From positions 310,001 to 374,000 of the forward strand of contig NZ_AP025518.1 in assembly GCF_022179545.1 (NCBI RefSeq): a stretch of DNA of 64,000 nucleotides, in the 5' to 3' direction. Origin of the DNA: Mycolicibacterium fortuitum subsp. fortuitum (lineage in GTDB: Bacteria; Actinomycetota; Actinomycetes; Mycobacteriales; Mycobacteriaceae). The stretch's first letter is position 1, and the number at the start of each line of letters is the position of its first letter. This document shows, one piece after another, positions 1 through 64,000 of this stretch. The position numbers were made by a program, and so were the translations under genes. The notes beneath the pieces are model-generated. The model was given only the letters and a program-made list of their open reading frames with translations, searched no databases and was not told the DNA's origin.

Positions 1-1088
1 CCGGAGTCAACATCGGTGAAGTGGCCGAGGTTGATCGCGTAGAGGCCGCCGAGTACGTCTTCTCCGACCAGCCACATGAAACCGCGGGCCAGTCCGCCGA
101 TCAGATCGCGGGACTCGCTACGGTCGGCGGTGCCGCAGCCGTACAAGCGCAGCCAGCCGTGGTCGACGAGCAGCGTGGCGCAGTGATACACCATGGCTCC
201 GATGCCGGTGTCGACGCCGCTTTCGAGGTACTCCAGGCGCCGTTTCGCTACCTCCGGATCGGGAGGAACGACCTGATGCGGGCCCGCTTCGATCAACGGT
301 TGCAGCTGCGGCCACAAGGGATTGTCGACATCGAGGAGACTGTCGAGGGTGACGAATCGGTCGATGTCGGGACGATAGTGGCGACCCCTGGTCCAGTACA
401 TGGGATAACGCGGTGAGGTTTTGGCGAACAGTCCTCCGGGCCGTGTCAACATCTGCATGACGCGACAGATCTCAGCCATCGGCACTACACCTTTGTGCAC
501 CTGTGACTTGTCTTGCCCCTCAACGGTATAAGGGTCTGGTGTGAGGGTGTAGCCCTCGTCAGCGGCCAGGGCGGCGACGTCGTCCTGCCAGCCGGGCCAG
601 CGCAGATCGGCGTAGAACTCGTCCATCTGCCCCGTCAACGCGGCCCACAACAGGTCGATGTGTTTCCACTCGCCGCACACCTCCCAGTCGAGGGTATCCG
701 GAGCCCAGTACCAAAGAATGTGGTGCTCACCCGGAAAGGCCCCCCAATTGATCGCGAACACTCCGCCCAGGACGTCGACGCCGCAAAGGGCGGCACCGCG
801 GCCAACTTCGACGCCGCTGATGAAGTCGACCAAGGCCGGCATATCGGCGGTGCCGCCGCCGAAGAGCTTCAACCAACCGTGATCGGCGAGAATCCCGCCG
901 CAATTCAATGTGACAGCACCCGGCGTGGACAATGTGGTCATCTGCAACCTGAGCAGCTGTTCTTGCCCGTCGCTGGCCGCGATCGGCAAGATTCGGTTGG
1001 AGCCCTGCTGTGCCCAGTCCTCAATCCGGGCCCACACCGTGGATTCGGCAAGGTCCAACCCGTCGAGCCCACGGCGCTGATAGCTCAC
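1..1088 (-). CDS. Tandem DUF2625 protein (C-terminus cut by window edge)
   Basis: The reading frame stays open on the minus strand from a GTG at 1088 to base 1. A GGGAG-like ribosome binding site sits about 8 nt upstream of the GTG. The product carries two copies of a DUF2625-like fold. Copy one (residues about 20-200) has GGILADHGWLKLFGGG, then DVLGGVFAINWGAF, APDTLDWE and FYADLRWPGW, which are landmarks of the family. Copy two begins near residue 250 and repeats LLVDHGWLRLYGCG and DVLGGLYAIN before the edge. Family function is unknown. No obvious operon partner is visible. The domain assignment rests on remembered family motifs; the open frame itself is certain. Confidence 0.75.
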   Translation of the reverse strand, partial: MSYQRRGLDGLDLAESTVWARIEDWAQQGSNRILPIAASDGQEQLLRLQMTTLSTPGAVTLNCGGILADHGWLKLFGGGTADMPALVDFISGVEVGRGAALCGVDVLGGVFAINWGAFPGEHHILWYWAPDTLDWEVCGEWKHIDLLWAALTGQMDEFYADLRWPGWQDDVAALAADEGYTLTPDPYTVEGQDKSQVHKGVVPMAEICRVMQMLTRPGGLFAKTSPRYPMYWTRGRHYRPDIDRFVTLDSLLDVDNPLWPQLQPLIEAGPHQVVPPDPEVAKRRLEYLESGVDTGIGAMVYHCATLLVDHGWLRLYGCGTADRSESRDLIGGLARGFMWLVGEDVLGGLYAINLGHFTDVDS

Positions 1089-1707
1089 CGACAGCTCCCT
1101 TCGTCCCTGAGGTGATTTGCTGCGTATCGCTGTGGATCCGCCTCGCGCGTAAGGGCACGCCTTACCCATAGCAACCGATATTCGGCTGACCTGCTAGGCG
1201 TATCGGCTACGCGACAGCAGCCTAATTTGACTGTAGGAAACCGTCAAAAGCTTCAGCGCCGCCGCGTGCTGTTTGCCCGGATGGCAGCTCGAGCAAAAGC
1301 TGTGGTGGGGGCGTTCGGGCTCGACCGGTGGTTTCTGCTCAAAATTGCGAGGGCCGACGCCCGCGCGGGGACCCTCGGCATTGCCGAAAAGGACTGCCGC
1401 GATTTAGGACCTGGTGAGCGATTGGGGACTTCCGCCCCTATCGGCAGATGAGGCGTCGACGATAGGCATGGCGGAGTGGTAGCGCGCTCATGGTCGTGTG
1501 GCAAGCGTCACTGTGTAGTTAATAATCAACATTTGCGACAAATCTAGTCTGCGGACTTCCACAGGCGCGGCCCCGCGCGGCTCCCTGAATGAGACGGCGA
1601 TGCCCTGATCGCACGGAACAAAGGCTAGTTCTCCTCAAACTTCCGAGCGCCATAAACATCCGTCGTGGAATGGCGCATGGGCGCACGCGGCCAAAGGCAC
1701 GCCGAAT
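1089..1707. other. Intergenic stretch, no gene seen
   Basis: About 620 bases without a convincing gene. Short ORFs on both strands (for example 1227-1451 plus and 1253-1504 minus) overlap each other, have no ribosome binding site and encode low-complexity Arg/Ala-rich peptides. A small inverted repeat, GTAAGG-gcacg-CCTTAC at 1149-1165, lies about 60 nt upstream of the minus-strand DUF2625 gene and could be an operator, but it is short. Confidence 0.5.
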
Positions 1708-1960
1708 GTGTCTACAAGCGCCAGCCGTGCCGCACGAGGCTTAAATCGAGATGAGCAGTTTTCACGTATCCGACAAGCACTGCGGGCGCTCACCGCGGTG
1801 TCAGCACTGAGCCTGGCCGCCCTCGTGTACGGGTACCGGTGGTGGACAGCGCCACCGGTGATGACCGATGACGGCTATGGTCGCAGCCCTCATACCTTCA
1901 GGCGTGATCGTGCTGGCCGCTGCGCGGAGTGCGGTGGCTCAGGCCCCACAAACCCACTAA
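1708..1960 (+). pseudogene. Putative frameshifted small membrane protein
   Basis: From about 1708 the frame encodes a basic N-terminus followed by a hydrophobic segment (ALTAVSALSLAALVYGY). It then degenerates into Arg/Pro-rich sequence that runs into the convergent methyltransferase gene. In the next frame an ATG at 1868 opens a second hydrophobic stretch (MVAALIPSGVIVLAAARSAV) that stops cleanly at 1958-1960, just before the neighbouring gene ends. Together they look like a two-helix membrane protein broken by a single-base shift near 1865. No ribosome binding site is obvious. It could equally be chance hydrophobic sequence. Confidence 0.3.
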
Positions 1961-1972
1961 TTCAGCAGGCTC

Positions 1973-3061
1973 CTAGACGGCCACGCCCTCCACCACACTG
2001 AACGGTGACGCCGTCTCGACCACACGGGTGAGCCGGAAACCGGCCTGCTGGTAGAGCTTTCGATACTGTTCCTCGTTGCGCTCGCGGGCGGCGATCCCGA
2101 TTAGCATCTCCATGTCGGTCCACTTGCCGAGGAACTCCCGGTCGTGGTCGGGGATGACCCCTTCGACCAGCAGCAAGGTGTTGCCCGGCACGGCCGCCGC
2201 CCGGATGTTGCGCAGGATCACCAGCGCCTCTTCGTCGGGCCAGTCGTGAATGATGTTCTTCAGCAGGTACGCGTCGGCGCCTGCGGGGACACTGTCGAAG
2301 AAGGACCCTGAAACCACCTGAACACGCTCTGCCACATCGTATTTGTCCAATATCGCGGGTGCTCCCTCGACCACCTGAGGCAGGTCGTAGAGCAGCCCGC
2401 GGGCCGTCGGGGCGGCGGTCAGGACGGCGGCCAGCAGTCGGCCGTGCCCGCCGCCGACATCGGCGATGGTTCCGAATCGGGAGAAGTCATAGGCGGCCAC
2501 CACCGGTGCGATGGCCAGCTCGGAGACGCTGGTCATGGCGTCGTTGAAGATCGCGCCCAGTTCAGGCTCGGAGCCCATGTAGTCGAACGCGCCTTTGCCG
2601 CGGAGCTTCGGGATGACCGCCTCACCGGTGCGGACCGCGTCGGCGAGATGGCTCCAATGCTCACGATGCTGTGGCGAGCCTACGAACTTCGCCATCCCCG
2701 CGATCGAGACGGGCGCGTCTTTGCGCAGCGTGTCACCCAGCGCGTTGAGCGCGTAGCGCCCGTCACGGGTGCGGCGGAAGATCCCCTCGCTGACCAGGGC
2801 GCGCATCAGCCGGTCCAGGGCGTCGGGGTCGGCCTCGACCCGTCTGGCCAGCTCCTCGGGATGCAGTGGGCCGGCGACCAGCGCGTCGGCCACGCCGAGC
2901 TGCGCGGCGACGGTGATGCCCTGGGCCACCCAGGCACCGAGAATCATCTCCAGCATCGCCGCGGGAGCCGGTACTGCGCGTTGATGAAGGCGACGCAGGT
3001 GATGGCGGACGCGTTCGATCGCGCGAACCAATCCGGCGGGTGGCACTTTGGCGGGAGTCAC
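1973..3061 (-). CDS. SAM-dependent O-methyltransferase
   Basis: Class I methyltransferase of the plant-COMT / hydroxyindole O-methyltransferase type, similar in layout to mycobacterial Rv0567-like proteins. It has an N-terminal winged-helix dimerisation domain (about residues 35-110, MLEMILGAWVAQGITVAAQLGVADAL) and a C-terminal Rossmann domain. The SAM-binding motif is IADVGGGHGRLLAAVL, and the motif LLKNIIHDWPDEEAL contains the His-Asp pair used as catalytic base in this family. The frame is open to a TTG at 3169, but that would leave only 11 bp to the divergent gene. I chose the GTG at 3061, which leaves a 119-bp promoter space; its ribosome binding site is weak. The substrate is unknown. 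Confidence 0.8.
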   Translation of the reverse strand: MTPAKVPPAGLVRAIERVRHHLRRLHQRAVPAPAAMLEMILGAWVAQGITVAAQLGVADALVAGPLHPEELARRVEADPDALDRLMRALVSEGIFRRTRDGRYALNALGDTLRKDAPVSIAGMAKFVGSPQHREHWSHLADAVRTGEAVIPKLRGKGAFDYMGSEPELGAIFNDAMTSVSELAIAPVVAAYDFSRFGTIADVGGGHGRLLAAVLTAAPTARGLLYDLPQVVEGAPAILDKYDVAERVQVVSGSFFDSVPAGADAYLLKNIIHDWPDEEALVILRNIRAAAVPGNTLLLVEGVIPDHDREFLGKWTDMEMLIGIAARERNEEQYRKLYQQAGFRLTRVVETASPFSVVEGVAV

Positions 3062-3180
3062 CGGATGACTGTAGGGCAGGTGGGCCGAGGTGCTGATGTC
3101 TTTCGAGATCGTGGGGTTGTTGCGGGTGGACGAGGCGCTCACCGGCCGGGCGCCGTCCCGCCTGTGCAATTCTCGATGGT

Positions 3181-4551
3181 GTGCAGATCACGCAGACCGG
3201 CACGGCTGACATCCCGGAGCTGTATCGGTGGCTTGCTCCGGTAACCGGGCCCATCGACGACACCGCCGTGGCACGTGTGACGGGTCCACGCTCATGGTGG
3301 GGCGGGCCGCTCGACGTGGAAGGGCTCGCTCTCGGCAGCGTTCAGGCGGCGCTCACCGCCGCTCGGCTGGCATGTGGGCCGCAGGAGCAATTCCACTCCG
3401 AAAGTAGTTCGGTGGCTGCGGCTTTCGCATCGCTGGACCATCTACGCATCGACGGACGCAAGCCCGAGGGTTTCGCGCCGCTGTCTGGCTACTTTCCGGC
3501 GCGAGACGGCTGGGTGCGATTGCACGCGAACTATCCTCACCACGCCCGAGCGCTGTCGGGTGCACTCGGCTGCGACAGCAAAGAAGAACTGATCGGCGCG
3601 ATCGCGTCGTCGTCGGCGGCCGATGTCGCGCAACGGGTTACCGACGCCGGCGGACTTGCCGTCACTGTTCGTTCACCCCAGGACTGGAGACAAAGCCCGG
3701 AAGGGCGCTTCGTCGACTCCCAACCGTGGATACGGTTCGATCTCGTCGACGCCGTCGGGCCCGCCCTCGAGGCCGGCCGCCGCCTTACCGGCGTGCGAAT
3801 ACTCGACCTCACCCGGGTGATCGCCGGTCCTGTCGCCACCCGGTTTCTCGCCCTGTTCGGCGCGGACGTGTTGCGGATCGACCCGCCGGCGATGCCGGAG
3901 CTGATCGACCAGTACATCGACACCGGCTTCGGCAAGCGCAGTGCCACAGCGGACTTCGCCGATCCCGCCCAGCGCGAGAAACTGGCAGCGCTGTTAGAGC
4001 ACGCGGACGTCCTCGTCATGGGCTACCGACCGGGCGCACTGGAGAAGTTCGGCTTGGACCCGCATGCGTTGCGAGAGCGCTATCGGAGCCTGGTGATCGT
4101 GACCCTGGATGCGTGGGGCGACGACGGGCCGTGGGGTGATCGCCGAGGGTTCGATTCGCTGGTTCAGGCCGCCGTCGGTATCGCCCAGCGCTATGGACGC
4201 CCAGACCCCGACGCCGGCTGGCGGCCCGGCGCGCTGCCGGTCCAGGCACTCGATCACTCGACCGGTTACGGCGTCGCCGCCGCTGTCCTGGCGCTGCTCG
4301 CCCGTCGTGCCACCGCCGGCGCGGGGTGGGCACATATGAGCCTGGCCCGAACGGCACATCTCCTGCTGGACCTACCGGCAGTTGACCGTGACCGCCGAGA
4401 GCTCGAAGTTCCGCGCGAGGAGACCGAATCACCCTTCGGACATCTGTCTTTCGCGTCGCCGCCGGTATTCGCCGACGGCCACCGCATCGGCTATCGCGGA
4501 GCTCCCGGCCCGTACGGGTCCGACCCGCTCGAATGGGCGGTCGCCCGGTAG
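3181..4551 (+). CDS. CoA-transferase family III (CaiB/BaiF) protein
   Basis: 456 aa, starting at a GTG. The signature RILDLTRVIAGPVATRFLALFGADVLRID, normally near the N-terminus of CaiB/BaiF proteins, lies at about residue 205 here and is followed by VLVMGYRPGALEKFGLD. Residues about 60-180 (SVAAAFASLDHLRIDGRKPEG, then GYFPARDGWVRLHANYPHH) resemble the C-terminal part of the fold, so the protein looks like a rearranged or partly duplicated family III transferase. Such enzymes move CoA between carboxylic acids. The acid used cannot be told from sequence. It is divergent from the methyltransferase. Confidence 0.8.
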   Translation: MQITQTGTADIPELYRWLAPVTGPIDDTAVARVTGPRSWWGGPLDVEGLALGSVQAALTAARLACGPQEQFHSESSSVAAAFASLDHLRIDGRKPEGFAPLSGYFPARDGWVRLHANYPHHARALSGALGCDSKEELIGAIASSSAADVAQRVTDAGGLAVTVRSPQDWRQSPEGRFVDSQPWIRFDLVDAVGPALEAGRRLTGVRILDLTRVIAGPVATRFLALFGADVLRIDPPAMPELIDQYIDTGFGKRSATADFADPAQREKLAALLEHADVLVMGYRPGALEKFGLDPHALRERYRSLVIVTLDAWGDDGPWGDRRGFDSLVQAAVGIAQRYGRPDPDAGWRPGALPVQALDHSTGYGVAAAVLALLARRATAGAGWAHMSLARTAHLLLDLPAVDRDRRELEVPREETESPFGHLSFASPPVFADGHRIGYRGAPGPYGSDPLEWAVAR

Positions 4552-4677
4552 CGACGTGGCGGTCATCACACCTCACGATGTTCGGGATGGCCGGCGCACC
4601 ACGTCGAGCTGGGCAGGCCTGACATGGCACGGGGACAGCAAACCGAACTGGAATCGGAAGCCGTCGCGCAGGCCGCC

Positions 4678-4726
4678 TAGAGTAGTGCGAATGTTCGTCG
4701 CGACGGAAGAGCCCGGTAATGCCTGA
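4678..4726 (+). promoter_or_regulatory. Possible leaderless promoter and 11-codon uORF before jetA
   Basis: A TAGAGT hexamer at 4678-4683 fits a mycobacterial -10 box. It lies 7 nt before an ATG at 4691 that opens an 11-residue frame ([11 protein letters not shown]) ending at 4726. The uORF stop overlaps the first codons of jetA in another frame, so translation could be coupled. This is inferred from spacing only. Confidence 0.3.
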
Positions 4727-6194
4727 CGCAGGCACCGGTGGCACGTCGCTGGACCAGCTCTACCAGCTGCACCGCGAGGTGGCCGATTCACGTTCGTTGC
4801 GGCTGCTGGTGACCAACAATCTGGCCACCTATCTGACGCTGATGGAACGTCACCTGGACCGCGGCGCCAAGCTGACCGAGACCGACCTGGTGGTGCGGCT
4901 GGAACGCGACCTCGCCGACCTCGGCTCCGAGACCGAGCAGTCGGGCCTGTCACTCATCAAATACTGGGCCAGCCAGGGCTGGCTGCACCGGGTCACCGAG
5001 CAGTCCGGCGACACCGAACGCAATGTCTGTTACCTGACCTACGAGGCGCGGGCCGTGCTGGATTTCGCCCGCCGCATGCGCCGTGAGGACACCATCGCCA
5101 CCGGCGGGTCGATCTCGGGGATCGCCGCCGGGCTGCGCCGGGTGGCCGGTCAGGTCAGCAACGATCCGGATCGCATCCGTGCGGACATCGAAGCCGAGAT
5201 GGCCAAGCTGCGGGATGAATTGGAGGCCCTTGAACAGGGGCAGCGGCCCGAACCTGATCTGGTCGACGCCGAGGACGAGGCGCGGGCCATCGCGTTGCAG
5301 ATGGAGCAGATCATCTCCGACATCGGGCAGTACGGCGCCATGCTGAACCGCATCACCACCCGGTTGCTGGATGCTTCCGCCGATACCGATCTCGGGTACC
5401 GGGAGCGTCAGCGCCAGCTGTTCGACGACTACGAGTCCCTTTTCGCCTCCCGCGAAAGCGCCTCGTACACGGCGTTCACCCGGATGATCCAAGATCCCGA
5501 GCAGCGGGCGGCGCTGGTGGCCGACATCGAGGCGGTGACCCGGGAATTGCCGCACCTCGATCCCGACCTGCGTGAGGTGATGACAGGTTTCTTCAGCCTG
5601 GTCTCTGCGCAGACCGCCGAGGTGGGCCGCACCCGGCAGCGCTGCGCGCGACGGATCAAGCGATTCGTCGCCTCCGGAACCCTGGAGCACAGCCGCGGCG
5701 TTACCCGTCAGCTCAACGATGCCCTGACCAGTGCCCATGACTTGCTCAGCATCTCGTTGGCCGACAGTCGCATCGGCATCGAGGTGCCGCTGGTCCGTAC
5801 CGACTTCAATTCGATCGGCGCCGTGGCCTTCAAGATTCGTGACGCGATCCCGCCGTCACAGGCCGAGACCTCTCACGGCGAGGTGAACCTGTCGGCGTTC
5901 TCGGCCTTGGCGTCCCAGGTGGACGCCGCCGAGCTGGCCGATCTGGTCAACGGTGCGGTCGCCGCCGGTCCACTGGCACTGTCCGACGCCATCGGCATGC
6001 TGGACTCGGCCTACCTCGGTCATGTGATCGTGTTGTGGTCCTGGGCTCTCAAACAGCCACTGAGTCAACCGGAATCCGATGCCGAATCCGTTCGGGTGCG
6101 TTTCCGGTCGCTGGAGGGTGCCGACCGCGAAATCGAAATACCCCGATTGGTTTTCACCGAACCGATCCCTACTGCCAGTGAGAGCATGCTATGA
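4719..6194 (+). CDS. jetA: JetA/MksF-like kleisin subunit (DUF3375)
   Basis: 491-aa DUF3375 protein, the JetA component of Wadjet (MksF in Mks nomenclature). It begins with a winged-helix region ([31 protein letters not shown]), has an alpha-helical coiled-coil middle (about residues 150-215) and a C-terminal winged helix. In characterised systems JetA is the kleisin-like bridge that, with JetB, closes the JetC SMC dimer into a loop-extruding motor able to recognise small circular plasmids. The stop overlaps the jetB start by 4 bp (ATGA), so the two are translationally coupled. Length and gene order match type I Wadjet; the family call is strong. Confidence 0.9.
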
Positions 6195-6955
6195 CCGACA
6201 ACCCCGACACGTCGCCCGTCAAAGACGGGTCGATCGACTTCGATGCCCTACCGAGCATCGACGCCGTCGAACGGTCCACCAATCAGCGGCGTGCTCCGCG
6301 CTTCGACGGGGACGTCAGCGAGCTGCCCGACCGCGCCTGCTGGGCGCTGCAGCACCTGCTGTCGCGCCGGTACGTCAGCAAGGACAACCACTCCGAGCTG
6401 TGGTCGTGGGTCACCCGCTACCGCGCCGAACTCACCGTGCGGCTGTCGGAACTCGATATGCGGCTGTGCATCTCGGACGATCACGACATCGCCTACGTCG
6501 AGCAGGCGGATTACGAATCGCAGTGGCGGCGCCGGTTGCTGCGGCGGGAGACCCTCAACACCTACGATTCGATCCTGGCCCTGCACCTGGCCAAGCTCAT
6601 GCGCGCGGCGTCCCGTGACGAGAACGTGCTGATCAGCCGTGACGAGATCCATGAGCTGTTCGCCGGGGTGAACAACGACACCGATCGGGATACCGCCTCG
6701 TTCGACAAGCGGATCGACAACGCGATCGAGCGGCTCACCGACATCGAGATGCTCACGCGCAACCGCGAGGACGAGGACAGTTTCACGATCAGCCCGGTGG
6801 TCAACGCGATCATGACGGCCTCGATGATCACCGAGTTGCAGCAGCAGTTCGAGCAGCTCAAGCGCGTCGCGAACGGCACGGCCTACGATCCCGGTGCTTC
6901 CGACGATCCCGATGTATCCGAACGGCTCGAAGACGAAGTGGACGCCCATGGCTGA
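6191..6955 (+). CDS. jetB: JetB/MksE-like subunit (DUF4194)
   Basis: 254-aa DUF4194 protein, JetB/MksE. It is mostly helical, with the conserved segment [26 protein letters not shown] near residues 48-75 and a winged-helix-like region in the second half ([27 protein letters not shown]). In Wadjet complexes it binds the kleisin JetA and the JetC heads. It overlaps jetA by 4 bp and jetC by 8 bp, so the three genes form one operon. No defect is visible in the reading frame. Confidence 0.9.
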
Positions 6956-9900
6956 ACCGACCAACCAGTTCTCGCTGTCGCGCCTGCAGGTCATCAACTG
7001 GGGTGTGTTCGACGGATATCACTCGATCCCGTTCAGCCGGCACGGCACGCTGATCACCGGCTCCTCGGGCAGTGGTAAATCCTCACTGCTGGACGCGATT
7101 TCGCTGGCCTTCTTGCCGTCGCACCGCCGCAACTTCAATGCCTCCGGTGACACCACCGCAGCGGGCTCGGGCACCGGCAAGCGCACTGTCGACAAGTACG
7201 TCCGCGGCGCGTGGGGCGAGCGCCGCGAGGGCACCAGCCGCCAGATCATGTACCTGCGTGGGACCGGTCCGGCCTGGTCGGCCGTCGCGGTCACCTACAG
7301 CGACCGCACCGGACGCTCGGTCACCGGGCTGGTGCTCAAATGGCTGGCCGCCGAGAAGACCTCGGACCCGGGCAGCCGCTACTACCTGATCGATGCCGAC
7401 CGCGACATCTTCGGTCTGTGTAACCGCTGGGCGTCCAACGGGTATGACGCCGCGGTGTTCCGTGACGACGGCTGGACCGGCGGCCGCAGCGAGAGCCAGT
7501 ACCTGGCCCAGCTCTACTCCAGCATCGGTATTCGGGCCTCCGAGGCGGCCCAGCAGCTACTCGGCAAGGCCAAGTCGCTGAAAAGCGTTGGTGGGCTTGA
7601 ACAGTTCGTCCGCGAGTTCATGCTCGACGAGCCGGCCAGCCTCAGCGGTGTGGAAGAGGCGCTGGAGCAGATCAACCCGCTGGTCGAGGCCCGCGGACTG
7701 CTCGACGTGGCCCGGCGCAAACGCAACACCCTCGGCAATATCGCTGCGGTACAAGCGCGTTATGCCGACGAGGCTGCCAAGTTCGGGGTGATCGACACCA
7801 TCGACAACGCGATGATCCGCGATTACGTCGACCATGTGCGGCTGGCCCAGGCCGGTCCGGAGATCGCCAATCTCGACGATCAGATCACCCAGCTCGGCGC
7901 CCAGCGCGACGAGTTCGGGACCCAGCAGCGTCAGCTGAAGAACGAGCACAACGCACTTATGGCCCAGATCAACTCTGTGGCGGTAGATCTGGTTCCCCTG
8001 CAGCAACGGCTGACCGAGGCCGAGCGGATCAGCGAGGAAGTGTCGCGCCGCCGCAGCGCCTACGAGGAGAAGGTGACCTCACTGGGACTGACCCCGCCGG
8101 ACAACGGCGAGGAATTCTGGTCGCTGCGTGAGACTTTGATGGAGGAAGCCGACCGGCTGCATCGCGAGCTGTTCACCGGCAACCAACCCTACGTGGAGGC
8201 CTCGGCGAAGGAAGTCCGAGCCCGCGAGGCGCGCGAGAGCGTCGAAGCCGAGCTGGAACGGGTGCAGCGGCTGGGTTCCCCGCTGCCCAGAACCGAGTAT
8301 GAGATGCGGGCCCGCATCGCCCGAGCGCTCGACATCTCCGAACGCGATCTGGTCTACGTGGCCGAGCTCATGGAGCTCAAGCCCGACGAGTCGCGGTGGC
8401 GGCTGGCCGTCGAAAAGGTGTTGCGCGGGGCGGGATTACGCCTGCTGGTCCCCGACGCCTACATGGAACGGGCACTGCGCTTCGTCAACGAGAACGACAT
8501 GCGCGGCCGGATCCAGCTGCAGCACGTCCAGCACGGCGCGCAACTGCGTACCCCGGCTCCGGGCACACTGGCCACCAAACTGCAGCTGGCCGACCCGACG
8601 CACGACAGCGCCGTGGAGGCGCTCAACGTGATCGCCGCCGTCGGCGATTACGTGTGTGTCGATGGGCCGGGGGAGTTCACCGAACAATCCCGCGCGGTCA
8701 CCGACCAGGGGCTGCGCAAGGACAGCGGCCGGCTCTCGATCAAGGATGACCGGTCACGGCTGCGGCCCTCGGACTACATCTTCCTGGGTGGCACCGCGGC
8801 CAAAGTCGAGGCGCTGCAGGATGATCTGACCGCCGCGCAGGATGTCTACCAGGTGGCGCGAACGGCCCGCGAGCGACTGGATGAGCACCGCGGCCAGCTG
8901 CAATCCCGGGAACGGGCCTGCCGGGCGTTGTGCGACCAGTACATGCAGTGGAGCGACATCGACACCGATTCGGTCGACGCGATGCTCGAGCGGCTGCAGG
9001 GTGAACACGATTTGCTGGTCTCGGACAATCCCGACGCTGAGCGGCTGCAACAGCGGGCCGACGATTGTTGGGAGCGCGTCGAGAAGGTCATCCAGCAGAT
9101 CGGTTCGCTCAACGAACGCGAGACCACCCTGGACCGCAGGCGAACGGCGCTGCTTGAGCTGAGCGAGACCCTGACCGAGCGGCTCGGGTCCAGCGAGTTC
9201 CCGTCGCATGCCCGGGACACCATCGACGGCTATGCCGCCGACATCGCGCTGAACCTGGAGTTGCTCGAGCCCGAGCCCTACCGCAACGAACTGGTCCGCG
9301 TGATCGGCCGTGAGCGGGACCGATTGCGGGCGGACCGCAACCGTTCGCACGACGAGTTGGCCGGCATCATGGCCGCCTACGACAGCTCGTTCCCCGACGC
9401 GATCCCCAATGACAGCGATGTCTTCGACGAGCGTGTGCACGACTACGTGGCGTTGTGCCGCCGGATCGACGAGCGGGAATTGCCCGATGCCTACGAGCGC
9501 ATGCAGCGGCTGATCACCGAGCAGGCGCCCGGAGCGATTCTGAACCTGCACATGATCGCCGACAACGAGGCACGTCGGATAACCGAACAGATCGCTCGCG
9601 TCAACACGGGTCTGGGCGCGGTGGAGTTCAACCGCGGCACCCGGTTGACCCTGCACGCCGGGACCCGGCATCTGGCTGCCGTCGACGAACTGAACGAGAA
9701 GGCCCAGCGCATCTCGTCCCGGGTGTCGTTGGTGAGCTTCGGCGATGAGACCGCGATGTTCGAGCAGTACACCGACATCCTGCAGTTGCGAAAGCTGTTG
9801 GCGGGCAACACCCCCGAGGACCGCCAATGGACCCGCGATGCCCTCGACGTGCGTAACCGGTTTGTGCTGTATTGCGAGGAGCGCGACGCCGAGACCGGCG

Positions 9901-10310
9901 AGGTCATTCGGACCTACAGCAACTCCGGTGACAATTCCGGCGGTGAGCAGGAGAAGCTCATGGCCTTCTGTCTGGCCGGTGCGCTGAGCTTCAACCTGGC
10001 CAGCCCGGACAGCGACGATACCCGGCCGTTGTTCGCCCAGCTCATGTTGGACGAGGCGTTCTCCAAGTCGGATCCCCAGTTCGCTCAGCAGGCACTGTCG
10101 GCCTTCCGCAAGTTCGGCTTCCAGTTGGTGATCGTGTCGACCGTGCAGAACAGCACGACGATCCAGCCCTACATCGACAACGTGGTGATGGTGTCCAAGT
10201 CGGACGCGTCGGCACCCAACGCCCGGCCCGTCGCGTCGGTCACGTCAGCGTCGATCTCAGAATTCGCTGATCTGCGAAAGACCTCGGGTGAGGCGGTTGC
10301 GAGCGCCTAG
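6948..10310 (+). CDS. jetC: JetC/MksB-like SMC ATPase
   Basis: 1120-aa SMC-like ATPase of the JetC/MksB/EptC type. The Walker A motif is [18 protein letters not shown] near residue 35. Long coiled coils flank a hinge-like central region, and the ABC signature [11 protein letters not shown] and Walker B/D-loop [13 protein letters not shown] lie near the C-terminus. I use the ATG at 6948 because the first 18 codons of the longer frame overlap jetB and Walker A then falls at the usual distance. In M. smegmatis an orthologous system limits plasmid maintenance. The expected fourth gene jetD (TOPRIM-type nuclease) does not follow: the next genes are ESX-like. Confidence 0.92.
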
Positions 10311-10368
10311 TGCAAGGGCAGGGCACGGCTGATCAGAATTGGTGTCCGAACCGTCGTGACGGTGCACT

Positions 10369-10374
10369 TATCCT
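10369..10374 (+). promoter_or_regulatory. Leaderless -10 box of the ESX-like operon
   Basis: TATCCT at 10369-10374 lies exactly 6 nt before the GTG at 10381, the usual geometry of a leaderless mycobacterial transcript (TANNNT, then start codon at +1). No Shine-Dalgarno sequence precedes the GTG. It implies that the ESX-like genes are transcribed separately from jetABC. Confidence 0.5.
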
Positions 10375-10380
10375 CGAAGG

Positions 10381-10680
10381 GTGACGCCAACCCTGCGAGT
10401 AAACGCGCCGACGTTGCGCGATGTTGCCGCAGCGGAGAAATCGGTAGCTGCGGCCGCGTCGAATACCGGAGCCGCTGGGGCGCTGGGTGATGCGGCGGCC
10501 GGCATGGCGGGATTGCGCACCGCAGGTGGCTGTCAATCGGCCCAGGCGGTATTCGATGAAGTGAACCAGTCGGTGAGTGCGGCGCTGAACGGTCACTCGC
10601 AGAAGCTCGAGGCGGCAGCCCAGCAGTATGAGGCCACTGACGCCACCTTCGGTCGTCGATTGCAGCAGTTCAGTCGATGA
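10381..10680 (+). CDS. EspC/WXG100-like small secreted protein
   Basis: 99 aa, helical and Ala-rich, with the size and heptad-like pattern of the DUF2580/EspC or WXG100 families that are type VII secretion substrates or chaperone partners. It has no clear WxG turn; the region between the two predicted helices reads GLRTAGGCQSAQAV. The GTG start is preceded by a leaderless-type promoter. The stop overlaps the start of the next gene by 4 bp (ATGA), as usual for ESX partner pairs. The family assignment is from size, composition and context rather than a decisive motif. Confidence 0.65.
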   Translation: MTPTLRVNAPTLRDVAAAEKSVAAAASNTGAAGALGDAAAGMAGLRTAGGCQSAQAVFDEVNQSVSAALNGHSQKLEAAAQQYEATDATFGRRLQQFSR

Positions 10681-12512
10681 CGGTCACCGTCGAGCAGGTG
10701 GAGGCCTCGCAACCGGAGGCGCTGACCCGCGCCGGCGCTCAGATGGAGGCGGCTGCGGCGGCCTACCAGGCCCAGATCGACCGGCAGCAGGCCAACCTGG
10801 CCAAGCTGAGGTCAGGATGGCAGGGCACGGCTTCAGATGCGGCAATTGCCGACGGGCAGAAGACCCTTGAGCAGATGCGGCGCGTGCACGAGGCCATGGT
10901 TCGAGTGCAAGCTCCTCTGCAGGCCGGCGGCGCGCAGTTGACCCAGATCAGATCGTCGGTGTTGCAGGCCGTGGCGCAGCTGGAAGGTCAGGGCTGGCAG
11001 GTCGCTTCGGACGGCACGGTGTCGGTGCGGCCGGGCAGCGCTCTGGATTTCTACGCTCGGCTCAGCCCGGTCAACGCGTTGATGGTCCGTATGCTGGCGG
11101 TTCGCAACACCGCTGCGGTGAAAAAGTTGTTGGCTCAATTCGACGCGGCCGATCAACAGACCGACGAAGCAGTCCGGCAGGCAGTGGCCGGCCTGACCAA
11201 CACACCGAGCAGCGGGCCCGGCGGGGGCGCACCCACCCCTGGTGACAAGGCCGAGCCACAGATCCCCGACACCAAGGACCCTCACGCGATCCATGATTGG
11301 TGGCTTTCGCTGACCCCGGAGCAGAAGGCGCAGATGCTCCGCGATCATCCGGACAAGATCGGGAACCTCAACGGCATCCCGACCGGTGTGCAGAGCGAGG
11401 CCAATCTGAAGATCCAGAAACAGGATCTGGCCCGGGTCAACTCTGCGGCTGAGGCGCATCATGTCAGCGTCGACGAGGTGCGGGCGCACCCGGAGAAGTA
11501 CGGTCTGACCGCCACAGACATCACGCGGTACCACAATGCGGTCGAGGTGCAGAAGGCGCTGGACCGCTATGGCCGCGACGCCAAGGACAGTAGGGGTGGG
11601 ACCCCAGAGATTTTCTTGAAGAAGTACGACCCGGAGGCGTTCGGCGGCAAGGGCGCGGCGGCGATCGCGATCGGTAACCCGGATACCGCCAACAACACCA
11701 CCGTGAAGGTGTCCGGTCTCACCACCTCGGTGAAGGGCGGGTCGTTGGACAACCCCGACCCGGTCAACCTGTACAACGAGACCAGCATGGCCGACCCGAG
11801 CAAGTCGAACTCGGTGGTGATGTGGATGGGCTATGACGCGCCGGACGACCAGGCGGTCGCGGTGCCCAACATGGCCCGCCACGGTGCTGAACTGCTGGCC
11901 GCCGATGTCAATGCGCTGGACGCCACCCACCTGGGTTCCAGCCACTTGACTGTGATCGGCCATTCCTACGGCTCGACCACTGTGGCCGATGCGGCGGCCG
12001 GGTTCGGTATGCGCGCCGACGACATTGTGCTGATCGGTAGCCCCGGAACCGATCTGGCGAAATCGGCGGCCGATTTCCACTTGCCTCCGGGCGGCCATCT
12101 GTACGTCGGGGCGGCCAGCACTGACCCGGTTACCTACCTCGGTCGAGAACACATGAATGCACCCGGCCTGGGCCTGGGCACCGACCCGTCGATCGAGGGG
12201 TACGGATCAACCCGATTCGACGCCGAATCGTCGTTGCGCGACTACCGCACTGATCACAGCAGGTACTTTGAGCAGGGCTCGGAGTCGTTGTACAACATGG
12301 CCGACATCGCCTCAGGGCACGGTGATCGGTTGCAACAGAATGGGATGACCGCCGAACACCGCTCAGATCACTGGTATGCCAAAGTTCCGGTGGTGATACC
12401 GACCCCGATGGGCCCCATCCCGGTGCCTGGTACCTCGATCACCATCCCGGGTGTCGACCAAGCCTTCGACCCTGAGGCGGATCGGCGCGCTCAGGACAAC
12501 CACCGTCACTAG
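10677..12512 (+). CDS. WXG100 domain-alpha/beta hydrolase (DUF1023-like) fusion
   Basis: 611 aa. Residues 1-100 form a WXG100-like helical hairpin with the turn RSGWQGTASDAA. A Pro/Gly-rich linker near residue 180 is followed by a DWWLSLTPEQKAQMLRDHPD segment and then an alpha/beta hydrolase resembling DUF1023. The nucleophile elbow is VIGHSYGSTT (catalytic Ser near residue 429). A likely Asp lies in GAASTDPVTYLG and a His further on. Proteins of this layout are thought to be type VII-secreted esterases or effector-like enzymes. It is translationally coupled to the small ESX-like gene upstream and followed at 23 bp by a lipoprotein gene. Confidence 0.8.
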   Translation: MTVTVEQVEASQPEALTRAGAQMEAAAAAYQAQIDRQQANLAKLRSGWQGTASDAAIADGQKTLEQMRRVHEAMVRVQAPLQAGGAQLTQIRSSVLQAVAQLEGQGWQVASDGTVSVRPGSALDFYARLSPVNALMVRMLAVRNTAAVKKLLAQFDAADQQTDEAVRQAVAGLTNTPSSGPGGGAPTPGDKAEPQIPDTKDPHAIHDWWLSLTPEQKAQMLRDHPDKIGNLNGIPTGVQSEANLKIQKQDLARVNSAAEAHHVSVDEVRAHPEKYGLTATDITRYHNAVEVQKALDRYGRDAKDSRGGTPEIFLKKYDPEAFGGKGAAAIAIGNPDTANNTTVKVSGLTTSVKGGSLDNPDPVNLYNETSMADPSKSNSVVMWMGYDAPDDQAVAVPNMARHGAELLAADVNALDATHLGSSHLTVIGHSYGSTTVADAAAGFGMRADDIVLIGSPGTDLAKSAADFHLPPGGHLYVGAASTDPVTYLGREHMNAPGLGLGTDPSIEGYGSTRFDAESSLRDYRTDHSRYFEQGSESLYNMADIASGHGDRLQQNGMTAEHRSDHWYAKVPVVIPTPMGPIPVPGTSITIPGVDQAFDPEADRRAQDNHRH

Positions 12513-12535
12513 GAACTGAGGGAGGAGCATGAGGA

Positions 12536-13054
12536 TTGGGAACGCGCTGGAGACAGGTGATCGGGGCATTGCTGTTGGCCGGGGTGGCGGTCGGGTGTGG
12601 TGACGGGGTGACAGATCCGATGTCGCCGGAGCAGGCGCGGGCGCAGGTGATGGATGCCGGTAAAGAACTGGTCCGGGATCTGGGGTTGCGGGGCAACCTG
12701 GTGGAGACGGTGTTCAGCTACGAATCGTGCACCGATGACAACAAAGGCCCGTTCCGGGGCAAGCTGCTGATGCAGTTCTGGATGCCGGGGGCCGACCGGA
12801 CCCATGCGGTGGATCCGGCCGGCGTCTACACCGTGCTACAGCAGCACGGGTGGCAGAGCGACCCGGATTTTCATTCCCACTCCGTGGCGATGAAGAAAGA
12901 CGACGTGGTGGCCAACGTAATTCTGTACTCAGCTGAACCACCGCCTGTTGCTCACGGTCGTGTGGAGTTGCGCGGCCAGTGCCGCGACACCTATGACCAC
13001 TCCAAGGATCCGTTCGACCGCGGCGACGTCACCGCCGAGCTGGAATCGCAATAG
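12536..13054 (+). CDS. Putative lipoprotein, unknown function
   Basis: 172 aa. The signal peptide MGTRWRQVIGALLLAGVAVGC ends in a lipobox (VAVGC), so the mature protein should be lipid-anchored on the outer face of the membrane. I use the TTG at 12536: a GGGAGGAG ribosome binding site lies 9 nt upstream, while the ATG at 12529 is out of frame and soon stops. The mature part contains paired cysteines (SCTDDN and GQCRDT). It lies in the same direction 23 bp after the WXG100-hydrolase gene and may act with it or give immunity or anchoring; that link is inference. Confidence 0.7.
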   Translation: MGTRWRQVIGALLLAGVAVGCGDGVTDPMSPEQARAQVMDAGKELVRDLGLRGNLVETVFSYESCTDDNKGPFRGKLLMQFWMPGADRTHAVDPAGVYTVLQQHGWQSDPDFHSHSVAMKKDDVVANVILYSAEPPPVAHGRVELRGQCRDTYDHSKDPFDRGDVTAELESQ

Positions 13055-13072
13055 CCCCCGGCTACTTCGCAG

Positions 13073-13897
13073 TCAGACGGGCTGCACCGTCGCAGTGAGG
13101 TGTGGGTAGCCCTTCTTCAGGTTGCGCAGCGTCAGCTCCCAGCCGTCGGCGTCGCGTTCGACGTAGAGCCCGGCCTTGGCGGGCAATACCACGGGTTTTG
13201 CGAACCGCACCGAGTACTTGACCGCATCGGGGAGCTGCCCCTCGATGTTGGCCAGAACTGCTGCAGCGCTGAACATCCCGTGTGCGATGACCGTGGGGAA
13301 GCCGAACAGCTTGGCGGCGATCCCGTTGGTGTGGATGGGGTTGTGATCCCCGCCGATCGACGCGTAGTTCCGAATCTGGCCCGCGGTGATGCTCAGAACC
13401 GCGTTGGGCGGCGGCAGCTTCGGCTGCTTCTGCGGTTCCGGTTTCGGTTCACCGGACAGGCTGGTCTTCTGCTGGTGCAGGAACGTCGTCACCTGGTGCC
13501 ACGCCGGGTCATTTCCGACCTTGAGCTCGGTGACGATGTCCACCAGCAGGCCCTTGCGGTGTTCACGCAAGTTCTCCGCGTGTACGGCGGCGCTGACGGT
13601 GTCGGTCACCTTGATCGGCCGGTACTGCGTGATGTGGTTCTCGATGTGTACCGAACCCATTGCGGCGAACGGGAAATCGAATCCGGTCACCAGTGACATC
13701 ACCGTCGGGAAGGTCAACGCGAACGGGTAGGTCAGCGGCAGGGTGTCGCTGAACCGAAGCCCGGTCACCTGCGCATAGGCCGCAACGTTGGCCGGGTCGA
13801 TGGACAGCTCGTCGACCGTGACGGTGCGCGCGGGCAGGGTGTCGTCGCGTGGGATGAACGGCAGGGCGCCGACGACGGCGCGCAGCATGTTGTTCAC
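13073..13897 (-). CDS. htdX: (3R)-hydroxyacyl-thioester dehydratase HtdX
   Basis: 274-aa double hot-dog MaoC-type dehydratase, equivalent to Rv0241c. The C-terminal hot dog holds the hydratase-2 motif ASIGGDHNPIHTN with its Asp-His pair. The N-terminal hot dog is degenerate, as usual. It should interconvert 3-hydroxyacyl and enoyl thioesters in fatty acid elongation or degradation. It starts at a GTG 2 bp after the fabG4 stop, so the two genes form one minus-strand transcription unit, as in M. tuberculosis. Confidence 0.9.
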   Translation of the reverse strand: MNNMLRAVVGALPFIPRDDTLPARTVTVDELSIDPANVAAYAQVTGLRFSDTLPLTYPFALTFPTVMSLVTGFDFPFAAMGSVHIENHITQYRPIKVTDTVSAAVHAENLREHRKGLLVDIVTELKVGNDPAWHQVTTFLHQQKTSLSGEPKPEPQKQPKLPPPNAVLSITAGQIRNYASIGGDHNPIHTNGIAAKLFGFPTVIAHGMFSAAAVLANIEGQLPDAVKYSVRFAKPVVLPAKAGLYVERDADGWELTLRNLKKGYPHLTATVQPV

Positions 13898-13899
13898 TT

Positions 13900-15252
13900 C
13901 TAGGCTCCCAGCATGGCCTGGCCGCAGACCCGGATCGTGTTGCCGGTGACCGCATTCGACGCCGGGCTGGCGAAGTAGGCGATCAACTCGGCCACATCCA
14001 CCGGCTTGCCTCCCTGGAACAGCGAGTTCAGCCGGCGGCCGACCTCACGGGTGGCCAGCGGGATGGCGTCGGTCATCTTGGTCTCGATGAAGCCGGGGGC
14101 GACGGCGTTGATCGTGATGCCCTTCTCGGCCAGCACCGGTGCGAGAGCCTCGGTCAGCCCGATCATGCCGGCCTTGGTGGTGGCGTAGTTGGTCTGCCCG
14201 CGGTTACCGGCGATACCGGCCATCGAGGACAGTCCGATCACCCGGCCGCCCTCGCCGAGCGTGCCGCTGGCAACGAGGCCTTCGGTGAGGCGCTGCGGAG
14301 CGAGCAGGTTCACCGCGATCACCGAATCCCACCGGCTCTCGTCCATGTTGGCCAGCAGCTTGTCGCGGGTGATGCCGGCGTTGTTGACCAGAACGTCGAC
14401 CTTGCCGCCGTGCTGTGCGGTGACGTGGGCGACGATCTGCTCGACCGCATCGTCGGCGGTGACGTCCAGGGTCAGGGCGCTGCCGCCGACCTTCTCGGCG
14501 ACCTTGCCAAGATCCTCGGCCGCTTGCGGAACGTCGACCGCCACCACGGTCGCGCCATCACGCGCGAACACCTCGGCGATGGTCGCGCCGATGCCGCGGG
14601 CCGCGCCGGTCACCACGGCGACCTTGCCGGCCAGCGGCTTGTCCCAGTCCGCGGGCGGGGTCGAGTCGGCGGCGCCCACGCGGTACACCTGCCCGTCGAC
14701 GTAGGCGGACTTGGCCGAGAGGATGAACCGGAGGGTGGACTCCAGGCCGGTGGCGCCGGGCTTGGCGGCGGCGGCCAGGTACACCAGCGACGCGGTGGCG
14801 CCGCGCTGCAGCTCCTTGCCCAGCGAGCGGGTGAAGCCCTCCAGGGCGCGCTGAGTGATCTGGGCGTGGACGCTGCCTGCTTCGTCCGGAGTGGTGCCGA
14901 TGACGACCACGCGGGCGCACGACGCGAGGTTGCGCAGCACCGGGGTGAAGAACTGGTAGAGCTCCTTGAGCCCGGCGGCGTCGGCGATGCCGGTGGCGTC
15001 GAGCACCACGCCACCGAAGGAATCGGCCCAGCGGCCGCCGATGTTGTTGGACACCACGTCGTAGTCCCCGGCCAGCGCGGCGCGGAGGGGTTCGACGACG
15101 CGGCCTTCGCCGCCGATCAGCAGGGAGCCGTTCAGGGGCGGCTGCCCGGGGCGGTAACGGCGCAGGGTCTCGGGCTGCGGCACGCCCAGCTGCTTGGCCA
15201 GGAACGATCCCGGCCCGGAGTTGACCACTTGGGAGAACAGGTCGGAAGCCAC
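13900..15252 (-). CDS. fabG4: High-molecular-weight 3-oxoacyl-ACP reductase FabG4
   Basis: 450 aa, close to Rv0242c. Residues about 1-205 are the N-terminal flavodoxin-like domain typical of HMW FabG proteins. The C-terminal half is a short-chain dehydrogenase with cofactor motif TGAARGIGA, catalytic Ser in GLSSMAGI, and NYATTK carrying the YxxxK pair. The family uses NADH to reduce 3-ketoacyl-CoA. It starts at a GTG with an AAAGG-type site and is divergent from fadA2, with a 16-bp palindrome between them. Confidence 0.93.
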
Positions 15253-15296
15253 TTCAGCTGCCTTTCGCTTCGCAGTTCTGCGTTGTCAATACCGAA

Positions 15297-15312
15297 CTTA
15301 CTCCAGAGTAAG
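15297..15312. promoter_or_regulatory. Palindromic operator between fabG4 and fadA2
   Basis: CTTACTC-CA-GAGTAAG is a perfect 16-bp inverted repeat in the 109-bp divergent promoter space. It is placed to control both transcription units at once. The form is typical of a TetR-type site; the regulator is unknown. Confidence 0.6.
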
Positions 15313-15361
15313 AACAGTGGGTAATATGGCCCCGGACAACCCGACAGTGGAGGGCAAACAA

Positions 15362-16663
15362 ATGGCCAACAACACGACCCGGCGACGCGTTGCCGTTTTG
15401 GGTGGCAACAGGATTCCGTTCGCGCGGTCCGACGGCGCCTATGCCAACGCCTCCAATCAGGACATGTTCACCGCCGCGCTGGACGGGCTGATCGAGCGCT
15501 TCGATCTGGCCGGTGAGCGCCTTGGCGCGGTGATCGGTGGTGCGGTGCTCAAGCACAGCCGCGACTTCAACCTCATGCGTGAATGCGTGCTGGGCAGCGC
15601 TTTGTCGCCCTACACGCCCGCGTACGACATCCAGCAGGCCTGCGGCACCGGTCTGCAGGCGGCCACCGCGGCCGCCAACGCGATCGCGCTGGGACAGTAC
15701 GAGTCGGCGGCAGCCGGTGGTGTGGACACCGCGTCGGACGCGCCGATCGCGTTCGGCAATGACCTGCGCCAGGTGCTGCTGGGCCTGCGCCGGGCGAAGT
15801 CCAACCTCGACCGGCTGAAGCTGGTAGGCAAGCTGCCGGCCGCGCTCGGTGTGGAGATCCCGGTCAACAGCGAGCCCCGCACCGGCATGTCGATGGGCGA
15901 GCACGCCGCGGTGACCGCCAAGAAGATGGGCGTCAAGCGCGTCGACCAGGATGAACTGGCCGCCGCCAGCCATCGCAACATGGCTGCCGCCTATGACAGC
16001 GGCTTCTTCGACGACCTGGTCACGCCGTTCCTCGGCCTGTACCGCGACAACAACCTGCGGGCGGACTCCACGCCCGAGAAGCTGGCCAAGCTCAAGCCGG
16101 TGTTCGGCGTCAAGGCAGGCGACGCGACCATGACCGCGGGCAACTCGACCCCTCTGACAGATGGCGCCTCGGTGGCACTGCTGGCCAGCGAGGACTGGGC
16201 CTCGGCGCACGGACATGAGCCGCTGGCCTACTTCGTCGACTCGGAGACCGCCGCCGTCGACTACGTCAACGGGCCCGACGGCCTGCTGATGGCGCCCACC
16301 TACGCGGTGCCCCGTCTGCTTGCCCGCAACGGCCTGACCCTGCAGGACTTCGATTTCTACGAGATCCACGAGGCGTTCGCCTCGGTGGTGCTGGCCACGC
16401 TGGCGGCCTGGGACTCCGACGAGTACTGCAAGGAACGGCTCGGCCTGGACTCCGCACTGGGCACCATCGACCGCGCCAAGCTGAACGTCAACGGTTCCTC
16501 GCTGGCGGCGGGTCACCCGTTCGCGGCCACCGGCGGCCGCATCGTGGCCCAACTCGCCAAGCAGCTGGCCGAAAAGAAGAAGCAGACCGGTCAGCCGGTC
16601 CGCGGACTCATCTCGATCTGTGCGGCCGGTGGGCAGGGCGTCGCGGCGATCTTGGAGGCGTAG
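15362..16663 (+). CDS. fadA2: Acetyl-CoA acetyltransferase (thiolase) FadA2
   Basis: 433-aa thiolase, equivalent to Rv0243. The acyl-accepting Cys is in DIQQACGTGLQAA near residue 93. The other catalytic landmarks are EIHEAFASV, NGSSLAAGHPFAATGGR and the C-terminal SICAAGGQG with the second Cys. I use the ATG at 15362, which has a GGAGGG site 7 nt upstream; the longer open frame has no start signal. The enzyme cleaves or condenses 3-ketoacyl-CoA. It stands divergent to fabG4-htdX, so the block covers reductase, dehydratase and thiolase steps. Confidence 0.92.
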   Translation: MANNTTRRRVAVLGGNRIPFARSDGAYANASNQDMFTAALDGLIERFDLAGERLGAVIGGAVLKHSRDFNLMRECVLGSALSPYTPAYDIQQACGTGLQAATAAANAIALGQYESAAAGGVDTASDAPIAFGNDLRQVLLGLRRAKSNLDRLKLVGKLPAALGVEIPVNSEPRTGMSMGEHAAVTAKKMGVKRVDQDELAAASHRNMAAAYDSGFFDDLVTPFLGLYRDNNLRADSTPEKLAKLKPVFGVKAGDATMTAGNSTPLTDGASVALLASEDWASAHGHEPLAYFVDSETAAVDYVNGPDGLLMAPTYAVPRLLARNGLTLQDFDFYEIHEAFASVVLATLAAWDSDEYCKERLGLDSALGTIDRAKLNVNGSSLAAGHPFAATGGRIVAQLAKQLAEKKKQTGQPVRGLISICAAGGQGVAAILEA

Positions 16664-16762
16664 CCGCTCTGACCAGGCCTGACCGCCGCAGCGAAAACAT
16701 CCGAAAAGTTTGTTTTCGGGTTGTGTAACGGTCGCGGCATAGGGGTCGATACATGGGTAGCT

Positions 16763-16802
16763 CCGTGTTGCCGTCTGACCCCCCGACCCGACGGCAACAC
16801 GG
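16763..16802 (+). terminator. 13-bp perfect hairpin after fadA2
   Basis: CCGTGTTGCCGTC at 16763-16775 pairs perfectly with GACGGCAACACGG at 16790-16802 across a 14-nt loop. It lies 100 nt after the fadA2 stop. There is no T-run, but many mycobacterial terminators lack one. It separates fadA2 from the RNA gene downstream. It could also be an operator or an mRNA stabiliser. Confidence 0.6.
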
Positions 16803-16879
16803 GGCACCTAACTTCTCAGTCTCGGCAAAATCGGCCGTACTTTTCTCTGGTTTGAGGGGTACCCGAGGCGTACGATCGA

Positions 16880-16993
16880 GCCTACGACGGGTTCGGGAGT
16901 GACTGATCCAAAGAGTCGGTACTGGGGTGAAACACCGGCTGCGTGAGACAAATTGAGACGCCCCCAAGTGTCCTCCCGAACCCGCCCTTTTTT
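16880..16993 (+). ncRNA. F6: Structured small RNA, probable F6 (Mcr14/SfdS) homologue
   Basis: A perfect 12-bp closing stem (CGGGTTCGGGAG at 16888-16899 with CTCCCGAACCCG at 16973-16984) is followed by six T at 16988-16993. Inside, AGTCGGT pairs with ACCGGCT (one G-U). In M. tuberculosis the SigF-dependent sRNA F6 lies in the same place, on the same strand, just after fadA2. Upstream, GGTTT at 16849-16853 and GCGTAC at 16868-16873 could be a SigF promoter; the -10 is weak. F6 is reported to affect chaperonin expression and dormancy-related responses. Position and structure are seen; identity with F6 is inferred. Confidence 0.55.
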
Positions 16994-17037
16994 GTTTACA
17001 GGCCGCCCCTTCTGGCCCACTCGGCCCGGCCTACGCA

Positions 17038-17043
17038 TAGCGT
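17038..17043 (+). promoter_or_regulatory. Leaderless -10 box of the LLM oxidoreductase
   Basis: TAGCGT at 17038-17043 lies 6 nt before the ATG at 17050, with no Shine-Dalgarno sequence between. This fits a leaderless transcript. Confidence 0.5.
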
Positions 17044-17049
17044 GGTGCC

Positions 17050-17961
17050 ATGCAGATCAGCCTCATCGCCTCATTGAGTGACACCGGCGGCCGTTCCCCG
17101 GTCGACGCCACCGTGGAGAATCTCGCGCAATTGCGCGACGAGGGATTCCGGCGGGTCTGGATGACGCAGATGCCCTACGAGCCGGACCTGCTGACCGTGC
17201 TGGCAGTGGCGTTTCGTGAGGTGGATGGGATCGAGGTGGGCACCGGCGTCATCCCGATCCAGAACCAGCACCCGATGCTGCTGGCGCAGCGTGCGCTCAC
17301 GCTCAGCCTGATCAGTGGGGGCCGGTTCCTGCTCGGCCTCGGCATGACGCACGCGGCGGTGACGGAGGGCATGTGGGGCATCCCGTGGGACAAGCCGGTC
17401 CGCCGCCTCCGCGAATATCTGGACGGCCTGCAGCCACTGCTGGCCGGCGAGGCGGCTGATGCGCCGGGCGAGACGGTCACCACGCGCGGTGCACTGCAGA
17501 TCCCGGGGGCGACGGCGCCGGATATCTACATCGCCGCGCTGGGGCCGCAACTGCTGAAACTCGCCGGCCGTCGCACTGCGGGCACCGTCACCTGGATGAC
17601 AGGCCCGACGACGCTGGCCGAGCATGTGGCCCCGACGCTGCGCGAGGCCGCCGGGGACCGGCCGGTCCGGGTGGTGGCAGCACTTCCGGTCAGCGTCACC
17701 GACGACGTCGACGGCGCCCGCGCTCGGGCCGCCAAACAGTTCGCAATGTACGGGCACCTGCCGTCGTACCGGGCGATGCTCGATCGGGAGGGTTACGCCG
17801 GTCCCGAGGACGCAGCCATCATCGGCGACGAAAGCACTGTGGCCGAACGTATCCGAGCCCTCGGAACGATCGGTGTCGATGAATATGTCGGGGTCGTCTT
17901 CGACGCGTCGCCCGAAACCCGGGCCCGCACCAGGGCGCTGCTGCGGTCGCTCGACAACTGA
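17050..17961 (+). CDS. LLM-class (F420-type) oxidoreductase
   Basis: 303-aa luciferase-like monooxygenase fold (TIM barrel). The N-terminus MQISLIASLSD, the strand GFRRVWMTQMP, the GTGVIPIQNQHPMLLAQRALTLSLISGGRFLLGLG block and the C-terminal GVDEYVGVVF are typical of F420-dependent members in actinobacteria. The likely role is a two-electron redox reaction on an unknown substrate. It is a single gene with a leaderless-type promoter, followed after 69 bp by a two-component system. It opens the block inserted between fadA2 and fadE5 relative to M. tuberculosis. Confidence 0.82.
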   Translation: MQISLIASLSDTGGRSPVDATVENLAQLRDEGFRRVWMTQMPYEPDLLTVLAVAFREVDGIEVGTGVIPIQNQHPMLLAQRALTLSLISGGRFLLGLGMTHAAVTEGMWGIPWDKPVRRLREYLDGLQPLLAGEAADAPGETVTTRGALQIPGATAPDIYIAALGPQLLKLAGRRTAGTVTWMTGPTTLAEHVAPTLREAAGDRPVRVVAALPVSVTDDVDGARARAAKQFAMYGHLPSYRAMLDREGYAGPEDAAIIGDESTVAERIRALGTIGVDEYVGVVFDASPETRARTRALLRSLDN

Positions 17962-18030
17962 GGGTGTGGCCTGCCACACCCGATATCGGCTGGACAGCAC
18001 CATCGCCCGGTGCCAACGTAACCGGCAACG

Positions 18031-19314
18031 ATGATGACCGTGACCGCAACCGCTTCCGCACTCGCTGATCGGCGCCGAACACTGACAATCCCGTTCACCG
18101 CGGCATCCTGTCGTGGCTATCTCTATTTCCTGCTGGTGAGCGTGTTCGCTGTGGTTGGTGTCGTCTACCTTTTCGTGACCGGCCTTACCTCGGGGCTGTT
18201 GCTCGTCACACTGGTCGGCATACCGCTGCTGGCCCTCGTGGTGCTGTCAGGTCGACGGTGGAACGCGCTGTACCGGTCGTTGGCCCGGCTGGTCGGCGTC
18301 ACGATCGACCCGCCGGCCCCTTTCACCCGGCAGGTCGGCTGGCCCCACACTGTGGCCGCGGCGCTGACAGACGGCGTGGGATGGCGCAGCCTGGGATTCC
18401 TTCTCCTGCAAAGCGTCGTGATGACTCCGCTCGGGTACGGGGTGGTGCTGGGAGTTGCGATGTCGGCGGTTCTGGTGGTCTCTCCGGTGATCTGGGTGAT
18501 CACCGGAGAAGCCGTCGTCAGCTTCGGCGAACCGGTGGATTCGCTCGGCACCTACCTCCTGCTGTCGGCGGCTGGGCTGCTCGCTCTGTACCTGTTGGCC
18601 TGGACCATGATCGGGATCGGGCGTGCTCACGTCTGGCTGGCCGGAGCACTGCTCGCGCCGACCGGCCGCGAACGTCGCGTCGGTGAACTGGAGCGGGCCC
18701 GCGCCGATGTCGTGGACGATTCGGCCGCGACGCTGCGCCGCGTCGAACGGGACCTGCACGACGGCACCCAGGCTCGGCTGATCGCGGTGGCGATGACGCT
18801 GGCCCGCGCCGAGGAACAGTTGGCCGACCCCGACAAGGCTGATCGGGCTCGGCAACTGGTCTCCGATGCGTTGGCGAACACCAGGGACACTCTGACCGAA
18901 CTGCGTGACCTGGTCCGCGGAATCCGCCCGCCCGCGCTGGACCTCGGCCTGGTGCCGGCTGTGCAGACATTGGTGGCACGCAACCCGATCCCCGTCGAAC
19001 TGGTCCATGACGTCACGGTGCGCCCGTCGCTGGGTGTGGAGACACTCGCGTACTTCTGTGTGGCTGAACTGCTCGCCAATGTGTCCCGCCATTCTGGCGC
19101 CACCCAGGCCACGGTGCTGCTGCACGGCGACGCTGATGAGCTGCGGATCACCGTGTCGGACAATGGTTCCGGAGGGGTGGAGCCGGCCAACGGCTCAGGT
19201 TTGACCGGGTTGGCCGATCGGCTTCAGATGGTCGACGGTCGGCTGGACATCGACAGTCCCGCCGGAGGTCCCACCACCATCACCGCTGTGGTCCCGTCAG
19301 GAACACAACGATGA
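18031..19314 (+). CDS. Sensor histidine kinase, NarL/LiaS type
   Basis: 427 aa. The N-terminal half has four to five hydrophobic segments (FLLVSVFAVVGVVYLFV, LLLVTLVGIPLLALVVL, then VVLGVAMSAVLVVSPVIWVI and LLLSAAGLLALYLLAW). The dimerisation/phosphoacceptor domain carries RRVERDLHDGTQARL with the His near residue 245. The HATPase domain has LLANVSRHSG (N box), VSDNGSGG and GLTGLADRLQ. It overlaps the response regulator gene by 4 bp (ATGA). The membrane part has no large external loop, so the signal may be sensed in the membrane. Confidence 0.9.
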   Translation: MMTVTATASALADRRRTLTIPFTAASCRGYLYFLLVSVFAVVGVVYLFVTGLTSGLLLVTLVGIPLLALVVLSGRRWNALYRSLARLVGVTIDPPAPFTRQVGWPHTVAAALTDGVGWRSLGFLLLQSVVMTPLGYGVVLGVAMSAVLVVSPVIWVITGEAVVSFGEPVDSLGTYLLLSAAGLLALYLLAWTMIGIGRAHVWLAGALLAPTGRERRVGELERARADVVDDSAATLRRVERDLHDGTQARLIAVAMTLARAEEQLADPDKADRARQLVSDALANTRDTLTELRDLVRGIRPPALDLGLVPAVQTLVARNPIPVELVHDVTVRPSLGVETLAYFCVAELLANVSRHSGATQATVLLHGDADELRITVSDNGSGGVEPANGSGLTGLADRLQMVDGRLDIDSPAGGPTTITAVVPSGTQR

Positions 19315-19958
19315 CCCGGCTGGCGATCGCCGAGGACAACGCGATCCTGCGCGACGGCCTGACCCAGTTGCTCGTCGAACGCGGTCACGAGGTTGTGGCC
19401 AAGGTCGGCATGGCCGACCAGATCCGCGAGATTGCCCGGAGCTTGCGGCCGGAGGTCTTCGTCATCGACATCCGCATGCCGCCGACCTACACCGATGAGG
19501 GACTTGTCGAGGCGGTCGCGCTCCGTCACTCGAATCCGGATGTCGGCGTCTTGGTGTTCTCGCAATGGGTCGAGACCCGTTATGCCGCTGAGTTGTTGGC
19601 GGGCAACCCGGCAGGGGTGGGCTACCTGCTGAAAGACCGGGTCGCCGATATCGGTGAGTTCGACGCGGCGGTGCGGCGTGTCGCTGCCGGAGGCACTGCA
19701 CTCGACCCCGAGGTGGTTCGCCAATTGATGGGAACCCGACGCAGCGGCGATGCGCTGGCCCGGCTGACTCCGCGCGAACGCGAGGTTCTCGCACTGATGG
19801 CCGAGGGCCATTCGAACAGCGCCCTCGCCGAACACCTGTCGGTCTCCGAACGTGCGGTGGAGAAACACATCGGCGGCATCTTCACCAAGCTGGATCTGCC
19901 GCCGTCGTCCGCCCACCACAGGCGCGTGCTGGCGGTCGTCACTTACCTGAACTCCTGA
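19311..19958 (+). CDS. LuxR/NarL-family response regulator
   Basis: 215 aa. The receiver domain has the acidic pair ED at residues 8-9, phosphoacceptor Asp53 in VFVIDIRMP, and the conserved Lys in GYLLKD. The C-terminal LuxR helix-turn-helix is LTPREREVLALMAEGHSNSALAEHLSVSERAVEKHIGGIF. It is the cognate partner of the overlapping kinase. Targets are unknown; the NmrA-like gene starting about 70 bp downstream is a natural candidate. Confidence 0.92.
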   Translation: MTRLAIAEDNAILRDGLTQLLVERGHEVVAKVGMADQIREIARSLRPEVFVIDIRMPPTYTDEGLVEAVALRHSNPDVGVLVFSQWVETRYAAELLAGNPAGVGYLLKDRVADIGEFDAAVRRVAAGGTALDPEVVRQLMGTRRSGDALARLTPREREVLALMAEGHSNSALAEHLSVSERAVEKHIGGIFTKLDLPPSSAHHRRVLAVVTYLNS

Positions 19959-20031
19959 GCGGCCGGGAATGATTGTCGCCGATCTGGCAGTTGCAGTCCT
20001 TGCTGACACACCGCCAGAAACGGAGTCCACA

Positions 20032-20967
20032 GTGCCTGCAACACCACCACCGGCGGACGGTCCGGACATTCTCGTCATCGGGGCAGGAGAACTCGGCACC
20101 AGTGTGTTGTCCGCGCTCACCCGCCACGTCGCAAGCCGTCCCCGCGCCGCGAACATCGCGGTGCTGTTGCGTCCACGGGAAGGTGCCGACGCGAGAAGCG
20201 ATGCGCGCAGCAAGGAGCTGACCGAGGCGGGTATAGCCATCGAACATGCGGACGTCGCCACCGCATCGGTGGCCGAGCTGGCGGACATCATGGGGCGTTA
20301 CCACACGATCGTCAGCTGCGTCGGTTTCGCGGCCGGCCCGGGCACCCAGCGCAAACTCGCGCAGTCAGCCATCGCCGCCGGCGTATCACGGTTCTTCCCA
20401 TGGCAATTCGGCGTCGACTACGACGAGATAGGGCGCGGCAGCGCACAGCCGCTGTTCGACGAGCAACTCGACGTGCGCGACATGCTGCGAGGCCAGCACG
20501 CCACGGAATGGGTGATCATCTCCACGGGCATGTTCACCAGCTTCCTGTTCGAGCCCGAGTTCGGTGTCGTGGATCTGTCGGGCAATACCGTGCACGCGTT
20601 GGGAAGCTGGGACAACCAGGTCACCCTCACCACACCCGAGGACATCGGTGTACTCACTGCCGATATCGTCTTCGCCGAACCTCGCATTCGCGATACCGTC
20701 GTCTATCTAGCCGGAGACACCATCAGCTACCGGGAACTCGCCGATATCGTTGACCGGGTCCGTGCGACTTCCGTTACCCGCACATTGTGGACCACCGACT
20801 TCCTGGCCGAGCAGCTGCAGCAGCATCCCGAGGACACGATGAGCAAGTACCGGGCGGTGTTCGCTCGCACCAATGGTGTTGCCTGGCCCAAGGATCAGTC
20901 GTACAACGCTGTTCGCGGCATCGACACCATGACCGCCGAGGAATGGGCCCGAGCGAACCTGGCGTGA
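20032..20967 (+). CDS. NmrA-like / aromatic alcohol reductase-type NAD(P) oxidoreductase
   Basis: 311 aa from a GTG at 20032, which has a GGAG site 7 nt upstream; a frame 21 codons longer is open but has no better signal. The N-terminal Rossmann motif is ILVIGAGELGTSVLSAL, followed by TIVSCVGFAAGPGTQ and the FFPWQFGVDYDEIG segment seen in isoflavone-reductase-like and NmrA-type proteins. Such proteins either reduce small substrates or sense NAD(P). It is encoded just after the two-component genes in the same direction and converges on the mmpL gene with a 10-bp gap. Confidence 0.78.
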   Translation: MPATPPPADGPDILVIGAGELGTSVLSALTRHVASRPRAANIAVLLRPREGADARSDARSKELTEAGIAIEHADVATASVAELADIMGRYHTIVSCVGFAAGPGTQRKLAQSAIAAGVSRFFPWQFGVDYDEIGRGSAQPLFDEQLDVRDMLRGQHATEWVIISTGMFTSFLFEPEFGVVDLSGNTVHALGSWDNQVTLTTPEDIGVLTADIVFAEPRIRDTVVYLAGDTISYRELADIVDRVRATSVTRTLWTTDFLAEQLQQHPEDTMSKYRAVFARTNGVAWPKDQSYNAVRGIDTMTAEEWARANLA

Positions 20968-20977
20968 GAACCGGCGG

Positions 20978-23872
20978 CTAGTTCGACGTGGTCGGCTCTG
21001 GCTCCGTTTCGAGCAGTTCGCGTACCGAGGCGCGGGTTCCGTACGGGCGCAACATGCGGCTGGCCGGCCGGGGCCGCACGATCTGTGGCCACCAGAACCA
21101 CCGGCCCAGCAGCGCCGCGATGGACGGTGTCATGAACGATCGCACGATCAGGGTGTCGAAGAGCAGGCCGACACCGATCGTGGTGCCGATCTGTCCGAGG
21201 ACGATGAGATCGCTGAAGATGAACGAGGACATGGTGGCGGCGAACACCAGGCCGGCCGCGGTCACCACCCTGCCGGTGCCGGCCATGGCGCGGATCACGC
21301 CGGTTTTGAGCCCGGCCCCGATCTCTTCCTGGAACCGGGATATCAACAGCAGGTTGTAGTCGGCACCGACCGCCAGCAGCAGGATGATGGCCAGCGCGAG
21401 CACGATCCAATACAGCTGGATGCCGAAGATGTACTGCCACACCAGAACCGAAAGGCCGAAGGACGCGCCCAACGACAACACCACAGTCCCGACGATGACC
21501 ATCGCGGCGACCAGGCTGCGGGTGATGAACATCATGATGAGCAGGATGAGGCTGATCGCCGCCAGTGCGGCGATGAGCAGATCGTATTTGGCGCCGTCCT
21601 GGATGTCCTTGTACGCCGAGGCGGTTCCGGCCACATAGATCTTGGCGTCCGACAGGGGAGTGGCCTTGATCGCGTCAAACGCGGAGTCCTTGAGGGCGTC
21701 GATGTGTGAGATGCCTTCCGGCGTAGCGGGGGTGCCCTCATGGGTGATGATCATGCGGGCGGCCTTGCCGTCGGGCGAGAGGAACAGTTTCAGGCCGCGT
21801 TTGAAGTCGGGGTTGTCGAAGGCCTCCGGCGGCAGATAGAACGAGTCGTCGTTCTTCGCCGAGTCGAAGGCCTGCCCCATGGCGGTCGCGTTCTGAAGCG
21901 CCTCCTGGGACTGCGAGTTGGTGCCCGCCGTGGTCGCGTAGTTCGACAGGGTCAGGTCGCGGTTGCGTTCCTGGATGGCGATCTGCGGCGGGAGCAGCGC
22001 GACCAGTTTCGGCTGGAGAGCGTCGAGCTTGTCCAGACTTGCCGTGATCTGGCCGAACTGATCACTGAGTTTGTCGATGCCGTCGAGGGCGTCGAACACC
22101 GATCTCAGCGCTGCGCACATGGGGATGTCGAAACAGTGCGGCTCCCAGTAGAAGTAGTTGCGCAGCGGGCGGAACTGATCGTCGAAATTGGCGATCTTGT
22201 CGCGCAGGTCGTTAACGATCGCCACGGTGTCGTGGAACGCCTGGGTCTGCTCATGGGTAGCGGCAGCGCTGGCCTGCTGCAGCGCGACCTGCTGCTTGAG
22301 GATGTTGATGGTGTTGGACAGCTCGCCTGCCTGCTTGAGCAGATCCGCCGCGCGGTCCTGCTGGTAACCCAGATTCATGATCTGGCTGGCACTTTGCGCG
22401 CTGATCTGAAACGGGATGGAGCTGTGCTTGATCGGTGTGCCCAAGGGCCGGGTGATCGACTGGACCAGGGCGATGCCGCGGGTGTGCAGCACGGCTTTGG
22501 CGACGCGTTCGAGGACCAGCATGTCGGCGGGGTTGCGCATGTCGTGATCGGTTTCGATCATCAGTAGCTCGGGGTTGAGCCGGGCTTCCGAGAAGTGGCG
22601 GGTGGCGGCGGTGTACCCGATGTTGGCCGGTGCCGATTCCGGTAGGTAGGGCCGGCCGTCGTAGCTGGTCTTGTAGCCGGGGAGGGCCAGCAGACCGACG
22701 AGCGCGATCAGACACGACACCACCAGGATGGGGCCGGGCCACCGCACGATCGCGGTCCCGATGCGGCGCCATCGTGGTGCACGTGGGTTGCGTTTGGGCT
22801 CAAGGAGTCCGAACCGGCTGCCGATGGTCAAGACCGCGGGCCCGAGTGTCAGCGCGGCCACCAATGTCACCAGCACGCCGATGGCGGCCGGTATGCCCAG
22901 GGTCTGGAAGTAGGGCAGCCGGGTGAAGTGCAGGCAGGCGACGGCGCCGGCGATGGTCAGCCCGGAGCCGACGATGACGTGCACGGTGCCGCGAAACATG
23001 TCGTGATACGCGGCTTCTCGGTCCATGCCGCGGCTACGCGCTTCGTGATAGCGCCCGACGATGAAGATGCCGTAGTCCGTGCCCGCGGCTATCGCCAACA
23101 GGGTCAGCAGGTTGGTCGAATAGGTGGACAGGCCGATGACCCCGTAATGCGCGAGCGCGGCGACGATGCCGCGTGCGGCCGCCAGTTCGATCAGGACCGT
23201 CACCAGCATGAGCAGCATCGTGATCAGCGATCGGTACACCACGAGCAGCATCACTGCGATCACCAAGAAGGTTATGCCGGTAACCTTTTCGGTGCCCTCG
23301 CTGCCGACCTCGAAGTTGTCGGTGATCAGCGGTGCGGCGCCGGTGACGTAGGCCTTGACCCCCGGCGGTGGCGGGACGCTCGCGACGATCTCGCGGATGG
23401 CGTCGACCGATTGGTTCGACAGCGCCTCGCCCTGGTTACCGGCGAGATAGACCTGCACCAGAGCGGCCTTGCCGTCCTTGCTCTGGGATCCGCCGGCGGT
23501 GAGCGGGTCGCCCCAGAAATCCTGGATGTGTTCGACGTGCTTGGTGTCCTCGGCCAGCCGCTTCACCAGAGTGTCGTAGAAACGGTGGGCGTCATCGCCC
23601 AGGGGTTGTTCCCCTTCGAGCACGATCATGGCCGCGCTGTCGGAGTCGAATTCGTCGAAGACCTGGCCGATGTGGCGCATCGCCATGGTCGATGGCGCGT
23701 CGGGAGCGTTCAATCCGACCGAGCGAGCTGCACCGACGACTTCCAGTTGTGGCACAAGGATATTGGTCAGCGCGGCGATGGCGACCCACAGCAGGACGAT
23801 CGGCACGGCCAGGGCACGGATGGTCCGCGCCGTCCGGGAGCCTTCGGCAGGTTCGGGACTGTGGGCACTCAT
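20978..23872 (-). CDS. MmpL-family RND transporter
   Basis: About 964 aa. The architecture is standard MmpL: TM1 near residues 18-38 ([20 protein letters not shown]), a periplasmic loop, a cluster of helices ([17 protein letters not shown]), a second long loop rich in coiled-coil-forming Gln/Leu (about residues 430-680), and a C-terminal helix cluster with [10 protein letters not shown] use the ATG at 23872, which overlaps the mmpS stop by 4 bp; the 55 codons upstream are the mmpS gene in another frame. MmpL/MmpS pairs export lipids or siderophores, or act as drug efflux pumps. The substrate is unknown. Confidence 0.9.
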
Positions 23873-24315
23873 GCGGACTTGTCCAAGCAGGCGATGTAGC
23901 CGTTCACGTTGTCGGTGGACCTTTCGTCCTTGACCACACCATTGACGGTGATGCGGCACCCGATGTAGTCGCCATCGCCTTGTGCCCGCAGGTCGGCGAA
24001 CAGGGTTGGGTCGTCGGTGACCAGCATCTGCGACCACGGCAGGGAGACGTCCTCGGCCCGTTGCGGCTGGGCGTCGATGTCGAGGTAGTTGATGGTGGCA
24101 ACCGAGCCAGGCGGGCCGAACACTTCGAAGAGAACCCGCTTCGGGTTGTAGCCGGTGTTCTCCAGAGTGTCGGCGCTGGGCCGCGACACCTCGTTGTCGG
24201 AACCGAAGATCCCGTGCAACCGACTGACGGTAAAGGCGACGACGGCCACCACGAGGACGGCCACGATCACCGTCCAGCGTCGCCTGACCAGGCTTCCTAC
24301 CGAGATCCCCTGCAT
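23869..24315 (-). CDS. MmpS-family membrane protein
   Basis: 148 aa. One N-terminal membrane helix ([25 protein letters not shown]) is followed by an extracytoplasmic beta-rich domain with [27 protein letters not shown] and CRITVNG, all family landmarks of MmpS. The ATG at 24315 has an AAAGG-type site and gives the usual MmpS length; the longer frame crosses the operator. It is the accessory partner of the overlapping mmpL and is divergent from a TetR regulator. Confidence 0.88.
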
Positions 24316-24389
24316 CTCAGAGCCTTTCGACAACCGGCGCTCGGCGCACCGGGTAGCGAGAGTCGTTGGCCGTTCCAAGCACCTGAACG

Positions 24390-24403
24390 GTACCGTACGG
24401 TAC
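24390..24403. promoter_or_regulatory. TetR-type operator between mmpS and tetR
   Basis: GTACCGTACGGTAC is a perfect 14-bp palindrome in the divergent promoter space, 75 bp from the mmpS start and 60 bp from the tetR start. It is the obvious site for autoregulation by the adjacent TetR and for control of mmpS-mmpL. A closely similar sequence occurs upstream of fadE5. Confidence 0.7.
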
Positions 24404-24462
24404 TCTCTGAGATAGGGCAATACCTATGGACAGCGGACATGGGCGGTCGCGAAAGGTTCTCG

Positions 24463-25056
24463 GTGTCTTCCACTTCGACAACACACGATGCTTCGGCTTC
24501 TCAATGGACCGAACGTGAATCGGAGTTGTTGGCCGTGACGTTGCGGCTGTTACAGCAGCACGGATACGACCGGTTGACCGTGGAGGCCGTGGCGACGGAA
24601 GCCAAGTCGAGCAAAGCCACCATCTACCGGAGGTGGCCGTCGAAGACCGAGCTTGTCCTGGCTGCCTTCATCGAAGGCACTCGGGTTCAGCTGGTGCCGC
24701 CGCGCACCGGCTCGTTACGCACTGATCTGCTGACCATCGGAACCTCGGTATGCACCCAGGCACGTGAGCATGGCAGCACGATGAGCGCGATCATGTCGGA
24801 GATCGCGCATAGCCCGGAGCTGAGTGCGGCGCTGCAGAGCCAGTTCGTCCTGCAGCGCAAGAAGCTCATGCGTGACGTGTTGACCGAGGCGGTCGAGCGG
24901 GGAGAGATCAAGGCCCAGGCCATCCATGACGAACTGTGGGATGTGATGCCCGGCTATCTCGTGTTTCGATCGTTGATACCGGGCCGCCCGCCGACGGAGG
25001 CGACGGTTCGCGCGCTGGTCGACGATGTCCTGATGCCCAGCCTCACCCGGTTCTGA
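24463..25056 (+). CDS. TetR/AcrR-family regulator
   Basis: 197 aa from the GTG at 24463, which has GAAAGG 6 nt upstream; an ATG at 24439 in the same frame is an alternative. The N-terminal helix-turn-helix is LTVEAVATEAKSSKATIYRRWPSKTELVLAAF. The C-terminal domain matches the TetR_C type with MSAIMSEIAHSPELSAAL. It is divergent from mmpS-mmpL with a palindrome between, so it most likely represses that pump. The ligand is unknown. Confidence 0.9.
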   Translation: MSSTSTTHDASASQWTERESELLAVTLRLLQQHGYDRLTVEAVATEAKSSKATIYRRWPSKTELVLAAFIEGTRVQLVPPRTGSLRTDLLTIGTSVCTQAREHGSTMSAIMSEIAHSPELSAALQSQFVLQRKKLMRDVLTEAVERGEIKAQAIHDELWDVMPGYLVFRSLIPGRPPTEATVRALVDDVLMPSLTRF

Positions 25057-25068
25057 GCGGATGCCCCG

Positions 25069-25362
25069 TCAGTGGCGGCGCCACCACACGAGCAGACCGA
25101 TTGCGGCGAGCGTGGCGATGACAGCGGCGACCGGGATCGCCGGCTTGGACTTTGCGGCCTCGGTTGCCGCATGCGCCCGGTCGACGACGGCTTCCTTCGT
25201 CTCGGCGGCCTTGTCCTGTGCGCGGCCCTTGACGTCGAGCTTGTCGGACAACGCAGCCACGGTTTGACCCAGCTCGTCGCGGGTCTTGTCGATGTCGGAC
25301 TGGAGTTCCTCGATGCCGGCGTCCGGACCCGGTTCGGGCGGAAGGCGATCAGCGCTGGCCAT
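25069..25362 (-). CDS. DUF3618 small membrane protein
   Basis: 97 aa from the ATG at 25362, which has AAGGAGG 6 nt upstream. The DUF3618 core IEELQSDIDKTRDELGQTVAALSDKLDVKGRAQDKA is followed by an Ala-rich helix and one C-terminal membrane segment (IPVAAVIATLAAIGLLVWWRR). Its start overlaps the end of the Holin-X gene, so the two are co-transcribed. The function is not established; such genes are often stress-induced envelope proteins. Confidence 0.8.
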   Translation of the reverse strand: MASADRLPPEPGPDAGIEELQSDIDKTRDELGQTVAALSDKLDVKGRAQDKAAETKEAVVDRAHAATEAAKSKPAIPVAAVIATLAAIGLLVWWRRH

Positions 25363-25759
25363 GTCGTGCCTCCTTGAGCTCATCGAGATCCTGCTTGACG
25401 CTGTCGACCGATTCGGCGGCAGGTGGTGGCACCTGCTTCGCGTGGCTGCGGCTGACCATCGCGGCCACTGCGGCGCCGATGAACAGCGCGGCAGCGACGA
25501 TGATCGCGGCAGCCCATACCGGCAGGGCCAGCGAGATCGCGGCCACGGCGGCGGCGATGGCCGTCATCAGGCCCAGCACCGCCAGCAGGCCGGCGGCACT
25601 GATCAACCCGGCGCCGATGCCGGCGTGACGCGCCGATCCGTGGAACTCGCGTTGCGCCAACCGGAGCTCGTCGCGGACCAGTCGTGTCGTCTGCTCCTGC
25701 AATTGGCCCAGTAGCTGTGCTGTGGACGGTTCGTTGATCGTTTTCTGTTGAGTAGTCAT
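25349..25759 (-). CDS. Phage holin family / Holin-X (DUF1469) membrane protein
   Basis: 136 aa. An amphipathic N-terminal helix (LLGQLQEQTTRLVRDELRLAQREF) is followed by two membrane helices (GAGLISAAGLLAVLGLMTAI and VWAAAIIVAAALFIGAAVAA), the layout of the actinobacterial Holin-X family. There is no sign of a prophage nearby, so a holin role is unlikely. It is the first gene of a two-gene unit with the DUF3618 gene, downstream of a plausible SigF promoter. Confidence 0.8.
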   Translation of the reverse strand: MTTQQKTINEPSTAQLLGQLQEQTTRLVRDELRLAQREFHGSARHAGIGAGLISAAGLLAVLGLMTAIAAAVAAISLALPVWAAAIIVAAALFIGAAVAAMVSRSHAKQVPPPAAESVDSVKQDLDELKEARHGQR

Positions 25760-25797
25760 CGTGGGCCTTCCCCAGGCGTACTGCTTCTCTCACAGCA

Positions 25798-25824
25798 GTG
25801 CCCGACTCGGGCTCGGGCAAAACC
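25798..25824 (-). promoter_or_regulatory. Probable SigF promoter of the Holin-X/DUF3618 unit
   Basis: On the minus strand GGTTTT (plus 25819-25824) and GGGCAC (plus 25798-25803) give GTTT-N16-GGGCAC, close to the mycobacterial SigF pattern GTTT-N(15-17)-GGGTAT. The -10 differs at two positions. Confidence 0.4.
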
Positions 25825-25841
25825 TGGAACAGACAAGAGCC

Positions 25842-25866
25842 GTTAGATCTTGCCTGTTCCGGGTAT
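25842..25866 (+). promoter_or_regulatory. Probable SigF promoter of the DUF4235 gene
   Basis: GTTA at 25842-25845, a 15-nt spacer and an exact GGGTAT at 25861-25866 fit the SigF consensus with one -35 mismatch. It lies about 30 nt before the DUF4235 start and back to back with the promoter on the other strand. Confidence 0.55.
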
Positions 25867-25896
25867 CCGCACTGGCAGCCGTTGTGAGGAGAATCC

Positions 25897-26169
25897 GTGA
25901 GCCGAGTCTCGAAAGTGCTGTACATGCCGTTGTCGATGGCGACAAGCGTGGGCGGGGGCCTGTTGGCCGGCGCGTTGTTCACCCAGATCTGGAAGCGCAT
26001 CGATGAGCCGAACCGCGAACCGCCCGATCCCAAGGATCTGAATCGGTCCGCCGCCAAAGCCTTGACGGCAGCAGCTATCCAGGGACTGGTTTTCGGGTTG
26101 GTCCGCGCGGCCGTCGACCGGGCAGGAGCCAAAGGGTACCGGGCATTGGCCCATGAATCGCCGGTCTGA
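25897..26169 (+). CDS. DUF4235 membrane protein
   Basis: 90 aa from a GTG with a GAGGAGA site. The DUF4235 pattern is clear: an N-terminal glycine-rich membrane helix (LSMATSVGGGLLAGALFTQIWKRI), the segment EPPDPKDLNRSAAKALTAAAIQGLVFGLVRAAVDR and a short tail. It is a single gene divergent from the Holin-X/DUF3618 unit. The three genes and the divergent SigF-like promoters look like one stress-responsive envelope group. The molecular role is unknown. Confidence 0.82.
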   Translation: MSRVSKVLYMPLSMATSVGGGLLAGALFTQIWKRIDEPNREPPDPKDLNRSAAKALTAAAIQGLVFGLVRAAVDRAGAKGYRALAHESPV

Positions 26170-26178
26170 GGCGGACGG

Positions 26179-26451
26179 TTATCCGCTCGGGCGGCCGATG
26201 ATCTTGCGTAGTCGGGTGCCCGTCGGGTAATCCAGCACCATCGGCGTGCCGGCCCCGGTCGGCTCGGAGGTCAGGATCACCCTCGGTTGTTCGCCGGTGG
26301 ACAGCTTGTTGCGCAATTCCACCTTGGCAACGCGGAAGACGTGGGTCCGCGGATCGTCGTCACCGGACAGGGACAAGACATCGCCGACACGAACATGTTC
26401 CACCACAACATTTTCGGTGCCTGGGCCGTTCGAATCGCCCTGCTCGGTCAT
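26179..26451 (-). CDS. Small conserved-type hypothetical protein
   Basis: 90-aa soluble protein of beta character (VVEHVRVGDVLSLSGDDDPRTHVFRVAKVEL, then PRVILTSEPTGAGTPMVLDYP). No family recognised; the pattern suggests a small beta-barrel. Its start overlaps the stop of the upstream gene by 4 bp (ATGA), so the two are translationally coupled. It converges on the DUF4235 gene with a 9-bp gap. Confidence 0.65.
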   Translation of the reverse strand: MTEQGDSNGPGTENVVVEHVRVGDVLSLSGDDDPRTHVFRVAKVELRNKLSTGEQPRVILTSEPTGAGTPMVLDYPTGTRLRKIIGRPSG

Positions 26452-26936
26452 TCGGACCAGGCCCGTCGGCTGGTTGCGCGGACGCGGCTGAAGGCGACGT
26501 GATGCGACCCTTCGCAGCGTGCGGCGGTGAGCGGGTCGGTTCGGCGGTCCTCGGCGCGGTTGATGTGCCGGCCGAGTGCCCGCTTTTGCTGCTTGGTCAG
26601 CGACTGGCCGCGGCGAGCCAGGAGATCCAGCTGTTGCCAGCTGAGCCCGTCGAGTTCACCGTCGGCGTCGTGCGTGGCGACAACGACACACCCGCGCAGC
26701 AGAGGAACCGTCTTGGGTGTGAACTCTGTTGTGGCCAGCAGGAGTTCGGTGGCCTTGCGGTTCACGTGGCGCTGGCACGAGTGCGTGGACGGGCTGAACC
26801 AGAAGTCGAATTGCCGATCGGCGGAGGTCAGACAGTGCAACCCGCGGTCATGGACGAGTTGGTTTATGTCGGCGGTGCTGTAGGCCCGGGTTTCATAGAC
26901 GGCGCCGTTGACGCTGAGATACAGGACTGTGTTCAT
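26448..26936 (-). CDS. Hypothetical protein, coupled to the 90-aa gene
   Basis: 162 aa, no family recognised. The N-terminus MNTVLYLSVNGAVYETRAYSTADINQLV is beta-alpha in character, and the middle contains FDFWFSPSTHSCQRHVNRKATELLLATT. The C-terminus is Arg-rich (GRHINRAEDRRTDPLTA). It may bind nucleic acid, but nothing decisive is visible. It overlaps the following small gene by 4 bp. Codon use looks like its neighbours. Confidence 0.6.
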   Translation of the reverse strand: MNTVLYLSVNGAVYETRAYSTADINQLVHDRGLHCLTSADRQFDFWFSPSTHSCQRHVNRKATELLLATTEFTPKTVPLLRGCVVVATHDADGELDGLSWQQLDLLARRGQSLTKQQKRALGRHINRAEDRRTDPLTAARCEGSHHVAFSRVRATSRRAWSE

Positions 26937-27052
26937 GGTGATGTTCCATTCGCCTCTTTCTTTTCACTGCGGCCGCAGGTGCGCGGCGCTGTTACTGAAG
27001 TTACCCCTGTGGCAAATGGGATAAACCTTGGTAACGATCAGAACACATTCGT

Positions 27053-27685
27053 TCAGCGCAGTCCATTGAGCGCCCAGATCGTCAGATAGGCCAACCCGAA
27101 GAAGGCCGCGACAGCTACCGCGACGCCCGTCGACTGCACATAGGACAGCGGTGCGCGCATCCAGTCGAACGTCGCCGCGACCACCGCATCCGGCCGGGTT
27201 ACCAGATCCCAGGAGTTCCATCGCTGGAACCGGCCGATGACCACACCGACCGCGCAGGCCGCGACGGACAACACGACGGCCAGCCAGCCCCAGAACCCGC
27301 CGAACTCGTCGTTCAGCCGGCGGTGTACCAACAGGAGTGACACCACTCCCAGCAGGATCCCGGTCCACGCGGCGAATCCGTACTGCAGCACGTGGCGCCA
27401 CAGTTCGTAACCCTCGCCGAGGTGGACCAGATCGGTCACCAGATAGGGCGCGTTCGGCAGGAACGCCAGCCAACCGAGGCCCAGCGGCAGCAACCACAGT
27501 CGGCGCTCGACCAGATCGAACGCGATCGCCAACACCATCGGGATCCAGGCCAGCACCAGGTTCCACACCAGGAACTTGGTCGGGTAGGACATCGGGGCAG
27601 CCGGATCGGTGATCCCAAGAGCGAGGGTCAGCGCCGTCGTCGCCATCAGCGAGACGACCAGCAGGATGCCACGGGCTTCGGTCAT
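27053..27685 (-). CDS. DUF1361 membrane protein
   Basis: 210-aa polytopic membrane protein with six to seven hydrophobic segments. The family landmark FLPNAPYLVTDLVHL lies near residue 78, and SYPTKFLVWNLVLAWIPM precedes it. Function unknown. It is a single minus-strand gene downstream of the fadE5 terminator hairpin. Confidence 0.82.
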   Translation of the reverse strand: MTEARGILLVVSLMATTALTLALGITDPAAPMSYPTKFLVWNLVLAWIPMVLAIAFDLVERRLWLLPLGLGWLAFLPNAPYLVTDLVHLGEGYELWRHVLQYGFAAWTGILLGVVSLLLVHRRLNDEFGGFWGWLAVVLSVAACAVGVVIGRFQRWNSWDLVTRPDAVVAATFDWMRAPLSYVQSTGVAVAVAAFFGLAYLTIWALNGLR

Positions 27686-27720
27686 GCGGTCCAGTTTGCC
27701 TGTCCCTCATCGAATCCCGA

Positions 27721-27778
27721 CGAGCAGACGCAAAAACCCCCAATTCCATTCGGAAAAGGGGGTTTTTGCGTCTGCTCG
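27721..27778. terminator. 21-bp perfect hairpin after fadE5
   Basis: Arms at 27721-27741 and 27758-27778 pair perfectly over 21 bp with a 16-nt loop. The arm begins CGAGCAGACGCAAA. It starts 8 nt after the fadE5 stop and has T-rich sequence in both arms, so it should terminate fadE5 transcription. The outer half of the arm recurs in the hairpin at 30955-31012. Confidence 0.8.
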
Positions 27779-27785
27779 CGCAGGT

Positions 27786-29621
27786 TTAGAACGCAGCCTC
27801 GTCGAGCTCCATCACCTCGTTGTCGATGGTCTCGATGACCTGACGGGTGCTGGTGAGCAGCGGCAGCATGTTCTTGGCGAAGAACGAAGCTGCGGCGATC
27901 TTGCCCTCGAGGTAGGTGCGGTCCTCGCCGGTGGCGCCGGCGTCGAGCTTCTCGATCGCCACGGCCGCCTGGCGGGCCAGCAGCCAGCCGAGCAGCAGGT
28001 CACCGACCGACAGCAGGAAGCGAACCGAACCCAGACCCACCTTGTAGATGCTCGCGGCATCTTCCTGGGCGGCCATCAGGTAGCCGGTCAGGCTGGCAGC
28101 CATGCCCTGGACGTCGGCCAGCGCGGTACCGAGCAGTTCACGCTCGGTCTTCAGGCGGCCGTTGCCGGTCTCGTTCTTGATGAACTGCTCGATCTCGCCG
28201 GCCACGAACGCCAGTGCCTGGCCCTTGTCGCGGACGATCTTGCGGAAGAAGAAGTCCTGCGCCTGGATGGCAGTGGTGCCCTCGTAGAGGGAGTCGATCT
28301 TGGCGTCGCGGATGTACTGCTCGATCGGGTAGTCCTGCAGGAAGCCGGAACCGCCCAGGGTCTGCAGGCTCTCGGTCAGCTTGGCGTAGGCCTGTTCCGA
28401 GCCGAAGCCCTTGACCACCGGCAGCAGCAGGTCGTTGACCTTGTGCGCGAGCTCGCCGTCGACGCCGTGCAGCGCCTTGGCGACGTCCTTGTCCTGGAAG
28501 GTGGCGGTGTACAGGTACAGCGCACGCATGCCCTCGGCGTAGGACTTCTGGGTCATCAGGCTGCGACGGACGTCGGGGTGATGGGTGATGGTGACGCGCG
28601 GGGCGGTCTTGTCCATCATCTGGGTCAGGTCGGCACCCTGCACGCGCTCCTTGGCGTACTCCAGAGCGTTGAGGTAGCCGGTCGACAGGGTGGCGATGGC
28701 CTTGGTACCCACCATCATTCGGGCCTGCTCGATCACGTCGAACATCTGCGCGATGCCGTTGTGCACCTCGCCGACCAGCCAGCCCTTGGCAGGCTTGTCG
28801 TGCTGGCCGAAGGTCAGCTCACAGGTGGCCGAAACCTTCAGGCCCATCTTGTGCTCGACGTTGGTGACGTAGACGCCGTTGCGCTCGCCCAGCTCGCCGG
28901 TCTCGAAGTCGAAGAGGAACTTCGGTACGAAGAACAGCGACAGACCCTTGGTGCCCGGGCCTGCGCCCTCGGGGCGGGCCAGCACCAGGTGGAAGATGTT
29001 CTCGAACAGGTCATCGGAGTCGGCGGAGGTGATGAACCGCTTCACGCCGTCGATGTGCCAGGAGCCGTCGTCCTGCTTGACCGCCTTGGTGCGACCGGCG
29101 CCGACGTCGGAACCGGCGTCGGGCTCGGTGAGCACCATGGTGGCGCCCCAGCCGCGCTCGGAGGCCAACACGGCCCACTTCTTCTGCTCTTCAGTGGCGT
29201 TGTCGTAGAAGATCTGCGCGAAGGCGGCACCACCGGCATACATCCACACGGCGGGGTTGGCGCCGAGGATGTGCTCGTTGAGGGCCCACAGCAGCGCCTT
29301 GGGGGCGGGCACGCCGCCGAGCTCTTCGTAGAGGCCGACCTTGTCCCAGCCGCCGTCGATGGCAGCGCGCACCGACTTCTTGAAGGACTCGGGCAGCGCC
29401 ACGCTGTGGGTCTTGGGATCGAACACCGGCGGGTTACGGTCGCCGTCGGCGAACGACTCGGCGATGGGACCCTCGGCCAGGCGAGCCATCTCGTTGAGCA
29501 TCTCGCGGGCGGTATCGGCGTCCAGGTCGGCGTAGTCGCCGGCCCCGAGGGCCTTGTCCAGCCCGAAGACGTCGAACAGGTTAAAGACCTGGTCACGGAC
29601 ATTGCTCTTGTAGTGGCCCAC
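27786..29621 (-). CDS. fadE5: Acyl-CoA dehydrogenase FadE5
   Basis: 611 aa, equal in length to Rv0244c. I use the GTG at 29621: it gives the N-terminus [20 protein letters not shown], matching the family, and has a near-perfect AAGGAGG 5 nt upstream. FAD-binding and substrate motifs include [19 protein letters not shown], and the catalytic Glu lies in [14 protein letters not shown]. The enzyme oxidises acyl-CoA to enoyl-CoA and belongs to the FadE5 class with an extra C-terminal domain. Two palindromes lie upstream (29668-29708), and a strong hairpin lies downstream. Confidence 0.95.
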
Positions 29622-29667
29622 TTTTCCTCCTTGTGAGAATGCCACCTGAGGTTGGGTACTTCGGATA

Positions 29668-29685
29668 AGTTACCCACCAGTAACT
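29668..29685. promoter_or_regulatory. Inverted repeat upstream of fadE5
   Basis: AGTTAC-N6-GTAACT is a perfect 6-bp inverted repeat 47 bp upstream of the fadE5 start. It lies next to a second palindrome and may be a regulator site. Confidence 0.5.
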
Positions 29686-29696
29686 GTGGCCAACTA

Positions 29697-29708
29697 TACC
29701 GTTCGGTA
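29697..29708. promoter_or_regulatory. TACCGTTCGGTA palindrome upstream of fadE5
   Basis: TACCG-TT-CGGTA lies 76 bp upstream of the fadE5 start. It differs from the core of the mmpS/tetR operator (TACCGTACGGTA at 24391-24402) at one central base, suggesting the same or a related TetR protein. Confidence 0.5.
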
Positions 29709-29845
29709 ACTTCAACGCAAAGAGACTCTGAGCAATTTCTGATAGCTAACCAACCCAGCGGTTGATCGAGCGTTGTATCTCGTCCGATAAATACGCTTGA
29801 CCTGCAGTTTCATCGCAATGTGACGATCCTCACGAATATCGCCAC

Positions 29846-29851
29846 TAGGGT
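29846..29851 (+). promoter_or_regulatory. Leaderless -10 box of the reductase-like gene
   Basis: TAGGGT at 29846-29851 is followed by 6 nt and the ATG at 29858, with no Shine-Dalgarno sequence. This fits a leaderless transcript. Confidence 0.5.
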
Positions 29852-29857
29852 GATCGG

Positions 29858-30937
29858 ATGCGTCGAGTTGCGGTGTGGGGTACAGGAAACATGGGTGCGA
29901 CGGCGATCCGGTCGGTCACGGCCTTCCCGGGTCTGGAGCTGGCCGCCGTCATCACGTCATCGGAGGACAAGGCCGGTCGTGACGCCGCGACCTTCGCCAA
30001 GCTCGACGCCCCGACCGGCGTCACCGCCACCACCGACGTCGAGGCCGCGCTCGCGCGATGCGATGCCGTTGCCTACATGTCGTCCGGGGATATCCGGCCC
30101 GATGAGGCCATTGTCGAGATCGAGCGGTGTCTTCGCGCGGGCAAGCAGGTGGTCACACCATCGCTGTACTCGCTCTACGACCCGGCATCGGCGCCTGCCG
30201 AGTGGGTCGAGCGGCTCACCGACGCCGCGGCCGCGGGCAACTCCGCGCTGCTGGTCAGCGGCGTCGACCCGGGGTGGGGCAATGACGCGCTGGCAGTTAT
30301 CGCGGCCGGGCTGTGCACTCGGATCAAGACCATCCGGTGTCAGGAGATCTTCGACTACTCCACCTATAACCAACCGCATTCGGTGCGGGTGCTCTGCGGC
30401 TTCGGCGGGTCCATGGACGAGACCCCGATGATGTTGCTGCCCTCCATCCCCACCATGGTGTGGGGCGGCAACGTCCGGCTCATCGGCCGTGGACTGGGCC
30501 TGGAGATCGACAACATCACCGAGACCGTCGAACGGCTGCCGCTGACCGAGCCCGTCGACAACGTCATGGGCCGGTTCGAGGCCGGCACCCAGGGTGCTTT
30601 CCGGCTCCAGGTCATCGGCTGGGCCGGCGGCGTCGAGCGAGTCATCATCGAGCACATCACCCGCATCGACCCGGCCTGTGCGCCCGAGTGGCCACAGCCC
30701 GACGAGGGCGTCGGCGACCACCGCGTCATCGTCGACGGCGATCCCCAGCTGAGCATCGTCGTTCGCGCCGACGTGCCGGGCGGCACCCGCGCCGACGGCG
30801 GCAACACCACTGCGGCCAACCGTCTGCTGGGCGCGATCGACTGGCTTGCCACCCAGAAGCCCGGCATCTACGACGGCCTCGACGTGCCGTTGCACCCGCC
30901 GCTGGCCCCCGAGGTCGAGGCCACCCGCTGGGTCTGA
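29858..30937 (+). CDS. Dihydrodipicolinate reductase-like NAD(P) oxidoreductase
   Basis: 359 aa. The N-terminal Rossmann fold opens with MRRVAVWGTGNMGATAIRSV, and the middle contains VSGVDPGWGNDALAVI, typical of the NAD(P)H-dependent amine dehydrogenase / DapB-like group. It lacks the short DapB length and is not expected to make lysine. The substrate is unknown. Its position between fadE5 and the Pks gene may link it to the lipid locus, but it is transcribed separately with its own leaderless-type promoter and ends at a bidirectional hairpin. Confidence 0.8.
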   Translation: MRRVAVWGTGNMGATAIRSVTAFPGLELAAVITSSEDKAGRDAATFAKLDAPTGVTATTDVEAALARCDAVAYMSSGDIRPDEAIVEIERCLRAGKQVVTPSLYSLYDPASAPAEWVERLTDAAAAGNSALLVSGVDPGWGNDALAVIAAGLCTRIKTIRCQEIFDYSTYNQPHSVRVLCGFGGSMDETPMMLLPSIPTMVWGGNVRLIGRGLGLEIDNITETVERLPLTEPVDNVMGRFEAGTQGAFRLQVIGWAGGVERVIIEHITRIDPACAPEWPQPDEGVGDHRVIVDGDPQLSIVVRADVPGGTRADGGNTTAANRLLGAIDWLATQKPGIYDGLDVPLHPPLAPEVEATRWV

Positions 30938-30954
30938 GCACAACTCTTCTCTGC

Positions 30955-31012
30955 CGAACAGACGCAAATGTCCCCGCACGCGCGGCGTGTCGGGGACATT
31001 TACGTCTGTTCG
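30955..31012. terminator. Bidirectional hairpin between the reductase-like gene and pks
   Basis: Arms at 30955-30976 and 30991-31012 pair over 22 bp with one mismatch. The loop adds a CACGC/GCGTG extension. It lies between two convergent genes (stops at 30937 and 31021). The arm starts CGAACAGACGCAAA, almost the same as the fadE5 hairpin. Confidence 0.8.
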
Positions 31013-31020
31013 CGGGTGTT

Positions 31021-34000
31021 CTAGTCCGCTGCCGCCGGCTCCGACGGTTCCGTCGTCGCCTCAGCCGCCTCCGCATCAGGCAACTGCGCCACCAGATATT
31101 CGGCGAGCCCACCGATGGTCGGGTAGTCGAAGACCGCCGTCGCGTTGAGTGTGAACTTGCCGCCGAACTGGGTGTGCAGCCGGTTGCGGAGCTCGATCGC
31201 CATCAGCGAGTCGGTGCCGAGATCCAGGAAGCGGCTGGTCGCGGCAGGCGGTGAGGCGAGCCGCAGGAAGTTCTGCACCTCCTTCTGCAGGAACTCGGTG
31301 ACGAACCCGGCACGCTGCTGAACCGGGATCTCGAGCAGCTGCTTGAGAACCTCGCTGTCGCCGACGACCTCTCCGACCGCACTCGGCAACACGAGATCGA
31401 GGATCGGTGGCCGGGAACTGCCCAGCACCTTCGCTGCCCGCTGCCAGTTGGCCTTGATGACCGCGGCCTGACCGGCGCCGTTGGCGACGACCTCGGCCAG
31501 TGCGGCCAACGCCGCCGAGGGATCCAGCGGAATCAGGCCCTGGGCACTGATATTCGCGGTCGCCGCTTCCGAGGAGGCCATACCGCCCTGACCCCACGGG
31601 CCGAAGTTGATGCCGGTCGCGGGCAGGCCCTGCGCCCTGCGCTGTGCGATCAGACCGTCGAGCAGCGCATTGGCCGTGGCGTAGTTGGCCTGGCCCGGTG
31701 AACCGAACAAGCTTGACACCGAGGAGGACACGATGAAAAAGTCCAGATCGTCAGCCTTGGTCAACCGGTCCAGATACTCGGCACCGAAGGCCTTGGGCGC
31801 CAACGTTGTCCGGAACCGACCCAGGTCCTGTTGCCCGAGCAGCGCGTCATCGAGCACGCCCGCCAGATGCACGACACCGCCCAGCGGCGCGACCTCACCA
31901 CGGATCCGCTCCAGGAGCTTCGTCACCTCGGACTCTTCGCCGACATCTGCGGTGAACACGTGGACGCGGGTCTTGTAACGCTCGGTGATCTCCTCGATCA
32001 ACCGTTGAGCGTCCGCATCGGGTTCACGGCGGCTGGTCAGGACGATGTCCCCGGCGCCGAGCTGCGCCAGATACGACGCAGTGTGCAGACCGATTGCACC
32101 GAGACCGCCGGTGATCAGATAACTCCGATCAGCCTTGGGCTGCAGCGGGTTCGAGATCTGCACCACGATCTTGCCGATGTGCCGTGCCTGCTGCATGCGA
32201 CGGAATGCGGACCTCGCCTCCGTCAGCGGATAGATCTCGGCGGGTAGCGGCTTCCAGACACCCACCGACGAGCGCTCGCGCGAGGAGTCGACAGCGGCAG
32301 CCAGTCCGTCCGAAATCTCAACGAGCAGGTCGCGGATGCGATCCGGCTCGGTGAACATCACCGTGTCCAGCGCGACGATCTCGTAGGCGATGTCGGGCCG
32401 GGTCTCGGCCATCTTCTCCGCTGACCAGATGTCGCGCTTGGCGATCTCGGCGAAGCGGCCGTTCTGGGCGGTGGCCTTCAGCGTCGCCTCGATGAAGCCT
32501 TCGCTCGTCAGGCTGTTGAGCACCACGTCCACGCCCTCGCCATCGGTGTCCGCCAGGATCTGATCGGCGAAATCCGTGGTGCGCGAGTCGTATACGTACT
32601 TCACACCCAGCTTGCGCAGGGTTGCGCGCTTGAAGGTGCTTGCCGTGGCGAACACCTCGGCGCCGCACTGCTGAGCCATCTGGACCGCCGCCAGACCCAC
32701 ACCACCGCTGGCGGCATGGATCAGCACCTTGTCCCCGGGCTTGAGCTGTGCCCAGTCGAACGACAGCCTGACCGTGAGCGCCGCAGCCGGAATGGTCGCG
32801 GCTTCCACCGCGCTCACCCCGTCGGGGATCGGCGCGAGGAACTGGGCGGGCACGTTGAACCGGCTGGAGAACGCGCCCTGCATGGAGCCGTAGACGCGCT
32901 GGCCTACCTCCACACCCGTCACACCTTCACCCAGTTGCGTGACCACACCGGCGAAGTCGCCGCCGATCGGCCCGGGATCGCCCGGGTAGAGACCGAGCAC
33001 GTTGAGCACGTCGCGGAAGTTGAGGCCGGCGGCCTCGACCCGAACCTGCACATAGCCCTCGTCGGGTGCCGGTACGTCCTTCTCGGTGATCCGCAGGTTG
33101 TCGATCGCGCCGCGTTCGGTGGGCGCCAGGACGTAATCGCTGCCGCGGGGCACCGTGAGATGACCGCTGCGCGACCACGGCAACAGCCGCGACGCCAGCA
33201 GCTTGCCCTGCCGTACCGCGAGTTCGGGTTCTTCGACCGGCGTTGCCAACAGGCCGGCCAGTGCTTGCACGGCCTCCGGTGATCCGTCGCTGTCGACGAG
33301 TTTGGCCCGCAGCGCGGGTTCCTCGTTGATCGTGGTGCGCCCGAATCCCCACAGCGCTGCCTGCACCGGATCCACCGGCTCGCCCGATTCGGTGGCCACG
33401 GCCCGTTCGGTGACGATCCACAGTCCGTTGGGCAGTTTCAGGCTGCCGCCCTGCACCGTGTGCACGGCGCTCAGCAGATTCTCGATCTCCGACTCGAGGC
33501 GAGCACTGGTCTCGGTGCTCGTCTCATGTGCGCCTGGCGCCTTGGCGCGCCAGACGACACCGGCGAACGGCATGCCCCGCTCGGCGGCCTGTGCCAGCAC
33601 CTGCCCCAGGAGTTCTGGATCTGCGGTGCGGTTGAGCGGAATGCAGCCCGGCACCTTGGTGGCGAGTTCGTCGAAGCCCGCGACCAGCCAAGTGCCGCTC
33701 GGGCTTTCGGCCGCACCGTCGGACGGCGGCACCGGTACCTCGTGCCAGCCCAGCGTGTACAGCAGCCGGGTGGCGTCGCCGCCGAGGCCGCGAAGCAATG
33801 CTTCGCGGGGTGCGCGCTTGACCGTGAACTCGCGAACGCCGCCGAGGTAATGGCCGTCCCGATCGATGTACTCGAGGTCGAACACCTGGGTTTCGTTGTT
33901 GAGCTCGGCCTCGTGCCACTTCGCGCGGCAGTAGAACCGCCGAGGCATCTTCTCTTTCAACGTGACCTGCCCGTAGCGCAACGGCAGGAACAGGTCGTTG

Positions 34001-37000
34001 ACCCCCTGCTCGGCCGCCAGAAGAGCCGGGAACGCCGGGAAGGCAACGCCCGTGCACAGGTCCATCAGGACCGGGTGCATCGGCTCGGTGCCCAGTTGTT
34101 CGGCGAGTTCCTCTCCGACCAGGATGTCACCGATCGCCTCGCCCTCACCGAGCCACAAGGACTTCAGGGAACCGGACCAGTTTGGGCCCCAGGCCAATTC
34201 CAGGTCGGCGAAGGTCTCGAACAGCTCTTGCGGACGCATGCGTTCCAGCCGTTCGATGGCCTCGTCGACGGGATCGGTTTCGGCGGTCGGCTCCTCGGAA
34301 GAGTCGCCGAGACCGCTTACCACTGTGCCTTCGGCGTTCAGCGACCAGTCGACGTCGCGTTCTCCGTAGGGACGGCTGTGAACCTGGAACTTCCACTCTC
34401 CGCCTGTCTCCAGCGGGTGCAATGTCAGCTGCACTTCGCGAGAGCTCTTCTCGGGCAGGATGATCGGCTCGAAAAAGAAGACGTCCTTGGCGTGGGCCGG
34501 GGTTCCGACCGCGGCCAGCGCCATCGCGGCGTACGTCGCGCCGGGGACGACGACGGTGCCGTAGATGACGTGGTCGGAAAGCCACGGCTGCGTCTTGACC
34601 GAGATCCGGCTCGTGTAGATCGAGTCGCCGGAAGCCAGGTCCTTGGCCGCGCCGAGGATTCCAGTACCACCGCTGCCGTCGAAGCCGGAGCTCGTGATCG
34701 CCGAAGTCTTGGGCCAGAAGCGGCGGTGCTGGAACGGATAAGTCGGCAACTCGACCTTGTGTGCGGGCCGGCGTTGCACCGCAGCGAAATCGGGCCGGTG
34801 CCCGCCGACGTATGCCGCGGCCAGTGCGTCGGCGATCTGACGTCCGTCGGCGATGCCTTTGCGGAGTGAGACGATCGCCCGCGGTGCGGCCAGGTGCTCC
34901 GGCCAGACCTGAACTGCCGCACTGGTCAACACCGGTTGCGGTCCGATCTCCATCAGCACCGAGCAGCCCAGGGCCGCAACCGTACGCACGCTTTCGGCGA
35001 ACTGCACCGGCTGACGTGAATGCCTGCGCCAGTACTGGGCGTCGAGCGGGTTCTGGGCGGTCAGGATTGCTCCGGTCCGGTTGCAGACCAGGGGCAGCGT
35101 CGGTGCGGCGAACTGCACCTGCGCCGCGTACGCCTCGAATTCGTCGAGCACCGGGTCGAGCAGTTCGGAGTGGAAGGCGTGGCTGGTTTGCAGCCAGGTG
35201 CAGCGGACGCCCTCGTCACCGAACTGAGTGACGATCTCCTCGAGGTCGTCGCCCGGGCCGGAGAGCACGGTGTTGGGCCCGTTGTAAGCCCCCACCGAAA
35301 CCCGCGGGTACTTGTTTGCGATCTCCTCGACGTGCTTGGGATCGGCGAATACCGCCACCATGCGGCCGCCCTCGGGCAGGCTGCCGAACAGCCGGCCTCG
35401 CTCGGCCATCAGCCGGGCACCGTCCTCCAGGCTGAAGACCCCGGCCACGCATGCCGCCGCATACTGGCCGACGCTGTGTCCCAGCACGACGTCGGGCTGG
35501 ATGCCCCACGACTGCCACAACCGCGCCAGGCCCATCTCCACGGCGAAGAGTGCAGGTTGTGCGTACGAGGTGTGCCGCAGAGTCTGTGCCGCCTCGGCAT
35601 CGCGGGCGAACATGACGTCCAGCAGCGGCAGCATGCCCTTCACCGCGTCGGCACACTGTGTCACCGTCTCGGCGAAAACCGGCTGGGTGTCGAACAATTC
35701 ACGGGCCATTCCCGGGTACTGGCTGCCCTGGCCGGTGAACAGCCAGGCAGTCGTCGGGTGGTTCGTGTGCTCTCCGCGCACCACGCCGGGCCGTGTCCTG
35801 TTCTCGGCCAGGTCGGCGAGAGCCAGTCGCGCCTCCTCGATCGAGTCCACGACCAGTGCGGCCCGGTGCTCGAAGTGCGACCGTCCGGTCCCGGCGGTCA
35901 GGCACACACCGGCCAGATCGGCGTCCGGGTGGGCGCTGAGCCACGTCTCGTACCGCTGTGCCAGTGCCAGGAGCGCTTCGGGTGACCGCGCGGACAATGC
36001 CAGCACGCTCACCTGTTCATCAGGAGCCTGCGCCTCGGTCGAAACCTCCTCGGCGGGCTGTTCCTCGGGAGCGGCGGCGGGTCGTACCGGCGCCTCCTCG
36101 ATCAGCACATGTGCGTTCGTGCCGGTGAACCCGAACGAGCTCACACCGGCGCGGCGTGGCCGGCCGTTGGTCTGCCAAGGAGTCGCCTTGTCCACCACCT
36201 GCACCGGTAGTGAATCCCACGGGATGTGCGGCGAAGGGTTCTCGAAGTGCAGGCTCTGCGGCAGCACCTCGTGCTGTAGCGACAGCACGACCTTGATCAG
36301 ACCCGCTGCACCCGAAGCGGATTCGGTGTGACCGATGTTGGTCTTCACCGAACCCATCAGCAACGGTCGGTCGGTGTCGCGCGAGCCGGCGTACGCGGCG
36401 GCAGCAGCCTGGACCTCGATTGGATCGCCCAGCGGGGTGCCCGTCCCGTGTGCTTCGAGGTAATCGACGTCGCCGCCGGTCCAGCCGGCGCGGGCCAGTG
36501 CCGTGCCGATGAGTCGTTGCTGTGCACCACCGTTGGGCACGGTCAAGCCGCTGGACGCGCCGTCCTGGTTGACCGCGCTGCTGGGGATGACGGCGCAGAT
36601 CCGGTCACCGTCGCGCTCTGCGTCGCTGAGCCGCTTGAGGACGAGAATGCCGCAGCCCTCACTGCGCACGTAGCCGTCGGCGGAGGCGTCGAACGTCTTG
36701 CACCGCCCGACGGGGGAGAGCATGCGTGCGCGGGAAGCGGCGACCACCGTGACAGGTGAGAGCAGCACGTTGACGCCGCCGGCCAGCGCCAGGTCGCAAT
36801 CGCCGGAGTGCAACGCCTGGCATGCCTGGTGGATCGCCACCAGCGCCGAGCTGCATGCGGTGTCGACCGCCATTGCCGGACCTTCGAATCCCAGCGCGAA
36901 GGCCACCCGGCCGGAGATCGCGTTGAGTGCGTTGCCGGTGATGAAGTACGGCTCGATCTTGTCGATCGACTCCGACGACAGCAGATGCGCGTACTCGTTT

Positions 37001-40000
37001 GCGGCGACGCCGGCGAAGATGCCGGTGCGGCTGCCGCGCAGCTCGGCCGGCGAATACCCGGCTCTTTCCAGTCCCTCCCAGACCGTTTCGAGCATCAGTC
37101 GCTGCTGGGGCTCGATCCAGACGGCCTCACGCGGGGAGATGCCGAAAAACTCGGGGTCGAATCCGTCGATGCCGTCGAGGAATCCGCCGAAGCGGGTATA
37201 GGTCTTGCCCGCCGTTTCTGGATCCGGATCGTAGAACTCGTCGATGTCGAACCGGTCTTCGGGGACTTCGCGGATGGCGTCGACGCCTCCGGACAACAAC
37301 TCCCAGAAGGCTTCCGGATCGGGTGCGCCGGGGAATCGGCACGAAACCGCGACGATGGCGATGGGGTCGTCCGTACGTGTGGTCACCGAAGCGGGTCGCG
37401 ACGACGGCTTGGCTTGCTCGTTCAGACCCAGCACGTCGCCGAGCAGATACTCGGACACATCGGAGATGCGCGGGTGGTCCATCACCAGCGTGATGGGGAT
37501 TTCCGCGCCCACTCCCTGTTCGATGCGCCGACGCAGTTCGACGGCCATCAGCGAGTCCATGCCGAGGTCGAAGAACCCTGCGTCCTCGCGGATCTCCGAG
37601 GGGTCGACGCGCGTCACCTCTGCCACCGAGTCGCGCAGGTAGTCGGTCAGGAGCTTCTTACGCTGCTGGACCGGAGCATTGGTCAGGCGCTCGACCAGCT
37701 GTGTCTTGCCTGACGCGGTAGTCGGTGCCGAAAGTTCCGCCGGGGCCTCGGTTTCCAGCTCTGCCAGGAATCCTCTGCGGCCGGCCTGCTGGTACAGCGG
37801 TAGGAAACGCGACCAGTCGATGCGGGCCACGACGCCCTGCGCCGGGCCCTGGGCCGAGGAAACGGCGACGGCGTCGGCCAAGCCGGCCAGCGCATCGGCG
37901 GGCGCCAGCGTCCGGACACCACGTTGGTCCAGCCGGGCACGGGACTCCGCATCGGCCATGCCCGTGGCCCACGGGCCGAAGTTGACGCTGGTCCCGGGGA
38001 TCTTCTGCTCGCGCAGTCGCCAGGCCAGACCGTCCAGAAACGCGTTGGCCGCACCGTAGGCGGTCTGGCCGTATCCGCCCCACACCGAGGCGATCGACGA
38101 AGTGGTGATGAAGAAGTCGAGCTTCTGCTCCGCCGCCGCCTCACTCAGATGCCAAGCACCCCAGACCTTTCCGGCGAAAACGCGATCAACCTCCGCGTCG
38201 TCCAGCTCGCTCAGGGGCGTGGTGCCGAGTTCACCCGCAGCGTGCACGATGCCGGCCAGCGGCGGCATCTCGGCGGCCACGGTGCTCAACAGTCGCGCCA
38301 CGTCGTGAGCGTCGGCAACGTCGGCGGTCACGGCGCGGATGTCGCAGCCGTGCTGATCGCTCAGTGCGGCGATGCGTTGCGCGGCCGCCTCGCTGGGGTC
38401 GCGACGGCTGGTCAGCACCAGATGTCGGGCGCCATGGGCGGCCAGATGCCCGGCGATCTCCAAGCCGATCGATCCGAGTCCGCCGGTAACCAAATACGTT
38501 GCACCACTACGGAGTTCGAGAGGCGTACCGTTCGGCAGGTCTTCCCGGCGGACCAGCCGGGGGACATACACGGCCTGATCTCGCACCGCGATCTGGTCTT
38601 CCCGCCGGCCTGTGTCAGCCGATGTGGTGACCCGGTTGAGCACCGCGGTCCATTCATCGGTAGTGCCTTCCGAGAGGTCGGCCAGCCCGCCCCACAGCTG
38701 AGGGAGCTCGAGTGCTGCGGCGCGACCGAAGCCCCACAGGGCGCTCTGTTCCGGGGCCACGGTGTCTGCATCGGCGACGTGCTGCGCGCCGCGGGTGACC
38801 AGCCAGATGGTCGCCTTCACGCCGGCGTCGGCCGCAGCGCGGAAGAGTCGCCTCGTCCCAGCCAGGATCTGGTGCTGCATCCGCAGCAGCGTCCGCATCG
38901 ACGATGCCGTCTTGTCAGCCGGTTCCCCGTCCACGGCGGCGATGTCGAGGATGTGGAGCGTCGAGCCGTCCGCAGCTGCCGTGCGCAGTTCGTTCTCAAG
39001 TTGTCCGGCGGCGGCGTCGGTCGTCGGCAACGCGAGGAAGCGGTACTGCTGCCCACGTGAGGTCAGGACGTCGAGCAGCGGCCGGACCCCTGGACTTTCC
39101 TCACCGATGAGCAGCCAGGTCGACGTCTCCGCGGAGCTCGCGCCCGAGAGCGGCGTGACTGCTTTCTCCCAGCGGAACTCGTAACGGTCATCGGCGATGG
39201 ATTGGGTCGAGCGTTGCCGGTTGTGTTGCGCCGCCAGTTTGGTCAGGACGCTCAGCGTCTGTCCATCGTCGCCCGCACCGTCGAGCAGGGCCGCGAGTTC
39301 CTCGAGGCGGCCGTCTTCGAGTAGACGAACGGCCTGGGTGCGGGGACCGGCAGCATGCTGACGCTGGTTGGGCTCTTCCCGATTGTCGCGGTACCAGTAC
39401 TGGCGGTGCTCGAACGGGTAGGTGGGCAGGTCGAGCTTGCGGGCGTGCGCTTGCCGGAAGGCGCTGAAGTCGGGCAGGTGGCCCAGCACGTAGGTGTCGG
39501 CGAGGGCTTCGGTGATCTGCCGCTGGTCGTCGGTGTTGGGGCGCATCGAGGCGATCACCCGCGGTGCGGTGGCCTGGTCGGGCCATGCCCCCAGCGCGGT
39601 GGCCGTGAGGACCGGACGTGGTCCGATCTCGACCAGCAGCTTGCAGTTCATGTCGGCCAGGGTGCGCACGCTCTTGGCGAACTCCACCGGTTGGCGGGCG
39701 TGGCGGCGCCAGTAGGCACCGTCGAGTTTCACGCTCCGGCCCAGCGCGGCGCCGGTGCGGTTGTCGATGAGGATCCGTTGCGGTGCCTGGTACGTGAACC
39801 GGTTTGCGTACGATTCGAACTCGTCGAGGATCGGATCCAGCAGCGCCGAGTGGAAGGCGTGGCTGGTTTCGAGCCAATCGCAGCGGACGCCGTCGGAGGT
39901 GAGTCCGGCGACCGCCCGCTCCAGTTCTTCGGCGGGGCCCGACAGCACGGTGTTGGCGCCGTTGTAGGCGGCGACCGACAGGGCGGGGAACTCGTCGACG

Positions 40001-42054
40001 AGGTTCTCTACCCGCTCGGCAGAGGTGAACACCGCGACCATGCGGCCACCGGCCGGCAGGCTCCCGAAGAGGCGTCCGCGTTCGGCCATCAGCAGGGCGC
40101 CGTCCTCCAGACCGAACACGCCCGCCACGCATGCGGCCGAGTACTGGCCGACGCTGTGGCCCAGAACCACGTCGGGTTCGAATCCCCACGATTGCCACAG
40201 CCGCGCCAGACCCATCTCGACGGCGAACAGGGCGGGCTGTGCGTAGGTGGTCTCGCGCAGCGTCTCCGGTCCGTCCAGATCGAAGATCACGTCCAACAAC
40301 GGTTTGTCCAGCACATCGGCGACGGCGGCCGCGCAGCGCTTCACCGTTTCGGCGAACACCGGCTCGGAGTCGAACAGCTTGCGGGCCATCCCGGCGTACT
40401 GGCTGCCCTGGCCGGTGAACAGCCAGGCCGTCTTGGGCCTGTCGTGGGACTCGCCGCGGATGAGGCCCGGCGCCGGGCGGTCGTCGGCGAGTGCACCGAG
40501 CAGTTCGATCGCGGAATCCCTCGAATCGACCACCAGCGCGGCACGGTGCTCGAGGTGGGCCCGTCCCACCCCGGCGGTGAAGCACACGTCGGCCAGGGTG
40601 GCCTCGGGGTGCGCGCTCATCCAACTGCGGTATTGCTCGGCGAGCTGCACCAATGCGGCCGGGGTCCGCGCCGAGAGGGGCAGGATGTCGAACCGCTCCG
40701 GTCTGGGCCTCTCCACGGGGTTCGCTACCGCCGGTTCAGGTGCTTCCTCAAGGATGACGTGGGCGTTCGTGCCGGCGAAGCCGAACGAACTGACACCGGC
40801 GATGCGGGGCGCGCCGTTGCGTTCCCACGGGGTGGCCTCCTTGACCACCTCCACCGCGAGCCGATCCCACGGGATGTGCGGAGACGGGGTCTGGAAGTGC
40901 AGGTGCTTGGGCAGCAGCTCGTTCTCGAGCGACAGGACGACCTTGATGACACCCGCGATGCCTGCGGCGGCCTCAAGGTGGCCGATGTTCGTCTTGGCCG
41001 AGCCGATCAGCAGCGGCCGGTCGGGTTCGCGGCCGGCGCCGAGGACAGCCCCGGCGGCCTGGGCCTCGATCGGATCGCCGAGCGAGGTGCCGGTGCCGTG
41101 CGCTTCGAGGTATCCCACGTCGCTGGGTGCGAGGCCCGCGCGCTTGAGGGCATCGGCGATGACGCGCTGCTGAGCGACGCCGTTGGGCACGGTCAGGCCA
41201 CCCGACGCGCCGTCCTGGTTGATCGCGCTGCCGCGGATCACGGCCCGGATGTGGTCACCGTCGCGGAGGGCGTCTTCGAGACGCTTGATGACGATGACGC
41301 CGCAGCCTTCGCCGCGGACGTAGCCGTCTGCGGCGGCGTCGAACGTCTTGCACCGCCCGTCGGGTGCCAGCATGTGCGCACTGGAGAAGGTGATCATGGT
41401 GGCGGGTGTGAGCAGGACGTTCGCGCCACCGGCCAGGGCGAGGTCGCACTCTCCTAGGCGGAGTGCTTGGCACGCCTGGTGAATAGCGACGAGCGACGAA
41501 CTGCATGCGGTGTCGACGGCGACCGAGGGGCCCTGAAGACCCAGCCGGTAGCTGATCCGACCTGCTGCTGCGGCGTTCGACGTACCGATGGCCATGTACG
41601 CCTCGATCTCGGGGTAAGTCAGCTCGTCAGAAGCCATTCCGAGGTAGTCGTGCGTGGCCAATCCGACGAACACGCCAGTGTTGGTGTCGGCCAATGCTGT
41701 TGGCGCGGTACCCGAGTGTTCCACGGCGCGCCAGGCGGTTTCCAGCAGCAGTCGATGCTGCGGGTCCATCAGCCTGACCTCGCGTGTTGACATACCGAAG
41801 AACGGAGCGTCGAATCCGGTTACGTCATCGACGAAACCGGCCCGACGGGTCACCACCTTGCCCGGTGTGCCGGGGTCCGGGTCGAAGAATTCCTCGACGT
41901 CCCAGCGGTCCTCGGGCACCTCGGAGATCGCGTCACGGCCCGCTTTCAGCAGGTCCCAGAAGCCATCGGCGTCCGGGGCACCTGGAAAGCGCGCAGCGTA
42001 GCCGACGATGGCAAAGCGTGCGGACTGTTCGTTCGGATGTTCAACGGATTTCAT
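31021..42054 (-). CDS. pks: Bimodular type I polyketide synthase of the trehalose polyphleate locus
   Basis: About 3677 aa from the ATG at 42054, which has GAGAGGA 8 nt upstream (the longer frame to 42102 has none). Module 1: KS (DTACSSSL, Cys about 178), AT (GHSVGQY, Ser about 628), KR (TGGLGSIG about 1184), ACP (LGMDSL, Ser about 1495). Module 2: KS (DTACSSAL, Cys about 1728), AT (Ser about 2188), DH ([10 protein letters not shown], His about 2490), ER (GDFAGVV and [11 protein letters not shown]), KR (TGGLGAIG), ACP (LGTDSL). Both ATs have HAFH, indicating malonyl use. There is no thioesterase. Context with papA3, mmpL10, PE-PPE and fadD23 identifies it as the synthase of unbranched polyunsaturated phleic-type acids. 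Module 1 lacks a dehydratase. Confidence 0.93.
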
Positions 42055-42304
42055 CCCGTTGTTCCTCTCGCATCGGCGTGCAGAAAATACACCTCCGCGC
42101 ATCCCCCCGAAAGCGCTTGAAGATCAACCCGAACCACTATTCCATGTGAACCTGTGGCGCGCGCGGCTCCCCTTCCCTCCTCAAACTTCCCTCGTCAAGC
42201 TCACTGAACCGTCACCGTGCGAGGACGGGTATGTTGTTGCCCCGGGGGGTCCCGCCGGCCCGGACAGCGGCTGAGCGCAGAGCACTACTGGGAGGGCCTG
42301 AGTT
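42055..42304. promoter_or_regulatory. Divergent promoter space of pks and papA3
   Basis: The 250 bp between the start codons of the two TPP transcription units must hold both promoters. I see no clean palindrome and no confident -10/-35 pair. GGGAGGGC near 42290 is the probable ribosome binding site of papA3. Confidence 0.5.
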
Positions 42305-43726
42305 TTGCGGATCGGTAAGATAACTGTTGGCGCACTTGATGAATGGTCGCTGCGCCCTGGCTCGGTGACCTCGTGGCACCCGACGCCCGCGGCTCAGGAA
42401 ACAGCCAAGCGCGCACCGGTCAGCTCGGTGCCTGTTAGCTACATGCAGAGCCAACATCTGCGTAATTACAGCCGGCGTAAGGCGGCCGGACTGAACTTCT
42501 CGCGGCAGATCATCGCTAGCTGTGAGGTTGCTGGACAATGTGATATCTCGGCGATGGACCATGCCGTGAACACCTACCTGCGCAGGCACGACACATTCCG
42601 GAGTTGGTTCAGAGAAGGCGACGACGGCCAATTCATCAGGCATTCAATCGAAAACCCGGATGATATCGAGTTCGTGCCGGTCGACCAGGGCAACTTGAGT
42701 GCCGAAGAAATTCGCGCGCACGTCGTCGGAATCCCGAATCCCCTGGAATGGGGCTGCTTTACGTTCGGCATCATCCAGAATGAAGACCACTTCACTTTCT
42801 TCGCAGCCATGGATCACGTTCACGGAGACGCGACGCTGATCGGCACGACAATGATGGAAGCCAACGGAATGTATTCGTCGATGAGCGGCAGTGGTCAGGC
42901 GCTCACGCTTCCCGATGCGGGCAGCTTCGACGACTTCTGTGTCCGCGAGCGTGAGTACACGTCGGCGTTGACCCTGGAATCGCCGGGTGTGCGTGCCTGG
43001 ATCGAGTTTGCCGAGAACAATCGGGACGGGTTTCCGGAATTCCCTCTCCCGCTGGGGAATCCGAACGAGTCGACCAAGAGCGCCTGGACCTCCGACGTGC
43101 TGTTGTCACCTGCGCAGACGGAGCGTTTCGACTCGGCGTGCGCGGCGGCCGGTGCCCGCTTCGTCGGCGGCTTGTTCGCATGCCTGGGCCTGGTGGAACA
43201 CGAGTTCACTGGTGCGCTCACGTATTACGGTCTCACACCGCGTGATTCGCGCACCGCGGGCGACAATTTCATGACCCAAGGTTGGTTCACCGGTCTCATA
43301 CCGATCACCGTTCCGGTGGCGGCGACTTCGTTCAGTGAAGCCGCTTGGGCGGCGCAGTCCTCTTTCGATTCTGGGCTGGATATGGCGCGAGTTCCCTATT
43401 ACCGCGTCTTGGAGTTGGCGCCGTGGTTGAACTGGCCACAGCCGAACTTCCCGGTGTCGAACTTTCTGCACGGTGGAGCGGCACCGCTGAACGCCATCCT
43501 CGCGGCCGGTGACATGGGGTTGGCGAACAACATCGGAATGTATCCGGACGACCGATTCTCCTATCAATTGACGATTTACATCTTCCGGTACGGGGAGGGC
43601 ACGGTCATGGCGATCATGCATCCCGACAACCCGGTCGCCGAGAAGTCGGTCACCCGATACCTGGAGGCGATGAAGTCAGTGTCGTCGCGGGTTGCTGACA
43701 GCGGGCACTGGGGCCGCGTCGCCTAG
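42305..43726 (+). CDS. papA3: Polyketide-associated acyltransferase PapA3
   Basis: 473 aa from a TTG preceded by GGGAGGGC; the N-terminus MRIGKITVGALDEWSLRPGSV is typical of PapA proteins. The condensation-type catalytic motif HxxxD is HVHGD in FAAMDHVHGDATL near residue 168. PapA proteins move acyl chains from CoA or Pks onto trehalose. In the TPP pathway PapA3 makes the acylated trehalose precursor. It is the first gene of papA3-mmpL10-PE-fadD23 and is divergent from pks. Confidence 0.9.
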   Translation: MRIGKITVGALDEWSLRPGSVTSWHPTPAAQETAKRAPVSSVPVSYMQSQHLRNYSRRKAAGLNFSRQIIASCEVAGQCDISAMDHAVNTYLRRHDTFRSWFREGDDGQFIRHSIENPDDIEFVPVDQGNLSAEEIRAHVVGIPNPLEWGCFTFGIIQNEDHFTFFAAMDHVHGDATLIGTTMMEANGMYSSMSGSGQALTLPDAGSFDDFCVREREYTSALTLESPGVRAWIEFAENNRDGFPEFPLPLGNPNESTKSAWTSDVLLSPAQTERFDSACAAAGARFVGGLFACLGLVEHEFTGALTYYGLTPRDSRTAGDNFMTQGWFTGLIPITVPVAATSFSEAAWAAQSSFDSGLDMARVPYYRVLELAPWLNWPQPNFPVSNFLHGGAAPLNAILAAGDMGLANNIGMYPDDRFSYQLTIYIFRYGEGTVMAIMHPDNPVAEKSVTRYLEAMKSVSSRVADSGHWGRVA

Positions 43727-43792
43727 CGGAGAGCAAACAATGGCCATGGATTTTTCGCGTTGCTCCGGCCTCCGGGCGGAGGTGAGGGCAGC

Positions 43793-46786
43793 ATGCGACG
43801 GCTAGCGGATTTCGTGGTGCGATGGCCCTGGGCCGTGATCGGTGTCTGGGCTGCACTGCTGATCGCGCTGCCGCTGACATTCCCATCACTCGGCGAGATG
43901 GCCGAGAAGCATCCCCTCTCGATCCTGCCCAACGATGCGCCCTCGAGCGTCACCGCCCAGAAGATGACCGAGGCGTTCCACGAATCGGGCAACAACGACC
44001 TGCTGTTGGTGGCGCTGATCAACGAGAACGGGTTGGGCAAGTCCGACGAGGCGACCTACCGCAAGCTCGTGGACGCACTGCGCGACGACGTGACGGATGT
44101 CGAGAGCGTGCAGGACTTCATCAGCACCCCGCAGCTCCGGCAGTTCCTGACGAGCAAGGACAAGACCACCTGGGTCCTTCCGGTGGGCCTGGTGGGGGAG
44201 CTGGGCACACCGCGGGCCATCGACTCGTACAACCGGGTCTCGGAAATCGTCAGACTCAGCACGGCCGGCAGCCCGCTGGCGGTGCACCTGACCGGCCCCG
44301 CGGCGACGGCCGCCGATCTCACCGTCGCCGGGGAGAACGATCGCTTGCCTATCGAGATCGCGATCGCAGTCCTGGTCCTGGCCGTGTTGTTGCTGGTCTA
44401 CCGCAGTGCGGTCACGATGCTGCTGCCGCTGGTGACGATCGGCTCGTCGCTGCTCATCGCACAGGCATTGGTGGCGGGCTTCTCCCAGCTGACCGGTGCC
44501 GGTGTCTCCAATCAGTCCGTGGTGTTCCTCAGCGCGATCATGGCCGGAGCGGGCACCGACTATGCGGTCTTCCTGATCAGCCGCTATCACGACTATCTGC
44601 GTTCGGGCGACGATTTCGACCAGGCCGTCCGGGCGGCGATGTCGTCGATCGGGAAGGTGATCACGGCATCCGCCGCAACGGTGGGACTCACGTTCCTGTT
44701 GTTGAGCTTCACGAAGATGGGTGTGTTCAAGACGGTGGGTGTGTCGGCGGCGATCGGTATCGGCGTCGCCTACCTCGCCGGGCTCACTCTGCTGCCGGCC
44801 ATCCTGGTGCTGGCCGGACCCCGCGGCTGGGTCAAACCGCGGCGCGAGCTGACCGCCCGGTTCTGGCGGCGGTCGGGCATCCGCATCGTGCGGCGCCCCG
44901 TGCCGCATCTGGTCGCCAGCCTGCTGATCCTGGCTCTGCTGGCCGGTGCCGCGATCTTCGCTCGCTACAACTATGACGATCGCAAGGTGGTGGCGGCGTC
45001 GGCGCCGAGTTCGATCGGGTATGCCGCGGTGGAACGTCACTTTCCCATCGCCCAGTCCATTCCCGAGTACATCCTGATCCAGTCGCCGCACGACCTGCGC
45101 TCACCGCGGGGGCTGGCGGATCTGGAGCAAATGGCCTCGCGGGTTGCCCAGCTCCCCGACGTGGGTCTGGTCAGCGGCATCACCCGCCCTTTGGGTGAGG
45201 TGCCTGCGGAGTTCCGGGCGACCTTCCAGGCCGGCATCGTCGGTGACCGGCTGGCCGACGGCTCCACCCAGATCGACCAGCGTTCGAGCGACCTCAATCG
45301 ACTGACGGCCGGGGCCGATACGCTGGCCGACAGCCTTGCTGACGTGCGCACCCAGATCAACCAGATCGCGCCCAGTCTGCAGAGCGCGGTCGATGCGGTC
45401 TCCTCTGTGCGCACCGAATACGGTGGCGACAAGTTGGTGAAGGACGTCGATACCGCGGCCAAGCTGGTCGACAGCATCAACGCGTTGTCCAACTCCATGG
45501 GGTACAACTTCTCTGCCGTCAAGAACATGTTCGCCTGGATCGGGCCGGTTCTGATGGCGCTGAACGGCAACGCCGTGTGCGACGCCAACCCGTCCTGCAG
45601 CGACACCCGCATCCAGATGCAACGGCTGATGGACGCGAATCAGGACGGCAGCCTCGACCGCATCAACGATCTGGCGCACGAGCTCCAGGGCGTCGGCGGC
45701 GGGCAGACTCTCAACGCGACGGTCAAGAAACTGAACGCGGCACTGGCCAGGGTCACCAAGGCGGCCAATGCCATGGGCATGAACAAGCCCGGTGGTCCGC
45801 AGGCGGGCTTGAAGGACCTGCAGAGCGGCGCCAACCGTCTCGCCGGCGGAAGCCGGGAAGTCGCCGGTGGTGTGGACGAACTCGTCAAGCAGGTCAAGGT
45901 GATCTCCGCCGGATTGGACCAGGCCTCGGCATTTCTGCTGACAATGCGCAACGAGGCGGCAGATCCGGCACAGGCGGGGTTCAACATTCCGCCCGAGGTT
46001 CTGAACATGGACGAGTTCAAGAAGGCCTCCGCCGCATACGTCTCACCTGACGGCAGGTCAGTGCGGTATCTGGTGCAGACGAAACTGAACCCGTTCAGCC
46101 CCGAGGCCATGGATCAGGTCAATCAGATCCAGGACATCGCCCGGGGCGCGCAACCGAACACCACGCTCGCCGATGCCTCGATATCGATGGGCGGTTTCCC
46201 CGCCGCACTGCGGGATACGCGTGACTACTACCAGCACGACATCCGATTCATCATCATCGCGACCCTGATCGTGGTGATGCTGATCCTGATGTTGCTGCTG
46301 CGGTCGATCGTGGCACCGCTCTACCTCGTCGCCTCGGTGGTGATCTCGTACCTGGCCGCACTGGGCATCAGCGTCCTGGTGTTCCAATCGATACTCGGGC
46401 AACACCTGCATTGGAGCGTCCCGCCGTTGGCCTTCGTGGTGCTGGTCGCGGTAGGTGCCGACTACAACATGCTGCTGGTCTCACGAATGCGTGACGAGTC
46501 TCCGAACAGCATGCGGTACGGCATTATTCGCACACTCAGTTCGACCGGGGGCGTGATCACCGCAGCGGGCCTGATCTTCGCCGCCTCGGTCGCCGGTCTC
46601 ATGTTCTCCACCATCGGCATGGTGGTGCAGGGCGGCTTCGTGATCGGAGTCGGGATCTTGCTGGACACCTTCGTGGTTCGCACCATCACGGTGCCGGCGA
46701 TCGCAGCGCTGATCGGCAAGGCCAACTGGTGGCCGTCGCGGGTCGGGGCTGACAAGCCGCTGCGTGAGCCGGCGACCAGCGCGTGA
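43793..46786 (+). CDS. mmpL10: MmpL10-type lipid transporter
   Basis: 997 aa from the ATG at 43793, which has GGAGGTGAG 6 nt upstream; the longer frame is not needed. TM1 is [19 protein letters not shown], the first helix cluster has [21 protein letters not shown] and the proton-relay-like [15 protein letters not shown], and the second cluster has [15 protein letters not shown]. Two large periplasmic loops lie between the helix clusters. In TPP producers MmpL10 moves the diacyltrehalose-type precursor across the plasma membrane. It has no MmpS partner nearby. Confidence 0.92.
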
Positions 46787-46856
46787 CAACGGCCGGGAAG
46801 CGAGCACACGTGATGTATGGAAAACTCGAAACGAAGCGAAGCGGGCAGGTACAGAG

Positions 46857-47978
46857 ATGAAGAAGCTACTCGCAGGCCTGACGGTGCTGGTAACTGCCGG
46901 TGTCACAGGATGTTTCGGTGTCGGGTCGGCAGCCGCCGATGACACACAGGCGCCCGGCGGTGGCACGCCGCCCCCCGCGCCGGCCGATCCCGGAACCGCC
47001 TATGCCCTGGGTGGGGCCCACGTTCTCGGTATTCCGTACGACGAATACATCCGGATGACGGGCGAGCACTGGTTCCCCGGGATGAAGCGGGTGAAGGTCG
47101 ATTACCCGGCAGGGCAGGTCCAGGGCCACACTTTGGAACGGCTCTTCCCCGGTATCGGCCCGATCGGCGAGCAGATCTATCCCGGGATCGGTCTGGACGG
47201 TCCGAGCATCGGTGAATCGGTCGATGAGGGCGAGGGCAATCTCGACGCCGCCATCCGCAAGGGCGGCAAGGGAACGGCGATGGGTCTGTCCGAGGGCGCG
47301 CTCGTGCTCAATGCGGTCAAGGCACGGTTGGCCAATGACCCGACGGCTCCGCCGCCCGATCAACTGACCTTCGCGACCTTCGGTGACCCGATCGCCAAGC
47401 ACCCGTTCGGGGAGAGCTTCCTGACGCAGAACTTCCCGGTCGGCAGCGTCGTGCCGTTCATGGACTACCGCATACCGGCACCGGTGGAGAGCCAATACCA
47501 CACCGACCAGTTCATCTCTGCCTACGACAGCATCGCCGACTGGCCCGACCGGCCGGACAACTGGATGAGCGTCATCAACGCGATTGCGGGCCTGGCCACC
47601 GGCCACACCGCGATCGCCTTCACCGATCCGAGCAATGTTCCGCCGCAGAACATCAGGACGACGGTGAACTCGAAAGGGGCGACGACGACCACGTACCTGG
47701 TCCCTGAGGAACACCTTCCCCTGGTGTTGCCCTTCAAATATCTCGGATATGACCAGAACACGCTGAATCAGTTGGACGCGATACTGCTGCCCCGGGTGAA
47801 CGCAGGGTATTCGCGCAACGATGATCCGGCGACCGCCCCCATCACTGTGGACCCGGTGCACGGCTTCGACCCGGCGGAGGTCACCGCACCGGCCAACGAC
47901 GCGACGTTCGGCGGTGGTACCGACCCCATGTCGGAGATCGCCAACGGTGCCTTGTCGTTGTTGTCCGGCGGACACTGA
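46857..47978 (+). CDS. PE-PPE-domain acyltransferase of TPP assembly
   Basis: 373 aa from the ATG at 46857. A signal peptide ([19 protein letters not shown], then SAAA) directs export; the Cys could also form a weak lipobox. The mature protein is a PE-PPE (PF08237-like) alpha/beta hydrolase with nucleophile motif GLSEG near residue 144. There is no actual PE or PPE N-terminal domain. In TPP loci the corresponding protein, called PE, transfers phleoyl chains between acyltrehaloses outside the membrane to give the fully acylated product. It lies 70 bp after mmpL10 and 46 bp before fadD23. Confidence 0.85.
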
Positions 47979-48024
47979 CAGCGGCGCCGAGCCGACGGAT
48001 TCGACGAGTTAGTACGGACACGAC

Positions 48025-49791
48025 ATGACGCTGACGCCTTCAGCCCGATCAACGATTCTCTCGATGCTGCACGGACGTGCCAGCTTGCGCCCGGATGACG
48101 TGGCATTCACGTTCACCGACTACACCCATGCCCCGGACGGGGTCGCCGAAACCGTGACGTGGTCTCAGTTGTCCCGGCGGACGATGAACGTCGCGCGGGA
48201 GATCAGCCTGCACGGCTCGGTGGGTGACCGGGCGGTGATCCTGGCTCCGCAAGGCCTGGAGTACATCCTGGCCTTCCTCGGGGCGATGCAGGCCGGGCTC
48301 ATCGCGGTTCCGCTTCCACTGCCGCACCGCGGCTCCAGCCACGACCGGGTGAGCGCGGTCTTCGTCGACACCTCCCCCTCGGTGGTGCTCACCACGGCAG
48401 CTGTCGCACAGGACGTGGGCGATTACGTCGATCAGTCACGTCTGGACACCGCACCGAAGATCGTTTCGATCGACTCGTTGGACTTGGAGGCCCATCAAGC
48501 GGTGGGCAACGCGCCGAGCTTCGACGCCGCCGAGTTCCCGGATACCGCGTACTTGCAGTACAGCTCGGGCTCGACCCGGCTGCCCACCGGGGTGATGATC
48601 TCGCACCGCAACCTGCAGGTGAATTTCGAGCAGTTGATGCGCTGCTTCTTCTCCGACGCCGACCGGAAGATGCTGTCGGACGCCACGATCGTGTCGTGGC
48701 TGCCCTTCTACCACGACATGGGTCTGGTGCTGGGGGTATGCGCACCCATCTTGAGCGGTTACCCGGCCGTGTTGACGAGTCCCGTCGCGTTCCTGGAGAA
48801 ACCGTCTCGGTGGATCCGGGCGCTGGCCGAGCATCCGCACGCCTTCTCGGCCGCGCCCAACTTCGCCTTCGACCTTGCCGCCCGGAAGACCAGGGATGCG
48901 GATCTCGCCGGGCTCGACCTCGGCGGGGTGGTGGGCATCATCAACGGTGCCGAGCGCGTGGAACCGGCCACCCTGGAGCGTTTCGCCGACAGGTTCGCCC
49001 ACTTCAACTTCGCCGATCACATGCTGCGTCCCTCGTACGGAATGGCTGAGGCCACCGTTTTCGTGGCCACCGGATCGTGGTCCGAGTCCGCCGACGACGT
49101 GTACTTCGATGTCGACGAACTGGCGGCCGGCCGTGCCCGCCGCTGTGCCGCCAGGGCCGGCACGGCTCTCGTGCAATACCAGTTGCCTCAGTCGCCCGTG
49201 GTGCGGATCGTCGACGTGGATACCCATCGGGAATGCCCGCCGGACGCGGTCGGCGAGATCTGGGTGCACGGCGAGAACGTGGCCGCCGGCTATTGGAGCA
49301 GGCCGGCCGAGGAGCAGCAGTGCTTCGGGGCCACCCTCGTCGACCCGTCGCCAGGCACACCCGATGGGCCCTGGCTGAAGACCGGAGACCTGGGTTTCGT
49401 CTCGGGTGGTGAGTTTTTCATCGTGGGGCGCATCAAGGATCTGCTGATCATTCGTGGGCGTAACCACTACCCCGAGGACATCGAGGCGACGGTCCAGCAG
49501 ATCACCGGTGGTCGGGTCGCGGCCATCTCGGTCCCGGTGAACAGCACCGAGAAGCTGGTCACCGTCATCGAGCTCAAGAAGCGGGGCGAGTCCACGGTGG
49601 AGGTGGGGCAATGGCTCACCAGCGTCAAGAGCGACGTCACCTCCGCGATCTCCAATGCGCACGGTTTGAACGTCGGCGATCTCGTACTGGTGCCCCCCGG
49701 CTCCATACCCACCACGACGAGCGGCAAGATCCGCCGCGCCGCCTGCGCCGAACAGTATCGACAGGACGAGTTCGCCCGGTTGGACGCCTGA
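48025..49791 (+). CDS. fadD23: Fatty acyl-AMP ligase FadD23
   Basis: 588 aa FAAL. The ATP-binding loop is [19 protein letters not shown] near residue 180; [12 protein letters not shown] and KTGDLGFV are the later adenylation motifs, and the C-terminal Lys is in [13 protein letters not shown] ligases form acyl-AMP and load it onto a Pks rather than making acyl-CoA. It should start phleic acid synthesis by charging the divergent Pks. It is the last gene of the papA3 operon. Confidence 0.92.
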
Positions 49792-49866
49792 GCGGGCGTC
49801 CGGCGGCGGTGTATGAGGTTGCCCCGGTGCGGATTTCGCGATGGTCGAAACCGACATGGTGCTTGA

Positions 49867-50535
<669 letters not shown>

Positions 50536-50556
50536 CGCCGGCTACGGTCTGCCGGC

Positions 50557-50718
50557 TCAGGGCCGCGCGGCCAGTTCGTCGCGGTATTTGGCGATGCGCT
50601 GTTCGATTTCGCTGGCATCGTCCGGGCGCCCCTCTTTACGGGCCAGGTCTGCCCGCAGCGACAGTTCCCGGATCGCGGTCCGGATCTCGGTGATGCTGTG
50701 AGTCTGTCCGATGCTCAT
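50557..50718 (-). CDS. 53-aa predicted coiled-coil protein
   Basis: A short frame with ATG at 50718, an AAAGG element about 8 nt upstream and a stop at 50557. The product begins MSIGQTHSITEIRTAIREL and continues as a charged helix (RADLARKEGRPDDASEIEQR) ending ELAARP. Codon use is GC-rich in third position like the neighbours, and the heptad pattern suggests a coiled coil or helical hairpin. It lies in the 247-bp gap between the flavin reductase and the MoxR operon. Function unknown. Confidence 0.6.
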   Translation of the reverse strand: MSIGQTHSITEIRTAIRELSLRADLARKEGRPDDASEIEQRIAKYRDELAARP

Positions 50719-50782
50719 GAAGCTGCCTTTCGACGCTGATTGGCTGCTCTCTTGAGAGTACGCGTCGAACCTCTACAAGGGC

Positions 50783-51634
50783 TCAGACTTCCTGCAGCCC
50801 GATGATGACCTTGCGGAACAACTGCGCGCCTGCGTCCTTCTGCGCGGGTGGGCACATGACGTTGACGATCATGCCCCGCACCAAGCCGTAGTAGTCGCAC
50901 GTCTCTTTGTCGGTCGTCGTCAGTGCGAAGGAGTCGTCGGCGGCCGATTCCGGCGCAGCGGTCACCACATGGTTCAGTGTGTCGGTTTCGGTCTTGATCA
51001 CCTGACCGTTCTTGCTGACGGTGGTCGTGATCTTGGCGCCCTGACAACGTTCGTACCATTGCCTGCCGAAGTCGAGACTGGTCGGATCCTTGGACACGAA
51101 GACGGTCAGGGAGAATGACTGACTGTCCTCCTTGTTGCCCCCTGGATCGTCGACGGGATACATCAGCCGCGAGATCCTGGCGTTCTTGTACCGCTCCGGG
51201 TCTTTGTCGTCGGTGCCGAAGTCCCACTTGGCGTCGTAGATCGGGTCGTCTTCTGACGTGCAGCCCGGGGGCTGCGACGTGGAGTCGTATTTGCGGTCGG
51301 GGTCGTACTCGTAGTCCGATCGCCGGTCCATCTTCTTGGAGTCGAACTCGGTGTATCCCGGGGGGTAGAGCGAATCGAAATCGATCGCGTTGAGGATCAT
51401 CGTCGGCGGCTTGTCGCTGAGCAGGGGCTTGCTCGCCTGGGGGTTGTCTGCCTGCTCGTCGGGAGCCGACTGCGGCCAGGCCAGCCAGGTAACCAGAGCT
51501 ACGACCAGCAGTAGCGCGACCGCGATCCCGATACCTCCCAGCGTCAGCGCCCGGCGCGACAGCTTGCGGGGACGTGCGGTGCCGGGAACCGGCGAATACG
51601 ACCACGGGTCCGGTGCCCCGCCGGTGCCGGTCAT
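50783..51634 (-). CDS. Membrane-anchored hypothetical protein, last gene of the MoxR operon
   Basis: About 283 aa from the ATG at 51634, which overlaps the upstream stop by 4 bp. A Pro-rich cytoplasmic stretch and one membrane helix (LTLGGIGIAVALLLVVALVTWLAW, residues about 30-53) are followed by an external domain with several Cys (PPGCTSED, YERCQGAK, ETCDYYG, VMCPPAQ) likely paired in disulfides. No family recognised. As the end of the seven-gene unit it probably works in the envelope with the VWA proteins. Confidence 0.75.
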   Translation of the reverse strand: MTGTGGAPDPWSYSPVPGTARPRKLSRRALTLGGIGIAVALLLVVALVTWLAWPQSAPDEQADNPQASKPLLSDKPPTMILNAIDFDSLYPPGYTEFDSKKMDRRSDYEYDPDRKYDSTSQPPGCTSEDDPIYDAKWDFGTDDKDPERYKNARISRLMYPVDDPGGNKEDSQSFSLTVFVSKDPTSLDFGRQWYERCQGAKITTTVSKNGQVIKTETDTLNHVVTAAPESAADDSFALTTTDKETCDYYGLVRGMIVNVMCPPAQKDAGAQLFRKVIIGLQEV

Positions 51635-52653
51635 GGAAGAGGTCCCATCGTCTCGCACAGGCCGGCGGTCAGTTGGCTGAGCGGGGTTCCGTCCGGTTCG
51701 CAGTATCCGGGCTGGCCGGCTCTGCGAAGCTCCACGTGGTCGGGGTACTTCGGTCCCTTGTTCGCTTCGGCGCCCGGCGTGGTCCCCGGTGCCGGGGGAG
51801 CGGGGGATGGAGGCGGTGCCGGCTGGTTGGGATCAGCAGGCGGTTGCTGCTGGTTGGCCTTGTCCTCCTGCTCTTTGGCCTGCTTGGCCGCCTCGGTCTT
51901 CTGCGCCACTTCCCGGTCGCGCTTTGTGATGCATTCCTTCATGCGGGATTCGTCGTCCGCGTAGGGACACGGTCCGGTCTTGGACTCGGTGAAGTCGATG
52001 CCACCGCCGGGGGCCCGTTTGTAGTCGTAACCGTCGGGAGTCTTGGTCAGAGCACCGGCCTTGAGGGCAGCGAGCTTGTTGTACAACCGCTCGGGCGTTT
52101 CGCCGACGAACGCGCGGATGTCGGCGCTCGCGGACGGGAAGGTCGTGAAGCAGGCGGGATCGTCATTGGCCGCGTGGACGGCGGGTGTGAGGATCTCACG
52201 GGCCTTGGTGAAGTGGCCCTGCTTGAGTTCGTGGTCACTCAGGGTTTCGGCGACCAATGCGTAATTGCCCCGCGGCGGGCAGGCGCCGGGCTCCCTCTCG
52301 TGAGCGGCCCTGAATTGTTCGAGCGCGCCGGGGACATCACCGCGCAGCATGAGCAGGTTGCCCTGGGCGAACTGTTCCCGGAACCCGCGTCCGAAGTTTC
52401 CCACGTCGATCCACTCCAGCGTGCTCTGCATCGCGGCGTCATCGCGGGCCGCGAACTGGCGAGGCAGTTTGTTGCCGAGGATGCCGACGCTGGCGACTTT
52501 GACTGCGAGCACGAGAAGCAGGACCAGCACAGGTATCGACCACAGCAGGAGCTTGCGCCGCAATCGCAGGCGGCTCGGCCGGTTGACTGCGGGCTTGTCC
52601 TCTGGCGTCCCGTCAGCCTGGCGGGATTCGGTGGGCGGGAGCATTTGCGTCAT
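51631..52653 (-). CDS. Membrane protein with TPR-like region, MoxR operon
   Basis: 340 aa from the ATG at 52653, overlapping the preceding stop by 4 bp. One membrane helix (LLLWSIPVLVLLLVLAVKVASVGIL, near residue 45) is followed by helical repeats resembling TPR (FREQFAQGNLLMLRGDVPGALEQFRAAHE, then YALVAETLSDHELKQGHFTKAREIL) and an unusual Lys/Gln then Pro-rich tail (QQQPPADPNQPAPPPSPAP). It resembles the TPR-type partners found in BatABC-like MoxR operons. Function inferred from context. Confidence 0.72.
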   Translation of the reverse strand: MTQMLPPTESRQADGTPEDKPAVNRPSRLRLRRKLLLWSIPVLVLLLVLAVKVASVGILGNKLPRQFAARDDAAMQSTLEWIDVGNFGRGFREQFAQGNLLMLRGDVPGALEQFRAAHEREPGACPPRGNYALVAETLSDHELKQGHFTKAREILTPAVHAANDDPACFTTFPSASADIRAFVGETPERLYNKLAALKAGALTKTPDGYDYKRAPGGGIDFTESKTGPCPYADDESRMKECITKRDREVAQKTEAAKQAKEQEDKANQQQPPADPNQPAPPPSPAPPAPGTTPGAEANKGPKYPDHVELRRAGQPGYCEPDGTPLSQLTAGLCETMGPLP

Positions 52654-53687
52654 TTCCGTACCGTCCCCTTCCTGCGCCGCAGCCAATGCCCGGCCAGGCC
52701 GTACAACTCGACACCGAGCAACACGGCCGCGACCGCAGCGAAAACCCAGTAGAACTCGGTGCGGTCCGGGTGCGGGACCTTGGGAATCACCGGGTCGGCA
52801 GGAACCGCCTGGGGTACGGCCGCCGGGAGTTCGTCGGGGCTGAGCACTCCGCGCTCACGTTTGTGGAACGGAATGCCCAAGCTGTCGGCCGCCGTGTTCA
52901 GAGCCTCTTCGTTGAGCGGTACGTCGACCGTGTCGTAGTTGGCGCCGGCATAGATTCGGGGTTTGACGTCGTTGGTGCTGTAGCCGAACACGGCCCCGCC
53001 GGACACCTGACCCTTGGGGATATCGAAGGCCCAGTCGCCCGGATCGCTGCCCGCACCGAAGATGAAGACCAGATTCGCCGATCCGGGATACGTCCGCGAG
53101 GCCGCGCTGAGCTGTTCTTTCAGCAGCGAATTCGCCGCCGCGACATTAGTTTTCACCACTGCGTCGGCAGACAGCTCGCCGTAGGGCCTGAAGTTCTGAA
53201 GGAACGGGGCCAGACTCCACTCGTCGCGCGAGATCGGCCAGTCGACCCTGGCCTTGTCGGCGTAGGAGATCACGCTGAACCGGGCGTCCGGATACTTCGT
53301 CAGTACGACCTGCGCGTCGGTGACGGCCCCCTTCAAGCGGGATTCCAGGTCCCGGTAGTCGGTCGACCTCGTGCTGCCGAATCCGTCGGCGGTCATACCC
53401 GCAGAGCGGTCGATCACCAGGAACACGTTGATGTTGGATTCCTCGGCCGTGGTGGTGAGCCGGGGTGGCTGCTCGGCCCGTGACTCGTCGCCCAGACGAG
53501 TGGCGGCCAGCCCGAGACAGACGATCGCGAGCACCGACATGCCGAGCCGCAGCCACGCTCGTCGCTGCGGCATCCGGCCGTGCCGACGAGACGACGCGAC
53601 GGTGGCCGCGACCCGCAGGCTGATGGCCACGAGTGCGAGTACGACGATCAACCAGATCGGAAACACCGGTGCGACACTGAGATTCAC
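52650..53687 (-). CDS. VWA-domain membrane protein (second VWA of the operon)
   Basis: 345 aa from a GTG at 53687 that overlaps the preceding stop (GTGA). Two N-terminal membrane helices (WLIVVLALVAISLRVAATVA and LGMSVLAIVCLGLAATRL) precede a von Willebrand A domain with a degenerate metal site (NVFLVIDRSAGMTADGFG in place of DxSxS). A C-terminal helix (FYWVFAAVAAVLLGVELYGLAGHW) closes the protein. It is BatA/BatB-like and is probably a structural or chaperone partner served by the MoxR ATPase. Confidence 0.78.
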   Translation of the reverse strand: MNLSVAPVFPIWLIVVLALVAISLRVAATVASSRRHGRMPQRRAWLRLGMSVLAIVCLGLAATRLGDESRAEQPPRLTTTAEESNINVFLVIDRSAGMTADGFGSTRSTDYRDLESRLKGAVTDAQVVLTKYPDARFSVISYADKARVDWPISRDEWSLAPFLQNFRPYGELSADAVVKTNVAAANSLLKEQLSAASRTYPGSANLVFIFGAGSDPGDWAFDIPKGQVSGGAVFGYSTNDVKPRIYAGANYDTVDVPLNEEALNTAADSLGIPFHKRERGVLSPDELPAAVPQAVPADPVIPKVPHPDRTEFYWVFAAVAAVLLGVELYGLAGHWLRRRKGTVRK

Positions 53688-54757
53688 AACCGCATCCCCA
53701 ATCGTGCTGCGGCAAGGGCGACTGCGGCGATCAAAGCGATCTGCAGCAGAACATCGGGGACGTCCCACTGGAACGGATGTTGTTCGTCTTCGCGCCGGTC
53801 GTCCAGGGTTGACTGCGGCGGGTTCGACAGGATCTTGTCGAGCGCGCTGGACAACTCGTCCTTCTGGTTGTCGATTTTCTTCGGCGTCACGTCGGTGTCG
53901 ATGTAGCCGCCGACCTCGGTGTAGAGGTATTGGCGGCCACCGGAATCCTTCACCAGTTTGTCCACGAACTCTCTGGTTTGGGTCCCGGGCACGATGGTGT
54001 TGACCTGAATCTTGGCGTCCTTGACGATTCCGGCAAGCATGGCGTCGGAGTAGATCGGGGGATTGGACTCGTAGTTCTCGGTACTGCCGACATAGATGAT
54101 GGTCCGGCCGCGGCCGTTGTCAGACCCCACCGCAGGCAGACCCATGGCGCACATGGCGAGGGTGTCGTTGATCGAGACGGTACGGAAGGAGCCTTCGAAC
54201 ACCTCGGTGTCGACCGAATACTTCGCGCTGGGGTCGTCCTCGGACGAAGCCTGCTCGGCGACCTTGGCGATCTCACCGAGGCGTTGTTCGACCCACGGGA
54301 GGTCCGAGGTGACCGGAAAATTGCGCTGGAACTCCTTGGTCATCCCGATGCGCTGATTGCCGAATCCCTCGACCTTCTCGCGCAGGATCGTCGCCAGCTG
54401 TCCGATCGCCAGGCCATCGGACAGTCTGATGCTGTAGAGCGGGCCGAAGCACAGCATGATGTCGACGTGCGGGGTGTCCGAATCGGCGAGTTGCGGTTCG
54501 TAGGTCTTGGTCGGCCGCAGGGTCGCGCCGAGGAGCATGAAGACCGCGACTATGGACATCACCAGAGCGGCGACCGAGAGGCGTTCGTGCAGGCGCAGTG
54601 CCCGTTGATATTCGGGAAGCGCGGTGAGGCGGTATGACCTTGCCAGGTAAGGTAATTCACCTTGCCAGCCATACCGGGTGCGCCGCTTCGAATACCACAC
54701 CGCGACGCCGATGCCGATGATGATCGGCAGCAGCAGGAGCGGCCATTTCAGCCCCAT
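53684..54757 (-). CDS. VWA-like membrane protein (first VWA of the operon)
   Basis: 357 aa. Membrane helices at the N-terminus (LLLLPIIIGIGVAVWY), near residue 65 (LVMSIVAVFMLLGATL) and at the C-terminus (VLLQIALIAAVALAAARLG). The central part has the alternating beta/alpha pattern of a VWA fold (HVDIMLCFGPLYSIRLSDG, then GRTIIYVGSTENY, then KIQVNTIVPG) but lacks the metal-binding DxSxS. It overlaps both neighbours in the unit. Confidence 0.72.
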   Translation of the reverse strand: MGLKWPLLLLPIIIGIGVAVWYSKRRTRYGWQGELPYLARSYRLTALPEYQRALRLHERLSVAALVMSIVAVFMLLGATLRPTKTYEPQLADSDTPHVDIMLCFGPLYSIRLSDGLAIGQLATILREKVEGFGNQRIGMTKEFQRNFPVTSDLPWVEQRLGEIAKVAEQASSEDDPSAKYSVDTEVFEGSFRTVSINDTLAMCAMGLPAVGSDNGRGRTIIYVGSTENYESNPPIYSDAMLAGIVKDAKIQVNTIVPGTQTREFVDKLVKDSGGRQYLYTEVGGYIDTDVTPKKIDNQKDELSSALDKILSNPPQSTLDDRREDEQHPFQWDVPDVLLQIALIAAVALAAARLGMRL

Positions 54758-55221
54758 GTCAGCACCGCCGTCCGCGCTGCGTCCACCACACTGGGTACCG
54801 TGCGGGGGTCCACCTCGTCGAACTGCCCCGGATAGGTCATGGTGAGTACGTTCAGGGCGGGACCGGCCAAGGGGCTCTGGGCGATGTCGGTGGCGGTCAT
54901 CCGGCGCGCCTGGTAGCCGGTACGAAAGTCGATGAAATTACGGAAGATTCGGCTGATCTCGTGGAACGCCTCGCGGGTGGACAGCTGACCGTCCCGGTGT
55001 TGTTGCTCCACCTTGCTCAGTGATCTGGAGAACTTGAACCGAAGCACCCGGTGGCTGATGTCGCGAAGCACCGGGACCCGCCTCAGCACCTCGATCGGCA
55101 GTGTCCAGACGATCACGCCGACGATCCAGCCGATCACCAGCAGCACGAGCAGTGCCGCGCCGATGACCCACCACACCGAATAGGTCATCGGGGGAAACAG
55201 GAACTCGAGTGAATCGTGCAT
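54748..55221 (-). CDS. Small membrane protein, MoxR operon
   Basis: 157 aa from the ATG at 55221, which shares one base with the DUF58 stop (TGATG). One membrane helix (VWWVIGAALLVLLVIGWIVGVIVW) is followed by a basic, helical cytoplasmic part (ISHRVLRFKFSRSLSKVEQQHRDGQLSTREAFHEISRIFRNF). In MoxR operons a small protein of this kind often follows the DUF58 gene. No family name recognised. Confidence 0.72.
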   Translation of the reverse strand: MHDSLEFLFPPMTYSVWWVIGAALLVLLVIGWIVGVIVWTLPIEVLRRVPVLRDISHRVLRFKFSRSLSKVEQQHRDGQLSTREAFHEISRIFRNFIDFRTGYQARRMTATDIAQSPLAGPALNVLTMTYPGQFDEVDPRTVPSVVDAARTAVLTWG

Positions 55222-56111
55222 CAGCGCCGTCCCTCGCTCAGGACGGAAAGGGCCGGGGCGATGTCCGCGCGTGACGCGATCCGCACGCACGGGCTGTCGA
55301 GTTGCGCGATGAACGACTGCCATTCGGCCATCCGCGCGGCCTCGGCGCGACGGTAGGCATCGAGCACCTTGGCACCCAACACCGATGGTGTCAGCAGCGC
55401 TCGGCCGGTTCCGACGTCGAGTACCTCGTCGGCGGTGTGCGGCTGGCCGAGGATGTCTAGGTCTTCGATGAGAATCCAATGAATGGCGTTGCGCCCCCGC
55501 ACTGTCATCGCGGCTGCGACGAGTTCCGGTGTGACCTGGGGTTGATCGCAGACGATGTAGATCGAGTACCGCTTGTCGAGGGTCCCGGCGACGAACTCCA
55601 GCTGCCTGACGATGTTGGACGGGTTACCGACCTCGATGGTGACGTGGCTGAGCAGGGTCAGTATCTGCTCGAGGTGGTCCTCGCCCGTCTTGCCCGGCTC
55701 GATGGACGATCCGCGGTCGTCGCCGTAGACCAGACTGAGCTTGTCCCCTTGAGCCGAGGCCACCAGTCCGACCGCTCCGAGGGAGAGGATCGCGAGGTCG
55801 CGCTTGCTCTCCCCGCTGGGGGCGACGGCGAGAAGATTCGCCCCGGTGTCGGCGATCAGCAGGAATTCCTGCGCCTTCTCGGCGACGTAGCGGCGGACCA
55901 CAAGGTGGGTGTTGCGTGCCGACGCCTTCCAGTCGATGTCGCGGACGTCGTCGCCGAAGGTGTACTCGCGCAGGTCGACAAAGTCGTCGCTGCGGCCGAA
56001 CTGCAGCGAGGTGTGGCCGCCCTCCAGCACCCGGTGCGAGCGCAGCCGCATCCCGACGGCCCTAGGGTCGAAGTTCAGTTGGGCGCGGACCCGGTTGAGA
56101 ATGTCCCCCAT
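55221..56111 (-). CDS. DUF58 protein, MoxR operon
   Basis: 296 aa. The DUF58 signature is FVDLREYTFGDDVRDIDWKASARN near residues 45-68, preceded by a VLEGGHTSLQFGRSDDF segment. No membrane helix is evident, in contrast to many DUF58 proteins. DUF58 proteins are typical partners of MoxR ATPases with a VWA-like fold. It starts 9 bp after the moxR stop. Confidence 0.85.
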   Translation of the reverse strand: MGDILNRVRAQLNFDPRAVGMRLRSHRVLEGGHTSLQFGRSDDFVDLREYTFGDDVRDIDWKASARNTHLVVRRYVAEKAQEFLLIADTGANLLAVAPSGESKRDLAILSLGAVGLVASAQGDKLSLVYGDDRGSSIEPGKTGEDHLEQILTLLSHVTIEVGNPSNIVRQLEFVAGTLDKRYSIYIVCDQPQVTPELVAAAMTVRGRNAIHWILIEDLDILGQPHTADEVLDVGTGRALLTPSVLGAKVLDAYRRAEAARMAEWQSFIAQLDSPCVRIASRADIAPALSVLSEGRR

Positions 56112-56120
56112 CGTGGCTCG

Positions 56121-57125
56121 TTACGGCGTCGGCACGCGGTGCAGGATGCCGTCGACGAGATACTCCGGGGTGATGCCCTGGGCCGAGGCCTGGAACTTCA
56201 GGATGATCCGGTGCCGGAGAACACGTTTGGCGACAGCCTTGATGTCGTCGGGTACGGCGTACGGCCGGCCTTCGAGCAGGGCGTGGGCGCAGGCAGCGCG
56301 ACACAGTGCGATGGTGGCGCGGGGACTGGCGCCGAACTGGATGAGATCGGCGAGCTGTGGCTCCAGATAGTTCTTGGGGTGTCGGGTCGCGTTCACGATG
56401 TAGCTGGCGTACCGGACGATCGAACGGTCGATGAACACCCGCTTGAACATGGTCTGCAGCCACAGCACCCGCTGGGTGTCGAGTTGCCCGTTGCCGGCTT
56501 CCGGATGCGCGTCGAACACCCCGCCGGCGATTCGGGCGACGACCTCCTCTTCCTCCTCGGCCGTGGGGTAGGTGAGGATGTCCTTCAACATGAAGCGGTC
56601 CATCTGCGCTTCGGAGAGCTGGTAGGTGCCCTCCTGATCGATGGGGTTCTGAGTGGCAAGTACCAGGAACGGGTTCGGCAGCGGGTAAACCGTTCCGCCG
56701 ATCGTGGTCTGACGCTCCTCCATGGCTTCCAGCATCGCGCTCTGAGTTTTCGCCGAGGACCGGTTGATCTCGTCCAGCAACACGATGTTGGCGTGCACAG
56801 GGCCGAACGAGACCTTGAACTCCCCATTCTTCTGGTCCCAGATCTGACCGCCGGTGATATCGCTGGGCAGCAGATCCGGGGTGCACTGGATTCGCTGGAA
56901 ACGCGCGGCCAGACTCTCCGCGAGTGTTTTCGCCGCGGTGGTCTTGGCCAGACCCGGAACACTTTCGAGCAGCACGTGGCCGGAGGCGATGAGGCCGATC
57001 AGCAGCGATTGCTGCAGAGTCTTCTGCCCGACGATCTTGGCCGACAGGGCGTTTTGCAGGTATTGGACCATCCCGCCGACCCGTTGTAGGTCCTCATGGG
57101 ACAGCTGAGGTCCGGACAACTGCAT
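56121..57125 (-). CDS. moxR: MoxR-family AAA+ ATPase
   Basis: 334 aa. Walker A is ESVPGLAKTTAAKTLA near residue 50, Walker B is IVLLDEINRSSAKTQSAMLEAMEER and the sensor region is LATQNPIDQEGTYQLSEAQMDRF. This is the canonical MoxR core with the AAA_lid. It heads the seven-gene minus-strand operon moxR-DUF58-small membrane-VWA-VWA-TPR-membrane protein. MoxR ATPases act as chaperones that mature or insert metal or cofactor into VWA-linked complexes. Which of the mycobacterial MoxR subgroups this is cannot be decided by eye. Confidence 0.92.
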   Translation of the reverse strand: MQLSGPQLSHEDLQRVGGMVQYLQNALSAKIVGQKTLQQSLLIGLIASGHVLLESVPGLAKTTAAKTLAESLAARFQRIQCTPDLLPSDITGGQIWDQKNGEFKVSFGPVHANIVLLDEINRSSAKTQSAMLEAMEERQTTIGGTVYPLPNPFLVLATQNPIDQEGTYQLSEAQMDRFMLKDILTYPTAEEEEEVVARIAGGVFDAHPEAGNGQLDTQRVLWLQTMFKRVFIDRSIVRYASYIVNATRHPKNYLEPQLADLIQFGASPRATIALCRAACAHALLEGRPYAVPDDIKAVAKRVLRHRIILKFQASAQGITPEYLVDGILHRVPTP

Positions 57126-57201
57126 GCGTATCCCCCATCGAAGCGCGCTAGATGTCGATCGAGCCTAACAACGGTCAAGCCTGGGCGGATACACCAAAAT
57201 A

Positions 57202-57236
57202 ATTTGCCCACCGACCCCGGGGATCGGTGGGCAAAT
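57202..57236 (-). terminator. Hairpin terminator after sdhB
   Basis: ATTTGCCCACCGA at 57202-57214 pairs perfectly with TCGGTGGGCAAAT at 57224-57236 across a 9-nt loop. On the minus strand it is followed by a T-rich run (TTATTTTGG). It lies 19 nt after the sdhB stop and ends the sdh1 operon. Confidence 0.8.
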
Positions 57237-57254
57237 GGTGGGTGAACTCCGGTG

Positions 57255-58004
57255 CTACCGCCTGAACAACTTGTTGCCCAACCACACAATCGGGTCATAC
57301 TTCCGGTCGGCAACCCGTTCCTTCATCGGGATCAGCGCGTTGTCGGTGATCTTGATGTTCTCCGGGCACACCTCGGTGCAGCACTTGGTGATGTTGCAGT
57401 AGCCGAGCCCGAACTCGTCCTGGGCCATGTCCCTGCGATCCAGGACGTCGAGCGGGTGCATGTCCAACTCTGCGATCCGCATGTGGAACCGCGGGCCGGC
57501 GAAGGCCTCCTTGTTCTCCTCGTGGTCACGCACCACGTGGCAGACGTTCTGGCACAGGAAGCACTCGATGCACTTGCGGAATTCCTGGCTGCGGTTCACG
57601 TCCTCCTGCTGCATGCGGTACTCCCCGGGCTGCAGATCCTTGGGGGGCGTGAACGACGGTATCTGGCGCGCCTTTTCGTAGTTGAAAGACACGTCGGTGA
57701 CCAGGTCGCGCATCACCGGGAAGGTCCGTAACGGCGTCACAGTGACGGTTTCGGACGGGTCGAAGGTCGACATCCGGGTCATGCACATCAGCCGCGGACG
57801 GCCGTTGATCTCCGCAGAGCATGACCCGCACTTGCCTGCCTTGCAGTTCCACCGGACCGCCAGGTCCGGCGTCTGGGTGGCCTGCAACCGGTGGATGATG
57901 TCGAGCACTACCTCACCGTCATTGACCTCGACGGTGTAGTCCTGCAGTCCGCCTCCGGTGTCGTCGCCGCGCCAGACCCGCAGCTTGGCGTTGTAGGCAC
58001 TCAT
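57255..58004 (-). CDS. sdhB: Succinate dehydrogenase iron-sulfur subunit SdhB (sdh1)
   Basis: 249 aa, equivalent to Rv0247c. The [2Fe-2S] cluster ligands are in CKAGKCGSC and RLMC; the [4Fe-4S]/[3Fe-4S] ligands are in CIECFLCQNVC and CCTEVCPENI. The subunit passes electrons from the flavin in SdhA to the membrane part. Its start is 2 bp after the sdhA stop, so the two are coupled. The sdh1 enzyme is one of two succinate dehydrogenases in most mycobacteria. Confidence 0.95.
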   Translation of the reverse strand: MSAYNAKLRVWRGDDTGGGLQDYTVEVNDGEVVLDIIHRLQATQTPDLAVRWNCKAGKCGSCSAEINGRPRLMCMTRMSTFDPSETVTVTPLRTFPVMRDLVTDVSFNYEKARQIPSFTPPKDLQPGEYRMQQEDVNRSQEFRKCIECFLCQNVCHVVRDHEENKEAFAGPRFHMRIAELDMHPLDVLDRRDMAQDEFGLGYCNITKCCTEVCPENIKITDNALIPMKERVADRKYDPIVWLGNKLFRR

Positions 58005-58006
58005 GA

Positions 58007-59914
58007 TCAGCCCTTCCGATCCGGGTGTTCGGCCAGTTCTTGTGCGGTGTAATACTTTTCGAGTTCAGACAGCTCGAACGTGGCCAGCAGGTCCTCCCTC
58101 ATGGGCAACTGCGACTCGGGTGTCACCGTCACGTCCGGCACTACCTGATCGTCGCCCGTCGCGCGGCACACCAGCAGGGTGTTGCGCCAGTTGGGATCCA
58201 TGTCCGGGTAGTCGTCGCGGGTATGCCCGCCACGGCTTTCGGTGCGGGCCAGGGCCGCCTTGGCGACGCACTCGCTGACCAGCAGCATGTTGCGCATGTC
58301 GATGGCCAGATGCCAGCCCGGGTTGAACACGCGACCGCCCTCGACGCTGACGTGGTGCACCCGGGTCCGCAGCTCGGCGAGCTTGGCCAGTGCCTCCTCG
58401 ATCTCGTCTGCCTTGCGGATGATGCCGACCAGGTCGTTCATGCACTGCTGCAGCTCGGCGTGCAGGGTGTACGGATTCTCCGGGTTGGCGTGCGATTCGA
58501 ACGGAGACAACGCCAACTCGGTGGCCTCGACGATCGCGGCCTCCGAAACCGTGGGCCGCTCCGACAGTGCCGCCACGTAATCGGCGGCACCGAGCCCGGC
58601 CCGCCGACCGAACACCAGCAGGTCCGAAAGCGAGTTTCCGCCAAGGCGATTGGAACCGTGCATGCCGCCCGAGCACTCACCCGCCGCGAACAGGCCGGGG
58701 GTGGCCGCGCCGCCGGTGTCGGGGTCCACCTCGATACCACCCATGACGTAGTGACAGGTGGGGCCGACTTCCATCTCGTCCTTGGTGATGTCGACCTCGG
58801 CCAGCTCCATGAACTGGTGGTACATCGACGGCAGCCGGCGCTTGATCTCCTCGGTGGGCATGCGCGAGGCGATGTCGAGGTACACGCCGCCGTGTGGCGA
58901 CCCGCGACCTGCTTTCACCTCGGAGTTGATGGCGCGGGCCACCTCGTCGCGGGGGAGTAGGTCAGGGGTGCGTCGGGCGGAATCGTTGTCCTTGAGCCAC
59001 TGGTCGGCTTCTTCCTCGGTCTCGGCGTACTGGCCCTTGAACACCGCGGGGATGTAGTCGAACATGAACCGCTTGCCCTCGGAGTTCTTGAGCACGCCGC
59101 CGTCGCCGCGAACACCTTCGGTGACCAGGATGCCCTTCACGGACAACGGCCAGACCATGCCGGTCGGGTGGAACTGGATGAACTCCATGTTGATCAGTCC
59201 CGACCCGGCGCGCAGCGCCAGGGCGTGGCCGTCGCCGGTGTACTCCCACGAGTTCGACGACACCTTGAACGATTTGCCGATACCGCCGGTGGCCAACACG
59301 ACCGCAGGTGCCTCGAACAGCACGAAGTTGCCGGTCTCGCGGTAGTACCCGAAGGCGCCGGCGATCCGATCGCCATCTTTGATCAGTTCGGTGATCGAGC
59401 ACTCGTGGAAGACCTTGATCCGCGCCTCGTAGTCCCCGAGTTCGGCCTTGTCCTCCTGCTGCAGCGAGACGATCTTCTGCTGCAGCGTGCGGATGATCTC
59501 CAGGCCGGTGCGGTCGCCGACGTGGGCCAGCCGCGGGTAGGTGTGGCCGCCGAAGTTGCGCTGGCTGATCTTGCCGTCTTTGGTGCGGTCGAACAGCGCG
59601 CCGTAGGTTTCCAGCTCCCACACCCGGTCCGGGGCTTCCTGCGCGTGCAGTTCGGCCATCCGCCAGTTGTTGAGGAACTTGCCGCCGCGCATGGTGTCAC
59701 CGAAGTGCACCTGCCAGGAGTCCTTGGTGTTGACGTTGCGCATGGCCGCCGCGCACCCGCCCTCGGCCATCACGGTGTGGGCCTTGCCGAACAACGACTT
59801 GGTCACCACCGCCACCCGCAGGCCACGTTCGCGGGCCTCGATCACCGCGCGTAGACCCGCTCCGCCGGCACCGATCACGACGACGTCGTAAGTGTGCCGT
59901 TCCAACTCGCCCAT
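58007..59914 (-). CDS. sdhA: Succinate dehydrogenase flavoprotein SdhA (sdh1)
   Basis: 635 aa, equivalent to Rv0248c. I use the ATG at 59914, giving MGELERHTYDVVVIGAGGAGLRA; the 15 upstream codons are unsupported. The FAD-binding GxGxxG lies at residue about 15, the flavinylation His in KAHTVMAEGG and the active-site region in HGSNRLGGNSLSDLLVFGRRAG. It oxidises succinate to fumarate on the inner face of the membrane. It is the second catalytic gene of the operon anchor-sdhA-sdhB. Confidence 0.95.
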   Translation of the reverse strand: MGELERHTYDVVVIGAGGAGLRAVIEARERGLRVAVVTKSLFGKAHTVMAEGGCAAAMRNVNTKDSWQVHFGDTMRGGKFLNNWRMAELHAQEAPDRVWELETYGALFDRTKDGKISQRNFGGHTYPRLAHVGDRTGLEIIRTLQQKIVSLQQEDKAELGDYEARIKVFHECSITELIKDGDRIAGAFGYYRETGNFVLFEAPAVVLATGGIGKSFKVSSNSWEYTGDGHALALRAGSGLINMEFIQFHPTGMVWPLSVKGILVTEGVRGDGGVLKNSEGKRFMFDYIPAVFKGQYAETEEEADQWLKDNDSARRTPDLLPRDEVARAINSEVKAGRGSPHGGVYLDIASRMPTEEIKRRLPSMYHQFMELAEVDITKDEMEVGPTCHYVMGGIEVDPDTGGAATPGLFAAGECSGGMHGSNRLGGNSLSDLLVFGRRAGLGAADYVAALSERPTVSEAAIVEATELALSPFESHANPENPYTLHAELQQCMNDLVGIIRKADEIEEALAKLAELRTRVHHVSVEGGRVFNPGWHLAIDMRNMLLVSECVAKAALARTESRGGHTRDDYPDMDPNWRNTLLVCRATGDDQVVPDVTVTPESQLPMREDLLATFELSELEKYYTAQELAEHPDRKG

Positions 59915-59977
59915 GAAAATCCCCACTCGCCCTTTCGCGTGTATGTACTTGCCGGCCAACGAATTACGTTGGGCGAC

Positions 59978-60799
59978 TCAGCCGATGAACCTGAGATCGG
60001 AGATGGTGCCGCTGGCGACCAACATGATGTAGAAGTCGGTGAGGACCAGGGTGCCCAGCGTGATCCAGGCGAAGAGCATGTGGCGGGTGTTGAGTTTGCT
60101 CACCTGTGTCCACATCCAGTAGCGGACAGGGTGTTTGGAGAAGTGCTTGAGGCGGCCGCCGGTGACGTGCCGGCACGAGTGGCAGGACACCGTGTAGATC
60201 CACAGCAGGATGACATTGCCGACCAGAACGAGATTGCCGAGACCGAATCCGAAGCCCGACGGAGAATGGAATGCCACGATTGCGTCGTAGGTGTTGAGCA
60301 CCGAGATGAGCACTGCGGCGTAGAAGAAGTACCGGTGCAGGTTCTGCATGATCAGCGGAAGACGGGTCTCCCCGGTGTATTTCGCGTGTGGCTCGGCCAC
60401 CGCACATGCGGTCGGGGACTGCCACACCGAGCGGTAGTACGCCTTGCGGTAGTAGTAGCACGTCAGCCGGAAGGCCAACAGGAACGGCAGCGAGATGAAC
60501 GCCATCGGGATGAACCAGGGCAGCTCGCCCACCCATTGTCCGAGGTGGCTCGATCCGGGCGCGCAGGCCGTGCTGATGCACGGTGAATAGAAGGGCGTCA
60601 GGTAGTGGTAGTCCTCAACCCAGTACGCGCTTCCCCAGAACGCCCGGACCGTCGCATAGATGACGAATGCCGCGAGCCCCAGATTGGTCAATAGTGGTGC
60701 CTGCCACCACCGGTCGGTCCGTAGGGTGCGTTGAGGGATCTGTGCTCGTGTGGACGAGAAGACCCCGGTCGCGCGACGGTCAGCGGTGGGTGCGCTCAC
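59978..60799 (-). CDS. Succinate dehydrogenase membrane anchor (sdh1, Rv0249c-like)
   Basis: 273 aa, the same size as Rv0249c. Hydrophobic segments include LLTNLGLAAFVIYATVRAFW, WFIPMAFISLPFLLAFRLTCYYY, YFFYAAVLISVLNTYDAIVAF, NLVLVGNVILLWIYTVSCHSC and MLFAWITLGTLVLTDFYIMLV, with several His residues for heme or quinone contact. A single long anchor replaces separate SdhC and SdhD. It lies between the Rv0250c-like gene and sdhA. Confidence 0.88.
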   Translation of the reverse strand: MSAPTADRRATGVFSSTRAQIPQRTLRTDRWWQAPLLTNLGLAAFVIYATVRAFWGSAYWVEDYHYLTPFYSPCISTACAPGSSHLGQWVGELPWFIPMAFISLPFLLAFRLTCYYYRKAYYRSVWQSPTACAVAEPHAKYTGETRLPLIMQNLHRYFFYAAVLISVLNTYDAIVAFHSPSGFGFGLGNLVLVGNVILLWIYTVSCHSCRHVTGGRLKHFSKHPVRYWMWTQVSKLNTRHMLFAWITLGTLVLTDFYIMLVASGTISDLRFIG

Positions 60800-60850
60800 G
60801 GTTCCCTTTCTGAGGTTCAGTTGTTTCGTCGGGCGTCAACGCCCGTGAGC

Positions 60851-61147
60851 TCAGCGATATCCGCCGAGACCCTCGTCCGCGACGTCCTGCCAGAACTCGC
60901 GTCCGTATTGGGTGTCGGGGATGCCGATCTTCTCGCGGGCCTGTTGTTGGCGGGTCACGCCGTGACGCATCTCCAACTCTTCGGCGTCGATGTCCAACCG
61001 GTCGATATCGTTGAGGATCCGCTCGGCGTCGTTCATCACGCGGCGCATGGCGGGGGAATCCCCGTACTTCGACGCCAACGTGGTGACACAGCGACGCATG
61101 TCGCCGATCAGGTTGTGAAGTTCAGAGAACTCGGTGGTGGTGGACAA
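60851..61147 (-). CDS. Rv0250c-like small protein, first gene of the sdh1 operon
   Basis: 98 aa, helical, matching Rv0250c in length and position. It starts at a TTG with a GGAGG 5 nt upstream. The sequence MSTTTEFSELHNLIGDMRRCVTTLASKYGD then RILNDIDRLDIDAEELEM has no recognisable catalytic motif. Co-transcription with sdh1 suggests an accessory or regulatory role in succinate oxidation; this is inferred. Confidence 0.85.
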   Translation of the reverse strand: MSTTTEFSELHNLIGDMRRCVTTLASKYGDSPAMRRVMNDAERILNDIDRLDIDAEELEMRHGVTRQQQAREKIGIPDTQYGREFWQDVADEGLGGYR

Positions 61148-61215
61148 GTGACCTCCTCGGGCTGAAGGTGTCAGGGCTCACAGTACGACACCCAATGCTA
61201 GCCACATCACGATCG

Positions 61216-61237
61216 AGACGTGATGCGCATCACGTCT
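61216..61237. promoter_or_regulatory. CRP-like 22-bp palindrome upstream of the sdh1 operon
   Basis: A perfect 22-bp palindrome centred on GTGATGCGCATCAC. The inner GTGA-N6-TCAC fits the mycobacterial cAMP-receptor protein consensus (TGTGA-N6-TCACA). It lies about 70-90 bp before the start of the Rv0250c-like gene and 110-130 bp before the divergent PEP-mutase family gene. Confidence 0.65.
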
Positions 61238-61345
61238 TGCGGGCCGTGTCGAGGCGCTCGTGAAGAGGCGTCCGAACCCGGGCCGTAGGGTTGGTTTCGC
61301 TGGCTTCGTGGCCGGTCAGAAGACGTTTGAGCACCTGGAGGAGTT

Positions 61346-62104
61346 ATGGCCGAGACAAGTTTGCAGGACCGGGCCGTGGCGCTGCTGGCGCTACACCGGC
61401 CCGGTAACCCGGTGGTGTTGCCGACGGTCTGGGACGCCTGGTCGGCCAAGCTCGCGGTGGATGCCGGGTTCTCCGCGCTCACCGTCGGGAGCCACCCGGT
61501 GGCCGAATCGATCGGTAAAGCTGACGGCGAGGTGATGTCGTTCGAGGATCTGCTCACCCGGGTACGCCAGATCACCGACGCAGTCGATGTGCCGGTTTCG
61601 GTGGACATCGAGTCCGGGTACGGCGAGCGCCCGGAGCGGCTCGTCGAGGGCCTTCTCGACGTCGGCGCGGTCGGGTTCAACATCGAGGACACCGTTCACA
61701 AGGAGGGCAAGCGGCTGCGCAGTTCCGCCGAGCATGCTGAGCTGGTGCGCCAGTTGCGCGCAGCCTCCGACGCCGCGGGCGTGCACCTGGTGATCAACGC
61801 GCGGACCGACCTGTTCCTGCGCAACGACGGGGATGAGGCCGACCGCGTGGACCGCGCCATCGCCCGCCTTTCCGAGGCCGCCGCTGCCGGTGCTGATTCG
61901 TTGTTCCCGCCCGCTCTGCGTGAGCCGGAAGCGTTGGCGCGCTTGGTGTCCGAGGTCCCCTTACCGGTCAGCGTGACGGTTCCGGCCGACACCGCCGACC
62001 TGGCCCAGCTCGCCGCTGCGGGGGTGGGACGCATTACCTTCGGGCCGTTCCTGCAGGCCGCGTTGAGCGCACGGGCCAAGGAGTTGCTGGGGCGCTGGCA
62101 GTAG
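61346..62104 (+). CDS. Isocitrate lyase / PEP phosphonomutase family protein
   Basis: 252 aa with an ICL/PEPM TIM barrel. PVVLPTVWDAWSAKLAVDAGFSALTVGS, VPVSVDIESGYGE with the metal-binding acidic residues, GAVGFNIEDTVHKEGKRLRS and LVINARTDLFL are family landmarks. Oxaloacetate hydrolases and methylisocitrate-lyase-like enzymes also belong here; the missing Cys loop (KKCGH type) argues against a true isocitrate lyase. The ATG has GGAGG upstream. Substrate unknown. Confidence 0.85.
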   Translation: MAETSLQDRAVALLALHRPGNPVVLPTVWDAWSAKLAVDAGFSALTVGSHPVAESIGKADGEVMSFEDLLTRVRQITDAVDVPVSVDIESGYGERPERLVEGLLDVGAVGFNIEDTVHKEGKRLRSSAEHAELVRQLRAASDAAGVHLVINARTDLFLRNDGDEADRVDRAIARLSEAAAAGADSLFPPALREPEALARLVSEVPLPVSVTVPADTADLAQLAAAGVGRITFGPFLQAALSARAKELLGRWQ

Positions 62105-62226
62105 CGGCGCCGGGCGGCTGCCGGCCGGCGCGAACTGATCAGGCATTTTGCGCGAACTTCCGCTTCTCGGCGTGCGTTCTGTGCCAATAATGACGCACTG
62201 ATACGTCGAGCAGGCGGGATGCAGCG

Positions 62227-62715
62227 ATGGGTTGGCGCATACGAAGTGTGGTGACAGTGGTTGCGGCCGGTGGGCTGGTGCTCAGTGGAGTCGGCGTGGC
62301 GCCGGCCGGGGCGACGACGCTGGTGCCGTTGTCGAATTCCATCCGGGGATGCGATTTCACCAAGGCGTTGTTCCTGGGCGGCATGGGTTCGGGTTCCGGC
62401 TCCGGCCGGGCCAGTATCGGCGCCGACGGTTCGCACGTCGGTGCCGAGGTTTCGTTGCAGTCGGCCACGCCCGACACCGACTACCGGGTCAGGCTGATTC
62501 AGCTGCCACGGTCGTCGGTGGCGACGTGCAATGTCGGAGACCCCGGTGTGGCGGGCGCAGTGCTGCATACCGACGCCAGCGGGACGGCATCCGTTACCGT
62601 CGGCGGTCCGCGGGCACAGGGCGCCACGCAGGCCTGGGTGGTGGTCGAGGGACCACCGCCTCCAGGTCGTATTCGCGGTGACGTCTACACCTCGGACTAC
62701 GCGGTAAACGTTTGA
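62227..62715 (+). CDS. Secreted protein of unknown function
   Basis: 162 aa. A Sec signal peptide (MGWRIRSVVTVVAAGGLVLS, then APAGA before TTLVPL) is followed by a beta-rich, Gly/Ser-rich mature domain with two cysteines (RGCDF and ATCNVG). No family recognised; the ending DVYTSDYAVNV is typical of small exported beta-sandwich proteins. It is a single gene that ends at a hairpin shared with the convergent transporter gene. Confidence 0.75.
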   Translation: MGWRIRSVVTVVAAGGLVLSGVGVAPAGATTLVPLSNSIRGCDFTKALFLGGMGSGSGSGRASIGADGSHVGAEVSLQSATPDTDYRVRLIQLPRSSVATCNVGDPGVAGAVLHTDASGTASVTVGGPRAQGATQAWVVVEGPPPPGRIRGDVYTSDYAVNV

Positions 62716-62722
62716 CCCATGC

Positions 62723-62759
62723 GAAGGCCGGTGAAGTCCAAAGGATTTCACCGACCTTC
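62723..62759. terminator. Bidirectional hairpin between convergent genes
   Basis: GAAGGCCGGTGAA at 62723-62735 pairs with TTCACCGACCTTC at 62747-62759 with one mismatch and an 11-nt loop. It lies between the stops at 62715 and 62777. Confidence 0.75.
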
Positions 62760-62776
62760 TGCGTGCGTCGGGTGAA

Positions 62777-63685
62777 TCACCGCAATCGGACGCGGACGGC
62801 CGACGCCGCACATGCGATCACCACGGCGCCGCCGAGGACCGTGGACCAGGTCAGTCGCTCGTGCAGCAACAGGGCAGCCCAGCCCAGGGTGAGTACGGGT
62901 TGGATCAGCTGCACCTGGCTGACCTGCGTCATGGGTCCGATGGCCAGCCCGCGGTACCAGGCGAAGAAACCCAGATACATACTGACCGCGGCCAGGTAGG
63001 CGAACGCCGCCCATTGCAGTGGTGTCGCATGCGGTGGTTGCTGAACGACGGTCAGCGTCGTCAAGGCCAGCATCACCGGTGCCGAGACCACCAGGGCCCA
63101 CGACACGGTCTGCCAGGCGCCGAGTTCCCTTGCGAGCAAACCGCCTTCGGCGTATCCGACTGCGGCGGCGATCACGGCCCCGAACAGCAGCAGATCGGGC
63201 CAGCTCAGGTGGCCGAGCCCGCTGCCGTGCACCATGGCGAACGCCACAGCCGCCAGTGCTCCGGCGGTGGCCAGCACCCAGAACGCCGCAGGCGGGCGTT
63301 CGTGGCCGCGCAGTACCGCGCACACCGCGGTAGCCGCCGGAAGCAGTGCGACCACGATGGCGCCATGGCTGGCCGGAACCACCGTCAGCGCATAGGAGGT
63401 CAGTAGCGGGAACCCGGCCACCACGCCGGCTGCCACCACGGCCAGCCGCGCCCACTGGCGACCTCGTGGCAGCGTCTGTCGGGTCAGGGCTAGGGCCGCC
63501 ACCGCGATCGCAGCGGCCACGACAGCCCGCCCGGCCCCGATGAACAGCGGCGACAGCCCGCCGGTGGCGACTTTGGTGAACACGATGGTGAACGAGAAGG
63601 CCGTCACGCCCAATAGGCCCCACCACAATCCCGCGTGGGATAGCGCCGACGTACGATTCCGAGTAGCGCTACTCTGTATCAACAT
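62777..63685 (-). CDS. EamA-family (DMT superfamily) transporter
   Basis: 302 aa from the ATG at 63685. Ten hydrophobic helices in two EamA halves: the first opens GLWWGLLGVTAFSFTIVFTKVATGGLSP, the second contains LLLFGAVIAAAVGYAEGGLLARELG and a PVLTLGWAALLLHERL motif near the end. It should export small metabolites such as amino acids. The longer frame upstream crosses the divergent gene, so the ATG at 63685 is preferred. Divergence from a MocR regulator suggests amino-acid or vitamin B6 metabolism. Confidence 0.85.
   Translation of the reverse strand: MLIQSSATRNRTSALSHAGLWWGLLGVTAFSFTIVFTKVATGGLSPLFIGAGRAVVAAAIAVAALALTRQTLPRGRQWARLAVVAAGVVAGFPLLTSYALTVVPASHGAIVVALLPAATAVCAVLRGHERPPAAFWVLATAGALAAVAFAMVHGSGLGHLSWPDLLLFGAVIAAAVGYAEGGLLARELGAWQTVSWALVVSAPVMLALTTLTVVQQPPHATPLQWAAFAYLAAVSMYLGFFAWYRGLAIGPMTQVSQVQLIQPVLTLGWAALLLHERLTWSTVLGGAVVIACAASAVRVRLR
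63661..63674. promoter_or_regulatory. GAGTAGCGCTACTC palindrome at the divergent starts
   Basis: A perfect 14-bp palindrome. It ends 9 bp before the start codon of the regulator gene and lies within the first codons of the EamA gene. A possible -10 box (TACTCT at 63670-63675) overlaps it. It is the likely operator of the GntR/MocR regulator. Confidence 0.55.
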
Positions 63686-64000
63686 GGATAACGATAGCAC
63701 CGAGCGCATCGTGTCCGGCTTGCGGAAATGGATCACCACCGCGCCGCCGGGCGCGCAGCTACCGCCCAATCGCGCGTTGGTGGCCGAATACGCGGCCAGC
63801 CCGGTGACCGTGGCGAAGGCCATGCGCACGCTGCGCAGCCAGGGCCTGGTCGAGAGCAGGCCAGGGGTCGGGACGTTCGTCCGTGCGGTGCGCAGCGCGC
63901 GCCTGCCCGACTACGGTTGGCAGACCGCCGCGCTGGGGTCTCCGCAAGCGCGGATACCGGCGCTGTCGACTCCGCTGCGCAGCGTCGCACCCGACCTGAT
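63684..64000 (+). CDS. MocR/GntR-family regulator (C-terminus cut by window edge)
   Basis: About 105 codons are visible, from the ATG at 63684 to the window edge. The N-terminal GntR winged helix is clear: RIVSGLRKWITTAPPGAQLPPN, then LVAEYAASPVTVAKAMRTLRSQG and ESRPGVGTFV. The following linker (ARLPDYGWQTAALG) is typical of MocR/PdxR regulators, which carry a PLP-dependent aminotransferase-like domain, so a longer gene is expected beyond the edge. It is divergent from the EamA transporter, and the two start codons overlap by two bases. Confidence 0.8.
   Translation, partial: MDNDSTERIVSGLRKWITTAPPGAQLPPNRALVAEYAASPVTVAKAMRTLRSQGLVESRPGVGTFVRAVRSARLPDYGWQTAALGSPQARIPALSTPLRSVAPDL

Follow-up and report, generated by a model that had tools for sequence, protein, structure and literature searches.

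Introduction

Wadjet systems are shape-sensing plasmid cutters in which a motor and a nuclease act together, and we know of no JetABC tested without JetD that restricts plasmids. The type I systems (JetABCD) include MksBEFG of Corynebacterium glutamicum and EptABCD of Mycobacterium smegmatis, the latter likened by name and not by sequence, and they have the same JetA, JetB and JetC families, gene order, overlap and ATPase motifs as the operon described here. MksBEF condensin, as in Pseudomonas aeruginosa, is likewise a set of three subunits without a nuclease that coexists with SMC-ScpAB; to our knowledge, the P. aeruginosa complex works without one. The kleisin-KITE-SMC plan is also common to MukBEF of Escherichia coli.

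Cleavage by the Wadjet systems characterised so far is attributed to JetD as the nuclease (PMC12287153). In C. glutamicum, MksBEFG takes no part in chromosome folding and its apparent targets are low-copy plasmids; in M. smegmatis, loss of eptC aids plasmid maintenance (PMC7022226, PMC10123090). Regarding MksBEF, the cited section of one review names it as a three-gene complex only (PMC4255302), and in an excerpt of another work strain PA14 of P. aeruginosa is described with a four-gene mksFEBG (PMC10123090).

An intact JetABC operon

The operon lies in a stretch of 64,000 nucleotides from Mycolicibacterium fortuitum subsp. fortuitum, the whole of which is referred to as the window. The initial annotation had proposed that genes for DUF3375, DUF4194 and an SMC ATPase occupy positions 4719 to 10310, and both Pfam and PADLOC bear this out (Table 1). 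JetA, JetB and JetC of Wadjet type I are all present in this interval, and the operon is an intact three-gene JetABC of that type. The most likely start of jetC is the ATG at 6948 rather than the listed, longer GTG at 6894, which would yield 1138 aa; counted from this ATG, jetB and jetC overlap by 8 bases, jetA and jetB overlap by 4, and these overlaps make the three genes look translationally coupled. The motor had been taken to be intact, rightly so, since Walker A, signature and Walker B were all found in JetC. The signature is preceded by D995, a position held by alanine in all five JetD-bearing relatives examined.

Table 1. Features of the jetABC operon, in window coordinates
Feature	Position	Strand	Evidence
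jetA, kleisin, MksF-like, 491 aa	4719..6194	+	DUF3375 PF11855 351 bits; PADLOC PDLC00459 (JetA1) 833 bits
jetB, KITE, MksE-like, 254 aa	6191..6955	+	DUF4194 PF13835 140 bits; PDLC00472 (JetB1) 376 bits
jetC, SMC ATPase, 1120 aa	6948..10310	+	AAA_29 and SbcC_Walker_B; PDLC00514 (JetC1) 1996 bits
JetC Walker A, GSSGSGKSS, residues 38-46	7059..7085	+	sequence; conserved across the clade
JetC ABC signature, SGGEQEK, residues 997-1003	9936..9956	+	sequence
JetC Walker B, LMLDEAFS, residues 1032-1039	10041..10064	+	sequence
JetB RFDGD motif, residues 37-41	6299..6313	+	alignment with the PA14 JetB N-terminal region

Structural comparisons point to Wadjet type I as well, whose JetC and JetB are the nearest solved chains. 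The PDB matches nearest to JetC are the Wadjet JetC chains of 8as8 and 8dk2, and all four matches of the window protein at E <= 0.001 are JetC chains; a profile of 14 sequences gives five matches, of which four are JetC chains and one, at E 0.00097, is a different protein. Unlike what a MukBEF would give, MukB is absent from the JetC matches at E <= 0.001, and MukE appears for JetB only at E 0.96, the JetB profile matching JetB chains from the PA14 and E. coli Wadjet systems. The AlphaFold model of JetA is of modest quality (mean pLDDT 64), and its first seven PDB fold matches, six of them at E <= 0.001, are chains of Wadjet JetABC entries, which from their lengths appear to be JetA; TM-scores against the query are low, at 0.20-0.26. 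With respect to MksBEF, the operon is by sequence a Wadjet: JetB scores 139.8 bits against DUF4194 and 35.7 bits, above the cut-off of 27, against MksE (PF21980), and its basal relatives have JetD.

Absence of JetD from the window and the genome

Wadjet type I has JetD, whereas here the TOPRIM nuclease was found neither within the operon nor elsewhere in the window or the genome, calls that rest on a JetD profile together with Pfam. The profile, built from 11 JetD proteins, gave no match at E <= 1 when the whole window was searched in all six reading frames, and JetD_C (PF09983) and DUF3322 (PF11795) had zero matches in the complete genome (one contig of 6,406,072 bases, completeness 100). The initial annotation reported a gap of 70 bases between jetC and ESX-like genes and no JetD frame in the window, and this description stands, the gap ending at an EspC-like frame at 10381; the genome-wide search that it recommended for JetD or a second jetABCD retrieved neither, DUF3375 having a single match. 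The whole-genome searches also exclude a jetD lying just outside the window, a possibility that had been raised. ScpA of the housekeeping SMC-ScpAB is encoded in the same genome. At the level of remnants, tblastn detected no trace of JetD in 135 JetD-less sequences, among which some strains are present twice, and recovered the gene in 11 of 11 control loci holding it.

Distribution and loss of jetD in Mycobacterium

JetC of the window's subfamily occurs in 201 of the 396 Mycobacterium genomes searched, and in 194 of the 396 a copy without adjacent jetD is found; this count concerns JetC alone, not whole operons, and scored two candidates per genome, so that additional copies may be missed. In draft genomes, a jetD beyond a contig end could escape the neighbour count (jetD next to JetC of this subfamily in 8/201 genomes) and would still be counted by the whole-genome search, which found JetD_C in 68 of the 396 genomes, the JetC subfamily together with JetD in 35, and no JetD match at all in 166 of the 201. 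The suggestion that this subfamily never has jetD thus fails for the wider subfamily, given those eight genomes, and holds for every locus examined in the window's own branch. All of the best 80 of 137 named relatives lack JetD in the DNA examined, which reaches at least 2 kb past jetC in 78 of them. The JetD-less condition is not a one-off gap.

At the evolutionary level, JetD-bearing relatives are basal or sister to the JetD-less branch of the tree, and loss of jetD is for this reason preferred over an original JetD-less state. Most likely, jetD was lost and the rest of the operon was kept. The ancestor would have been a JetABCD, with one loss in the window's branch and, probably, a second, independent loss elsewhere in the tree. 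A single origin was rejected by an AU test of one JetD-less clade within the mycobacterial branch (p 3.7e-05), and two losses are the probable number, an uncertain one because support for the window's JetD-less group as a single clade (94/74) lies under the star level of the tool. As an alternative to loss, jetD may have been regained within the JetD-bearing branches. Further operons without JetD were found outside the mycobacterial branch (L224, L225, L072 and L239).

Selective constraint and integrity of the operon

Among close relatives of the window, purifying selection on the JetD-less jet genes is strong, with median dN/dS values of 0.105 for jetA, 0.099 for jetB and 0.054 for jetC (16 loci); jetC falls below a fabG-like neighbour, whose median is 0.091 (15 loci). 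Purifying selection would also be expected under a condensin role. All JetC ATPase motifs lie in one frame in 131 of the 135 JetD-less loci. The operon is not whole at every one of them: jetC is interrupted in four (L068, L094, L107 and L170), and two more (L124 and L130) show no jetA within 8 kb before jetC.

A motor that may restrain plasmids without cutting them

The reading that we favour, with a probability of about one half, is that the operon encodes a stand-alone, predicted loop-extruding JetABC motor whose likely effect on small circular DNA is restraint without cleavage, JetD not having been found genome-wide. The plasmid link of the family in C. glutamicum and M. smegmatis speaks for this reading. 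JetABC would still load on DNA and extrude loops with ATP, like its characterised relatives. Extrusion on a small circle would, as in Wadjet, proceed until all of the DNA is reeled in and then stall, and without JetD the stalled circle would be held compacted instead of being cut, which would reduce the replication, segregation or copy number of the plasmid. Plasmid restraint is preferred over a core chromosomal role because the operon has a patchy occurrence and many genomic positions, and coexists with SMC-ScpAB. Only tentatively can this be extended to a fuller account, in which JetABC holds reeled-in small circles and blocks their replication or segregation in half of mycobacterial species, and the JetB motif serves a non-JetD partner confined to the lineage.

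The condensin-only option contemplated in the initial annotation is possible, although somewhat doubtful: JetD-less JetABC would be a Wadjet motor that was domesticated to fold the chromosome alongside SMC-ScpAB, in the manner of the MksBEF condensin. Its three subunits without a nuclease, the strong purifying selection and the ATPase motifs kept at nearly all loci agree with such a role. However, roughly one in two of the searched genomes lacks the operon, and it sits at dozens of genomic positions, unlike a core chromosome factor, in a genome that already has SMC-ScpAB, as judged from ScpA. Moreover, JetB scores far higher with DUF4194 (140 bits) than with MksE (36 bits), and JetC matches Wadjet JetC in the PDB and not MukB.

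The JetB motif and the search for another partner

It is unlikely, in our estimation, that JetABC still cuts or kills plasmids by means of a different, distantly encoded partner that docks on a kept JetB motif. The motif, R-F-[DES]-G-D, is kept in JetB of all 135 JetD-less loci and falls, in the alignment with PA14 JetB, in the N-terminal region where an IFDR motif is reported by one review to contact JetD (PMC10586767); the two sites may be equivalent. Its conservation argues against simple decay of the JetD interface. The retention of a putative JetD-docking motif would be odd if nothing binds there, and is unexplained. Against such a partner, the motif was not seen in 14 of 20 JetB proteins from other JetD-bearing operons, with xFDGD in three and three further frames not clearly JetB, and its presence consequently does not simply indicate that JetD is used. 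Columns that are invariant in five JetD-bearing relatives and nearly absent in JetD-less proteins number 8 in JetA, 7 in JetB and 17 in JetC; JetD contact sites were abandoned as a test, these few columns not being placeable on the JetD interface.

Nor do the neighbouring genes supply a partner. Among 48 JetD-less loci, whose flanking genes as predicted by a simple gene caller fall into 32 families downstream and 30 upstream, no neighbour is common to the loci that could stand as a fourth gene replacing JetD, so the proposal of a different effector as the adjacent gene loses its ground; a partner encoded far from the operon may nevertheless exist. The ESX-like genes were discarded as a substitute effector, being local, variable and missing from most close relatives: at E <= 1e-20 and over more than 80% of the length, the 16 close-relative loci, window included, yielded the EspC-like gene only 3 times and the Abhydrolase_8 gene 4 times. 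In 8 of 9 close-relative loci other than the window, the first homologue listed beyond jetC is a MaoC/fabG-like pair, apart from a short remnant of the third gene in L054. A defence island was likewise rejected, with no recurrent partner among 136 proteins encoded next to 30 loci that lie outside the fortuitum group (141 listed, one dropped for a bad coordinate and four for overlapping jet genes). Their PADLOC matches are scattered, with at most 4 of 136 per family among the 25 of 31 families listed, and include RecD-like helicases in three, MADS-type genes in one to three and a DEDDh exonuclease in one. The largest Pfam family, TetR, has 8 of 136 members among the 25 of 138 families listed by count, down to 2, and no recurrent nuclease appears in the PADLOC or Pfam matches listed.

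A distant JetD, the other possibility offered by the initial annotation, would have the operon borrow the nuclease from elsewhere in the cell, such as a second jetABCD or a plasmid, which seems very improbable. JetD is present somewhere in 28 of the 194 genomes with a JetD-less operon, and a plasmid of M. fortuitum bears another JetABC, but no JetD accompanies that operon within the stretch examined and most genomes of the subfamily, the window's included, have no JetD match. The JetD-less operon is not enriched for JetD elsewhere in the genome, the frequency without it being 40 of 202 (Fisher p 0.18). Finally, a decaying Wadjet relic can practically be set aside, since the lost jetD, the four interrupted jetC and the two loci without nearby jetA are outweighed by the median dN/dS of the window's relatives (0.05 to 0.11), by the ATPase motifs in one frame at 131 of 135 loci, and by a JetD-less branch whose JetC proteins differ by up to about 40%.

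Implications

A large, selected branch in which the motor was kept and the nuclease lost would mean that the two jobs of Wadjet have been separated in nature. This has practical consequences for counts of defence systems, which may score motor-only loci as plasmid-cutting Wadjet, given how strongly the PADLOC models JetA1, JetB1 and JetC1 match here. A PADLOC-based survey places Wadjet, which may or may not include JetD, in 662 of 665 genomes of the M. kansasii complex (PMC11316565), and eptC, which may or may not be of the JetD-less kind, has been suggested as a possible cause of the poor plasmid uptake of M. kansasii (PMC12502714). The JetD-less branch would allow one to ask what the motor does alone, and whether loop extrusion is enough to restrain a plasmid that is not cut. 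It also bears on whether condensins such as MksBEF or MukBEF originated in this way as defence systems, as one review speculates (PMC10586767). The motor genes show strong conservation among the relatives examined, and the motor that about half of the searched mycobacterial genomes carry without an adjacent nuclease gene therefore likely has a non-cutting job, perhaps plasmid restraint or DNA folding.

Operon Identity and Absence of JetD

In the complete, single-contig genome of 6,406,072 bases to which the window belongs (310,001-374,000), jetA, jetB and jetC overlap one another on the forward strand and are recognized as components of a type I Wadjet motor (see the table). The closest solved structures to the window JetC and JetB are the corresponding chains of the E. 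coli and P. aeruginosa PA14 Wadjets. By sequence, JetA has no significant match in the PDB; its AlphaFold model is of modest quality (mean pLDDT 64), and a fold search with it points tentatively to Wadjet, the top seven matches being chains of JetABC entries at low TM-scores (0.20-0.26). The initial annotation held that the JetD nuclease was missing, and this absence is real: PF09983 (JetD_C) and PF11795 (DUF3322), the Pfam families composing JetD, have zero matches in the whole genome, both searches being positive in a C. glutamicum control genome, and a profile of 11 JetD proteins gave none at E <= 1 in the six frames of the window. The suggested check for a second copy returned a single DUF3375 match in the genome. 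Remnants of JetD were searched for by tblastn with five JetD proteins from the closest relatives retaining jetD (D+), and none was found at E <= 0.01 in 135 sequences of loci without adjacent jetD (D-less), with control loci recovered in 11/11 cases.

Coordinates of the jet genes and other features discussed
Sequence	Feature	Position	Strand	Assignment or size
Window	jetA	4719-6194	+	Pfam DUF3375; PADLOC JetA1, 833 bits
Window	jetB	6191-6955	+	Pfam DUF4194; PADLOC JetB1, 376 bits
Window	jetC	6948-10310 (most likely)	+	Pfam AAA_29 + SbcC_Walker_B; PADLOC JetC1, 1996 bits
Window	EspC-like and Abhydrolase_8 genes	10381-12512		
Window	PKS protein, AMP-binding enzyme, two MMPL transporters	31021-42102, 43760-46786, 48025-49791, 20978-24037	-, +, +, -	
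L242 (CP089609.1)	JetABC	3773-9342		
L063	jetA and jetB separated by other genes	9664-11330		
L065	jetA and jetB separated by other genes	7488-10208		
L237 (G049)	Lone JetD_C fragment	9179-9838		219 aa
L238 (G121)	Lone JetD_C fragment	7149-7520		123 aa

Distribution of the D-less Form

Of 148 Mycobacterium genomes sampled first, 83 matched DUF3375 (81 above the cut-off) and 22 matched JetD_C. When the sample was enlarged to 396, the window JetC subfamily (PADLOC model PDLC00514 at E <= 1e-200) was found in 201 and JetD_C in 68, with both in 35. Comparison of contig and position in these 35 genomes, or inspection of JetC beside JetD, revealed that JetD adjoins the subfamily JetC in only eight (G086, G323, G513, G543, G449, G618, and G440 and G506, whose jetC is split over two frames), one of which, G543, additionally has a D-less copy; for the remaining 27, the JetD was part of a different jet operon, an isolated fragment, or encoded on another contig or at a distant position. 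Consequently, a D-less copy is present in 194 of the 396 genomes, and 166 of the 201 have no JetD match, these counts (201, 194 and 166) being based on JetC alone. In G049 and G121, the lone JetD_C fragments, with no JetC in the surrounding 19 kb and 11 kb, respectively, lie on a different contig from the D-less operon.

Among 141 subfamily loci retrieved (135 D-less), jetB accompanies jetC in all and jetA in 139; in L124 and L130 jetA is missing from the 8 kb preceding jetC, and L094 has a fragmented jetA. Some D-less operons have jetA and jetB separated by other genes, which in L063 include an opposite-strand RDD-family gene, and several kb lie between jetA and jetC in G081 and G146. Among named genomes, the closest JetC matches (95-98%) include those of M. 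peregrinum, M. senegalense, M. septicum, M. houstonense and M. setense; none of the best 80 of 137 named relatives has JetD in the sequence examined, which in 78 comprises at least 2 kb after jetC. In an order-wide sample of 298 genomes, 58 had a PDLC00514 match at E <= 1e-30. Only 17 places exceeded 1500 bits, 16 of them in Mycobacterium and the other in G224, which belongs to a different genus of the family; the score that followed was 749.

Evolutionary History

In a tree of 28 JetC proteins, the D+ operon L245 is basal in the mycobacterial branch and is followed by a group mixing D+ operons (L248, L089, L246, L247) with the D-less pair L087 and L088, and by a D-less core. This core comprises the window with its relatives from the fortuitum group, another large group (56-60% identity) and L222 from another genus, and occupies one side of a branch with support 94/74, short of the tool's star level. 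A single clade of the D-less members of the mycobacterial branch was rejected (AU test, p 3.7e-05). The simplest reading is two losses of jetD within the branch, regain in the D+ groups being a possible alternative. Outside it, no JetD was found with the jetABC of L224 and L225, from a further genus of the family, or with the isolated operons L072 and L239, and therefore JetD loss seems recurrent. A Tsukamurella tyrosinosolvens plasmid record (L243) carries an operon similar to L224 and L225 with jetC in pieces. The 220 kb M. fortuitum plasmid CP089609.1 (L242) has its own, distant JetABC, whose JetC shares ~24-28% identity with that of the window over part of its length and whose DUF3375 is annotated as two frames; no JetD was found in the 5.9 kb that follow, the next gene encoding a hypothetical protein of 196 aa without Pfam match.

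Search for a Replacement Effector

The initial annotation had also considered a distant JetD or a different effector. The first finds no backing, since no JetD was found in the genome and, across genomes, JetD elsewhere in the genome shows no association with the D-less form (28/194 genomes with it versus 40/202 without; Fisher p 0.18). As for a different effector encoded by an adjacent gene, no replacement emerged: across 48 D-less loci the next gene belongs to 32 families downstream and 30 upstream and is co-directional in 20, and the most recurrent downstream family, in at most eight loci, corresponds to the common site of the fortuitum group. Similarly, 136 neighbour proteins from 30 loci included no recurrent nuclease or defence partner among the matches listed. 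Most close relatives lack the EspC-like and Abhydrolase_8 genes that follow the window jetC (recovered in 3/16 and 4/16 loci), and the median dN/dS of these genes is 0.42 over 3 pairs and 0.28 over 6 pairs, respectively. Elsewhere in the window, the PKS protein (3693 aa, with two sets of polyketide synthase domains), the AMP-binding enzyme and the MMPL transporters likely form a lipid or polyketide locus.

Conservation of the Motor

Among 16 loci of the window's close relatives, median pairwise dN/dS was 0.105 for jetA, 0.099 for jetB and 0.054 for jetC (120 pairs per gene). The neighbouring fabG-like gene gave 0.091 and the MaoC-like gene 0.094 (15 loci), and the upstream methyltransferase 0.183 (14 loci). 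In 131/135 D-less loci a single frame contains Walker A, signature, Walker B and the VQN stretch in full, six of these loci having the Walker A variant GGSGSGKSS, and frames are interrupted in four (L068, L094, L107, L170). With such low dN/dS and complete motifs, the operon does not look like a relic. Two residues before the JetC signature Ser, 99% of D-less loci have Asp (D995 in the window) where the five D+ relatives have Ala.

One feature does not fit neatly with a nuclease-free system. PA14 JetB is described as contacting JetD through an IFDR motif near its N-terminus (PMC10586767), and in a profile alignment RFDGD of the window JetB falls at this region, an equivalence that is inferred, as PA14 letters before residue 44 are not displayed there. 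The motif R-F-[DES]-G-D is kept in 135/135 D-less loci; of five D+ subfamily relatives, four have RFDGD and the fifth RFEQD. Among 20 JetB from other JetD-bearing operons, the motif was unseen in 14, three have xFDGD and three frames are not clearly JetB. Either the role of the motif is independent of JetD, or another partner binds there.

Possible Function of a Nuclease-Free Motor

The Wadjet motor is described as extruding circular DNA up to a stall, after which JetD cuts (PMC12287153, PMC10586767), and related systems of C. glutamicum and M. smegmatis are described as acting on plasmids (PMC7022226, PMC10123090). Because the motor is intact and under selection and the nuclease is gone, JetABC would still be predicted to extrude loops, and on small circles extrusion would end with the plasmid held and compacted. 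A serious rival is that JetABC without JetD is a condensin. MksBEF of P. aeruginosa is not known to include MksG, and D-less JetABC is likewise without a nuclease. However, a core chromosomal role fits less well with a patchy distribution over about half of the genomes, a variety of genomic locations and a coexisting housekeeping SMC-ScpAB, recognized in this genome by its ScpA; for these reasons an accessory role against extrachromosomal DNA would fit better.

Among the papers listed by literature searches, none describes a JetD-free mycobacterial Wadjet lineage in its title or abstract opening, and a mention in Panas 2014 (EptABCD) or Petrushenko 2011 (MksBEF) is possible. The absence of JetD marks a widespread Wadjet variant that is free of the nuclease, is kept by selection and has a predicted function, and D-less JetABC offers a clean setting in which to study the Wadjet motor on its own.
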